Origin: Tigriopus japonicus
Lineage: Eukaryota > Arthropoda > Copepoda > Harpacticoida > Harpacticidae
Direction of reading: 5' to 3'
NCBI GenBank assembly: GCA_010645155.1
Contig: JAAGOF010000220.1
Location: 1,159,199 to 1,223,198, forward strand
DNA length: 64,000 nt
Of the stretch, positions 1 to 64,000 are shown in pieces. The translations under genes and the position numbers were made by a program. The notes beneath the pieces were generated by a model, which did no database searches, was not told the DNA's origin, and saw nothing but the letters and a program-made list of their open reading frames with translations. The stretch's first letter is position 1, and every line of letters begins with the position of its first letter.

Positions 1-1826
1 GCCTTTTCACATCCACAGGCATAGAAAAAATTCAAAGATACGTAAATATGGTGCTCAAAGGACAAAAAATTGCAATTTTAAGCCCCATAAATCTTGAATC
101 GACAACTAAGACATTATAATTCCAAGGCCTAGTGAAATGTAAAGCGAGATTTTACTGAAAACTTTTTGAAAGCTGCCCAGGCTGTTTCCACCTAAATAAA
201 CTTAGATTTTTACAACTTATTTTCAAATTTTCTAGAAAGGGAACACGGAAAAAAACCTTTTTTCGTGATTCTTGGCTCGAAAAATTATTTTGGGGGAATT
301 TGAATGCTACCTGTGAACAAGGTCATTTTTTCCAAGGTGAAAGAACGAGTCCAAAAATTTTGGGTCCAACAACAAGAACGAAATATTTTTCGACTGAGGA
401 TATCAGACCGAAAAAGTATCCCAACCAAGCAATTTACTAATTCTAATTCGATGTACAAGTAAAACTAACAAAATAGGCTTACTATATCATGACAATAACA
501 GTACGAGAAAGTTGTAATCTTTAAACTTTTGTGGAACTTGGTAATCGTATTACTTAGCATTTCTGCCTCATTCTTCACTCCAAAATGATTCGTAACGGTT
601 TGCAAATGCAGTTTCCGTCAACGTGCTAAATATTAAAAAAACCTTAGTTAATTTTTCAATTGTGACTCCTTTTTCGTAATGAAGCACTGATAAGATTCTA
701 ATCGGGCATTGTTTTGAGACGACTTTACCTCCAACCTTGCAGGCATGCCTCTAATGTCTTGCCATACGCATTTGCATATTCATAAAACCAGCTCGTTCTT
801 TGGTTGTTTCCGCTTCAAGGAGCGGATTAGGTGCTCTACTGGCTAACAAACAGGGTTGGTTCACCTTCGGTCAAATTGCAAGCATAATATGTTGTCTCTT
901 GATTTTTTCTAATATTGGAGCAAACTTTAACCAAAATATAACATTAATGCAAGTCTTCATTACATATCTGATAACTACATGTCTTTGTTGAAATCAAGCG
1001 GACATCTTTACTTTGGCAGCAGGGGCAAAGAGCAATCAGATAACAAAAAAATTGAGAGACCTTTGACCCTTAAAGCACCCATCCTTAAGTTTTCATCTTT
1101 TTGATTTGTTTTTTCTTATTTTACTTGTTACCAATTGTTTTGTGTCAAAATCAATTTGAAGGCATTTGCGGGTTCTGCCAATATTTTATTGAAGGAAATG
1201 ACTTTTAGAACCTGACATTTCAGCAAGTTATGTTAAGACAGCCACAGCTTATGGGAAGCATTGCTTTTTCTGCTACCAGGGCATGTATTCTCAAATCATA
1301 CTTCATACTTGAAGCCTCACTTTCTTATTAGTAATTTGACAATTCAAGTACCAAGTATGAGTATGAACCCTTTAGTGAGAAATTTCTCAATGAATACATT
1401 TTATACATTATACTGGCACAATAAGAAAAAATGACCCCCAAAACCAACCCTGGCCATATGGTACAAATGCGTAGGCCTTACATTCTTGCGATATTCGAAA
1501 TGGGCTGGAAGCAATTTAAGGCACCTATGTCAATCGCCCGAGGTCCTGGTCGTCATCCACGAACATTTCTTGAATGTCGAACACAAAGTTATCGCCAAAA
1601 GGCGGAGACCCACCGACATACACACTCACACACCGTTATCCCCTGCGTCTTGACCGGTTTGACATGCCACATCCTACTATTATGTTCGGGTGTGTGAGTC
1701 CTGATTTAGTTCTGGACTCTCATTGGGGTCAGGTGGAAACAATTTTTCACTCACTAACTTTCGTGTTTGACTGGGTGAGATTGTGATTAAGTGGCATGCT
1801 ATCGAATCCAGGATCAATTGGCAAAT
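1..1826. other. No gene recognised upstream of first gene
   Basis: AT-rich sequence with only short ORFs that resemble no family I know. It should hold the promoter and 5' UTR of the channel-thioredoxin gene. An in-frame TAA at 1788-1790 shows that coding on that exon cannot begin further upstream. Confidence 0.5.
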
Positions 1827-4800
1827 ATGGATATCGGCCGAGACGTTCTAACTCGAACCCTTTTGGGATCCACGGATTCCGAGAAAGTGTTTACTCCATG
1901 GTGGATCACAGCACATCATTATTTGGTCTACACTATTGTTATTTTAGGTGAGCAAACGTGTCTCTACCGGACAAGCGATATAAAAATCAACTATGATTTT
2001 ACATTCGACGTTGCTGATTCATCAAAAAACGGCACGTTTTGGAAAAAATATAGGAACGCAAGTGGGCAAAAGACTGCCAGTTTAAGAAGTGTTGTAAAAA
2101 TGGCAATATATCCTTTCACTGAGAAATTTTAGTTTTCAATTATCCTTATGAAAGGTGGGCAATCAATGTCAAGGCTTACTTAATTGGTGTCTTGATTTGG
2201 TGTCTCATCAAGCAGAGCAGGGGTGCATATTTCAGGTAAATAAAGCATACCTTTCAGGCCCAAATAGTGGTAAATAAGTAATTGGATGGCAAATAAAATG
2301 ACAAATAGGCACGAAAAATTGCCAATAATGTGGCAAAACGAGCCACTAAATTGAAAACGCCTAAAGTTTGGCAAATAAGCATAACGTTTCACCTCTGTTG
2401 GGGGATGAAAACGAAATAGACTTACACAGGATTGCTTCAAGCGAGCGTTTTGAATCATTCCACTAGGGCAAGGATGACTCAACGAAGGATATATTACAGA
2501 ATACTACTTAAGGCCAAGTTACTTCAATGAAAATTCAACGGAACATTTACTGCTTTGAAATAACCTCTCATTTTAGTACAATGACAGGCCTTAAGCTGTA
2601 TTTCTGTAATTCGTTCTGAGAAATTAAGATGTCCTTGACTAGGGCAGGGACCACTGTAAGTCAGGACGAATTTCAAAAATACACACTGGGTCCGATCATT
2701 GTACTAAAATGTGAGGTTTTTGCAACAAATATATTGTTCCGTTTAATTTTCATTGTACTAATCGGACCCAGTGTGTATTTTGAAAGTAATCCTGGCTTGA
2801 GCCATCCATGACTAGGGGTACAACAGGGCCGTTGGCTTTGCTGAGTTGCTCTGCCCATTTTGGCGAATAAAAGTTTTTCCCTATTTAAGCGCCCATTTGT
2901 TGAATCTAGAGCCATGGAAACGATCAATATTTTACGTCTTGATGCCTCTGCTTTCACGCGGTTGAAAATATGCTCAGTTTATTTGCCAGAAAATGAGACA
3001 TATAAAATCATATAATAGCAGAAAGACACATTAACAACGATTGCATTTCCCTGTATGCGTAATATTTTGAAATATTGATATGATTCTTTGGAATCCACTG
3101 AACAAATCAATATCTTGGAAAGATTGTTTGAATCAATGTTAAATCCTAAGTTTTGCAACAGCAAAAAAACTTGTTTCATTGCTTTTTACTTGATCATCCT
3201 AAAGCATTAATTTTGCGTACTATTGACCCATTACCAGGCAAGGTATTTTTGCGTGAAATATCGATCGTTTCCAAGGAGGCTGAGAAATTTTTGTACTTTT
3301 GAGGGAAGTTCTAGTTTCAAAATTATATTTTGAACTTGTTAAAAACTTTCTGTTTCCAATCAAACATTCTTGATGAAATCCTGATGCAATTTGTGCATTT
3401 CAGATCCATGCCTCACAATGTATTCTTAATCTTGGGTGTGACAAGATCAATGCATCCCCTGACTAAAGAACCTCATTGCATGCAACCAACATATATCAAA
3501 CCTTACGAAACTCAATTATGTTAATGGGAGGAACTGACAAATAATGTAGATTGCTGGCTTAGGTTTGATTGTATACTAAGGTCGCTATTTCTAAAAAGGT
3601 CCTTATAAACTTAAAGGCATTAAGCTAAGGAAATGTCAGTGTAATGGGACGCTATGGGTGACTTTTTAAGTTCAAAGACGAGGTTTTTTTACTCTTTATC
3701 CGACAACTATTTGCACTTTCAAACTTTTTCTGCATTTCATTTTGCATTTTGGGCACATTTTTTCCACGACTTTTGGTAACTAAAAGGCTTTGTTTATTTG
3801 CACTTTTTGCCCGTCTCTAATAATATTTAACCCAACCATACATGGTTTTCATAAAATTGACATGATGGACTTATCATTTGTCTTTATTTTCTTTTTATCA
3901 AATGCTTTTGAGTAGGCTTAGTGGCCGTTCCAATCAACAGCATGTTGGCAGTTCATGGAAATTGTGCCTACAAATATGATTCAACGGACAACTATGTTCT
4001 ACCACATCAATTGTGCCAAATTGATCCTCAAACAGGCCAACTAATTTTGGAAACCAAATTTTGCACAAGTGACCTCAGGTATGTTAATTCATTTAAAAAA
4101 TATTTAATATTGGTGATTCAAAGGTTAAGTTCTTTTTTCTAGGGAGACTTTGAAAAATGCTTTCGGTGTGACATCATTCACCGTCGGCGATGTCTTTGAA
4201 GTCCACAATGTAACTGACATAAAGAAATCCTTGGAAACGTTAAAAGAAGCTCAGGTAACCATCAAGACTAATGACAAGAATGATGATGTCTTCAATTTAC
4301 ACAGAACAAATCAACAATATACGTTTCATTACGAATGAGACCTTGTTTTAGATAGCTGATACACCGCTTAATTGCTTGAACCTGTGATCTAGCCCAAGGC
4401 GTTCGTTCTCTGTCAACTAGGACTTTCAAACCAGATTGGCTGGAGCATACGGAAAAGCAGCGAAGCAGTTAAATGGATAAACCATTAAAATATCAACTGA
4501 CGTGTTTCAATTTTCGATTCAATCAGACGCCTTAGTCAAAATTTTAGAGCTCATTCAGACTCCATCGAATGGGATCTGGCTTTTCCAGTATCGGGTCATG
4601 GTCGGTTCGGCGACTTTTCGGATGGAATCGGTTTTTTTATGAGGGGGGCTGATTTTTTAATACCGTTACAAAGAATGGGATTCCCTGTAAAGAGAGTTAA
4701 TGATTAATTTAGATTATATGATTACCGTTTATTCGGAATTTGATCTACCAATGAGTTACTGTTGGCAGATTTGTACAACCCTTGAATAGTGGGTTGGTCA

Positions 4801-7800
4801 GGAATAAGGATTTCTCCCGACAGCTTCAATCCGATCCCCAACAGGATTCGAACCTACGCCGTCTGGGGAAGCACTTACACTCGGCACTTTTTTTAAGAAC
4901 GCGCTAGTACGCGTGGCCACTCTGAATAGTATTCAAAAATTTGTCTAATCCTGCCTTAAATGCTGTTAGAGGATCAGCTCCTACATATTCCCGACGAAGG
5001 CAAATAGGCAACAAATTGAACAATGAAGGAGCCCGATAAAGAAGAGAGGCGGACTTCATTGAACGAACTAGTCTCGATTCCCTTGGATTTGGAGGTGCTC
5101 TCAGAACGCATGTAAAGCCTCTACGATCATTACAACTGATCTCAAATCTTGGGTTAGGACAGAGCCCATGAATGCTCTTGAATATATATAGTATCAGATA
5201 CCTTTCATACCTTCTCTGAATACTGTTCAATCCTAAATTCCACTTTAATATAAAGGCTTCTTAGCCTAATCTAAGTCTTTGTATTGGCATATTTTTTTGG
5301 ATAGTTTCGTTAAAAACTGTTGTTTTGTTTTGCATGAACGCTTGAATATTATGTTTAAACTAAATTATGTACTCAAAATCAAATCGAACACAACATTTTT
5401 TTGAATTTAGGAGGAGAATTTACGATTTTATTGTGCAAGAGGCTCCATCAAAAATAAATTTCGGCGTTCTTTGAATGCCAATCTTTTTCTCAGTATCTGC
5501 GTGTAAATGGTCGAGAGCACAGGGTGTCAATCGAGGCTTGATTTTTTGGCAAAAATTGCAAGGGAGACGTGTCAAAATATTCAAGAACAAAAAATCCTTA
5601 ATATCTTACAACAACCTAATTAGCTATTGGCCTAGTAAATTAGAGGCCACAATTATGTGATAAGTGAGCATAAACGTTTGTACGTGTGCAAGGTTCAATT
5701 CAAGTTCAGCTCGTCAGTACGACTGGGCTCATTGTAATAAAATTGAGATCATCTCTGGCTGATGATACGATTGATAACCTTTTGTTTTTGCGATCCTTCC
5801 TTCTGCGTAAGAATTACAGTATAATAAAACGGCGTCTCTCTTTTATTTTGGTCTATTGAATTTTCCGAAATTACTCGTTTCAGTTGCATAAATATTAATC
5901 GATTATTGATTAATCGATATTTTTCCTTAATCGGATTAACTGATTAATCGAAAATCGCCCCTAGTTTGAGTGTGATTTGTGAAAGGCACCTTTGACTTCC
6001 CTTCACATTCCTTTCTACTTGAAAAGTTTGATGCCGGCCTAATATTTAATGATGCCGGGCAGGAACTGGCATCAAGCCTAAAAAAGCTCGAAATGACCCA
6101 TCAGTGAAAACCAATTAATGCTGGCATTAACACATGTAACGGAGGGTCAATGTGAAAACGCACGTCATTATTCAAATGCAATAAAACAAATATGCACTAG
6201 CAAAATACATTTTTCAGAACATAACTTCCAACATAAGGAAACATGAGACGTCAACAATCAATCTAAGGGGTAGGATAAAGTGATGGCATATGAATAAAAG
6301 CCACTTTCTGCCACCAGGCAGAAATTGGTGGCAGAAAATGGCATTTATTCGTGCAAAAAATGTGGCAGAAAGTGGCAGAAATTATTTTTCCTAGAAACTC
6401 ATATAAACCAATATATTCAATACTTAAAGGGATAAAATTTGGCACTTTTGATGTCTAACTATGGCCTTACCATCCCTACAAAAGCTCATTGCATCGAAGA
6501 AGGAAGACACAAGTTCGTGAAATCGATCGCCTCGATTCGTTTTTGAATTTCCCTCGAAGTCAGGGTGGTCAAATTAAGCACTCTGATTTCGTCTTAAATA
6601 TGTACCGAGAGTTAGAACTTGAATGCGATTTAATGATGTAATTCTCGTGCACTATGTGAACACAATATTTTAGAATTGTAGGTTTTTAAAATGTTTAAAT
6701 ATCGTAGATGCAAAATGTTTTCAAAATTTAAATACTATAGCCTAGGGTACATTTTTCAAATCCAATTACAACACAGTCATACAAAGACCATTTGAAGAAA
6801 ATACATGTTATTTTTATGTCAAGTTTGTTTACTCAAATATAAATAAAATTACACACTGACTTTCTAAGCTTTTACAATTGCAATGTTTGATGTATAAATT
6901 ACGAATTAACATTACGTTTAATCAAAGGCTGATTTGCAGATGCTTGCTTGCTATAAACCGAATTAGTTTAAAATGCATGACTATAAAACCAAAATAATAA
7001 AATTCGAAATTTAGTCCAAAACAAATAATTTTCGTTTTCTTTTAAAAAAATGATATTTGGGCTTTACAAACAGTTGTAACAAATACTTCCTGGGACGCAA
7101 ATCATTAATTTATTCGTTTCATTAATTATGCTATTAATTAAAAAACATATGATATCATCAAGCATTCTAGAAAATAAGGATAATCTTATCCTTATATCTG
7201 ATTTCAACACAATTTATTATTTAAGTGATTTAAGGGTGCAAGATAAATATTTTTTGCAATACCCGTATGATAATTATATAACCAATTTGAAATATGATAA
7301 AGTATATCAAAGGAGTTTTTCATTTCTTCGCAAGCGAGTTTCGTCATAATTTTGATTGAAGTTCTTATCTCAGTCTGAATTATTATCACTAGGATTATCA
7401 TAGGATTAATTATTATCACTTCAGACGAATAAACTTCGTCTTTTCTCATTTGTTTTCGTCTATTTTACCTTTATTCGTCGCAATTTTTTTCCCGTCTAAA
7501 AACATTTTTCTCCCGTTGAACTTTATTCGTATTTTTTATCTTCTCGAGCAATTTCATTCGTCTTTTCTTATTTAATAGGCCAAAAACTTGAATTTTCTTG
7601 CATTTCAAGCTCTTTAGGCGTTGCTTTCAATTTTCCAAGCAAAAAATAACTTTGAAGAAAGTTCAACGCCAAAGCTTAAGGCAAAGTAATAATTTGATTG
7701 TCAGTTGCGGTTTTGCACCAACAAAATACAATCCACACTTATAAATCAACTTGTACTCGTGGTTTTGCCCAACAGACACAGAAAGAAAAGATTACTTTTG

Positions 7801-10800
7801 GGTTGAAAAAACTTTCTGGCCATGAGAAAAATTAATGTATCTGCAAATCTGACTTCAGTTCTACTGAAAACGCTCCTTAAAAAGAGGCATTTTTGAACTC
7901 TTGGTTTTCATTTGACAAATACATGTACTACCGAAAATTTCTTGCCCATTAATTACTTCCGTTTTTTAATTTTTAGATTTCGCCGTTTTTGCACAAGCAG
8001 GCAGATTTTCCACGTCAATAGAGACATACATTTCGTCTATTTTGTTAACGTTTTTTTTTCGTCTGTATGGCCACTTAATATGTCTTCTTTCTTATCAATA
8101 GTTTCATTCGCCTTTTTGGGAAATTGATTCGATTTTATGTCTTACAAGTAAGGTTTTTGTTTTCGTTTTTTTGTCTAACGGGATCTTTCATTCGTCTTTT
8201 TTCGTCTTATCAGATAATTCTATTCGTCGCTTTTTGTTTAACTTTGACACTTTTATTCATCTTAACTTCCTGTCCCTAATTATCTTTATATGGGACGTTA
8301 AAAGAATGATGGATTTTTAACCAGGAAATATCCTGTGAAAAGACAATTAAGCAGCTACCTTGAGATATAGACTAAGTAATGACATTAATACATGTGTTGA
8401 AGTGTTCAAATGTTTTCAAATGCAATGTGTTATTCTAATTATTTTAGCACCAATGTTTTCATATTAATTTTGAGTTGATATTTGTTACTTTAAAGTATTT
8501 GTGTAAATTTTAATTACTTTTGACTCTTTTAATCTCATTCTACAAACTCAGATTTGAAGTTGAACATCAATCTATACATACTTTGTCCATTAGCGTCCAT
8601 TCTCTACCATTTTCTGCCATTTTCTGCCACTTTTTGCCATTTTCTGCCACTTTTTGCCATTTTCTGCCACTTTTTGCCATTTTCTGCCACTTTTTGCCAT
8701 TTTCTGCCACCAAGTAGCAGAAAATGGCAGAAATTCAGTAAAATTCAAAATTTGCCATCCCTGGTAGGATACCATACTCTTATGTCTTCAATCAATTTCC
8801 AAATAGAAGCGTTTCCTATGTGTTCATGGATCTCTCGCCACATGAATTCATGAAGGGGTCTGGGCCCACCACCGTGGTGGATTGAACTCCATTCATAGTC
8901 TTGAACCTGCCTAGCCTCAACTAAAGATGATTAGTATGACATTGAGGCTCAACTAAAGTCTCGAACCTTAACGTCCAGAAAATTTAGAAGTGTAGTTTTA
9001 TATTTTATACTAAATCTGCACAAAACATGAAATACCCCAAAAATGTTTCCTTTTTCAGGCTATCAAACCCAAGACCAATTTCCGTCAGTGTCTTATATAC
9101 CAGGATCCTAAACTTTTCGGGTTTCATGTTTATTGGCATTGCGTCAATAGGTTGAGTGCTTTGGCTCTGTATTTTCCTTACTTGGTTTTAACTCTGGCAT
9201 TGATGCTTGTGGTCTTGGAACGTCTTTTAACGAGGTTGGTACTTTCCTTTTAAATGGGGTTCCAGATTTCAAGCAAAGAAGATTTTCAACTCTAAAACAG
9301 ATTAACTTTCTATTTTTCGTTTGAAAAAATAAATATAAAAAATAAAAAATAATAATAATAAATAAATATTCTCCAAATTTATGAAGCTTGGCATTTTAGG
9401 CCTCAACTTGGAAAAAGGACTAGCTTTTTGAAAACACTTCACCAAAAATATTCAAAAATTAAGAGAGAAATGAAAAAAAAACTAAAAACGAAACACTTGG
9501 GCAATTGGAGACCAATTTTTGCCACTTGGTCTACATTCTACAACCTAAGCCTTTTCCACTTTTTAATATTTGGGCCTAAAAGGCTTAGTCGATTTGCCAG
9601 AAATTTGCATCCCTACGCACAAACAATTCCCATTTAGTTACGAAGTTGACTCTTCCCAAATTTATTCTCAGATATTTGTGGACTGGTCAACGAATCGAAA
9701 AGTTCTACGAGCTTTTGGTGAAAGATGTTCTCAGCAATGGCGATATTGAGATCCTGGATACCAAAGACAAGAAACAAAAGTGTCAACAGATCTTGTACGA
9801 TTTCAAGAACTCCTCGTTCTTTTGCAAAGCCTACATCATTCAGACTCTTGTGAAGCTTTCCATTTGCATTTCCGTCCTACTTTGGAGTCTCCTGGATCAA
9901 TGCAACTTGTTGAGAGAGAGTTTTCATACTGAATTTGAGTGCAAGGTGAGTTCAAGGATTCCATTGAAGGTTCTTTTTCATCTTGATGTTCCCAAATCAT
10001 CCCTTTAGGTTTTTGACTATACTCACAGTTGTTCCATTCCTTCAAATGGGATGAACATGATCATTTTCGACCTGTGCAATGTGGTTCTGTTCCTCATCGT
10101 GATTGATGCGTTTTTCAACTTGTTCTGGCATTATCGTTTCTATGGTCAAAGGCACACCTTCATTCAAACTAAACTTGGAACTCTCATTGAGAGCTACCGA
10201 AAATCCCAAGGTTCAGAAGAAAGGCTCCAGGCCTATTTTGAGTCACCAGACCTTCAAATGCTGCTCAATCTTCTGGCTGAGAAAGAGGGAATCTGGGCAG
10301 CGCTTCTCATTTTATGTCTCTTTGACAATGATTTCAGGAGCGAGTTCAAAGTAAGTTAAAAACTCGAGACAAATGTTATTACTTCCAAACATTCTTTTTC
10401 TACATTCATTCGTCTCATTGGGTACGCTCCAAAGGGCATTGACATTGGTTTAAATCTTTTTTCATCCTTCAGGTTAAGGATACCAAGATCACATCCACAA
10501 CGTCTGCCACCAGTTCCAGTAGAAAAAATATTACCCTAGCTTGGAACGAGCCTTCGGCGGCCTTCTTTATTGGCGAAAACGTCACTACTGAGCATCTAAT
10601 GTACGTTTTGGAGATCGACCCTCCCATTGACAAAGGAGACTCCAGAGGCAATGTGACAATGATGCCTGCATGCACAGTTGATGGGAGTTGCGTCTTTAAC
10701 CAAGTCAAACAGGAGCCTTCCCCGCCCATTCCACCTCCCCCAATACAAGGGGCATTTGCCCTGGGATCTTCTATTGTCAGAATGCACACTGGCAATGATA

Positions 10801-12909
10801 CCACCACAACACCCAGGTAATTATTTCATCCTTTTCCTTGACACTACGACCATTCTCTATGGGCCCACTTTTGTTCTAATTTTCTAGGCTCCCGTTGTCC
10901 CGGACAAGTTCAGAGAGTAGTAGGACTACTTCAAAAGATAGCTTATTCTCTGATCGTTCCTACAAATCTGACAAAGAGGTGTCGATTGTGGACGGCGTCC
11001 ACAGTCCGCCTAAATTTACCGAACAACTCTCCAATCGACCTTTGAACCTGAGGCGCAAAACTGCCATGATTTTGGGACGAAAACGATCCGCAGAGAAAGC
11101 TCGGAATTTCAGGTGAACATTCTAGCTTCCATCATAAGCAAACCGAGAGGGCCTGACTTGCAGCTTTGACCTTAGGAGCTCTTTCAATGGCCTGAGATCG
11201 GACACGGAGTACGTTATCACTCTCAGTTTTGTCTTATCCGGTCGGAAATTGGGATCAGAATCCTTCACCATCTTGAGCCACGACAATCCAAATCGCAAGA
11301 TTTCTTCCACCTATTCAGCTTATTCGAATGCCTCAGCCCCGCCCACTCCAAAGCAATCAATTTGTGCCACTGAGAATCCCATGTTTTCGCGCCCTTTGCC
11401 TCATGAACCGGTTGCGCGGAAAATTAGTTTGCCGTCTCACCAAATCTCGTACAAAAGAATTTTCCATACAAGTGAGGATGTCAAATCCGCCCTTAGAGAT
11501 GATATTGGTTCCAAACTTGTGGTTCTCGAATTCGTGGCAAGTTGGTGTGGGTTGTGTTCCATGATCAAACCTAAAATGGAGGTGAGTTGTAATTAGTGAT
11601 GTGAAATCTGGGCTTGGGCAAGTTTTTTCACGGCAGGTTGCAAGGTAGGGTCACCTAATGGAGATTTTGTGCTTTGCTAACTAACTCAAGTAAACACAAA
11701 TTTGAGGTAAATTTGCAACCCTGATCCAAAGTTACAAAAGTCAGGGGCGCGTTTCAGTGCTTCTTAATGAAAAACCGGTTTATGAAGATAGGTAGGCAGA
11801 AGGGAATTCCATTTCACTGAAGGTAAATTGGCGACCCCTGTGTACGATGTCACGAAAAAAAGCTTGCCCAAGCGCCCAGGTCACATCACTAGTTGTAATT
11901 CCTTTATGTATCTTGGCTGGCCATCACATAGGAAAAAAGGTACAGGTGGTCTAGTCCTTTTTTGCAATAATTCTAACAGGGCACATTGACCAAAGAATAG
12001 CCATGCCGTTAATATAAACGGTATATACAAATATGGTATAGAATTGACTTATCTAAGCCAAAGACGGACCAATTGCAATTCTTGTTGAAATCCCGAACAA
12101 ATTATTCCTTCAAATGAAAATGTTTCTTTTTCTACGGCTAGAATCTCAAACACGTCAAATAATTTTGCCACACATTTCACTTTCGCTAAATAATTCTCTA
12201 CATTTGCGATATTGATAGATGAAATATTCTGTAAAAATGAAGAGCAATTCCAAATAGAGAATAATTCCAAATTAAATGACCAACATAAGGAGTATGCTCC
12301 TTACCGACTTTGCTACGATTATACAAGGATGACTTAACGAAGGTTATATTACAGAATACCACTTAAGGCCGAGTTACTACAATGAAAATTCAACGGAACA
12401 TTTACTGCTTTGAAATAACCTCTCATTTTACTACAATGCCAGGCCTTTAGGTGTATTTCTGTAATTCGTCCTGAGAGATTATACCACCTTTCAAGAAAAA
12501 TCCTGTTCTTGCATGAACATCTGTAATTTCAAATAAAATAGTGCACCTTATCGAGAACTGAAAAGAAATCATTACAATTGTGCAATAAAGGACATGTGAA
12601 AAGTCCCTGATCTATTTAGCTTTCCCTCTTGGATACATGACAAATGCCCATCTTTTCCAGTTATTGGCAGAGGAATATAGTGCCGGTGGTTTGGTGGATT
12701 TCTTCCAAGTTGACATCGACGAATGTCCCGAGATCTCAACCGAATTTGGAGTCGAGGTTCTCCCTTCGATTGTCTTGATTCATCACGGGGAAATTTTGGA
12801 GAGCTTCATCGGCCAAAAAACGGATCGAGTGGAGGAAGAAATCAGAAACTTTTTCGATCACAAACAACCAGCCAATCCCGTGGAACCAGAAGATCCCAAG
12901 GGCAGATGA
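1827..12909 (+). CDS. LRRC8-like channel domain fused to FN3-like segment and thioredoxin domain
   Basis: Ten exons: 1827-1947, 3916-4078, 4143-4254, 9059-9234, 9672-9945, 10009-10350, 10473-10816, 10888-11112, 11164-11581, 12661-12909. All introns are GT-AG and in phase, giving 807 residues. Residues 1-396 resemble the pannexin-like membrane part of LRRC8 volume-regulated anion channels: a PWW motif before helix 1 (about 27-48), a YFPYLVL motif in helix 2 (about 162-187), helix 3 after KAYIIQT (about 245-270), a CysHis-type extracellular turn, helix 4 (about 298-325), then an LRRC8-like cytosolic helical stretch. The leucine-rich repeats that normally follow are absent. Residues about 397-615 begin and end like an FN3 domain (ITLAW, then DTEYVITLSF), with a long Ser/Pro/basic insert. 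Residues about 684-800 are a thioredoxin fold with WCGLC at about 713-717 and a cis-Pro-type LPS turn. By LRRC8 topology the thioredoxin domain would be cytosolic. The family match is firm by motif; channel function is inferred. Confidence 0.8.
2468..2627 (+). repeat. Dispersed repeat, copy 1
   Basis: About 160 bases in intron 1 of the channel-thioredoxin gene are nearly identical, in the same orientation, to 12324-12482 in the last intron of the same gene. Shared landmarks are AAGGATGACT, ACTTAAGGCC, TTCAACGGAACATTTACTGC and CTGTAATTCGT. No terminal inverted repeats or coding capacity are evident. Confidence 0.7.
2671..2786. repeat. Short foldback element
   Basis: Two arms of about 25-30 bases containing ACACACTGGGTCCGAT are inverted relative to each other (2671-2705 and 2752-2786) around an AT-rich loop. 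It looks like a small MITE or a solo hairpin; no clear target duplication was identified. Confidence 0.55.
4640..5262 (-). mobile_element. 3' end of a CR1/jockey-like non-LTR retrotransposon
   Basis: On the minus strand, 5230-4904 encodes about 108 residues with the pattern typical of the C-terminus of CR1/jockey-type reverse transcriptase proteins: an IQRRYERY start, IHGLCPNP, DRRG, and a FNLLP segment followed by LDKFL. The endonuclease and polymerase core are missing. The following 3' sequence includes GGTTCGAATCCTGTTGGGG and a TTACAGGGAATCCCATTC motif. Related tails lie at about 39100-39232, 61384-61440 and 62160-62412. It is a 5'-truncated, inactive copy in a 4.8-kb intron, antisense to the host gene. 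Confidence 0.7.
6278..8763. mobile_element. hAT-type non-autonomous element, family A, long copy
   Basis: A 2,486-bp insertion in intron 3 of the channel-thioredoxin gene. Its ends are AAGTGATGGCA and TGCCATCCCTG, imperfect inverted repeats of the CAGTG class, flanked by an exact 8-bp duplication GTAGGATA (6270-6277 and 8764-8771). Subterminal regions are built of repeated TTTTCTGCCA and its complement. The middle (about 7430-8280) is a pyrimidine-rich tract full of TTCGTCTTT. No transposase ORF is seen. The left third is closely similar to the copy at 28634. Confidence 0.85.
8621..8710 (+). repeat. 20-bp tandem repeat, 4.5 copies
   Basis: Four exact copies of TTTCTGCCACTTTTTGCCAT plus a half copy, inside the right subterminal region of the 6278-8763 element. 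Confidence 0.95.
11594..11891. mobile_element. hAT MITE, family B
   Basis: A 298-bp element in the last intron of the channel-thioredoxin gene. Ends TAGTGATGTGA and TCACATCACTA are inverted repeats, continuing imperfectly through the AAGCTTGCCCAA region. The flanks carry an exact 8-bp duplication GTTGTAAT (11586-11593 and 11892-11899). Most of its length matches the element at 62481-62777. Confidence 0.9.
12324..12482 (+). repeat. Dispersed repeat, copy 2
   Basis: Partner of the repeat at 2468-2627, same orientation, in the intron just before the last exon of the same gene. Confidence 0.7.
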
Positions 12910-14772
12910 TTAGATTCCGTAACAAACTCTTTACTGATTGTGCTCTCTAACAATTAATTTATTTTCACGAATATACAAGCTCTGAGCGACAACGTAACAA
13001 AACTGTTACCTCGATCTAAATTCGACTCTGAGTACATCCACTGCAATAACATTAGGCAGCCCATTAGAAAAATTGAAGGCTGGTTTTCAATCAGGAGATT
13101 GGCAAGGTGAATGATTGTTTTCAGCAATGTGCACTAAACCCCTTATTGTTCAAACAAATGCCCACTGATCATAAGTACTTTTTTCATTTAATTTTACGGA
13201 TTCTTGATGAATCTGATGACACTGCTTATGGCACCACAATGTGCCTGGGTAATTTATGATGAATTTTGTGACCGTTTTCTACTTACAAAAGTGTATGTAG
13301 ACTGTGAAGCAGAATTGACACGCCCAAACATGAAATAAAAGAAAGTGTTGCCATATTCAAATTAGTCCTGGCTAGCATTTTTGGGTGAAATGGTTTGCCA
13401 TAAAGAGATTTATTTATAGGTTGATGACTTAATTTTTGGTAAAAAATGTGCTGCTCAAATCACATGTGGCCTTCTGTCTATGCTTTGCTTCTCCCAAATT
13501 ATACTAAGCTGCTCAATTTACAAGCATTTAAATGCACATTTACAGGATTTGGCATTGAAATATATTAAATATTCAATATACTTCAAGCTCATTAGAGGTG
13601 TCAGTGTTTTGTTGTTTCAGAATTAGTAAATCCTTGTGTGTGACCACAAAGTAGGAAAACTTTTGCATGCCCATGTCAGTCAGGAAAGAACATTCCACTC
13701 ATCAGCTCATCAGTGGCTGAGGGACTATATTCAGTTGTTTTGTTATGACGTCATCCAGCCAATCGGATGAATTGTAGGGCCCATAGAATAAACTGTGAGG
13801 TTTGTGTCTGAAATGCGCTTATTTCTGGAAGGTGCTGGGACTGTTTCATTGCATATGGAGGCTTTTTTGACAAGTTCAAAATTTGATCATGAAACTAAAT
13901 ATTCTTTTGAAAGTTACTTAACTCTCAAAAACTAAAATTTTCTTAACAATTTGTCAATTTTGGCAAAAATCGTAAATAAAATGTGCAAAACAAGCTAACA
14001 CCCGAAGTGCGAAACCTGCCCACAATCAAACAATTCAAAGATGCAATCCGTACCATTTCTCTATAAATCATTCGTGCTAAAGTGATATTTCCTTTATAAT
14101 TCAATATTTCTATTATCCAATACTCTCATATCGCCTTAAATGGTGTCGGAGTGGATTTAACAATAAACAATAAACAAATAAAGGTGAAAAGTGCAAAATG
14201 GCAGATAAATGGGTTTATGTTACCAAAAATCTTTTAACACTTTTTGCCCGTCCCTAATAAAATGTATACGATAAAATCAGTTCAAGATAAGGAATATAAT
14301 TTTACAGGTTCAAGTTCGTCAATTGCTATGGATTAAAATGATATATGTTGTGGTTTCTTTCGGTCCAAAATTTATCGTTTTAAACAAGAAACTATGAGGT
14401 AGAGTCGTTCTTTCAACTCATCAATATTACGTTTAAAAATCAATACAAGTGTTTTGGTCTGTGTTCTAAAAAGGCATCTTACAATCCATGTCAAAGACTT
14501 GTTCTTCTTCAGATTTTTGTGCCTCTTAAGGCCTCTCATCACGTTACCGTTGACTTTTCAGCAACCAAAACCTTTTAGCCTTGGCATATTTTGTCGTTGC
14601 ATAGATAGATATATTTCCGAGACAATCTTCATTCATAACAGCGTTTCGACAACTCCTTCCCATTCGCGATTTTCCTCCCAAAAATATTCAAACATCTCTG
14701 TTATCGTCTTTGTACACTCCGAACCAGCAAATATCTGATTGAGCCCATTCAAAGAATCAATCCTTCAATCAA
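12910..14772. other. Intergenic, no gene recognised
   Basis: AT-rich spacer between the convergent channel-thioredoxin gene and GTPBP1. The only pattern noticed is a short piece CACTTTTTGCCCGTC at about 14239, also present at about 3803, probably an old repeat remnant. Confidence 0.6.
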
Positions 14773-17700
14773 TCATTTGGTTGTCGCTGTTCCTGATCCA
14801 GATGAAGCTGGCGTTGTGGTGACCATCATACTTCGATTGCGTTGCTCGTTTCTGGTCATCTTGTTGGGTTTGTGTTTGGGCAGATTGCTCTGTCCAGCAG
14901 GGGCATGGGGAATCACCTTGATCACGTTGCCCACGGCCTTGGTTCGACCCTCACGAAACACCAGTCTCTGATTCTGTTTCAAGAACTCCGGATGCTTAAC
15001 AAATCTGAAACAAGAACCGCGATTGTCATTACTTCATACGTCCATTTTATAGATTTCAATCAAAACCAACACTGAATCGTAAACCCGTTGTCTCTTTCAA
15101 AATGTGTGTGACTAGAAACACAGTAAAAAAACCGAGATGAGAGTAACCAGACCACTGAAAGGTGGACACCATTTTTCTTAGACGCGGGCAATGTTAAAAA
15201 CAACGTTTGTTATTTCGACCCTATCTTTGTTCTAACAGACTTTGTCTTTCCTAAGTTCAGATTTATTATTGTTTATTGACAAAACCACACGATATATTGT
15301 ATTTATTGGTAGAAAAAGGAGCAAAGGTTTATGTGAATTGACGGTTTAAACCAGTGTAAAAAAAGAACGATTTCATTTTGTGGGGTCTTTTGTCCTCGGA
15401 CCAAAGGTCACATATTGAAAGAGAGGAGAAAACCGGGTAAAGAGTTGTAGACCTGACGTCTAAACGACTATGATTAAAGTACGACAGTGTTCAGATCAAA
15501 GCTAAGGGGAATTGTAACAATGAATAAAACCTACATATTTTCCATCGCTTTTTAGAGCTCAGGCATGTTTTGTCAGTCCCGTTTGTTCTGAGCTCCTTTT
15601 TTTAATTCCTCTTATTATGTCTCTATCCTCTTACCTGAAGTGAACTTGCGCCTTGTCGCCCGTTCTCAGACAACTAGCGTTCATGCCAATAATGGAGGCG
15701 GTCTGTCGAATGGATCCACAATGAACCATGGCCTGATATCGCGTGGCAATCGTGGTCGGGTGATGCAACACCAAGATCTCGCCTTCAAACTCCCAACACG
15801 ACTGCGGTTTGAGCTCAGGCGCCACCATCACCATACCTTTGCGAATCTGTGAGCGTTTGATCTTCTTCAGAGCAAAGGACGCGGTTTGTCCGCTGCGCAC
15901 TTCCGTCACGGGCATCCGTTTCCGGTGGATGCTCTTCACCGAGATCGGATTGAAATGGCCCAAGGGATCGGGACCCAAGAGAAGGGTGTCATTGAGTTTG
16001 ATCGTCCCACGAAGATTGGTGCCCGAGACCACGGTTCCCACACCGGGAACCGAGTACGTGTCGTCGATTTGGAACTCGGCGGGCTCGTCGTCGGTGTTGG
16101 GCGTGCGATTCGTTAACAGGTTCATGAACATCTTTAACAGGTCCAAGTTTTCGCCTGACACGTTCGAGACCTGTGGAAAAAGGGCAAATAGGAGAAATGG
16201 ATCTTGAAAGTTGAGCCTTAAAATTAGTGATGAACCGAAAGGGCTCTTAACCGAAATCGAAAGAAGGCTCGTGTATTCGATGTTGGGTGGTCGCAAATTT
16301 TGAATAAATCGGAAAACTTCAGTTTCAGAGGTTTCTGGACCAAAAGAAACCATTGTGTTTGTTGTCAAAACTCCATTCTTTATGTGCATGTTTGCTTTTG
16401 GTTTTGGCAGGCATAACCGAAACTGAAATTTGGTCATTGGAAAAACTTCGGTCCATCACTACTTAAAGTAATCTTTTCTGTGCTTAAAAAAGGAGAATAG
16501 ATTCAAATGACGCCAAAAAAAAAAAAATCCTAAATTTGCGAGAGGAGCTTAAATCCTTGATTTTCCGAGCTAGTAATGCTTAAAATCACGATTAACCTTC
16601 TTATTGTTCACTGAACCGTAAGTGCACCATGATGTGTTAATCTTGACCATTTTAGGAGCGCTCCTAATAGAACTAAAATGATTTAGAACCCCCCTTAGTC
16701 GTCATTAGCTCATTGACATTGTTTATGCTTCACCTCGATTCTTGAGTGAGCGAAAATGTTTAAATCAAAGAATTATATAGTTTTATAAAATAATATTAAA
16801 TAAAATATTCATATAATTAAATATCATAATTTGTACTGATTAAAAACCCACCTGGAAAATGGGACATAACCGCTCGGAGACGAATTTGGTGGCGGAGAGC
16901 ACCACGTCATCGGCGGTTTTGACCATGACGGGGAATTTGCGACATCCTTGAGATTTCAGGATTCGAACCAAGAGCTTGAGAGTCTCCTGGAGCACATTGG
17001 GTGGACACATGTCGATTTTGGTGACCACCACAAACACGGGCACACTCAAGGCCAAAGCCAGGCCGAGATGCTCTTTGGTCATGCCCACAATTCCGGCATT
17101 GGCGCCGACCATCAACATTCCTGTATCAAATCATGGGTGGTAAGCACTTGAAATTTGGACATGGCGTCAACGGAATCATTTACCAAAATCGGGTGCGTGG
17201 CCCGTCATGCCAAAGACTGTGGTTTTCAAGTACTTTTCGTGGCCAGCTAAATCGATGAAGGTGATCACTTTGGCGGATTTTTCGCACACGCGGACCCAAT
17301 CTAGATTGCCGTGATCGGGTTTGTTGACCACTTGACCCGCGCAATCAAAGCCCAGAATGTCATTTCCCACTGAACTGGTTCGGCCGGATTCGGCTTCATG
17401 CTTGTGTCGAAATAATTTTTGTCGGGCAAATCCGCGACCATTATCCAATTCACCATGGGTTAAAACACCTATTTAAAAAAAAATTCGAATCAATCCCAAT
17501 AATTATTTCCATTCTGAGAGGGGAAATCTTTGAACTCTGAATTCATTACTGCAAACGAAAGAAGGAAAATGAAGTAAAGTTTGACCCCAAAAGTTTATTG
17601 ATTTGAGAAGCATCCAAGCAAGTACCGGGTGCGTCAAATAAAATTGGATCAAGTTTCAAATTCAACAACTCTCTTATCCAAAGTTCCTAATATTTAGCCA

Positions 17701-19320
17701 CAAAACTATCCTATTTTGACATAAAGACAGAAGAAATTGCTCCACTTCTGGCGTCAAAATCGTGTTAGGGTGTTAGGTCCAAGAACAATTGCAGTTACAA
17801 TAAAAAAAATTAAACATTTTTATATTTTTACAAACGTCAACATTTTCTTGTTCATTCATAAATTACTCGCTCAATAATAAACATCGTTCAATGTTTGTTC
17901 CCTAACAAAATCATCCCCTAGCCTTTGATATTGTTACAACACTAGAGCTTTAAGAAAGAATCTCAAATTTTGAGGTCAACAAAACCGGGATGTCATTAGC
18001 GCACCCGGTATGACCTCTCACTACTACTGTTACTGATTGATCAGTACCTAATAATGTGGATTTTCCCGCGTCGACATTGCCCACGACGGCAATGCGGATC
18101 TCCATAAAGTCCTTCTCGTCGTAGCGTTTGCGGATGAGGAACTGCGCCGTCTTCTTGGCCGCATTCTCCTCGCACGCGTGCCCGCGCAACTGCACGCACT
18201 CGGCGTCCAAAGTGGCCGCGATCGACTGCAGCGTGGCCTCAGACGCCGCGAACTCGTCGTCGGTCAACCCGCGCTCGGACACACTCCCATCTTCTTCGCC
18301 GTCATGCAGAGGCACGCCCACATCGTAGATGGTCTCGCCTTTGAAGAAGAGAAGCGCATGAGAAGGGTAAAGGAGCGTTGATTAGTCTTGGGAAAATGGC
18401 GTGAAGGAAAAAGTGGTCAGGATGAGCTTGATAGTTAGAACATCATTGGAAAGAATGGAGTTACAGTAGTTCAAGAAGTCCAAAAAAACAATCTAGTGTT
18501 TTCGTGGAATTTAACACTTCATATTAGTGTTAAAAGATTGTTTATGCACTTGGGGAAAATTATTTAGTATTTTTTTCCCTTTATATTAGCCTGTGATATG
18601 GATTTTAATTACGTGAATTCAAATTTTAATGTTTATGATGTAGGTAAAAATAAAGAAAAATAAATTCACGAATTTTTATAATGAAAATGCCTTCAAATTT
18701 GACCTTTGAGAACCTTTAAAAAAGGCGGTGATTGAAAGATAGCAAAATAAATGTCATGAATCTCGTCATAACTAATGATTTTGGCTATTAAATTATTATT
18801 GCAATGTGCGGTTTACATCAGAACGGTTGCAAAAGTAACGAGCCGGCAAGAAATAGAGATTTTTGCGACACAAAAATACAAAAGCATTGATTTTCTGGGG
18901 GGGTTTAAAGGATTTTTTTTCGTTTTTAGGAACATGTCATAGGATAACTAATGTCAAGGATTTCGTCAAAGATTTGCTCCCGTTTGTCAGGATGCAAAGG
19001 AAAGTTTAAGAAAACATCTTCCATACTCAGTAAAAGGCTAATTTTGGGAATATTGGACCCGCTATCGAATACAAAGTCAGCTTAAAATCTATTATAATTA
19101 CTGTAGTCGACTGACCTCTGCCTTCTTCCATGAGATCGCGCACCCGTTGCAGAATCAGCTCAAATTGGGCCTCATTGGGCGAAATGAGCGCCTTTGAGGC
19201 CGATATTGACGAATAATCCGGACCCACGGGCTCCATAGTTCCAGTAGAAACACCCTCAGTCGCCGAGGACACGCCTTTTAAGCCTCCGCCTCCCACGGAG
19301 CTCTCCAAAAATGAAGCCAT
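14773..19320 (-). CDS. GTPBP1: GTP-binding protein 1 (translational GTPase family)
   Basis: Six exons on the minus strand: 19320-19116, 18338-18048, 17468-17184, 17120-16852, 16170-15635, 15004-14773, giving 605 residues. All junctions are GT-AG and in phase. The N-terminus is acidic and low in conservation. The G domain carries G1 GNVDAGKST at the end of exon 2, a family-specific [16 protein letters not shown] stretch opening exon 3, G3 DLAGH, and G4 TKID in exon 4. Domains 2 and 3 ([19 protein letters not shown], then HHPTTI and CGSIRQTA) follow. The C-terminal basic tail is shorter than in vertebrates. Family proteins are EF1A-like GTPases linked to mRNA turnover and ribosome rescue. GTPBP2 is the alternative paralogue, but G-domain wording fits GTPBP1 better. 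One intron holds a hAT MITE. Confidence 0.95.
16225..16461. mobile_element. hAT MITE, family C
   Basis: A 237-bp element in GTPBP1 intron 4. Ends TAGTGATGAACCGAA and TTCGGTCCATCACTA are inverted repeats, flanked by CTTAAAAT and CTTAAAGT, an 8-bp duplication with one mismatch. The interior repeats CCGAAA-type motifs. Related to 51826-52135. Confidence 0.85.
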
Positions 19321-22300
19321 CTCTCAATCATTCAATCTCAATCAGACCATCCGTTTCTCGTTTCTGCCTAGATACACAAAGTCCGAATATTGCAATCCTA
19401 TGGACTGACTTGATATAAAAACGAGAGATTGTGTCTCAATCTGATGAAATCCTTTACCAAACGCGAGGATGGTGCAATTTAGAGAAATCTTTCCGTCGTT
19501 GTCAAAGTTACTCCGTTTTCGTAGCCAATCAATGTTGTGTTTGTTTGGGTCAGCTGAAGATTAGAGACACTGAACAACTTCTAACAATCCTCATGTTTTT
19601 ATGCATGATAGAGATTAGGATATATTATAAAGGGTCACTCATTAGACATATTCCTAAGGTGGCTCCGTTCCATCAGACTATAAACTTGATTTCATTCATT
19701 TATCATTGAGTAGTTAGTTTTTTCAATTTCGCTAAGGCGTCGTATGACAGCGCTGATTTTTAAAGGCATTTCGTGGACCAATGAGAGAGAAAAGGAAAGT
19801 GTTCAAGGACAACACTTATTACAATTTTTTTCTAAAACAAATCCAAGGCTCAAGGCCGTTTCATATTTTTAGATCCATGGTTGATATTGCCTAGAGTTTG
19901 TGTGGCGCCCTCTGTGATGAGCCAAACGTGGCAAGCACGTGTCACATAGAACGGTCGGTAAAATACCCTTGGTTCTTAACGACTCTGTTGGATCTGAGAC
20001 ATTGATTTTTATGGCCTCGAATGAAATATGACATCGATTGCATCCATTGGTCCCTTATTATCAGAATATATTAAAGAAATTGTATTGCATCATTCATGAG
20101 GTCATGAAGATTGAACTGAAGAGGCTTTTTAACCCAGGGTAGCGGTAAGTTTTAACCAAATAAGTGAAGATGGATTTGTTGAGGGATAGTTGAGTAAAAG
20201 CAAGCCAAATCAGGTTTTGCCGCTTTTCACTTTTACAAAAGAAAGCTTGGCTTCAGGCGATCAAAGGATGATTTGAATGCAAGTTTTGTCTCGTCTATTC
20301 TGAACCGTTCTTGTTCATGTTGAAATTCATGGGCACGCTTGTCTCTTTGGTCGATCACAAACAAAATCACAACAAAAGTCATCACGGGGAAAAAAATCGA
20401 GATCTAGGTTCAGGGTGGCATGAAAAAACATATTCAGCCCAGTTTCAGGATATTTGGCCTTAAATGAATATCTGCACGCTTGCAAATTGTCAGTTTCACT
20501 CTACTAATCGATCCAAAGCTTTTCATTGAGCTTTGAAAATTCACCTTAAGTTGGTGCTCGTGCATTCAAAATGGCTTTAAAATGAAATTGCGGTCCTGAA
20601 AAATTTCGGTTTTAAACCTGATTATGTAAGTGCTAAAAATATCTTTGTACTATCCTCAAATGCTTCTGCTAAAAAAGTTTCTCAATGAAACTAAACAAGA
20701 ACAAAATTTAACCTAATTTTAAAACAAAGCCCCATTATGCTTTACTCACTTAGTTTCCCAGAAATGAATGTTTCATGTATTAGAAAATGGTTGGTGGATT
20801 AATTCAACGGGAATCCATGAAGTGAAATTTAGTCACCAAAGGAAATGCAGTCACACTCTTTAGTGATGACCAGGTATATGTAAATTACATTTAACAATGT
20901 ACTTATAAAAATTTTCAATTTTGTCCAAAATTACAAAAGTGGGATTGAAAAATAGATAAATTGCTTGATCTGTTGTTATTTTCGGGAAAAGGTTAATTCA
21001 TCAATCAAAATCAAGGTTGACAAACAACACAACATTTTGATTGAAATTATTACAATAAAATATTTAGTTTATCTTCAAGGCCACCACATACTGGTTAAGT
21101 ACCATAGTACATAGAGCTCGTTCGTCTAGTTTACTTTTCCAAGCGTTTTTTCTGTTTTTATTCCTGTCTAACATTTACCTTATTTTAATGAAATATTTGA
21201 TTTTCGTCAAAGTTAAAACATTGGGAAAGTTTCAAAATGAACTAGTAACATTGCTTGTTCCTTTCCGAATGATCTGGAAAAAGCATGGCAAAATCAACAT
21301 CATAAAAGAAAAAAAAGAGTATTTGTTACAGATGTAACAATATGAGTTTAGTTTATCAGCAATTCCAAGCTATAAAGTAAGACTTACACATGATGGGAGC
21401 ATAGGAAAGGGTCAGTTTTTACTCTAATTAATGAGAAAAATGCTAGAGATGCTGCCACAAAATCCAATTTTCTAATGTTATTTCTCAAAACAATTACATC
21501 AAATAATCCATTTTTTGCGACAATATTTTTACCAAAATGTTGTGGCCCTGGTGATGACAATAACACCACATGAGGTAAATAAAGCATAAATGAATTCAAG
21601 CCTTGTCATCTATTGGCAATGGTTGAAAATGGCAATTGGTGAGACATGATGAAATTGAAGAAATCTTCCAAATTGAAGATTATTTGGGTTAGGGGGAATG
21701 AAGAAATTAATTTTTCAAAGAAAATAATTTCAAATCCGGTCTCTACTCATTATATTCAAAGTTTACTCCACATTTGTGGCAAAATCATATGTGATTGGCT
21801 TTATAGTCCCTAACTTTTGCCAAAATTAGCAATAACATAATCATCCATCCCAATCATTTAGCAATTAAAGTTGTCACAATGAAGGCCTTGAACTGACCCA
21901 TTCCAATCACTCATCAATCGTCATCCCTTTCGGCCATCTCACTTATAAACGACACAAAAATTAATTCAAGGTTGCGTGAGCAAAAAAGGGCAAAGTTCCG
22001 TTGAGGTGGGGAAGACAAGATTCCTACCTTTATAGCGTTGGCTTTATATTACTTTCACTCTTTTCGTTTAAACATAATGTTTTGCGTATTCCTTTGGCAA
22101 ACTATTTTGTTTTCAAAAGTTTTTGTAAATTAATTTTAAATGTGCGAAAATGGCCTCTGAACTTCCCTGCTCCTTCAACAAGATGGGGCTGCTTGACATA
22201 CATTACAGCTTGTTCAAAATTATTGTCTTTTCTCATTTCTGAGACAAGGATAAATGTCCTCATTCATCTCCAGGCCTCAATTGGATGAAAATTTCCATCT

Positions 22301-22733
22301 AGTCCATTCTGAAGAGGCTTTGGGTCAAACTGATTACTGAAACTGCCTGTGGGAATATTGAAGGCTGTGGTGAAGACCAAAGGTGGCCATTATGTAAATC
22401 GAACTTTTGTTTGCCTAGGTAATGCATCTGGGATTGTAGTTATGTGACAACGCCTTTGATTGAATGGATGAATTTTAGGCGATATACCCTGTAGAATCAA
22501 AGGTGACACGGCATTCTGGGGAAAGTTGGTTTCTCTACCTTAAATGAGAAGCAAATTTAACATTGGAGAAGCAATGTTTACATTCTGGCAATGTCTTCCC
22601 CACCTCACAACGGAACTTTGCCCTTTTTTGCTCACGCAACCTTGAATTAATTTTTGTGTCGTTTATAAGTGAGACTTTCGGCCATGCCTCCTTGCAGGGA
22701 TTCGGCGTTCCGTTCAGCTGATTGCCACCGTGC
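19321..22733. other. Intergenic between divergent GTPBP1 and GARS
   Basis: About 3.4 kb with no supported gene. It must contain both promoters. The only structure seen is an inverted repeat of about 80 bp next to GARS (21938-22016 and 22593-22673). An ATG at 22684 opens a short out-of-frame upstream ORF overlapping the GARS start. A splice-acceptor-like CTCCTTGCAG ends at about 22697, so the true 5' UTR may be spliced and omit that ATG. Confidence 0.55.
21938..22673. repeat. Inverted repeat flanking 576 bp upstream of GARS
   Basis: Arms 21938-22016 and 22593-22673 are near-perfect reverse complements. The left arm reads CTCACTTATAAACGACAC at its outer end and GTGGGGAAGAC at its inner end. 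They differ mainly by two bases near TTGAGG. The right arm ends about 60 bp before the first in-frame GARS ATG. Confidence 0.9.
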
Positions 22734-25700
22734 ATGTTTCCCTTCTCTTTTTCTTTCTTCTCTATGTCTCCTCTGGCCTCGTCGTTGACAGCGGGATCGA
22801 AACGTCTGCAGCACTTCCTCATACGTGGAGGCCCTCTTCCTCGTCTTCATCATCCCCGTTGTGGTCGTTCTGGGCTCCTCAGCTTCGCCGCCGCCGTAAC
22901 CGCATCGCCCTCGTCGCTCGCCCGTCAAATCAGTGGCACCGTCGTAGTACGCGCGGCCAGTACTTCTTCTCCTTCTAGTTCTGGTTGGGGTCGGAAAAAG
23001 TTCCAGCCGCATCAACGGGCCAGAAAGGTCTCGGTTTTGAGCGATTGGTTAGTCATGGATCCTGAAGTAGAAGCCCTTTTAGCGCCTTTAAGAGCCTTAG
23101 TCAAGGAACAAGGCGATGTCGTCCGACAACTCAAGGAGCAGAAAGCCCCTGAAGTGGACGTCAAGAAGGCCGTGGCCGAACTTAAGGCCCGAAAAAAGAC
23201 CCTGGAGGATAAGGAACTCGAACTCACGTAAGATAGGACTCCTTTGATTTCTTTAGTATTTGACCAAACATGTTCTTTCCGTTTTATGGTTGAGAAAAAA
23301 AATCCAGCATCATGAATAATTAATTAACCACTGTGTTTGCCATTGAATGACCTTTTGGGATAGTGCAGTAGTTGAGGATTTGTAACTTCATTTCTAATTT
23401 TAGGTTTGTTTCAACACGACAAATTTAATTTCACATGAGCATGTTTACTCATTGGAAAATAATCTGCGTAAAAATTAAGCCCGGAGTAATTTTTATTTGA
23501 ACCCTCGTCGATATATAAAACGAGCCCAATTTGCCTAAAATTCTGTTCAAAAAACTAGGCACTAATTTTTCGACCAGCCTACTCTTGAAAACTTGTTTTC
23601 CTAATATTTTGAATGTTTTCACGCAACTAAAACCTGTTAATACGTATGTTTTTGTCGTGAAAATGAGGAATGTTCTAAATCTGTATTTTCAGTCCGGCTG
23701 AGGCGTTTTTCGATCGAGCCAAGATGGAAGATTTGTTGAAGCGTCGTTTCTTTTACGATCAATCCTTTGCCATCTACGGAGGCGTGTCCGGTCAATACGA
23801 TTTTGGACCCATGGGCTGCGCTCTCAAGGCCAATTTGCTCAACTTGTGGCGCTCGTTTTTCGTCATGGAAGAGCAAATGCTCGAAGTCGATTGTACCATG
23901 CTCACTCCGGAACCCGTTCTCAAGGCCTCCGGACACGTGGACAAGTTTGCCGATTTGATGGTCAAGGACCTCAAGAATGGCGAATGCTTCCGTTTGGATC
24001 ACTTGATCAAGTCCCAGCTAGAGAAGGTACGATCATTTTGTTGAAGAATAAAGACAAACGTTTCATGTTTGATGCTTGGATATCGTAGATCAAGTCGGAG
24101 AAAAATACCACGGCTGAGGCCAAGGCCCATTGTGACGACATCATAGTCAAATTGGATAATATGGGTGCCTCTGAGATGTCGGCCATCATGAAACAGTTCA
24201 ACATGAAGTCTCCCGTGACCGACAATGACCTGTCCGAGCCCATGGAGTTCAATCTCATGTTCCAAACGCATATTGGGCCCACCGGCCTGATCAAAGGCTT
24301 TCTGAGGCCTGAGACCGCTCAAGGCATCTTCGTGAACTTTAAGCGCCTGTTGGAGTTTAATCAGGGCAAGCTTCCTTTTGCGGCTGCTCAAATTGGAAAC
24401 GCATTTCGAAACGAGATCTCGCCTCGATCCGGATTGCTTCGGGTGCGTGAATTTACCATGGCCGAGATTGAGCATTTCTGCGATCCCAATGACAAATCTC
24501 ATCCGAAATTCGATGACATTCGTGATACGGAGATGTGTCTCTATTCGGCGGCCAATCAAATGGAAGGGAAATCCGTTTACAAGACCACCATTGGCGAGGC
24601 TGTTGACTCGGTAAGAAAACGTTTTTATCGCTGAAAAGCAGAGTAGGTTGATGTGGGCTTAAAGCACGAGCTCCGCTTCTCTCTGTAACTATTTCATTTC
24701 CGATTCTCAAAACCTCTGCAAGTAAATTTAAACGCAAGTTGTTCTTCTTTTGTCTTCTCATGCCATTCCTCAGGATTCAAACCATTTCCAAACTCTCTCC
24801 TCTCTTGACGATCTTTACTATTTGAACAAATATCTCCTTCATCGACCCTATATCCGAGATTTCACTCCATCACAATGGGACAACATCATACACGATCAAA
24901 TTTGTTCCATGTTTCCATCAATTCCTGAAACATTGTCCAACATCATCCGATGGAAAACTCATTTGACCAGTTTTGATGCTCAAGAACGTCAAGCCTGGTC
25001 TGGCAATCCAACTCAAAACCTGGCTGAGATTGTAACGGAGATTTTTGGATCTTCTTCTCGTCCAAAGGTTATTTTTCTTCTCTTTGCGTTCTTTCCCTGC
25101 ATTGCTTCACATCCTGAGTGCTTGTGTTTAACTTTTTTAGCCTTTACTTTTTATTTGTATTTGAATGCTCCAAATAACCCATTTTGTTTTCTACAGAGCA
25201 CCGTGGCCAATCATACCATTGGTTATTTCATGGCCAGGATCCAACAATTCCTGGTCAAGATTGGGATCGATCCCAAGCGACTTCGCTTCCGTCAGCACAT
25301 GGGCAATGAAATGGCTCATTATGCTTGCGATTGTTGGGACGCAGAGATCTTGACCTCATACGGTTGGGTTGAGTGCGTTGGATGTGCTGATCGTTCAGCC
25401 TTTGATCTGAACCAACACTTCAAGGCCACAGGTAACCATTACCCCTATGATAAACTGATCACACTCATCCTTTACCATGATCTTCCATTACTAAGGTGTC
25501 AAGCTTTGTGCTGAGAAAACTTTGCCTGAGCCAGTTATGAAGGACTCCGTTGAACTTGTCCTCAATAAATCGGTCTTGGGCAAAACTTTCAAGAAGCAAG
25601 CCAATGTTCTGACCGACCATCTGGCCAAATTAGAGGCTCCAGCCATCGAAGCCATCGAGTCGGCTTTGAAAAACGCCGCCCAACACGATGTGGAAGTCGA

Positions 25701-26271
25701 TGGCCAGACTTTTACCCTAACCAAAGAAATGATTGTAGAGGTGAAACGCTCTCAAAAGAAGGTCTTCGTCGAGGAGATCATCCCTAGTGTGATCGAACCT
25801 TCTTTTGGAGTTGGCCGCATCATGTACTCCCTTTTGGAGCACAGTTTCCGGGTGCGTCCGGACGATGAACAACGCACCTATTTCTCTCTCCCTGCTTGGA
25901 TGGCGCCCATTAAGTGTTCCGTATTGCCTCTTTCCAAAAATCCGGACTTCATCCCTTTGGTTAAACAACTATCCAAAGCCTTGACTGAGGCTGAAGTCTC
26001 CCATAAAGTGGACGACAGCTCCGGATCCATCGGCAAGAGGTATGCCCGAACCGACGAAGTGGCCGTGCCTTTCGGGATCTGTGTGGATTTCGACAGTCTC
26101 AAAACACCTCACACGGTCACTGTGAGAGAACGAGATAGTACTCTTCAAGTGAGAATGCCCGTGGACGACGTGCCCGAGGTTTTGAGACGCATGTCCCAAG
26201 GGAAACTGCTTTGGAATGAGGTCATGACCAAGTATCCCAAGTTTGAGGAGCAACAAAGCACTCAGAAATAA
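22734..26271 (+). CDS. GARS1: Glycyl-tRNA synthetase, mitochondrial and cytosolic forms
   Basis: Exons 22734-23227, 23693-24026, 24089-24610, optional 24774-25067, 25197-25431, 25496-26271. Without the optional exon it encodes 786 residues from 22734. The upstream stop at 22719 makes this the first in-frame ATG. The first about 107 residues are Arg/Ser/Leu-rich and lack acidic runs, like a mitochondrial presequence. A second ATG at 23055 (AGTCATGGA context) opens the cytosolic form of 679 residues, close to the usual length. A WHEP domain follows directly (exon 1). Then come class II motif 1 (exon 2), motif 2 [12 protein letters not shown] (exon 3), the [19 protein letters not shown] block, motif 3 with GVGRIMY, and the HGTP anticodon domain ([18 protein letters not shown]). 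It ligates glycine to tRNA-Gly. The TAA stop overlaps an AATAAA signal at 26270. The 3' part is duplicated downstream. Confidence 0.96.
24774..25067 (+). other. In-frame cassette exon of GARS encoding an EF1B/GST-C-like domain
   Basis: Open for exactly 98 codons, bounded by CCTCAG before and GGTTATT after, phase 0 on both sides, so inclusion or skipping both keep the GARS frame. The peptide has the pattern of the N-terminal GST-C-like domain of EF1B-beta and of some aminoacyl-tRNA synthetases: a YLNKYL helix, [11 protein letters not shown] (compare the YIEGYVPSQAD type), then a Pro-rich turn and [11 protein letters not shown] (compare the LRWYNHIKSF type). It would sit inside the catalytic domain between motif 2 and the [12 protein letters not shown] block. 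The exon is kept open in the duplicate at 36217-36510. Whether it is constitutive, alternative or unused cannot be told from DNA. Confidence 0.75.
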
Positions 26272-26306
26272 TAAAAAAGGACGCGTTTGTATGTTGATAA
26301 ATCCGG

Positions 26307-28367
26307 TTATTTTTCTATAATATGCAAGGGTTGATAGCAGTACTTGCATTGGGTTGAGTATTTAGAGTAATCTGCAGTGGAGTGGATCTGTCTCCAATTG
26401 GCAAATAGATGGGAATACTGGAGAGGTCCGTAGATTTTGGCAGCATTGAAGAGCACCTGATCAGGCCCCGTGGGCACGCCCACGAGGGCCCGCCCGCCTT
26501 TTTTAGTCACACACCAAGTTCTGGCCATTGTTATCAAATCGGCAAATGGGTTTAAACTGTCACCATATCGACCCAATCCACTATGCTCAATGGACGAGAA
26601 AGTGACCACAGCATCAAATTCGGGCAATTTACCCGATAAATAAGCTTCACCCATCTCAGACGGGGTCAGAATGTCGATTTCAGATACTTCACTGCGTATT
26701 TTGACGTATTCGAGAGTGGTCACCTTTTTGGCGCCAAGTTCTAACAGGATAGCCTCAAGCCAAGGGCGCTGAAAAGTAGGAAAGAAAAATCAGGCCTTAA
26801 TCATTCACTTAGGGCGAGTCTTATCTACATACCTGAGAGCCGATGACCAACACCTGGCTTCCGGAAATATTCATAAGATTTCTGGCGTTTTCATCGATTC
26901 TTTGCACTACTTTTTGACCGTAACTGCCGCCCAACTTGCCTTCACGGAACTTGGTTCGTTCCTTATTTAGTAACTCTTTGGTCCAAACTCTTTGGTGGCT
27001 AAAACCGTGGGAATCATCCATATAATTGGACAATAATGGCAACCTGCCTTGATAAGAATAATCATCCATCATGAACGAAGGTATCTGCAAGAAAATGAGT
27101 TAAAAGAAGGTTAAAAGTAACAAAATTATTGTGATAATTTTGGTGGGAAGAATTAATCAGATTGGGAAATACTTAAAGAACGACTAGGAGGGTTTATAAT
27201 ATTATCATGACAAGTGTGAGAAGTGTGACCCCTTCAAAAATATTAAAAAGTAAGAAATGACTGCTTGAAATGTTTGTTTTAAGATTGAAATATTATTTTG
27301 ACATCTTAAAGTGGTTTTAAAATTCACAGTTACCCGAACAAGATTGTCAACAATTAAGGGTTACTATTAACTCTCACCTTCTTGGGAAAAGTTTTGTAAA
27401 AATAGTTTTCATGGTTGAGCTCTGAAGAGGAAGGGGACACAAAATTGCCTTTTTCCTAAACTTGGCTTCAAGCATGTATAATTTTGCACATTCGGGAGAT
27501 CGAGAGTTTAAACACGTCATTGCTAGGTCCAACTGGATGATTCAATTTTTGTACAAAGTTATTCAATGATTCAATACTCGCTACTTATTTGATAACGAAA
27601 ATATTGTTAGGAAAAATGCTTTTTTTATGGATTCGTTTAAAGTGGCGCACTTTGCACGATTCTAAAACTCAAAATATTTCAGCAGCAGAACAACCAAACT
27701 GAATTTCATATAGTAAGAGCAATACAGAAATTAATAGTTTTCAAACACATTTTTCCTCTCACTTGCTATATAGTTAAGGAGTGTGTAAACTACGATGATT
27801 TCAAGCATAAATTTTAATAATAATAGTTTCAAAGCAATTTCCGAATGTTTTTTATCTCCATCAATCAAAAGGAAGTTTCATGTTATGATGATTTCATGAT
27901 GATACTTTGCATGGAAAAACCATAATTACACTAAAACGGAAAAGTTTTGATATATCGTTTGTCTGGGTGCCGATAATTTACCATATTTTGTTTGAGAAGA
28001 CCAAACCAAAAAGAGAAAACAATCAAGTCACCTTTTTCAATGGCCTGAATAATTCTTCTTGGTAATCCGTGATATGGAGATTTTCAAAAAGGCGTTGACA
28101 ATCAATAGATTTCTCGACGTGGTTGTAGTATTTGCCTTTCCCAACAATTTTGGTGTTCTCCTCCTCAGTTCGACAAACATCTCCACAAACATTCTTGATT
28201 TCCTGGACGTGTTTCTTCAAAAACTCGATAGCATCCACATTGGTTACCGATTTTGATTCAAATCTCTTAGTTGTGCACTCATTGTCTTTGTTTTTGTGTT
28301 CAACCAAAACGACGAACGACAAAGCACAAATCATCACTACTATCACGCATGTTTTGTAGGACTGCAT
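26307..28367 (-). CDS. DUF268 type II membrane protein, copy 1
   Basis: Exons 28367-28032, 27084-26833, 26768-26307 on the minus strand, all phase 0, 349 residues. A short cytosolic start is followed by one membrane helix (about residues 7-23, IVVMICALSFVVLV), then a predicted lumenal or extracellular part with several Cys. Exons 2 and 3 form the DUF268 domain. The exon 2/3 joint makes a methyltransferase-like motif I (VLVIGSQ then PWLE, with TLEY 20 residues on). FSSIEHSGLGRYGD and GRALVGVPTGPD are strongly conserved-looking blocks. The family has no proven function; it is known from nematodes and other invertebrates. Its stop lies 35 bp from the GARS stop, tail to tail. A paralogue is at 37750-39944. 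Confidence 0.88.
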
Positions 28368-28633
28368 GATTAGACCTTTCGCATTCAAATGTTGAAGAAC
28401 CTTAAACTCTTTTTAGCAGCTACCTGCTCCCAATGATACGTCCGTCTATTTTGACTACCATTTGGTTACGTCTACTTTCGACCAAAAGAAACCTGTCTTA
28501 TACGAGGGAAAAGGCTGAGAAGTGCATTTCTTCCATCAAAGAGCCTCTTGTTTTTAGCTTGCATTTAGGGAATAATCACGCAAGCGGAACTCTAAAATAC
28601 TGTTGGTTGCGAGGAAAAAGAAACAGTTCCACG

Positions 28634-29884
28634 CAGTGATGGCATATGAATAAAAGCCATTTTCTGCCACCTGGCAGAAAATAGTGGCAGAAAATGATTT
28701 TTATTCATGCGAAAAAAGTGGCAGAAAATGGCAGAAAGTGGCAGAAAATGGCAGAAATTAATTTTTCTAGAAACTCAAATAAATCAATATATTCAAAACT
28801 TAAAGGGATAAAATTTGGCACTTTTGATGTCTAACTATGGCCTTACCATCCCTCCAAAAGTTCATTGCATCGAAGAAGGAAGATAGAAGTTCGTGAAATC
28901 GATCTCCTCGATTCGTTTTTGAATTTCCCTCGAAGTCAGGGTGGCCAAATTGAGCACTTTTATTTCGTTTTAAATATACACCAAGAGTTAGAACTTGAAG
29001 GCAATTGAATTCTGTAATGCTCGGTCACTCGGTCACATTGCAATATGTTTGATGTATAAATTACGACTTAATATTCCGTTTTAACAAAGTCTGATTTGCA
29101 GATGCTTGCTCGCTATAAACCAAATTAGTTTAAAATGCATTACTTTAAAACCAAATAAACAAAATTTGAAACTTAGTCCCAAACAAGACATTTTCGTTTT
29201 CTTTACCACAATCGATATTGGGGCTTTACAAAATTTGTAACAAATACTTCCTGGGACACAAGTCATGTATTAATTTGTTAAATTAATTAGTAAGTCATAT
29301 GATAACATCAAGCATTCTAGAAAATAGAGATAATCTTATTCTTGTATCCCATTTCAACATTATCTTATGTATAATAAGTGACTTTGAACTGCAAAATATT
29401 TTTTTTTTCCAATATGATAATTATATTGTCAATATGAATTATGATTAAAGTATATCATAGGAGTTTTTGATTACTTCACATAAACTTTCGTCATATTTTT
29501 AATTGAAGTGCTTATCTCAACCTGAATTATTATCACTATATGGCACATGAAAAGAATGACGGATTTTAAACAAGGGAACATCTTATGTAAAGACGTGTTT
29601 TCAAATGCAATTTGTATTTCTAGTTATTTTAGCATTAACAATGATATTTACATATTGTTTTGAAAAAGTAGTAGTTACTCTCAAGTGTTTGTGTAATCTT
29701 TAAGTATATTTGACTCTTTTAATCTCATTCTACAAAAGCAGATTTGTTGTTGAACATCAGTCTATGCGTACTTTTGTCTATTAGCGGCCATTTTCTACCA
29801 TTTTCTGCCAATTTCAGCCATTTTCTGCCACTTGGTGGCAGAAAATGGCAGAAATTCAGTAAAAGCCAATATTTGCCATCACTG
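28634..29884. mobile_element. hAT-type non-autonomous element, family A, with empty site known
   Basis: A 1,251-bp element with perfect 11-bp terminal inverted repeats CAGTGATGGCA and TGCCATCACTG and an exact 8-bp target duplication GTTCCACG (28626-28633 and 29885-29892). Unit 2 carries a single GTTCCACG at the equivalent place (about 40204-40211), the unoccupied site. The left third matches 6278-8763. No transposase is encoded. Confidence 0.96.
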
Positions 29885-30459
29885 GTTCCACGTCAGATTC
29901 GTTTCTTCTTTGCATATTATGAAATCTTTTTGAACATGCAAAGTCTAAATTTTGGAAATTGGCAAGTGAGAAGAATTGCTAGAGCTCTTTGAATGCATTG
30001 ACCTGGCTAATATAAAGTACAGGGGGGGACAGGAAAAAACGGAACGCTCAAGAAGTTTCAGTTATCTCAAAAAGAGAATTTATGCTCAATTTTTTTTATC
30101 CTTTTAAGAAAACTTGTCTAGTATCGTTGAAAGGCATCTATTACAAATACAAGACCTAACCTTTTTGATGGGTGCGTATATTTTTAACAAATATGGCACA
30201 AAAAAGACAAAGAAAACATTCTGGTAGCACATATGATAGCAAAAAAATTGAAACACATCTTTTATGAAAGGCTCAAAAATCGCAAAGAAAACGGAAAACA
30301 AGCAAATAAATTGAAATTTGGCCAAAACAAATAAAATCAATCAAAAAGCAAACATACGCTGATTTTAGCCTAAACCTTTTTGCAAGAAAGCTGCTTCTGA
30401 TGGGGGATAAAAGGACGCAAGAAACAAGTGTAAATTTCATCGCGGAAACTTGAGAACAA

Positions 30460-33400
30460 TGGAACAGTGTAATCCAGGTTTATAGCCGCTTTTTTAAATG
30501 TTGGCTGGGGCCTCGCTCCCAGTTTTTTCCGCCTGTGGTAGCTTGGAAAAAGTGCGAGTGGTTCAATTAAAAGGTGATTAATCAGACTTGTGTTAAACCT
30601 ATTGTCAAAATGAGAACAGAATTGACTAGGGTAGAGACGTATGTAAGTCATCAAACAACCGATCTCAAAATTGATTGATGAAATGTGGAGTATTTTGGGA
30701 TCTAAAACGATGATCTCCAGTCCTTGATTGCGTTCAGTGATGGCAAATCAATGAATGTTGTACTTCTGCCACAAGGCAAAAATACTTGCAGAAAATGGCA
30801 GAACTTCATGCAAAAGAGGGAAGACCTTCTCCAACTAATCAACTGAAGTTTTTGAGTCCTAACCATTCCTTCTCAAACTAATTTTTGATTTTCAACATAG
30901 GATGAAATACTGGTGTTTGTACCAAGCTTATTAAGAGGGGCAATGAAAATGATGGAAAAGAGCAGACCTAAAATGGAACTTTGTGGAATGAAGAAATTTA
31001 AATGAAGGTTACAATAATTGCCACCAAATGGAGCCAAAACAGGGCCAAATTCACGTGATTGCAAATTTATCCTCAACTTACACTTGTTGCCAAAATTATA
31101 GCTTTCATCTGAAAGTTGATTTCTCTTCATATTTCAAGTCTTTTAGAGCTCAGCTACGATATTATTGTGTTCAAAAATCAAGAAGCTATGCTGAGTAATC
31201 ACAAATTAAGGCCAAGGACTAAATGGAAGCACCCACAACCGTTTCTACCTCAAGATGGCACTGATTGTCATTTTCTCTTTGATTGAGGCTTAACTTTACT
31301 TCCTTAAGAAGGCTTGCTCTGATGGTGAGTTGTTCATTTTGAGAACAAAAGAACGCACCCAGGTAGGATGTGCTGAGGGCATGCTAAGTCATGTGAGAGC
31401 CATCTAGGTGAAGCATATATGTTTTTTAAATTGTTCATGCCACTCAATAATCCTTCAGCCTCAGGATTTGCTTCCTTTCACTAATGAAGCTTTCAATCCC
31501 ACTCTGGACCTTGCCCTGCTTCCCGCTGTTTGAGTTGATGAAGCAAGACCATGAATTATGCACCTTATCAAAGGTCATGGTAAAGTTAAGAAAAATTACA
31601 TCAACTGGCTGATGACTCAATGACTCATTGACCAAATGTCAATGAACTCTTTTGAATTGTTAATCAATTGGATGATTACTAAAACGTGGTGTCCTGGGGG
31701 AAATGATATCGTAGACTTTCAAACAATCTACAAGCTTAGACTTCATGATCTTCTCAAAAAATTTTGCCCTGATCCAGGATTCAAGAGATTGAATAGGAGA
31801 AACAAGGAACAAGAATCTGTCAAATGGCAGGAAATGACACATTCATCCAAAGCCAAAATTTGCCATCTCTGTTGCTTAAAAGCTCTGTGCGCCCAACTCT
31901 CTTTGAAAACAGAAGCAAACATGTCATGAAACAAAACGTCTGATGTTGAGGACGCACCAACCATTGACTACTTTTTTGAAAATTTGGAAAGTGTTCAGGT
32001 ACTTAACAATGTTTCAAAGATTCCATGAACATCCTCCACATTTTCTACACAACTTATGTAAAAGAATATCATAATCGAAAATGCATCCATTCCCAAACCT
32101 AGTTTGTCAGATACTTTTATGCAAAAAAGACGTCCAGCTGAAGATCATCTCATTTAAGTCTAAAAATATCAACGTTTTGTCGTCAATCATTGACCTCTAA
32201 AAACAGGGAGAGTGGTAATTTTAGAGGGTGGAGATTTGGACTGACTTCACTGCCATCATGAACAAGGTCATCTACAGGGTGTACCACTTGAAAACTGGCC
32301 TAGGAAAGTTTTTAAGTAATTAAGTAACTAAGAATTTAAGTAAAATGTATTTTTCTTAATAGCACCTTGTCAATGAAATTCACCAAGTAGAAGCAATCTA
32401 TGCCTCTTTTCAATCCATTCTCACTTTCAAAATGTGTCTTTTTGGGGGCAAGATTATTTTAACATTATTAATTTGCAGTAAATGTTGCTCCCTCCTTCTT
32501 GGGATCTCAATCCCAATAGTCAGGTGCAGATTTCAAGTTGCTATATGCAGTTTTCAGCCATTTTTTATAAGATGAGAAAAATGAAATCAAAGATTTAAAG
32601 TCAAAGAGCCAAATTGGGAAAAATGGACAAATACAAATGACATCAGTATTGCTATACCCTCAAATTCAAAATATACAAGCTCATGTCATTTCATTGGCTA
32701 TTTTAAGGTTTCCAGCTATTGTATTAGTCATTTTGAATGCTTCCATACATTGTATGTAGGTCTTTGAAGGCTTCATTTGTTTTGCCATTTATTTTCAACC
32801 TTTGACATTTGATTAAAAAGCCAATCTTAGTGCCTTTATTGCAATATTGACAACCATATGGACAGATAGAAGGCACCTATGCAGAATGATTCCATTGATA
32901 TATTTTAGGCCATGTTAATTCTCTTTATTCATTTTAACATGGCACACCCTGCAGACGCACTTTCAGAGCTCCCTTTTTGAGAAGCGACTCTCTCTTGTTC
33001 ATTGCGATCAGGAAAATTGAAATGTGCATACACCTGGCTCGCAACTGCTTGATGCTAATGTATCCAGTCGTACCCCAGAATTATGCATCTCCTTGACTTC
33101 TAAGTATCAGAAGGCCAAAAAGCTGGATCTTACGAGACATGAGATATATATCACGTAGCATTGGTAACATTAAAGGCCAACTCCTGCTAAAAATGACCAA
33201 AACTGGGTGTGGAGTACTTTCAATTTGACAAAAATAATGGCATGCCTATTCTTCAAGTCAATGATTTGTCGCACAATTTTCGAGTATACAGTCGGACCCA
33301 ATCAGTTATAACATTGGCTTGTTTTAAATCCCAAAATACTCAACATTTCATCAATCAATTTTGAGATCGGTTGTTTGATGACTTACATATGTCTCTACCC

Positions 33401-33570
33401 TAGTCAATTCTGTTCTCATTTTGACAAAAGGTTCAACACAAGTTTGATTAATTACCTTTTAACTGAACCACTCGCACTTTTTCCAAGCTACCACAGGCGG
33501 AAAAAACTGGGAGCGAGGCCCCAGCGCAACATTTAAAAAAGCGGCTACAAACCTGGATTACACTGTTCCA
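30460..33570. mobile_element. 3.1-kb element with about 250-bp terminal inverted repeats
   Basis: Arms 30460-30709 and 33320-33570 are reverse complements, starting TGGAACAGTGTAATCCAGG. The inserted block is missing from unit 2, where sequence runs straight from GCGGAAACTCGAGAG to ATAACAAAACAACC (about 40755-40790). Flanks do not show a clean target duplication and a few bases differ at the left flank. No long ORF is present, so it is non-autonomous. The superfamily is not recognised. Confidence 0.8.
30735..31873. mobile_element. Probable degenerate hAT family A copy nested in the 3.1-kb element
   Basis: Left end CAGTGATGGCAAATC and right end TTTGCCATCTCTG resemble family A termini, with subterminal GGCAGAAAATGGCAG on the left and AAATGGCAGG on the right. 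The flanking octamers (ATTGCGTT and TTGCTTAA) do not match, so the ends may belong to different or rearranged copies. Confidence 0.45.
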
Positions 33571-34017
33571 ATAACAAAAACAACCGTGTATTCCCTTGAA
33601 ACTCTTTTGACTATGCACAAAAACAAATGAAACTTGGGATTCAGTAAATTTTATCTCATGGAATAAGGTTTGAAGGAAAGGCGTTGACCAAGTTAAGTTG
33701 CCGGAAAGTATTCCTAAATCGTTCGAATGAAGACATTTGAGAGCCATCCCCGTTGGCTGGAAGACACACTTAAGGAATCTTTAGTAATCGAAGTGAAGCT
33801 CTGGCTGAAGGGTAGGAGGGAAGGGAGCTATTGAATGAAGTCTAATCATCAGAAAACTCATGTCCCTTCACTTCCTCTCAAAGCTTTATCAGCAGAAAAA
33901 TGACGCTCAGTGCCACAACTAGGCATATAGGTGGGAATATAATCTCTTTGAGAAGTGTGCTCTCCACATTAAGAGCAGTCAGAAAAACAATTAATTGGCA
34001 AGGGGGAAAGGAGCATC

Positions 34018-35469
34018 ATGCCTCTTTATTTGAGACGAATCGAGCCCACTTCAGTGGGCAGAAAGTTGAACCTCCCAGATAATGTGGAAGTGAGCCCTTT
34101 GGTAGATTCTCACGAACAAGCGTGCAATCGCATGTTGGTCAACATCATCCGACAACTCTCAAGTCTCAGCCACCATTCTCAAACCATATTCGGTATGGTT
34201 GTCGTGGAGATTGATTGCTCTTGCTAAAACAATAATCAACGGTAATTGGTGTGTACCCTTCATTTCCAGGTCCATTGACGTTAGAGGGAGATCAATTGAT
34301 TCAGAGAACCGAGAGCCTTTCTAAACGAGTGGAGGCCATTCAAAGGAAATTGGATGTAAGCTCACCTTGAAACCCATAGTTTTTCCGGTGGAATCAGTTG
34401 CAAAAATTTTCAGAACCGTAATGCCGTTGCAACGTTGCCAAGGGATTTTTTTGAGAGCCGATTGAGTGACTTGGGCAGTCATTTTCACTTCTCCGGGACT
34501 GACGAGACATGGCACTCAAAGGGTGTGTCGGAAAGCGGTTTCTTTTCAAGTCAAACCCGTCCGAAGGCTGTTCAGGATTTGTATAATGAATGCGAGCCCA
34601 TACCGAAACTCTACAATCTCCAACATTTTCGGTATGATTGCTCAGGCCATCATGTTCTTACTTGAAAGTGGATTGCTTCATGACTTTGTTTAGGGATGAC
34701 GACAAGGATTGCACCAAGTTCTATTCCGATCCAAAAATGTTCTTCGAGGTCTGGTCACAACAAAAGCTCGAGGAATTCAATAAGGAGAGGATGGAACGCC
34801 AAAAGACCAAAAAAAGCCGGAAGGAGGCCGCAAAAATTGGTCGGCAAAACATCAAAATTGGAAAAATCGAGACAAGGGCGGTAAGTCAGCAAGATCATTC
34901 AAAGGTATGTCAAATATCAACTTCTACCTCTTCAACCCTCAAGGAACGAATCCGTAGAAAGGAAGTTTTAGCAGGGAACATTATTATCAAGGAGACTTCC
35001 AAAGATTTAGAGCCATCGCAACAAATACCAGACCCAACTTACGAAGCGGTCGATACAGCCGATGGAAAAATTGCAAAGAAGAGCAAGAAATCCGTGAAAA
35101 AGAAACCAGCCTCCATCAAGATTTCGGAACCCATTGCTGTGGATTTGGAGTTCAAGCAGAATGTCAAAACATTGTCAAGAATGGAGTCTTCCAATCGGGA
35201 GAGCGTATTCCTTCCACCTCCACCAGAGGCGCTCTTGAACGACGATTTCCCCGGTCTGGTGCTCGACTTTGAAGACTTGCCTCCACCACCAACCCTGGAT
35301 GATCCCATGGAGGAGTGCCCTGCACCCGATATCAATGAGCCAATAACCATACCAACAGTGCCAAGTGTCGAGATTTCTGCCTCAGCACCGCCCCCACCGC
35401 CTCCTCCTCCTCCCCCGAGGTGGCGAATGCTTCCGTTTGGATCACTTGATCAAGTCCCAGCTAGAGAAG
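34018..35469 (+). pseudogene. WAVE/SCAR 5' half joined out of frame to GARS (chimera)
   Basis: WASF exons 34018-34192, 34270-34355, 34414-34631 and 34694 onward encode the SCAR homology domain: a MPLYLRRIEP start, NIIRQLSSLSHHSQTIFG, FSSQTRPKAV, and DDDKDCTKFYSDPKMFFEVW. A Lys/Arg-rich region, acidic-proline blocks (DFEDLPPPP) and a polyproline run follow. WAVE proteins turn on Arp2/3 actin branching. At 35420/35421 the sequence switches to GARS exon 2 in the wrong frame. The old GARS donor at 35470 remains, and splicing to 35532 gives a stop after about ten more codons. No WH2 or acidic tail can follow, so any product would be a truncated WAVE unable to drive Arp2/3. Confidence 0.8.
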
Positions 35470-37714
35470 GTACGATCATTTTGCTGCGGAATAAAGACAA
35501 ACGTTTCATGTTTGATGCTTGGATATCGTAGATCAAGTCGGAGAAAAATACCACGACTGAGGCCAAGGCCCATTGTGACGACATCATAGTCAAATTGGAT
35601 AATATGGGTGCCTCTGAGATGTCGGCCATCATGAAACAGTTCAACATGAAGTCTCCCGTGACCGACAATGACCTGTCCGAGCCCATGGAGTTCAATCTCA
35701 TGTTCCAAACGCATATTGGGCCCACCGGCCTGATCAAAGGCTTTCTGAGGCCTGAGACCGCTCAAGGCATCTTCGTGAACTTTAAGCGCCTGTTGGAGTT
35801 TAATCAGGGCAAGCTTCCTTTTGCGGCTGCTCAAATTGGAAACGCATTTCGAAACGAGATCTCGCCTCGATCCGGATTGCTTCGGGTGCGTGAATTTACC
35901 ATGGCCGAGATTGAGCATTTCTGCGATCCCAATGACAAATCTCATCCGAAATTCGATGACATTCGTGATACGGAGATGTGTCTCTATTCGGCGGCCAATC
36001 AAATGGAAGGGAAATCCGTTTACAAGACCACCATTGGCGAGGCTGTTGACTCGGTAAGAAAACGTTTTTATCGCTGAAAAGCAGAGTAGGTTGATGTGGG
36101 CTTAAAGCACGAGTTCCGCTTTTCTCTGTAACTATTTCATTTCCGATTCTCAAAACCTCTGCAAGTAAATTTAAACGCAAGTTGTTCTTCTTTTGTCTTC
36201 TCATGCCATTCCTCAGGATTCAAACCATTTCCAAACTCTCTCCACTCTTGACGATCTTTACTATTTGAACAAATATCTCCTTCATCGACCCTATATCCGA
36301 GATTTCACTCCATCACAATGGGACAACATCATACACGATCAAATTTGTTCCATGTTTCCATCAATTCCTGAAACATTGTCCAACATCATCCGATGGAAAA
36401 CTCATTTGACCAGTTTTGATGCTCAAGAACGTCAAGCCTGGTCTGGCAATCCAACTCAAAACCTTGCTGAGATTGTAACAGAGATTTTTGGATCTTCTTC
36501 TCGTCCAAAGGTTATTTTTCTTCTCTTTGCGTTCTTTCCCTGCATTGCTTCACATCCTGAGTGCTTGTGTTTAACTTTTTTAGCCTTTACTTTTTATTTG
36601 TATTTGAATGCTCCAAATAACCCATTTTGTTTTCTACAGAGCACCGTGGCCAATCATACCATTGGTTATTTCATGGCCAGGATCCAACAATTCCTGGTCA
36701 AGATTGGGATCGATCCCAAGCGACTTCGCTTCCGTCAGCACATGGGCAATGAAATGGCTCATTATGCTTGCGATTGTTGGGACGCAGAGATCTTGACCTC
36801 ATACGGTTGGGTTGAGTGCGTTGGATGTGCTGAGCGTTCAGCCTTTGATCTGAACCAACACTTTAAGGCGACAGGTAACCATTACCTTTATGATAAACTG
36901 ACCACACTCATCCTTACCCATGATCTTCCATTACTAAGGTGTCAAGCTTTGTGCTGAGAAAACTTTGCCTGAGCCAGTTATGAAGGACTCCGTTGAACTT
37001 GTCCTCAATAAATCGGTCTTGGGCAAGACTTTCAAGAAGCAAGCCAATGTTCTGACCGACCATCTGGCCAAATTAGAGGCTCCAGCCATTGAAGCCATCG
37101 AGTCGGCTTTGAAAAACGCCGCCCAACACGATGTGGAAGTCGATGGCCAGACTTTTACCCTAACCAAAGAAATGATTGTAGAGGTGAAACGCTCTCAAAA
37201 GAAGGTCTTCGTCGAGGAGATCATCCCTAGTGTGATCGAACCTTCTTTTGGAGTTGGCCGCATCATGTACTCCCTTTTGGAGCACAGTTTCCGGGTGCGT
37301 CCGGACGATGAACAACGCACCTATTTCTCTCTCCCTGCTTGGATGGCGCCCATTAAGTGCTCCGTATTGCCTCTTTCCAAAAATCCGGACTTCATCCCTT
37401 TGGTTAAACACCTATCCAAAGCCTTGACTGAAGCCGAAGTCTCTCATAAAGTGGACGACAGCTCCGGATCCATCGGCAAGAGGTATGCCCGAACCGACGA
37501 AGTGGCCATGCCTTTCGGGATCTGTGTGGATTTCGACAGTCTCAAAACACCTCACACGGTCACTGTGAGAGAACGAGATAGTACTCTTCAAGTGAGAATG
37601 CCCGTGGACGACGTGCCTGAGGTTTTGAAACGCATGTCCCAAGGGAAACTGCTTTGGAATGATGTTATGACCAAGTATCCCAAGTTCGAGGAGCAACAAA
37701 GCACTCAGAAATAA
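35421..37714 (+). pseudogene. 5'-truncated glycyl-tRNA synthetase, copy 2
   Basis: Contains the end of exon 2 (35421-35469), exon 3 (35532-36053), the GST-C-like cassette (36217-36510), and exons 36640-36874 and 36939-37714. Frames and splice sites are intact. It lacks the start codons, presequence, WHEP domain and motif 1, so it cannot make an active synthetase. Amino acid changes from copy 1 are few, for example Val to Met in the EVAxPFG block and Arg to Lys near the C-terminus. Its only upstream promoter is that of the WAVE copy fused to it. Confidence 0.85.
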
Positions 37715-37749
37715 TAAAAAAGGACGCGTTTGTATGTTGATAAATCCGG

Positions 37750-39944
37750 TTATTTTTCTATAATATGCAAGGGTTGATAGCAGTACTTGCATTGGGTTGA
37801 GTATTTAGAGTAATCTGCAGTGGAGTGGATCTGTCTCCAATTGGCAAATAGATGGGAATACTGGAGAGGTCCGTAGATCTTGGCAGCATTGAAGAGCACC
37901 TGATCAGGCCCCGTGGGTACACCCACGAGGGCCCGCCCGCCTTTTTTAGTCACACACCAAGATCTGGCCATTGTAATCAAATCGGCAAATGGGTTTAAAC
38001 CGTCACCATATCGACCCAATCCACTATGCTCAATGGACGAGAACGTGACTACTGCATCAAATTCGGGCAATTTACCCGATAAATAAGCTTCACCCATCTC
38101 AGACGGGGTCAGAATGTCGATTTCAGGTACTTCACTGCGTATTTTGACGTATTCGAGGGTGGTCACCTTTTTGGCGCCAAGTTCTAACAAGATAGCCTCA
38201 AGCCAAGGGTGCTGAAAAGTAGGAAAGAAAAATCAGGCCTTAATTATTCACTGAAGGCAAGTCTTATCTACATACCTGAGAGCCGATGACCAACACGTGG
38301 CTTCCGGATATGTTCATAAGATTTCTGGCGTTTTCATCGATGCTTTGCACTACTTTTTGACCGTAACTGCCGCCCAACTTGCCTTCACGGAACTTGGTTC
38401 GTTCCATGTTCAGTAGCTCTTTGGTCCAAACTAAATGGTGGGTTGAACCGTGGGAATCATCCATATAGTTGGACAATAATGGGAACCTGCCTTGATAAGA
38501 ATAATCATCCATCATGAACGAAGGTATCTGCAAGAAAATGAGTTAAAAGAAGGTTAAAAGTGACAATATTATTGTGATAATTTTAATTTTGGTGGGAAGA
38601 ATTAAGCAGATTGGGAAATGCTTTAAGAACGGCTAGGAGGGTTTATAATATAATCATGAGACGTGTGAGAAACACCTTCAAAAATATTAAAAAGTAAGAA
38701 AGGAATACTTGTAATATTTGTTTTTAAATTTGATCATTCAATTGAAATATTATTTTGACATCTTAAAGCGGTTTTAAAATTCAGAGCTACCCGAACAAGT
38801 TTTGCAACAATTATGGGTTACGGTTGACTCACATCTTGTTGGGAAAAGATTTGTAAAAAAAGTTATCATGGTTGAGCACTGAAGAAAACGGGGGCACAAA
38901 ATTGCCTTTTTCCTAAACTTGGCTTCAAGCATGTATAATTTTGCACATTCGGTAGAGTTTAAACATGTCACTGCTTGTTCCAACTTGATGATCCAATATT
39001 TGTGCAAATTTATTCAATGACTCAATCAATACTCACTCTACTTGTTTGATAGGAAACATATTGTAAAGAAATTTTTATGGGTTCCTTAAAAGTGGCGCAC
39101 TTTTTTTTGGGGGGGGGGACGGATTTGTTATTACTACTACAAGGAATTGGATTCCTTGTAAAGAGAGTTAATGATAAATATAGGTTGTACAATTACCGCT
39201 TATGCAAAAATTTATCTACCAATGAGTTATTTGCACGATTCCAAAATTCAAAATATTTCAGATAGTGATAACAATACAGAAATTGATAGTTTCAAACACA
39301 TTTTTCTTCTCACTTGCTATATAGTAGTCCAGGAGTGTGTCAACTACGATGATTTCAAGTATAACAGTTTATTAAAAATATTTTCAACCCAATTTTCGAA
39401 TGCTCTTTTTATTTCCCTTAATCAAAAACTCGTTTCATGTTAAGATAATTTTCACGATGAAGGAAAACCCCTAACTGCACAAAAGACGGAAAAGTTTTGG
39501 TCCATTGTTTGTCTAGGTCACTGATCTATGCTTCCAACATTAGTACCAGTAATTTTACAATGGTTTGTTTGAGAAGCCCAAACCAAAAAGAGAAAACAAT
39601 CAAGTCACCTTTTTCAATGGCCTGAATAATTCTGCTTGGTAATCCGTGATATGGAGATTTTCAAAAAGGCGTTGACAATCAATAGATTTCTCGACGTGGT
39701 TGTAGTATTTGCCTTTCCCAACAATTTTGGTGTTCTCCTCCTCAGTTCGACAAACATCTCCACAAACATTCTTGATTTCCTGGACACGTTTCTTCAAAAA
39801 CTCGATAGCATCCACATTGGTTACAGATTTTGATTCGAATCTCTTAGTTGTGCACTCATTGTCTTTGTTTTTGTGTTCAACCAAAACGACGAACGACAAA
39901 GCACAAATCATCACTACTATCACGCATGTTTTGTAGGACTGCAT
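37750..39944 (-). CDS. DUF268 type II membrane protein, copy 2
   Basis: Exons 39944-39609, 38527-38276, 38211-37750, 349 residues, same splice phases as copy 1. No stops or frameshifts. Differences cluster in exon 2 (for example STHHLVW against FSHQRVW, NMERTK against NKERTK), with others such as PEID for SEID and a His for the Arg that opens exon 3. Membrane helix, Cys pattern and the IEHSGLGRYGD and VPTGPD blocks are retained, so it is probably functional. Intron 1 carries a retroelement-tail insertion not seen in copy 1. Tail-to-tail with truncated GARS at 35 bp. Confidence 0.85.
39100..39232. mobile_element. Retroelement tail fragment in DUF268 copy 2 intron
   Basis: Sequence containing CAAGGAATTGGATTCCTTG, GTAAAGAGAGTTAATGAT and TCTACCAATGAGTTA matches the 3' tail of the LINE fragment at 4640-4800. 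Copy 1 of the intron goes directly from GCGCACTTT to GCACGATT (about 27650). Confidence 0.7.
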
Positions 39945-41219
39945 GATTAGACCTTTCGCATTCAAATGTTGAAGAACCTTAAACTCTTTTTAGCAGCTAC
40001 CTGCTCCCAATGATACGTCCGTCTATTTTGACTACCATTTGGTTACGTCTACTTTCGACCAAAAGAAACCTGTCTTGTACGAGGGAAAAGGCTGAGAAGT
40101 GCATCTCTTCCATCAAAGAGCCTCTTGTTTCTAGCTTGCATTTAGGGAATAATCACGCAAGCGGAACTCTACAATAATGTTGGTTGCGAGGAAAAAGAAA
40201 CAGTTCCACGTCAAATTTGGTTCTTCTTAGCATATTATGAGACTTTTCTGAACATGCAAAATTTTGGAAATTGAAATGTGAGAAGATTTGTTAGTGCTCT
40301 TTGAATGCATTGACCTGGCTAAAATAAAGTACAGGGGGGACAGGAAAAAACGGAACGCTCAAGAAGTTTCAGTTATCCTAGAAAGATAATTTATGCTCAA
40401 ATGTTTTTGATCTTTTTAGGAAAACTTGTCTAGTATCGCTGAAAGGCATCTATTAGAAATGCAAGATCTAACCTTTTTGATGAGTATGGGCGTATATTTT
40501 TAACAGTCTGTTTGGCAAAAAAAGACAAAGAAAAGATTCTGGTAGCACATATGATAGCTAAAAAATTTGAAACACATCTTTTTTGAAAGGTTCAAAAATT
40601 GCAAAGAAAACGGAAAACAAACATAGAAATTGGAATTTGGCAAAAACAAAAAAATCAATCAAAAAACAAACATATGCTAATTTTACCCTAAACCTTTTTG
40701 CAAGAAAGCTGCTTCGGATGGGGGATAAAAGGACGCAAGAAACAAGTGTAGACTTCATCGCGGAAACTCGAGAGTTTGATAACAAAACAACCGTGTATTC
40801 CCTTGAAACTTTTTTGACTATGCCAAAAAACAAATGAAACTTGGGATTCAGTAAATTTGATATCATGGAATAAGGTTTGAAGGAAAGGCGTTGACCAAGT
40901 TAAATTACCGGAAAGCATTCCTAAATCGTTCGACTGAAGACATTTGAGAGCCATCCCCGTTGGCTGGAAGACACACTTTAGTAATCTTTAGTAACCGAAG
41001 TTAAGCTCTGATTGAAGGGTAGGAGGGAGCTATTGAGTGAAGTCTAATCATCAGAAAACTCTTGTCCCTTCACTTCCTCTCGAAGCTTTATCAGCAGAAA
41101 AATGACGCTCAGTGCCACAACTAGGCATATAGGTGGGAATATAATCTCTTTGAGGAGTGTGCTCTCCATATTAAGAGCAGTCAGAAAAACAATTAATTGG
41201 CAAGGGGGAAAGGAGCATC

Positions 41220-43402
41220 ATGCCTCTTTATTTGAGACGAATCGAGCCCACTTCAGTGGGCAGAAAGTTGAACCTCCCAGATAATGTGGAAGTGAGCCCT
41301 TTGGTAGATTCTCACGAACAAGCGTGCAATCGCATGTTGGTCAACATCATCCGACAACTCTCAAGTCTCAGCCACCATTCTCAAACCATATTCGGTATGG
41401 TTGTCGTGGAGATTGATTGCTCTTGCTAAAACAATAATCAACGGTAATTGGTGTGTACCCTTCATTTCCAGGTCCATTGACGTTAGAGGGAGATCAATTG
41501 ATTCAGAGAACCGAGAGCCTTTCTAAACGAGTGGAGGCCATTCAAAGGAAATTGGATGTAAGCTCACCTTGAAACCCATAGTTTTTCCGGTGGAATCAGT
41601 TGCAAAAATTTTCAGAACCGTAATGCCGTTGCAACGTTGCCAAGGGATTTTTTTGAGAGCCGATTGAGTGACTTGGGCAGTCATTTTCACTTCTCCGGGA
41701 CTGACGAGACATGGCACTCAAAGGGTGTGTCGGAAAGCGGTTTCTTTTCAAGTCAAACCCGTCCGAAGGCTGTTCAGGATTTGTATAATGAATGCGAGCC
41801 CATACCGAAACTCTACAATCTCCAACATTTTCGGTATGATTGCTCAGGCCATCATGTTCTTACTTGAAAGTGGATTGCTTCATGACTTTGTTTAGGGATG
41901 ACGACAAGGATTGCACCAAGTTCTATTCCGATCCAAAAATGTTCTTCGAGGTCTGGTCACAACAAAAGCTCGAGGAATTCAATAAGGAGAGGATGGAACG
42001 CCAAAAGACCAAAAAAAGCCGGAAGGAGGCCGCAAAAATTGGTCGGCAAAACATCAAAATTGGAAAAATCGAGACAAGGGCGGTAAGTCAGCAAGATCAT
42101 TCAAAGGTATGTCAAATATCAACTTCTACCTCTTCAACCCTCAAGGAACGAATCCGTAGAAAGAAAGTTTTAGCAGGGAACATTATTATCAAGGAGACTT
42201 CCAACGCAACAAATACCAGACCCAACTTACGAAGCGGTCGATACAGCCGATGGAAAAATTGCAAAGAAGAGCAAGAAATCCGTGAAAAAGAAACCAGCCT
42301 CCATCAAGATTTCGGAACCCATTGCTGTGGATTTGGAGTTCAAGCAGAATGTCAAAACATTGTCAAGAATGGAGTCTTCCAATCGGGAGAGCGTATTCCT
42401 TCCACCTCCACCAGAGGCGCTCTTGAACGACGATTTCCCCGGTCTGGTGCTCGACTTTGAAGACTTGCCTCCACCACCAACCCTGGATGATCCCATGGAG
42501 GAGTGCCCTGCACCCGATATCAATGAGCCAATAACCATACCAACAGTGCCAAGTGTCGAGATTTCTGCCTCAGCACCGCCCCCACCGCCTCCTCCTCCTC
42601 CCCCGAGGTGGCGAATGCTTCCGTTTGGATCACTTGATCAAGTCCCAGCTAGAGAAGGTACGATCATTTTGCTGCGGAATAAAGACAAACGTTTCATGTT
42701 TGATGCTTGGATATCGTAGATCAAGTCGGAGAAAAATACCACGACTGAGGCCAAGGCCCATTGTGACGACATCATAGTCAAATTGGATNNNNNNNNNNNN
42801 NNNNNNNNNNNNNNNNNNNNNNNNNNNNNNNNNNNNNNNNNNNNNNNNNNNNNNNNNNNNNNNNNNNNNNNNNNNNNNNNNNNNNNNNNNNNNNNNNNNN
42901 NNNNNNNNNNNNNNNNNNNNNNNNNNNNNNNNNNNNNNNNNNNNNNNNNNNNNNNNCTGTAAAAAATGAGGACAAATCGGGTTCCGCTCAAAGTTTGCTC
43001 CTGCAGCAAATTCAAGAGGGCAGGAAGCTGAAGAAGGTGAATATACCAACGATTCTTCTTTTCAATAGCTTCTCATAGCATATTTTCTTGCCTAGGTTGA
43101 GCCCGTGGCCAAGCCCGTTGATGAGAGGAGTGATCTTCTGCAACAAATCCGGCAAGGCAAACAACTCCGGAAGGTAGCAAACTTTTAGTACGCATGGCTC
43201 TCGCCAAACCCAAATAAATACCTTCTTTTTTCAGGTCAAAATTAACGAGGCCAAGGAGCGAAAGGGCTCTGAGAGGCCTCCTCAAACCGTGGGGGAAATC
43301 CTAGCCTTGATGCTAGATGAAAGATTTGAGGCCCTTCAGGCATCCGACGAATACGATACTGACGACACGGATTCTCTCTTTGAAGAGAACGATTTTGATT
43401 AA
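41220..43402 (+). CDS. WAVE/SCAR family Arp2/3 activator (interrupted by gap, frameshifted as assembled)
   Basis: 5' exons 41220-41394, 41472-41557, 41616-41833 and 41896 onward encode the SCAR homology domain and basic region; 3' exons after the gap are 42957-43036, 43096-43173 and 43235-43402. The 3' part has two WH2 motifs (LLLQQIQEGRKLKK and DLLQQIRQGKQLRK), then an amphipathic connector (VGEILALMLDERFEAL) and an acidic tail ending FEENDFD. Together these make an actin- and Arp2/3-binding module. WAVE proteins usually have one WH2 and a Trp in the tail; here there are two and no Trp. Exon 4 has a 14-nt deletion after 42204 relative to copy 1, which shifts frame and hits a stop near 42460. 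The polyproline region then runs into a GARS fragment and Ns. An intact allele may exist. Confidence 0.75.
42609..42788 (+). other. Third GARS fragment, probable assembly artefact
   Basis: 180 bp identical by eye to 35421-35600, including copy-2-specific bases (GCTGCGG in the intron, CCACGACTGAG in exon 3), cut off by the N gap. The expected sequence here is the remainder of WAVE exon 4. Confidence 0.75.
42789..42956. other. Assembly gap, 168 N
   Basis: Run of N between the GARS fragment and the WAVE WH2 exons. The missing WAVE coding sequence should lie here. Confidence 1.
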
Positions 43403-43589
43403 ATTCCATAATTTAAATATCATCCAAAATATTGATGTTCGAATTGTAATAAAAGATGCCTGTTTCTGTAATGTTTTGTGTGACGTCAGAACTGCTGATT
43501 TCAGCTGAAGACAACACAACGTCGCGGCTTCAGGAAGGAATCTATCGTGGGTAAACAAAGTATTGTGATGAGTTGTTAAGCTCGTATCC

Positions 43590-44366
43590 ATGAATACCTT
43601 AAAAATTTGGATGAGCTCGGCCTTCAACATGATCCTCCCAATGATTTTGGCTTTGCTCCACATTCTCTTCGATTGTTTCGTGCTAGTCCATTTAAAATCA
43701 AAAGCCGCACTGAAGCGGCTTAAACGCTTGTTTGAAGACAGAACCAGTGTGGGATATGCCGGAATTCAGTGGCCAAAGCTACCCTCCCATTTGGCACTGG
43801 TATCTTTAGAGGAGGATATATCGTTTCTGGATCTGTCTCAAATCATAGATTGGGCCATTGACATCGGAATTCCGTGTTTTAGTCTCTTTGATACCCAAGG
43901 GACGATCAAGTCAAATCCACGACAGATTATCCAACCTTTAGACGAGTTGTTGAAGCATAAGAATCTTAAGATTAAGTGGCATTTGAATCGCGAGGGTCAA
44001 CGGAATGGAATGAATGGTTTGTCCCAAGGAGCCGATATTCAAATAGCTCTCTTGGATCAAAGTGATGGTCGTTCCGATATCGTAAGAACAGCTCAAATGT
44101 TGGCCGAACGATGTGCCCGAGGAGATCTGGCCGTGCAAGATATCAATGAAGATCTAGTGTCTTCCTCGTTACATACCAATCATGGATTACCTGATCCGGA
44201 CCTCCTGATCCGCTTTGGGACCCTTCAGAGCAATATGGGCTTCTTGCCTTGGCAAACAAGGCTTACCGAGATGCATTCTATTACAAGCCATCATGGGATT
44301 CAACAATCTGATTTGATTCAAGTCCTAAAGAAATATAGCAAGTGTGAACAACGCTTCGGCGAATGA
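43590..44366 (+). CDS. NUS1: Dehydrodolichyl diphosphate synthase subunit NUS1 (Nogo-B receptor)
   Basis: Single-exon ORF of 258 residues. It has an N-terminal hydrophobic segment (about 10-35) for the ER membrane and a cis-prenyltransferase-like fold. The GFLPWQTRLTE motif and C-terminal CEQRFGE give the RxG signature that NUS1 contributes to the active site of the DHDDS-NUS1 complex. That complex makes the polyprenyl chain for dolichol and protein glycosylation. The catalytic Asp typical of DHDDS is not expected in this subunit. It starts 187 bp after the WAVE stop and ends 114 bp before LSM8, all on one strand. Confidence 0.92.
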   Translation: MNTLKIWMSSAFNMILPMILALLHILFDCFVLVHLKSKAALKRLKRLFEDRTSVGYAGIQWPKLPSHLALVSLEEDISFLDLSQIIDWAIDIGIPCFSLFDTQGTIKSNPRQIIQPLDELLKHKNLKIKWHLNREGQRNGMNGLSQGADIQIALLDQSDGRSDIVRTAQMLAERCARGDLAVQDINEDLVSSSLHTNHGLPDPDLLIRFGTLQSNMGFLPWQTRLTEMHSITSHHGIQQSDLIQVLKKYSKCEQRFGE

Positions 44367-44480
44367 GCTCAAATCAATAAATGCATCCGTGTTTGTTCCA
44401 GATTATTTTCATGACACATGTATTTAAGTCAACTTGGTTGATTGCTTTTTTCAGACCAACATCCTCCAGAAGCTTTCAAG

Positions 44481-44839
44481 ATGGGATCAGCCTTGGAGAG
44501 CTTTGTGAACCGAATGGTTTCGATTATCACGGCAGATGGCCGCAACTTTATCGGAACTCTAAAGGGATTTGACCAGACCATTAACCTCATTCTAGACGAC
44601 ACCCATGAAAGGATTTACTCGACTGGTCAAGGAGTAGAACGGGTAATAGCATCAGACAACATTTCATTAGAATAAATCATGCCAGACAGTCGTCTATTTA
44701 ATTTATCCAGGTGGTTTTGGGACTCCATATCGTGAGAGGAGACAATATTGCCTTAGTCGGTGAATTGGACGAGGATGTGGACTCCCGGCTAGATCTCCAG
44801 AATATGAGAGCCGATCCAATCGCCTCCATGATTCATTAG
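44481..44839 (+). CDS. LSM8: U6 snRNA-associated Sm-like protein LSM8
   Basis: Two exons, 44481-44642 and 44711-44839, phase 0, 96 residues. The Sm1 motif (MVSIITADGRNFIGTLKGFDQ) and Sm2 motif (GLHIVRGDNIALVGELDE) are complete, and the C-terminus reads RADPIASMIH as in LSM8 orthologues. LSM8 defines the nuclear LSM2-8 ring that binds the U6 snRNA 3' end for splicing. A pyrimidine-rich acceptor GCTTTTTTCAG ends at 44454, just before the ATG, so the 5' UTR is probably spliced, in cis or to a leader. Confidence 0.96.
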
Positions 44840-47800
44840 TTGCGTCCATGTAGATTCCTTAAATGTAACGTGAAGTATTCCAAAAACCTGATGCGAACAA
44901 AACTGATGATGAAAAACAAACATTTGAAAGTTGTCCGGATTCCCGCCCATTTCCTTCATTACTCTTGAGATGTTTCGTGCGCTCTCCTCCGTTTTTTATG
45001 AGGCCTACGCAGGCCCAAATCTCCAAATACGAGAGAACTTTGATGGGGTGACCACGGAAAGCTAGCCAGACCTGTGTTTTCTGTCCCAACCTGTTCTTTT
45101 AACCAGATATTATCAGACTTATTTGGTAGACCACACAATTCAAGGAACGGAAAAGTGCTCCATTGTGCTTCAAAGATCCCGTGGTCACTGCAGATTCTAG
45201 GCAAGGAACACCTACTACCACTTCAAGATAAAAAAAAGTTTTGGCTCTAATTAATTACCAAATCCGTAAGTCTCTCTGGAATTTTGGGGGGTCAAAAGAT
45301 TTTCATCTACATTTCTCTTGCCTTATATTTTTTGCACAATTTTGCCTCAAAAATTAGGAATCGCTTCCTTTCGCGAGGGAAGCGAAACTTCATCCAACAA
45401 AGTTTTTAACTCTTAGGAAACTGCAAAGGAAAAGATGCTGCTTTTCCAAAATTCACTTTTCCAACTTTTTGACATGAACTTTGAGTCAGTTGCAAAAAAA
45501 AAAAAACTCTTTCGAAGACTTGTTATTACTTATTAGCATTGATTGATTTTTTCGTCCCGAAAAGGTTGGCAAAATTAGCAATGTGTCATGCAATCGACAT
45601 CATGACGGAACAAATAACTCCGACCCTTATACTTCGAGCAAAAAATGACCTAATCCGGACATGTCTTTGTGTCTTTTCGGTTCGGGAACAGAACAATAGG
45701 CATATTACGAAATTGGCCTAGATCTGCAATAATGCTCCCTTATCATCGGGGAGAGGGTATTGCTCTTTTGAAGTATCAACGCAAATCACCCTGATCGCAC
45801 TAATGTCAAGTACCAGCACACTCTGAATTTGCCAAAGCTCACACGAAACCTTCACTGAAATGAATGTACATGTCTAGTAAGTAGTAAAGGTACACATGAA
45901 AAGAGCACAAGGATCCTCCTCTATTCAGCTTCTCCTTTGCATCCACCGGTGCCGTGAATGGAAGAAGAATCATAGGAGTTGTCGAACGAGTATTAGGAGA
46001 TCATCTTGGACTCACTGAGATTGAGTAGGTGGAGAAGGAAGACCAAGAAAGGGAAGCCGAGGGACGCCGAGAAATATCTGGAGAAGAACAAGAACATTCA
46101 CCTCCTCCTCCATCTGAACTTGTTGTGTGTGCAGTTCAGAGGACCAAGGAATAACATTCATGCATACTACTACTACTACTTCTAGTATTACATACACAAA
46201 CACAGCTTGAAGCTTGATCGTCAGAGAAGGGCCTTGTCACTCGTACGTATCGCATAGGTGAGTATAGGAGAGTGAGTGAGTGAGAGAAGCTAGGAACAGG
46301 GTAGAAAACTTGAATTGGATTCCCTCATTGGCGAGTTTGAAGAGCTTCTCAAAGTGTTCTTCATCTCAAACCACGGTACAAAAGCGGGTGAAATTGGATC
46401 CCGGAGCCAACGCCATCGTTCTCACTTACTGAGAGCTACTTGAGGTCATGGACCAATAAGTGAGTGAAATTTGACAACATCCAGAGAGACTTAGGGGTAA
46501 GCTCCTCGAAGAATCAGAGTATTTTTAGTACATGGTATCATACTAACAACACCTTATTTGGCCGAGCCTTTAAAGGCATGCATTGGAATAAGTTTGCCCA
46601 AGATCCTATCGCAATCACCAGAATGTAACTATGCGTTTCAAGTCAAGAAGGGCAGAAAAAATGAGGGTCGCACAAGTTGGTTTGTATTTTCCGCGATACA
46701 AGTCTTGTCAATGGACCATTGTTGTCTCTTAATAAATGGAGATCCCGGATCCCGTTTTGGATAATTTCATGCCATTTGGCTGTATTGTACCAATTGATCG
46801 TCAATTATCATCAACAAGCGATTGGGTTCATTCTTGAAGAATAATAATCGAACCGTAGAGCTATAAAAAGCAATTTGTTTGTCCTCTTTTTGGTCAGAGA
46901 TTTACGATTAGACCCCCCAAAAAAGTTTGCTTCTTTCCTTTATCCTCGGTTTTTCCTGGTGCGTACTCTCTTAACGACAGGTTCATCTACCATAAGTACG
47001 GGTCAAAAGTCAATCGAAAGGTTGTCACAAGGCTCGTGGAAAAACGGTGCTTCCAGACTAACTAAATGTATTTTTTCCAATATTGCTTCTTCTCCATTCC
47101 AGATCAAATCAGGAAACCTGTCCCCCAAAAGAAGAAAAGAAGAAGAGGGATGACCAAGTTTGTCAAATAAATAAGTGTGCCAAAAGCTGATACACATCAC
47201 CTTTTTATTCCTATGACTGACTCGCCCCCGAGAGAAGGGGAAAGAGAACCTACAAGGAGAGCGTGGAAAGGATGAAGAGCGAAAGTGAATGAGAAGACAT
47301 CTCCACGACTCCCCACCACTCTTAGCGCTTCCATCTGAAGAAAAGGCTTCTCGATCAGGGACAAAAGAGGGACTGAAGGTCAGACCTTGCTCTCCTTTTT
47401 TTTTCTCTCTCTCTCCCTCTTTCTCCTTCCTCGTCTCCCTTTGGTGCTGATCAGGGTTGCCGCGTGCCCACTTGGACTTGGGAAAAGGTGCGGCACCGTG
47501 GTCTGACGGACACCCAGGGACCCTGATCGCGGGACCGAGGTGGTTGGTTGGATGTGAAAGGCCTCTCTTTCTCGCTCTCTCTCGTTTGCTCGCTAGTTCG
47601 GTCTCACTGTGTGGATATCTGTGAATGGAGGCCAACTAGGCATGGCGGCCTGGGTAGAGAACCAAAGGAACGGCCAAGGGCTTTGAAGTGGCCTTTCTAT
47701 GAAGAGGAAGAAGCTATAGAAACAGTTGAGTTTCTCTCCACATTAGTGAAACAAGGCGATCACCTTTTGTAGGGGAGGATAAATCTCCGAATGATTCTTC

Positions 47801-48713
47801 AAGCCTTTCGGGGGAGGCCCTTGTCTAAGTGACGAACATGCAAGTTTGGCCTCTGGTTGGACTTTTACCCGTTCCAAGTTGCACCCGGAGGTGGTTTTTA
47901 TTGCTATTGTTGTTATGCAAGAAGTCTTACGAAAACCAACAAGAGCCGCTCCCCTCAAGATGATCGCGATTGTACCAAAGGCCATGGAGCACATAATGCC
48001 TTGAATTGGTCAATTGCTTATTTCCGGGGAGCATTCCTGCCGATCGCTTGCCGATTCAAGTGGTGGAGGCAAAGAGGTCTTGTGAATGCTCTAGTGTTTG
48101 CGCATTTGTGATTCACAGTTTGTCATCAATTAGTTTGGCCTTGAGCAAAAACGAGCCTTCACAATCGGCAGTGGGGTATACATGTATATATGCAGGGAAC
48201 ACGTCATAACTGCTGATCTCGTGCCGCCACTTGCTCCTACTCCTCCACCACTACCACCACCTTCACCTTCCCCCTATCTTCTTCTTGATATTCTGTCTGT
48301 TGGGGTTATCTATTTCTCGACAAATTAACCTTGCTCATGGGGATTGGAAAAACAGAGGAGGAAGAAGAAGAAGATGATGATGAACTAGAAGACGGGAACA
48401 AGGACGAGTATACACAAGAGTCTGACTCATTCATCCCTCCAGTGAATTCGGCTTGTTTAACTTTGAATCCAAGAGGAGAAAGAGAAGGAGCAAGAATCTT
48501 CCTAAACACACTCACACACTACAAATTCACCACTTGATCCTCTTTTTGAAGAACTCGTTTCCGCTCTCTGGGCGCAATTGACATTGGCGATAACATTCTA
48601 CTGGACAGCGGGGCTGAAAATAAAAATGTCCTCCGACTGCCAATAAGTACATCTCGTCACACACCCAATAATATACTGAAATCAAGGAGAAAGTGAACGA
48701 GGACCAACGTATC
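44840..48713. other. Intergenic / upstream region of adenylyl cyclase
   Basis: About 3.9 kb without a supported gene. Simple-sequence tracts are frequent: TAC repeats at about 46167, GAGTGA repeats at about 46268, a CT-rich run at about 47395-47430, and GAGGAAGAAG-type sequence at 48356-48400. It probably contains the promoter and untranslated exons of the cyclase. Long ORFs here lack ATG starts and are compositionally biased. Confidence 0.55.
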
Positions 48714-51700
48714 ATGCACCAGGTCCAATTCCAGCCTCAACAACCGCCCAAATTCCGTCCCAGTAACAATAATCCAAGTGACGAACTGCGGAGCATCAAT
48801 CCGAAGGCTTGTTTGGAAGCCATCGAGCTCATTCCGACAGCAGCTCAGGAGGCCTTTGGCCATCCCGAGGACAATTCCAACATGGCCAATCTAACTAAGA
48901 ACGGCAAGGGTGACGACGATGATACCGAGACCGCTCCGTTCGCTCCTAATGCCTCTAAATTACCCCAAATCGTAAAGTCGCCCGTGAATTTCCCCAAGGA
49001 ACAATCCGGCTTAGAGGCAGTCCAAAGAGGGCCAACGCAACCACAAAAACAAACAGAACAACAGCAAAAACCAGAACAACACAAACATCGGCAAGCCAAA
49101 AGAACCTCAACCGTTAGTCATTATTACCGGTCCACCTCGTGTTGGCCGCTTCTGTTTGAGCGCGCCAGTCCAAATTGGTGGCACCCACAATTCGATTCAC
49201 GGATCCTTGAGGACCAATACTGGACGTCAACCCTTCCCCGGACTACAAGGCGCTTCCAATTCGGCCTGACATACCTGCTGGTCCTGTCCCTCCTCATGGC
49301 TGTGTATTTCCCTTGTATGAGGACCAAACACTGGCCCACTTTTCTGGGTAAGCAATGATCGATCACTGGTTCGACGACCATCAGTGTCGCCAAAATTTGT
49401 TGACAGGTTTTTGCAAAAAAAAAAAAAAAGAGTTGGTAATCAGAACTAGCGTCTTTAATCATGACTAAAGATGTTTAATCTTATATTAAGGCTTTAATCA
49501 TGACCATCCTGACCAAAGAAAGAGATACAAAGACAACCTACTACCCTGATTTCACCTCAATTCAAGCGTCATTGTGGGTTATGATGAATGACCAACCATA
49601 TGTGTTTTGACCGAAAGGCCAAATGAACAGGCACAGAAAATGGAGCAAAGCAGAAGGAATGGAGGAAGCCGCGCTGTTCCATGTAGATTAAAAACCTGTA
49701 GCATTAAAAAATCGAATTAAGGGTAACTTGTAGGTACCAAACATTTTAACTTTTGCTCATATGACAAAATGAGTGTCAAAAGCTCATTTTGAATATTGAT
49801 TGGATTCATGACAGTATTGATGTGACCAAGTCTCATTTTTCAGGTCTGAGTCTCGCCACGTGCTGTCTCGTAGTATTCGTTCTATTCCTGTCCACATCAC
49901 CCATGTTTGCAAAACATACTTTCAAGATCTCGATAGCCCTGAGTTTCCTGGTTTGTGCCATCTCAATCCTGGCCACAACCAACGTGAAAAGTAGCAACTC
50001 GCCCGAGAATGACATTTCTCCGGCCGGACTCTACGCCCTCTACTTAGCCATAATGCTTCTGTTGTATACAGCCGTGCCATTGCCATTATATGGGATTGTC
50101 TTGATCGGGGTCACCTACTCTGTTCTCTTTGAAACGTTCCTGTGTTACAAATTACCCGAGAGGACCGCCTCCGACGCCACACTCGTGGTCAACATTCTCC
50201 TTCATATATGCATTCATGTGATAGGCACACATTCGCTAATAACTAACCAGGTAAGCCACCCGTATCATGACCATCATGCCGTGAAATGAATGGTTGCTGA
50301 AAGCTTAGCAAATGAAAGGGGATCTTTCAAAGATCCAACATTTGTTGTAGTACTGACATATCTTTCAAGTACTGTAGGTTTGTTAATTGATGACGAATTA
50401 CGAAGTCTTGCGATACTGACCTAATTTCATGTTTTATATATATTTAATGGCGACTAAAGGACAGCCTTCAAATATATGTTTAGTGACTCCACTGCCAGTG
50501 AAACTAATTTGTTGATCTAACGTAGCATTGATAACGGCATCTTGCCTTGACCCACATATGCAAAAAGGTTCAAGTGTGATTTAAATGGAGAAAGACAAAA
50601 AAGTAAATGATGATAAGGATAACTTTTAAAAGCCACTATTGTCTTTCAAATTTAGGTTTTTAGCTTAAAAGTTTGTATTCACTTCAATACATTTAAGGGC
50701 CTCCCCAATCAGAAAGGCAAATGAATTTCACTCTCCGTCTTTTGCACAGCCACCACTTTTACTACTCTAAACGCTTTCCCTCCATAAACTAAGCCAGTAA
50801 TTCTTTTTTAACCCAACAAATAACGAAAATACAGGGTGATAAAAAAGGGCTATTTTTCTGCATTTTTGACAAATTTAGACCAGTAACAGTCGCTTCAAGC
50901 CTGACCAGAGACGTTCAATATTTTTTTTGGCTTCAATCAAAAACTATAAAGGTCAGAATCAGAAAGATCTTTTAGCAAATTATGTTTTCAAAATCGAACC
51001 TAGATTGCGTGTGCCCTAAATATCAAATTTCAGAAAAATCCCTTTCATGACTTTCTAAGCCATTGTTCGGTCGATCACTTATCATTTGAGAAAGTTTCAT
51101 CCAGGATTTGATCTTCAGTTCATATTCTCAGATGTTTCTTATCTTATGAAGCATCCAGTAAACGAGATTTATGGCTTCTAGGTACGAATGAGAGACACGT
51201 TCATGAAGGTGGGTCAATCTCTCATGGTCAAAAAGCAATTGGTCACTGAAAAGGGACTGAAAGAGAAGATGATCCACTCAGTGATGCCACCTCAAGTTGC
51301 GGATTGGCTGATGCGTGAAGGTCACACCGAGGATGTTGATGACCTTGATGACGACTTGGATATCTCAGAGAGCGGTTCCATGGTCCGGAAGATCTCTTCA
51401 CCTCGTTCCTCAAATCAGGGCGATATTCGTACCATTTTTAGACCCTTCAATATGAATGCCATGGAAAATGTTAGGTGAGGAGCACGTGGTTTAACGGGAT
51501 TGGCGATCGAGTTTTTTTCTATTTCCTAAATCCCATTATGTTCCAGCATCCTCTTCGCTGATATAGTGGGCTTCACCAAGATGAGTTCCAATAAAACGGC
51601 CTCACAACTTGTGGGTCTTCTCAATGACCTTTTCGGTCGTTTTGATTTCCTTTGCAATAAGTGCGGATGCGAGAAAATTTCCACGCTTGGAGACTGCTAT

Positions 51701-54700
51701 TATTGTGTATCAGGTTTGTTCAGTCGTCATATCCTCCATTTTCTAAAATTAGAAAATATTAGAACTTTTAGCGGTAAACCTGCTCGACAGTGACCTTTAT
51801 GCTGCGTGATGTCCTTAGTTTGCTTTAGTGATGGACCGAAACCGCTTTCGGTTTCGGTTATGCCTACCGAAACTGAAAGTAGACATCCGGATCCAGTGTA
51901 AAGGATGAAGTTTGAAAACAAAATCAAAGATTTTTTTGCCCCCAAAGCCTCTGCAACTCAAGTTTTCCGATTTTTTAATTGGCGATCCCAACATCGAGCA
52001 CATGAGCAATTTAATTTTTAAAGTGAATTTGGCATATATAACATTTTGTGGTCAGCTGATTTCAGTTTCGATTCTGGTTTCCTCCTTTGGCCGAAACTTT
52101 CGGTTTCGGTGATGATTCCTTTTGGTCCATCACTAGTCTGCTTTCAATCCATGTCAAAATTGTATGTGACAATATCTGCCATTTAGCTAAGTACTATATA
52201 AAACGACCTCTCATCTGCCAGAAACTGAAAGAATCATCCTTTGTCTCAAATTCGCTCTAACGAATAAAAGTTAGCTTTGGCTGGCCCCCAATAAAAGTTA
52301 GAAACAGGTTGTGCCAAGTCAATGAAGGTGGTTTTGAGAAAGTTGGCCTGTAAAAAAATCATTCCCGCAAGATAATCCGAAGCATAGTTATGAATAGGCA
52401 AAGACCCTCACCACATTTCCCTCAGAGCGTTCGTTCCCAATGGCGACGAATGTGCTCTTTAAATAGAATGGGAAACCTCACTTCTGGATCGACATCAGGA
52501 AAGACTCACCTCGATAGAAATGAGCTTAAGGGGATCGGGATTTTCAACAAAAAATTAACCTTCACTTTCTGTATTCTATGAAGGCATTTTGAGCTCAATA
52601 TTTATTTCTACATTATCTTTGACATTTGGTTGAGACCTTAATGGAGGTAAAGTCGTAGACAGCAAATTCAGATACTACAACCGAACATGCTTAAACATAT
52701 TAGGCTTTTTTAGAAACCTCAGAGAACATTGCCTGATGGTTTCAACAGTTTACCTTTTGGGTGGGATGTTCATTGCTCTAATTTTTTATTAGAGTACGCC
52801 AAAATAAAGTCAGTTAGTTCAACGGCTTTTGAAGCAGTTGCGCTGAAAGAAAACTCCAGGACAATGAAGATGACTTAATTTTTGTAAACTCTTGCCTTTT
52901 AAATTAATGCAGTGATCGAAGTGGTCTAGTGGGTCAAATGTTTTGTATTTCGAGATGTCAGCCTCTTAACCTTTTTCTTGGACTTTTCAACCTTCTTGAG
53001 GTTCAAACAGAACTCCTCATCAATTCTATGTAATCTTAGTAGATTTCAATCAAAGTTCAAATGCAAAAAGTGTCTGAAATGGCTAAAAGTTCGATTGAAG
53101 TCAACACTGGAAGCATACTTGTAGCATACCTTGGCGCATACAAAACATGCGACTTTTCAGAGCAAAATAGCCATGCCCTAGACAGGCAGCTTATGTACTA
53201 AGACTACACTTACGTAAGCAAGGCTAATTATTCCACAATTTCGAATACTCGATCAAGCTATTTGAATTAGCACTAAACATCTGGCCTTTTATTTTGATGA
53301 TCATGGATTAATTATGATTTCCCCCGCCATTCAGGTTGTCCCGAACCCAAGCCCAACCATGCCTTAAATTGTGTGGAAATGGGCTTAGCCATGATCTCGG
53401 CCATCAAGGACTTTGATGAAGATTGCCACGAATCCGTGAATATGCGGGTGGGTATTCATACGGGCACCGTTCTTTGTGGAATCGTGGGCAAAAGGCGCTT
53501 CAAGTTTGATGTGTGGTCGAATGACGTGAGTTTGGCCAACAAAATGGAGTCTACGGGCAAACCAGGCATGGTTCACATTTCGGAGAAAACGTACGAGTTC
53601 CTCAAAGAAGAGTACTTTGTTCAAGAAGGAGAACCCGTGAAAGGTAGGATTTTTGATTATTTTATTTATTGGGGCATGTTGTCATAGACGTTGGTAATAA
53701 TTTTCTTGAATTCGGCTGCCGAGATTTTTCCATTTCCGTCCAAGTCCAACTTTTGGAACTCACGTCGAAGACTTTTGAGGTTGGTGGTCTTTGAATTGGA
53801 ATTGAGAGACTCATTCATGGTCCATTCATGGCGGATGAATTCTAATTGAGTGGGAAGAGAGAGAGAGCAAACTAAAATTAAAACGAGTTAAAGGTCATTC
53901 AGCCATGATACTACAATTAGATGCCCATCCTTGCATTTGTACTCTAGTCGGGTGCGTAATGGTATCTATTAATAGATCATAACGTCAAAAGAGGGATAAA
54001 TTTGATAGTCTATTTATAAATCAGATTATGAGAGAAATGCCAGACATTCAGATGGCAACTGCAGACAGCTTTGTGCAAAAGCGTCTTGTTTCATTTTCGC
54101 ATTCGTTTGTGAGAAAAACAAAGAATGGTTTTAAATTACCGAAAATTCCTCGTTCTTAGTTTTTGGTTGGGTTTAAATCCAAGAACTGAAACTCTGTAGC
54201 TAAAAGCATATAAGCCTCCACAAAGAAGTGAGTTTGGGTGCAATAATTGTAATCTTTTGTTCAAAACAATTCACCAAAAGTGATTCTTCTCTTTTTAAGC
54301 AATTTCAAAATGTCTGTTATTTCTTTGTATTACGTTTCACAACGACAGATGGAAATTTTAAATGCCAAATAATCCCATCATGGCTTGTGTTTTGCAAATT
54401 TGGTCTAATACGACATTTTACAAATCAGTTTCAAATTACTCTTAAAATAGTAGAGTTCATCAAACAAAAATAGAAGTGATATGTTTTCATCTTTCTCTGA
54501 GGAATCCAGAAATCAGCGAATGGTGCTTCCAAGTTCCAAGAAGAAGCTTTTTTGAATAAGCTCGTTATAAAATTATATTATTGAATAAGATCGTTATTTT
54601 TAAAACACAGCCACTGTTTAGTTGGACATACCCTTGTAAACCATTTCCGTTTCCAACTCCAACTACTTCCTTCCCTTCCCCGGAATTGCGTGTCTCTTAC

Positions 54701-57700
54701 CTGAGAATGTAATTTCACCATCGTGATCCACATCCGCCTTCCTGAATCTCTCCATCATTTGTTGGACAAACCTCTCTTTTGGACCCGGACCAGATCCCGT
54801 TGTCAAATCTGAGACAGGATTTGTCAGGCTCATCTCAATTTTGATCTTATCCACAATCGCCTTGAAGTCTTCCAATCCTTTGCTTGAGCTAAAGAATAGA
54901 TCGACCAGTGAGTAAGTGAGTGTGTCCCTTCATTTTTGGTGGCCATTGTTCCGAAGCATCATTGATCATTGGTTGTTAGAGAGCTTCTTCCTTACCTGAG
55001 GTGATAGAGTTTCCTCATAACCTGAAAGAAGAACAGGCCTTTGTTCAACCGATCCCCACTCTTTGACGACTGTTTTCGGTTCAATAATTTTGAATGACAA
55101 AACAAGTTTCTCGCTGATCCGGTGAATGTGATTCCCACTTTTTGGCCGCATTTCAGCCAAAGGATCAGGTGTCGCACAATGGATGTGAACACCCAATTGA
55201 TAAACTACCACCCAACAAAGCTCGTGAGGAGTGACAAATGCTCGAATGTCAGGGATCGGGATTATATTCCCAATTACGACTACTAGATGGGCCTTCAAAG
55301 ACAAACTTGAGGGATTACACAATGGGCTTAGGGGGATGTAATTGGACTCGCTTCTAATACGAAATGGCATGCTTGGTTGCTGCTGTGGCTCTCTGTGTCC
55401 ACATCCATTGCATTTGTCTGTCTATTTAGGGCCACTTTGTCTTGACTAGAGGGCCAATATTAGGGATCCGGGTGCATGCGAAGGTACTTTTCAATAATTA
55501 CTACAAAAGACATTCTTGTACCTTATATTGATTGAACCATGGTCTGAGGTTATTTCCAAGAGTTAATTGTTCACCTAGGTCTATTTCGCAGAGAATCGCA
55601 AAAAATAAACTTGTTAGGGGGGCTTTAGTGCATAATTTCTAAGCCCATACGACGTTCAATTTGCAAGAAAAATGACGTTCGTTGTTTAAAATATGCAATT
55701 AGGTGCTCGCGCTGCGACTGATTTCGATTTAAGAGCTCGACCAATTGGCAACTTGAGAAGTTCTAGAGAACAAGATTAGACTTAAATAAGGTATTTTTGA
55801 ATATGATTGTCTGAAACGGGAATTCCCACAAATATTTTATGACGCCAAGGTTGGCATGAAAAAGCAAAGATGAAAGAGGCTTTACTTGTCGGAACTCGTC
55901 CTCCGTGATCTTGCCATCATGATTGATGTCAAGCATTTGAAACTCGGATCTCAAATCTTCAAGATTCATGGTCCAGAATTCGTCCAGGAATTCTAGGCTC
56001 CGATTTTGAAATCTGACAAACTCATTCCAATCGATGTATCCATTCTGGTCAGAATCTGTGTCCGATTTGAAGGAAGTCATTTATTGGATGAGGATTGTGC
56101 TTTTTGCGGTCCATGGTTTGGGAAGAGACATTGTGTCTCTCGTAAAAACACAGACATTATTATTACATGGGGAAACGGCACGTTGTTTCATTTGAACAAA
56201 TGACTTCCCCAAAGATTTGTAGAGGTTGGTTAGAAGGTCCAAGAAGTCTGACTCACTCACTGTCATGATAAGAACGTAATTAATTTGGAACTGAAAGCGA
56301 TGCTGGCGATGACGGTTCAGTCAGACGAATGCTTATCAAACAAATTCCAGAGTAATCTGCTGATAAACAATTAATGCACCAAGAGGCAAAAATGATTTTA
56401 AAATAAGACAAATCAAGAGAGTTTTTTTTTTAAATTCTCACGTTCACGATTTTCTTTGGTACAAATATCTCGTTTCGGCATGTTCCATGTCCCATGTTCC
56501 ACGGTCTTTGATGGAAAATTAATTAAGATCTGTATATTATGTCATCAAAGCTGTTGGTCTTTGCGTGCACCAGATTGGATAAAAGCCACGCACGAACGAT
56601 ATTGGCCAGAGCTGTCCAATATTGGGTACAGTAACTTCCTTAAGCAATATTTTGTGTAGCTTATATCTTGCCTGTATTCCATAAATCATGAATGGGCCTC
56701 TCTTTCTTCCAGATATGAAAACCTATTTTATCACAGGGCGAGCTTCACCCAACTTTGTCCCATTGGACACTCGGATGGCGCGCAGGACCTCAAGTACCCC
56801 GGCTACCTTTCTCTTGCCAGCAATAACGCAAACGGATGCCACAGTAAGCTAAAAGCCCTTGTATCAAAATTAGAATACACCTTGTTTGGGTCGTTGATTG
56901 GGAAGATTTGGCTGGAATGCCATTCCTGGCATTGTTAACAACTTTGAAGTTTTAATAAAATCTTCCTTTCATTTCAACTTTCAAGAATCCTGTTGACATG
57001 ATCAACACCATTGCTGAGTCAGATTTCGTCTCAAGTGGACAATCGTGTCAATGTTTGATGACTAAGTCTATCTTGTAGGGTAATGTGGTGACGCAGTCAA
57101 TGCCGTCTTTACCTGGTCACGGTCCAGGCTCTGCGAATTCCAACCGGTCTGGTCGAGGGCTGACCAGCATCCCATCGCTTTCAGGCACGGGTCAGCCATC
57201 GATCAATTCTGGTCACGCCCCAAGCTCCGTGTCGGTGGACAACGGCAAAAGTGTTTGGGAAGGCCATCGGTCTAGCCTGAAGCGCCTGAGCTTCAAAAGC
57301 GGTCGCAAAATGTTGTCCCAAATGACGACCAGTCGGTCGGCAGACCATGCCAACTCACCCAGGACCAATAGCCCTACCGTAACCATAAAAGAACGTAAGA
57401 GACACACACGGCTGGTCATTTGTGCCTAAAGCAAAGGGTAATTTTGTTTTGATATCTTTGCAGCAGCAGCCACTGTCACGTATGTGAGCTATTCCCCTAT
57501 AGGCATCACCAAGACCACTACAGTGACCACCACAATGGCCAATCAGCATTTCATCAAGAACAATAACTCTGGCTCGACTGAGCTTCCCGGCAACAGAACA
57601 GAAGCGTCTACCCCGGGTGCCACAGCCAATTCCGAGGTAGACTTTGATCACTTTTTGGAGGAAAACCATTGTAAGAATTCAGTTTTAAGTGATGTCCCTT

Positions 57701-60502
57701 TCTTTCCAGGGGTCCTTCGCTGAGAATGGTCAGTATCTTAAACGCCGGATATCTCCTTTGACAATATCTCTCACTGAGCAATTACAACAACCCTCCCCAC
57801 TGTCGTCTTCTTCTCCCCCGCAAAGTGCAGGGCTATTGTCTTATACCTCACCCCTGTTGAGTGAAGGGTGGCTAAGCTCATCCACTCCCAAAAGTGCTGG
57901 ATGGCAGCCTGAAGAACCTCAGTTCCCTCATCCACTAGCCCTTCAAACCCGCCGTCGCTCACTTAGCGTTCCGGCAATGGCTTTGCGTTCAAGTAGTAAG
58001 AATACTAGCGTTACGTCCAACTAAACGCTTTAGAGTTACTAGAAATCAAGCATCACAACCACTTCTTGTGCATCACACTCAAAACCTAATCAAAACCTGA
58101 CTTGATAAATCTAATTCTTGTTTTCCATCACTACTATACAAAATTCCCTAAATCACACCTGACTTTCGAGTCAGATTCAAAAATCTTGAACAAAACTGGT
58201 TGACGGCTAACTTGACTTGCACCTGGATTGAGATTAATACAACGATGTATTTATAAAATTGGTAGGGTCCAGTCTATAAATCGCCCTGCTGAAGGACATC
58301 CTTCCTGGAAGAACGACCACTCCTTTTGCACCTTGCTTCTCTTGTGTTTATTTTATCAATGCTTATTAAAAAGAACTGAGTGTGCTCATAACTTTATTGT
58401 TGAATGGACCTAATTTTGCTTACGTATATTTGTTAACACTTCACATATGATGATGGCAAATTAAATCTGACGAAAACTTGTAAAAATATGCACAAAAATG
58501 AGAGGCCATTTAAACTAACATCCTTCCAAGGGTGATTTTTTTTTTTTCAAATATTGCCGGTTACAAAACTAATTTACCCCATGAGTCTCGAAAAACTGAG
58601 AGAGTGCCCAGTTGTTTTTGAACATCTCTTGTAAGTAAGTGTTCCTCGAACCCCATCTTGTACATAAGAGATGTCTCATATTGTACCAAATAGTTCCAAT
58701 CCCAAGTGTGAGCTCACTCTGTATTGTCTATTTTTTGCATAAGCGTACTAATCGCTCTCAATTTGTTTTCAGGTGTCTTGGCAAGTGCTACGGATGGTCG
58801 TGAGCTACTTAGCAGTGCTGGACTGTCCATCCATGGTTCCTCATCAGGCAATGAAGGTCATTCAGGTTTTGGCCGAGAGGGTGGGTCCAAATTGCACAGT
58901 GCACAAAGCATGGCATCTCTCCGCCACCAATCGGACCAAGCTATGATGTTATGTGTTCGTGAAGATGGCGGCCACCATTCATACTTTTCCCGGCCCCCCC
59001 TGAAGTCATTTTCATTATGTTTTGAGGATCCGCACATGGAACGGGACTACCGGAGAACGGCGTGGAAGCCCAATCGATTCATTCGTGACGGAGAGCACAG
59101 GACCCTGGCCTCGGCCACTTTCAATGCATTCTTCGATATCCTCGTCTCGGGGGTTCTCCTCTTAACAGTGGCCATTGCATGCTTCCTACATTACCCATTC
59201 AATGTGATCTGGCTCCTCTACTTCATTGCATCCGCCCTGTATCACTTGGCCGTCGTTGTCATGTGCTTCAAGCACCTCTGGCATACAAGTAAACGAAGGA
59301 CCACACTCAGTCGAATTTACAGCTGGTGCCGAGGCTGGTATGCGTCCCACGTGTTCGGACTCATTCTCCTGGCGCTTCCAATTTTGTCAGTGTTTGCTAA
59401 TTTCAACTGCTTGTTCTTAGACGGCAAGGGTGAAAGAGAGCTTTACTTGCAGCTCTTCTTCTTCGGAGTGATTCATTTCAGCAATTTGACGGCATTGAAC
59501 AATTGGATCAAGAGCTCGTTGGCCTCTCTTCTGGCATTGCTCTTTATCTTGCTCTCATCACCCTTGGTATGCCCCTGTGAAAATCCGGCTAATCGGGCAG
59601 CTTCCGTCACCCCGGATAACTCGTCCACACCTTTTGTGGTGACGGACGGATTTCAATTAATTAAATGTGATCACCTTCACTCAACCCTATTCATGGAGAC
59701 CATTGTCTGTCTAATTTATCTGGTAGCCCTCGTGTGGCTCCTCAACCGTGAATTTGAAATCAGCTACCGCTTAAGCTTCCATTGCTCGTTGCTCTCAGCC
59801 AAGGACCGCAAGGCCATTCAAAATCTCAAAAACCAAGCCGATTGGTTACTCCATAACATCATTCCCAAGTATGTGTCAGATCAATTGAAGAAGACCATGC
59901 AAGAATACTCCGAGAACCACTTGGATATTGGGGTAATTTTCGCAAGCTTGGTAAACTTTAACGAGCTCTATGACGAGTCCTACATGGGTGGCAAAGAATA
60001 TCTGCGAGTACTCAACGAGCTCATCAGTGATTTCGACGAGATCCTGGATCGACAAGAATTCAGAAACGTGGAAAAGATCAAGACCATCGGGTCCACGTTC
60101 ATGGCAGCTTCTGGTGTGAACCCCTACATCCGCAAAGAAAATACTCATGACTACCAACACTTGCATGAACTCATGGAATTCGTGTTGGAGTTGCAAAACT
60201 CGGTGAATGAGTTCAACCAATCCCTCATTGAGTTCGATCTCATTCTTCGGATTGGGTTCAATTTTGGAGACATCACGGCTGGAGTCATTGGTACCACAAA
60301 GCTCTACTATGACATCTGGGGCGATGCCGTAAATATCGCCTCACGCATGGAAAGCACTGGCGTTGAAGGCCGCATTCAGGTCTCTGAGAAAAGTATGGAG
60401 ATCCTAAAGGAATGGTACGACTTTGAAAAACGAGGTTCCATTTTCGTCAAAGGTAAAGATAACATGACCACGTATCTATTGATTGGACGGAAGCCGACCT
60501 AA
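48714..60502 (+). CDS. ADCY9: Membrane adenylyl cyclase, AC9 type
   Basis: Nine exons: 48714-49347, 49844-50250, 51182-51474, 51547-51713, 53335-53643, 56713-56843, 57079-57394, 57464-57670, 58773-60502; 1,397 residues. The cytosolic N-terminus (about 190 residues) is Gln/Pro-rich. Six membrane helices span the end of exon 1 and exon 2. Catalytic domain C1 (exons 3-5) has metal Asp residues in [10 protein letters not shown] and [10 protein letters not shown] Ser-rich linker (exons 6-8) follows, then the AC9-like [28 protein letters not shown] stretch in two parts, six more helices, and C2 with [14 protein letters not shown] and [17 protein letters not shown], including the catalytic Asn and Arg. 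The enzyme makes cAMP from ATP at the plasma membrane. An in-frame TGA at 48678 precedes the first ATG, though upstream exons are possible. Intron 5 houses two EF-hand genes on the other strand. Confidence 0.93.
51826..52135. mobile_element. hAT MITE, family C, second copy
   Basis: 310 bp in an adenylyl cyclase intron. Ends TAGTGATGGACCGAAA and TTTTGGTCCATCACTA are inverted repeats, with 8-bp flanks GTTTGCTT and GTCTGCTT (one mismatch). The interior contains repeated CGAAA and TTTCGGTTTCGG motifs as in 16225-16461. Confidence 0.88.
53666..55018 (-). CDS. Small EF-hand protein nested in cyclase intron (gene B)
   Basis: Three exons on the minus strand: 55018-54996 (starts ATG, 23 nt), 54888-54701, 53841-53666; 387 nt, 128 residues. 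Two EF-hands are seen. The first is split by an intron ([13 protein letters not shown], residues about 64-76), the second is [13 protein letters not shown]; both have Asp at loop positions 1, 3 or 5, Gly at 6 and Glu at 12, so both should bind calcium. The stop codon overlaps an AATAAATAAA signal, and the stop is 22 bp from the end of cyclase exon 5 on the opposite strand, so its 3' UTR must be antisense to that exon. Similar to gene A next to it. The family looks calmodulin/troponin-C-like, but no orthologue is recognised. Confidence 0.72.
55625..56266 (-). CDS. Small EF-hand protein nested in cyclase intron (gene A, model uncertain)
   Basis: Minus-strand segment 56080-55886 encodes two EF-hands ([13 protein letters not shown] and [13 protein letters not shown]) with full calcium-binding positions, ending at a GTAAAG donor. 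A plausible phase-0 last exon runs 55762-55625 to a stop. Upstream, 56266-56084 starts with ATG and gives an amphipathic [18 protein letters not shown] start in the same frame, but one TAA at 56081-56083 separates it from the EF-hands. Either a small intron removes it or the gene starts at 56080, or it is broken. The inter-hand sequence (WTMN then LRSEFQ) parallels gene B (WTMN, LRREFQ), so the two are likely tandem duplicates. Confidence 0.5.
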
Positions 60503-62159
60503 GCAAACCGAGGAATCCCGAGCAAAATGCAGGAACCCCGCGCAGCTTGTAAAACTCAATGCATAATAGTAATAATTGTGACTATTATTATGAGCAACTT
60601 TGTCTGGAGAGGTAACTCCATCTGTGACGACATTCCCTGCTGGATCATCATTTCTTTGCTGAAGGAAGAAAGCTACACTGGAGACATCAAAAAAGTTTGG
60701 ACTTTTGTATGGTTGTCATTGTCCGTGGAAAATATGCCAGTCATCGTCACCTTCAAAAAACAGATACCTACCTACCTACTACCCCCGTTAATTGCTATCG
60801 TCGTCACTCTCATTATCATCATCCCTTGTACCTGTTTACACAAAATTGAGCGAACAAACAAGCAAAAGGAACCAAATCTTGTCATAATAAAAACAATAAT
60901 AATGAAGATAATAATGATCTGCATCCAAAACATGGTCAAATGCAAACAATACACGGACTGGCAAAAATGAATGATGTGTTCGATGTTCCTGTTTGGATCT
61001 TGTTAAAATTAGCAATTGTAATGTGGCATTTTCAAGCGAAATATTGTGTACAAAATATCGAGCCTTGAGATGTGAAGGAAAAGGGTTTGCCCCAAACTAC
61101 TTGATTTTCTCCTAACTCGCTAAATAAGCCGAATTAAAACATTGTGATAAACCAAGTGCAAAAATGTAACATATTAAGTCTGAAGTTATGTGAATTTTAC
61201 ATGACTTTATTTTAGCTTCAATCAGGGCTGAATTCCAAAGGACATAAAAGAATGAGAGAAAAAAATCATCGAAGGAATATAATAATAGGAATAAATAAAT
61301 AATAAATAATAAAAAAATATAATACATTTTATATTTTGTTATATATAACAAAATATAAATAAATAATTAAAAGACGCCTTAAGTTCGAATCCTGTTGGGG
61401 ATCGAGCATTCCTTGTAGCGGTAATAAAAAATCCGCAAAAAAAGAAGAAAAAAAGAAGGGTTACTGTTGATTCAACGTGACTACTTAACAAAGATAAATG
61501 CTAACACGTTAAATCGTTGTTTGTACATACGAGTCCCAAACTAGGGTAGATCGATACGAAATTTTCAAGATCGAGTTTCTAAGTTAGTCAAATTGACATG
61601 AAAATGGCATTTCAATGTCTATGGAGCAATTAAAGAAAACCAGCATGGCTCTTATATGTCTTTAACACAGAGATAGAACATTTGTTCAAAAGAGTACGGT
61701 CATAGAGTGCGCCATCTAGTAGATATTATGCGGCAACAGCTCACCCTTCCACAATACCCCTATATTTTAAGATGGCCACGGTCATACATCAGTTATGGAC
61801 AAACTGAAGCTCTTAAAATGCGAAGGCATTAGTTTTCAGATTAATTGTAGCATGGACTATGCCTGGAATTCCTTTTTAATTTAATACCTATTTGACGTTG
61901 ATAAACCGTATACTTCAAGTTTCACAAGACGTTGCACAATGAAATGAAACTAATAATTGCAATACTTTATATTTCTGACAACAATGAAATGATAATAGAA
62001 AAAGGTGCGATAATAGTACGATACTAACTGGTGGAACTACGCACGTACAATCGCATATGCACATTAGCGGTCGGCAGGCATATTAACCTTTGTTCTCACT
62101 GGAACATCAACTAATATTTTTTTAATTTGTTTTTTTTTTCAGTATTATTGGTTGGGGTT
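60503..62159. other. Downstream of cyclase, no gene recognised
   Basis: AT-rich 3' UTR and spacer. It holds AAT and TAAA microsatellite at 61275-61320, a perfect 32-bp palindrome at 61328-61359, and a LINE-tail-like piece at 61384-61440 (TTCGAATCCTGTTGGGGATC then a Tyr-less short tail). ORFs here are short and unrecognised. Confidence 0.55.
61328..61359. repeat. 32-bp perfect AT palindrome
   Basis: Half-site TTTATATTTTGTTATA followed immediately by its reverse complement, in a microsatellite-rich spacer. Confidence 0.95.
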
Positions 62160-62412
62160 TTTCTATGCTACAAGGAATGCGATTCCCTGTAATCAAGGAT
62201 TTCTCCCGACAGCTTCAATCCGACCCCAAACAGGGCACAAACCTACACCGTCTGGGGAAGTACATTCACTTGGCTCATTTAAAAGCGCAGCCACTCTGGC
62301 TGCCTTCAAGGATTTCTCCCGACAACATCAATTCTATCCCTAACAGGATTCGAACCTCGGCCGTCTGGGGAAGCACTTACTCAACCTACACGCTAATACA
62401 CTCGACTATTCT
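62160..62412 (-). mobile_element. Two retroelement-tail copies
   Basis: GATTTCTCCCGACAGCTTCAATCC followed by CCGTCTGGGGAAG occurs at about 62199-62262 and again, diverged, at about 62310-62375. The second ends in a CAGGATTCGAACC box (complement of a tRNA B box) and a tRNA-like head on the minus strand. The same modules lie at 4808-4880. CTACAAGGAATGCGATTCC at 62168 matches the tail at 39140. Confidence 0.6.
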
Positions 62413-62480
62413 GGCTTCCTTAACATAATAAAATTTGATATACATGGTGAAATAAATATGACGAGTTGAGAGGTTAAGGC

Positions 62481-62777
62481 TAGTGATGTGACTTGGTGTG
62501 TTGGGCAAGCTTTTTTGCGCGAGGTCGCAAGGTAGGGTCACCTAATGGAGATTTCGTATTGTGCTCAGCTATATCAGCAAACACAAATTTGAGTGTCATT
62601 TGCAACCCTGTTCAGAAGTCACAAAAGTTAGGGACGCCGTTCCGTTCTCCTTGATAAAAAAACAGGTTTTTGAAGATTGGTAAGCAAAGCCAAATACGAT
62701 TTCACAAAGGTCGATTGGCGACACTACCTTACGACCTCGCGCAAAAAGCTTGCCCAACACACCAAGTCACATCACTA
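62481..62777. mobile_element. hAT MITE, family B, second copy
   Basis: 297 bp with nearly perfect terminal inverted repeats of about 46 bp (starting TAGTGATGTGACTTGG and running through GGGCAAGCTTTTT to GCGCGAGGTCG). The exact 8-bp target duplication is GTTAAGGC (62473-62480 and 62778-62785). Interior matches 11594-11891. The well-kept ends suggest a younger copy than that one. Confidence 0.95.
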
Positions 62778-62969
62778 GTTAAGGCTAACAAACCAATCAG
62801 CTTTCAGACCACTAATTGGTACTTTCAAATCTCTCTCAAGTCAAAAAATAGGCGTGAAACAAAAAATATGCAATTATCTAATATATTTCTTATTTTTCAC
62901 ATACTTGGTATTGACTTAGCATCAAAATATTACCCACATCATCAATTTTGGGTATTTCATTTTTTCGAA

Positions 62970-63290
62970 TTAGCGGCTTTGGACGATAGTACTGAGGTTG
63001 CAAACTTCGATCCAACGCGTTTCCAGCTCCCCGATCACGTTCGATTCCGTAAGATTCAGATTGTACCATTGATATTGGAGTTGGAGCTTGGTGTAATGGA
63101 AGACTTCAAGGAGATCGCGAGAGTAATCGAAGATTAGGTTCATGATTTGCTTTTGGGAGACATCAGGATGGAAAGCCAACTCGTTCAAGATCTTCCCGTT
63201 TCTCTTGAGGCGATTCATATGCTTGTTCAAGGTCTTTACCACACATTCACTTTGGTTGTCGAAGCGTTCTTGAAAGGACCCAACATCCAT
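62970..63290 (-). CDS. Hypothetical 106-residue protein
   Basis: ATG-started ORF on the minus strand, MDVGSFQERF to TIVQSR, rich in amphipathic helical pattern with two Cys, no membrane segment or known motif. It lies between a MITE and a TTCGTC-rich tract, so it could be a transposon remnant or one exon of a gene. A chance ORF cannot be excluded. Confidence 0.3.
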   Translation of the reverse strand: MDVGSFQERFDNQSECVVKTLNKHMNRLKRNGKILNELAFHPDVSQKQIMNLIFDYSRDLLEVFHYTKLQLQYQWYNLNLTESNVIGELETRWIEVCNLSTIVQSR

Positions 63291-63484
63291 GATTGAGCAA
63301 TGGGGATTGAGCGATGAAATGAACTTCTGTGATTGTGTTGGAAAACTGATGATAACTTGAACTTTTGCGTGCGATTTTATACCAAGAGATTACCTTTTTG
63401 CGTTCAACGTGGTAGTTGAGTAATTTAATTAACAAGTTTGTCGAGAATTTTTGGTTTTCAACTCGCAAAGTTACGAGGACTGTT

Positions 63485-63745
63485 CGTCAATGGATTCATG
63501 GGAAATATCGGATATTTGATTGTATTCGTCTTTTTCGCCTTTCCGGGCAAGTAATTTGTCTTTTTTCGTCTTTTAAGGCACTTACATTAGCCTTTTTGTG
63601 TCAATTATTCCATATCATATAAGTCAGTATCTTCGTCTTTTTCGTCTATCCAGGGTATTTATTTGTCTTTTTTCACCGAAGTAGGCAATTTTCTATATAT
63701 CATCGTCGTATTTGACAATTTTATTCGTCAAAACTTCCTGGCTCT
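63485..63745 (+). repeat. Pyrimidine-rich TTCGTCTTTT tract
   Basis: Repeated TTCGTC/TTTGTCTTTTTTCG motifs ending ATTCGTCAAAACTTCCTG, matching the end of a longer tract in the family A element at about 7430-8275 (ATTCATCTTAACTTCCTG). Confidence 0.6.
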
Positions 63746-63861
63746 AAATATAATGTTCAGATGCAATGCACAAATCCAGAAATGACTCAAATAGGAATCT
63801 GAAAGAGAAATATGAATTTCTCTTCAGACTTCCAATTTTATAAGTGACTTTCCAGGCAGAG

Positions 63862-63940
63862 ATGGTTGTAGCGCAGTTGGTTGATGCGCGACCGGGCAAT
63901 GCTCGGGTTCATGGGTTCGATCCCAGGTCTTTCCCCCTTT
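63862..63940 (+). repeat. tRNA-derived SINE head or tRNA pseudogene
   Basis: An A-box match (TAGCGCAGTTGG) with paired GCGC D-stem and a B box (GGTTCGATCCC) are correctly spaced for RNA polymerase III. The acceptor ends do not pair and the anticodon loop lacks a proper seven-base loop with U33, so it is not a working tRNA. A SINE body may continue past the window end. Confidence 0.6.
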
Positions 63941-64000
63941 AATACCTTTGTGTAGTGGATAATCGCCTCGAATCGGCCTTACTGGAAAACCCAGAACGGG

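Follow-up and report, generated by a model that had tools for sequence, protein, structure and literature searches.

A ten-exon gene in the window, the 64-kb stretch of Tigriopus japonicus DNA analyzed here, very probably encodes a protein in which an LRRC8-type pore is followed by a beta-rich segment and a WCxxC thioredoxin domain, with no leucine-rich repeats found. This architecture is supported by an ortholog, by family profiles and by the predicted fold. The protein would assemble as a subunit into an oligomeric large-pore channel with the LRRC8/pannexin fold, an FN3-like segment and a tethered thioredoxin standing where LRRC8 has its cytosolic leucine-rich repeats. For the explanation as a whole, an oligomeric pore subunit whose tethered thioredoxin goes together with redox-shifted gating, we see about an even chance.

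Rebuilding the ten exons from the DNA reproduced exactly the 2424 nt (807 residues and a stop codon) that an earlier note on this DNA had described as an in-phase model. All nine introns have GT-AG borders, and the phases fit without a frame break; the ten-exon gene is real. One border differs from the earlier note, which began exon 9 at 11164 and so included four extra residues, SFDL. Since SFDL is absent from all seven relatives that reach the site (P0001-P0005, P0009 and P0010; P0007 ends before it), the acceptor was moved to the next AG, 12 nt downstream (11176), which keeps the frame and yields 2412 nt and 803 residues. Hence the model stands except for an acceptor that, according to the relatives, had been placed 12 nt too early. 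Residue numbers refer to the corrected 803-residue protein, and its features are as follows:

1827..12909 (+): whole gene from start to stop codon, ten exons, 803 residues (corrected)
1827..1947 (+): exon 1, residues 1-40, N-terminal end and first part of TM1; the MDIGRD start is common to P0001 and P0002
3916..4078 (+): exon 2, remainder of TM1 and first extracellular loop with C57, C74 and C90
4143..4254 (+): exon 3, first extracellular loop
9059..9234 (+): exon 4, C143, C160 and TM2 (LYFPYLVL, the most LRRC8-like stretch)
9672..9945 (+): exon 5, intracellular loop and TM3
9781..9783 (+): codon of the conserved C228 (18 of 19 relatives) in the predicted intracellular loop
10009..10350 (+): exon 6, residues 283-396, TM4 with the second extracellular loop and helices resembling a subunit linker, where the LRRC8-like part ends
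10473..10816 (+): exon 7, opening half of the FN3-like beta segment, then the beginning of the low-complexity insert
10671..10691 (+): codons from C463 through C469, the conserved pair of cysteines within the FN3-like segment
10888..11112 (+): exon 8, continuation of the low-complexity insert, modeled with low confidence
11176..11581 (+): exon 9 from the corrected acceptor, remaining FN3-like half, linker and initial half of the thioredoxin domain
11546..11557 (+): active-site codons of the thioredoxin (C710-G-L-C713)
12661..12909 (+): exon 10, other half of the thioredoxin domain, including the cis-proline P756, then the tail and stop codon

The insert in exons 7 and 8 is the least certain part of the gene model. 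The deposited P0001 lacks 49 residues of it. Because other relatives have the adjoining GxCxF stretch, the window model is probably right at this point. An alternative start of exon 10, at the TTTAG that precedes CTTTCCC, was discarded for its phase misfit; P0001 reads PKMELLAEEY there. Searching the window by tblastn with the window protein, P0002 and P0010 revealed no second copy of the gene; a stray match of P0010 lies near 59 kb (E 0.055). A scan of viral contigs with exon 10 found no relative. Two introns contain repeats of about 300-390 nt that recur elsewhere in the window: 11594-11894 in the last intron is 78% alike to 62481-62780, and 6279-6647 in the third intron is 87% alike to 28635-29023.

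Several features surround the gene. Its downstream neighbor at 15631-19322 (-) resembles a GTPBP1/2-type GTPase by eye, with a PF03144 match in one exon (E 6.8e-12). Farther downstream, 23978-28633 and 35421-40210 form a large direct duplication, with 3702 and 661 aligned nt that are 95.7% and 97.7% identical, respectively. It contains a DUF268 ORF and a class II tRNA synthetase-like gene (PF00587 E 7.7e-11) of, by eye, the glycyl type. A second duplicated block, 33571-35600 and 40779-42788 (2030 nt at 98.0%), has in both copies an ORF that is WASF/WAVE-like by eye, with no Pfam match, and that continues directly into part of the synthetase-like gene. A run of N (42789-42956) bounds the end of the second copy, and the block may be either a real tandem duplication or an assembly artefact. 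An undecaprenyl/dehydrodolichyl diphosphate synthase-type ORF follows at 43572-44366 (+; PF01255 E 2.2e-12), and adenylyl/guanylyl cyclase ORFs at 53301-60502 (+) include one of 596 residues with a PF00211 match (E 8.8e-52).

The family used for comparison comprises 25 proteins (P0001-P0016 and P0023-P0031) pooled from three protein searches (10, 21 and 24 rows), which took lengths of 0.55 to 1.75 times the query; two of them scored only the best word-sharing candidates. Six further proteins (P0017-P0022), which cover 8 to 12% of the query and have thioredoxin-type domains, were left out. The closest relative is TCAL_07398 (P0001) of Tigriopus californicus, the sole named organism among the relatives found, with 86% identity at 100% query coverage. 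Thus the domain order, which the earlier note proposed to look for in other crustaceans, recurs in a T. californicus ortholog. The paralog TCAL_11511 (P0002) is 44% identical over 96% of the query. A predicted RefSeq isoform of this paralog (P0006, LOC131885667 isoform X3) differs from P0002 by lacking precisely what corresponds to window exon 6 (342 nt, phase 0 at both ends), TM4 included; with three membrane spans, the thioredoxin would come to lie on the opposite face of the membrane. Database names of the T. californicus proteins are hypothetical, uncharacterized or thioredoxin alone.

These relatives bear on the question of whether one gene or two are present. The thioredoxin domain is complete in 9/25 family proteins (P0002, P0006 and P0008 among them look like models of one T. 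californicus gene), and four others (P0004, P0009, P0014 and P0015) have its first half, their match being lost at the exon 9/10 junction. The remaining 12 end upstream of the domain, and no protein that runs through the region without a thioredoxin was seen among the 25, which come from length- and word-limited searches. These proteins indicate that the fusion is conserved across the family. A gene-model artefact, in which neighboring channel and thioredoxin genes were joined by the first reading of the DNA, could draw on the last intron, which is 1079 nt long and is spanned by the thioredoxin domain. Yet P0001 and 12 relatives have channel or linker together with thioredoxin in one protein, and the domain begins inside exon 9, the exon that also encodes the second FN3-like half. 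Furthermore, the entire protein is a single reading frame in P0010 and P0023 (718 residues each), whose contigs are 2268 and 2298 nt long, respectively. As the window gene spans 11 kb with nine introns, these contigs are most simply understood as spliced RNA. The two single uninterrupted ORFs argue against two separate transcripts, the outcome that would have undone the fusion, and contradict it for the relatives only. Taken with the protein comparisons, an artefact is very improbable.

For the pore, the Pannexin_like profile matches all nine aligned family members, and LRRC8 accounts for 18 of the 19 PDB matches of the pore profile. The predicted fold also matches LRRC8 pores, at ~14% identity in the fold alignment; the full predicted model has a mean pLDDT of 62.8 and a pTM of 0.47. 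Taken singly, the window protein scores 20 bits against PF12534 (E 3.9e-4), under the curated cut-off of 25, and its single-sequence PDB match to LRRC8 has an E-value of 1.4; the pore of P0001 alone reaches 21.4 bits. The LRRC8 match is thus weak for the window sequence alone and firmer for the family and by fold. Hence the LRRC8 membrane domain of the earlier note is supported, as a four-helix pore of LRRC8 type, by family profile, PDB profile and predicted fold, with the window protein alone below the cut-off. In line with the earlier note, leucine-rich repeats were not found: no such Pfam family appears among the matches at E up to 1 for the window protein or nine members. Hydropathy also peaks at residues 367-385 (1.46) and at the first thioredoxin strand (1.52), which we read from the predicted model as a buried helix and strand and not as membrane spans.

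Arthropods use innexins, and the pore might instead be a diverged innexin whose likeness to LRRC8 merely reflects a shared superfamily fold. In the pore profile searches, no profile match to innexins or pannexins appears among the matches listed. Innexins and connexins are also absent among the matches listed from the PDB profile search and the fold comparison, which we do not take as proof. We consider a diverged innexin unlikely. Because the test for leucine-rich repeats and the PF12534 curated score both failed, the protein is not filed as an LRRC8; it is an LRRC8-like pore with a different cytosolic module.

Cysteines were counted over all aligned relatives spanning each position. Among those placed extracellularly by LRRC8 topology, C57 and C74 are kept in 11/12, C143 and C160 in 17/17, C268 and C290 in 19/20, C281 in 16/20 and C90 in 5/12. 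In the predicted membrane helices, C256 is kept in 16/20 and C305 in 4/20. C242 (6/19), C385 (1/21), C649 (0/18) and C743 (5/12) are poorly kept. In the predicted intracellular loop, C228 is kept in 18/19, and after the pore C463 is found in 16/19, the three misses being gaps in the fragments P0013, P0026 and P0029. C469 is found in 12/19; its seven misses are gaps in six fragments and in the deposited P0001, whose model is without that stretch. Conserved and cytosolic by LRRC8 topology, C228, C463 and C469 are candidate partners of the thioredoxin. Identity between the window protein and P0001 is 95.7% in the pore, 94.4% and 100% in the first and second FN3-like halves, 73.8% in the linker and 89.7% in the thioredoxin domain.

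The segment after residue 396 consists, in the model, of predicted strands that flank a long low-confidence insert. With the insert left out, fn3 (PF00041) matched one of three sequences weakly, at E 0.05, and in a second set two of seven members (best E 0.01), the window sequence being without a match. Searching PDB with a profile of the FN3-like core produced no matches. A structure prediction of P0015 aimed at this part had a mean pLDDT of 37.3 and was not used. We therefore speak of an FN3-like beta segment. Of the FN3-like segment described earlier, the beta strands are present in the model, whereas its membership in FN3 is weak, with a best E-value of 0.01 in two of seven members.

Thioredoxin is an enzyme-like domain that forms and cleaves sulfur bonds; its assignment here is strong, and the WCGLC thioredoxin described in the earlier note holds. 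PF00085 matches the window protein with an E-value of 7e-19, reaching the curated score, and the fold agrees. Both active-site cysteines (C710 and C713, in WCGLC) and the cis-proline (P756) are present. WCxxC is found in all 13 relatives that reach the site and the cis-proline in all eight that continue past the exon 9/10 junction; three more rows lie outside the match there. The usual dipeptide between thioredoxin active-site cysteines is GP. It varies in this family (GL, PN, SI and PV), and the GL of the window protein, in place of CGPC, is the one departure from the thioredoxin features considered; any disulfide reductase activity is putative. Because the dipeptide varies, the redox potential is probably not fixed. 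In this dipeptide, and in being tethered to a membrane protein, the copepod domain differs from the cytosolic thioredoxin of insects and human. The variation would suit a structural module, in which the thioredoxin fold, as a substitute for the leucine-rich repeats, chiefly serves packing or assembly and does little catalysis; LRRC8 channels, as described in PMC5064130, too bear a large non-enzymatic cytosolic domain, the repeats. However, the retention of both cysteines in 13/13 relatives and of the cis-proline in 8/8 past the junction speaks against such a role, which we regard as quite improbable.

Redox control of the channel would have a parallel in LRRC8 channels. In vertebrates, cysteine oxidation is reported to activate LRRC8A/E and to inactivate LRRC8A/C and A/D (PMC6451053). 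A 2024 review ascribes the effect on LRRC8E to a C424-C448 disulfide in the intracellular repeats and describes the effect of oxidation as varying between cell types and its control of LRRC8 gating as unsettled, with a sign that differs between subunits (PMC11177392). Since the sign differs, the direction in which oxidation would act here is unpredictable. Whereas LRRC8E has a disulfide in its repeats, the copepod protein has a conserved cysteine pair after the pore linker and a thioredoxin in the same chain. The subunits would form a ring with, by LRRC8 topology, a cytosolic tail, and the thioredoxin might exchange disulfides with C463/C469, just after the pore linker, or with C228. Such an exchange would shift gating: oxidation would push the channel in one direction, to be reset by the thioredoxin attached to it. 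In the working model that we find most likely, a disulfide arises near the linker upon oxidation and is removed by the thioredoxin, or the two act in the opposite sense.

Redox gating is plausible, and we hold its dependence on the tethered thioredoxin and nearby cysteines tentatively, at somewhat less than an even chance. That the protein is a self-regulated thiol channel, whose own thioredoxin opens or closes it by making and breaking a regulatory disulfide, either C463/C469 or one involving C228, is possible but doubtful. Alternatively, the pore may assemble and conduct while the thioredoxin, as a membrane-anchored reductase, acts on other membrane-side proteins and takes no part in gating. 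The conserved active site fits this, as does the linker before the thioredoxin, which is long and little conserved (73.8% to P0001), as for a free tether. It would leave the conserved cytosolic C228 and C463 unexplained, though other roles for them are possible, and throughout the family the thioredoxin is joined to this pore and not to a simple anchor. We judge an anchored reductase to be rather unlikely.

The proposed channel can be set beside known systems. LRRC8A-E, the subunits of the volume-regulated anion channel (VRAC), share with the copepod protein the predicted fold of a four-helix pore, cysteines conserved in each extracellular loop and a large C-terminal domain after the pore; that domain consists of leucine-rich repeats in LRRC8A-E, whereas the copepod protein has the FN3-like segment and thioredoxin instead. 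TRPM7 and TRPM2 also couple an enzyme or enzyme-like domain to a channel, as do Kv-beta subunits, with pores and enzymes unrelated to those of the copepod protein. Among the matches listed from the literature on channel-enzyme fusions, titles and abstract openings mention no thioredoxin domain in the channel protein. Those listed for LRRC8 and thioredoxin, from a literature in which subscription journals are thinly covered, likewise contain no description of an LRRC8/thioredoxin fusion.

LRRC8 genes have been described in a 2016 paper as arising with chordates (PMC5064130), and an LRRC8-type pore in a copepod bears on this published view. If the protein is a self-regulated thiol channel, this would point to LRRC8-type pores being older or more widespread than chordates, and the copepod protein would be a channel-enzyme of a kind undescribed in the literature searched, as far as its titles and abstract openings extend. 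With a thioredoxin naturally anchored next to its pore, such a channel would allow the control of gating by thiols to be put to a direct test, and the fusion suggests a channel that may be able to sense or reset its own redox state.
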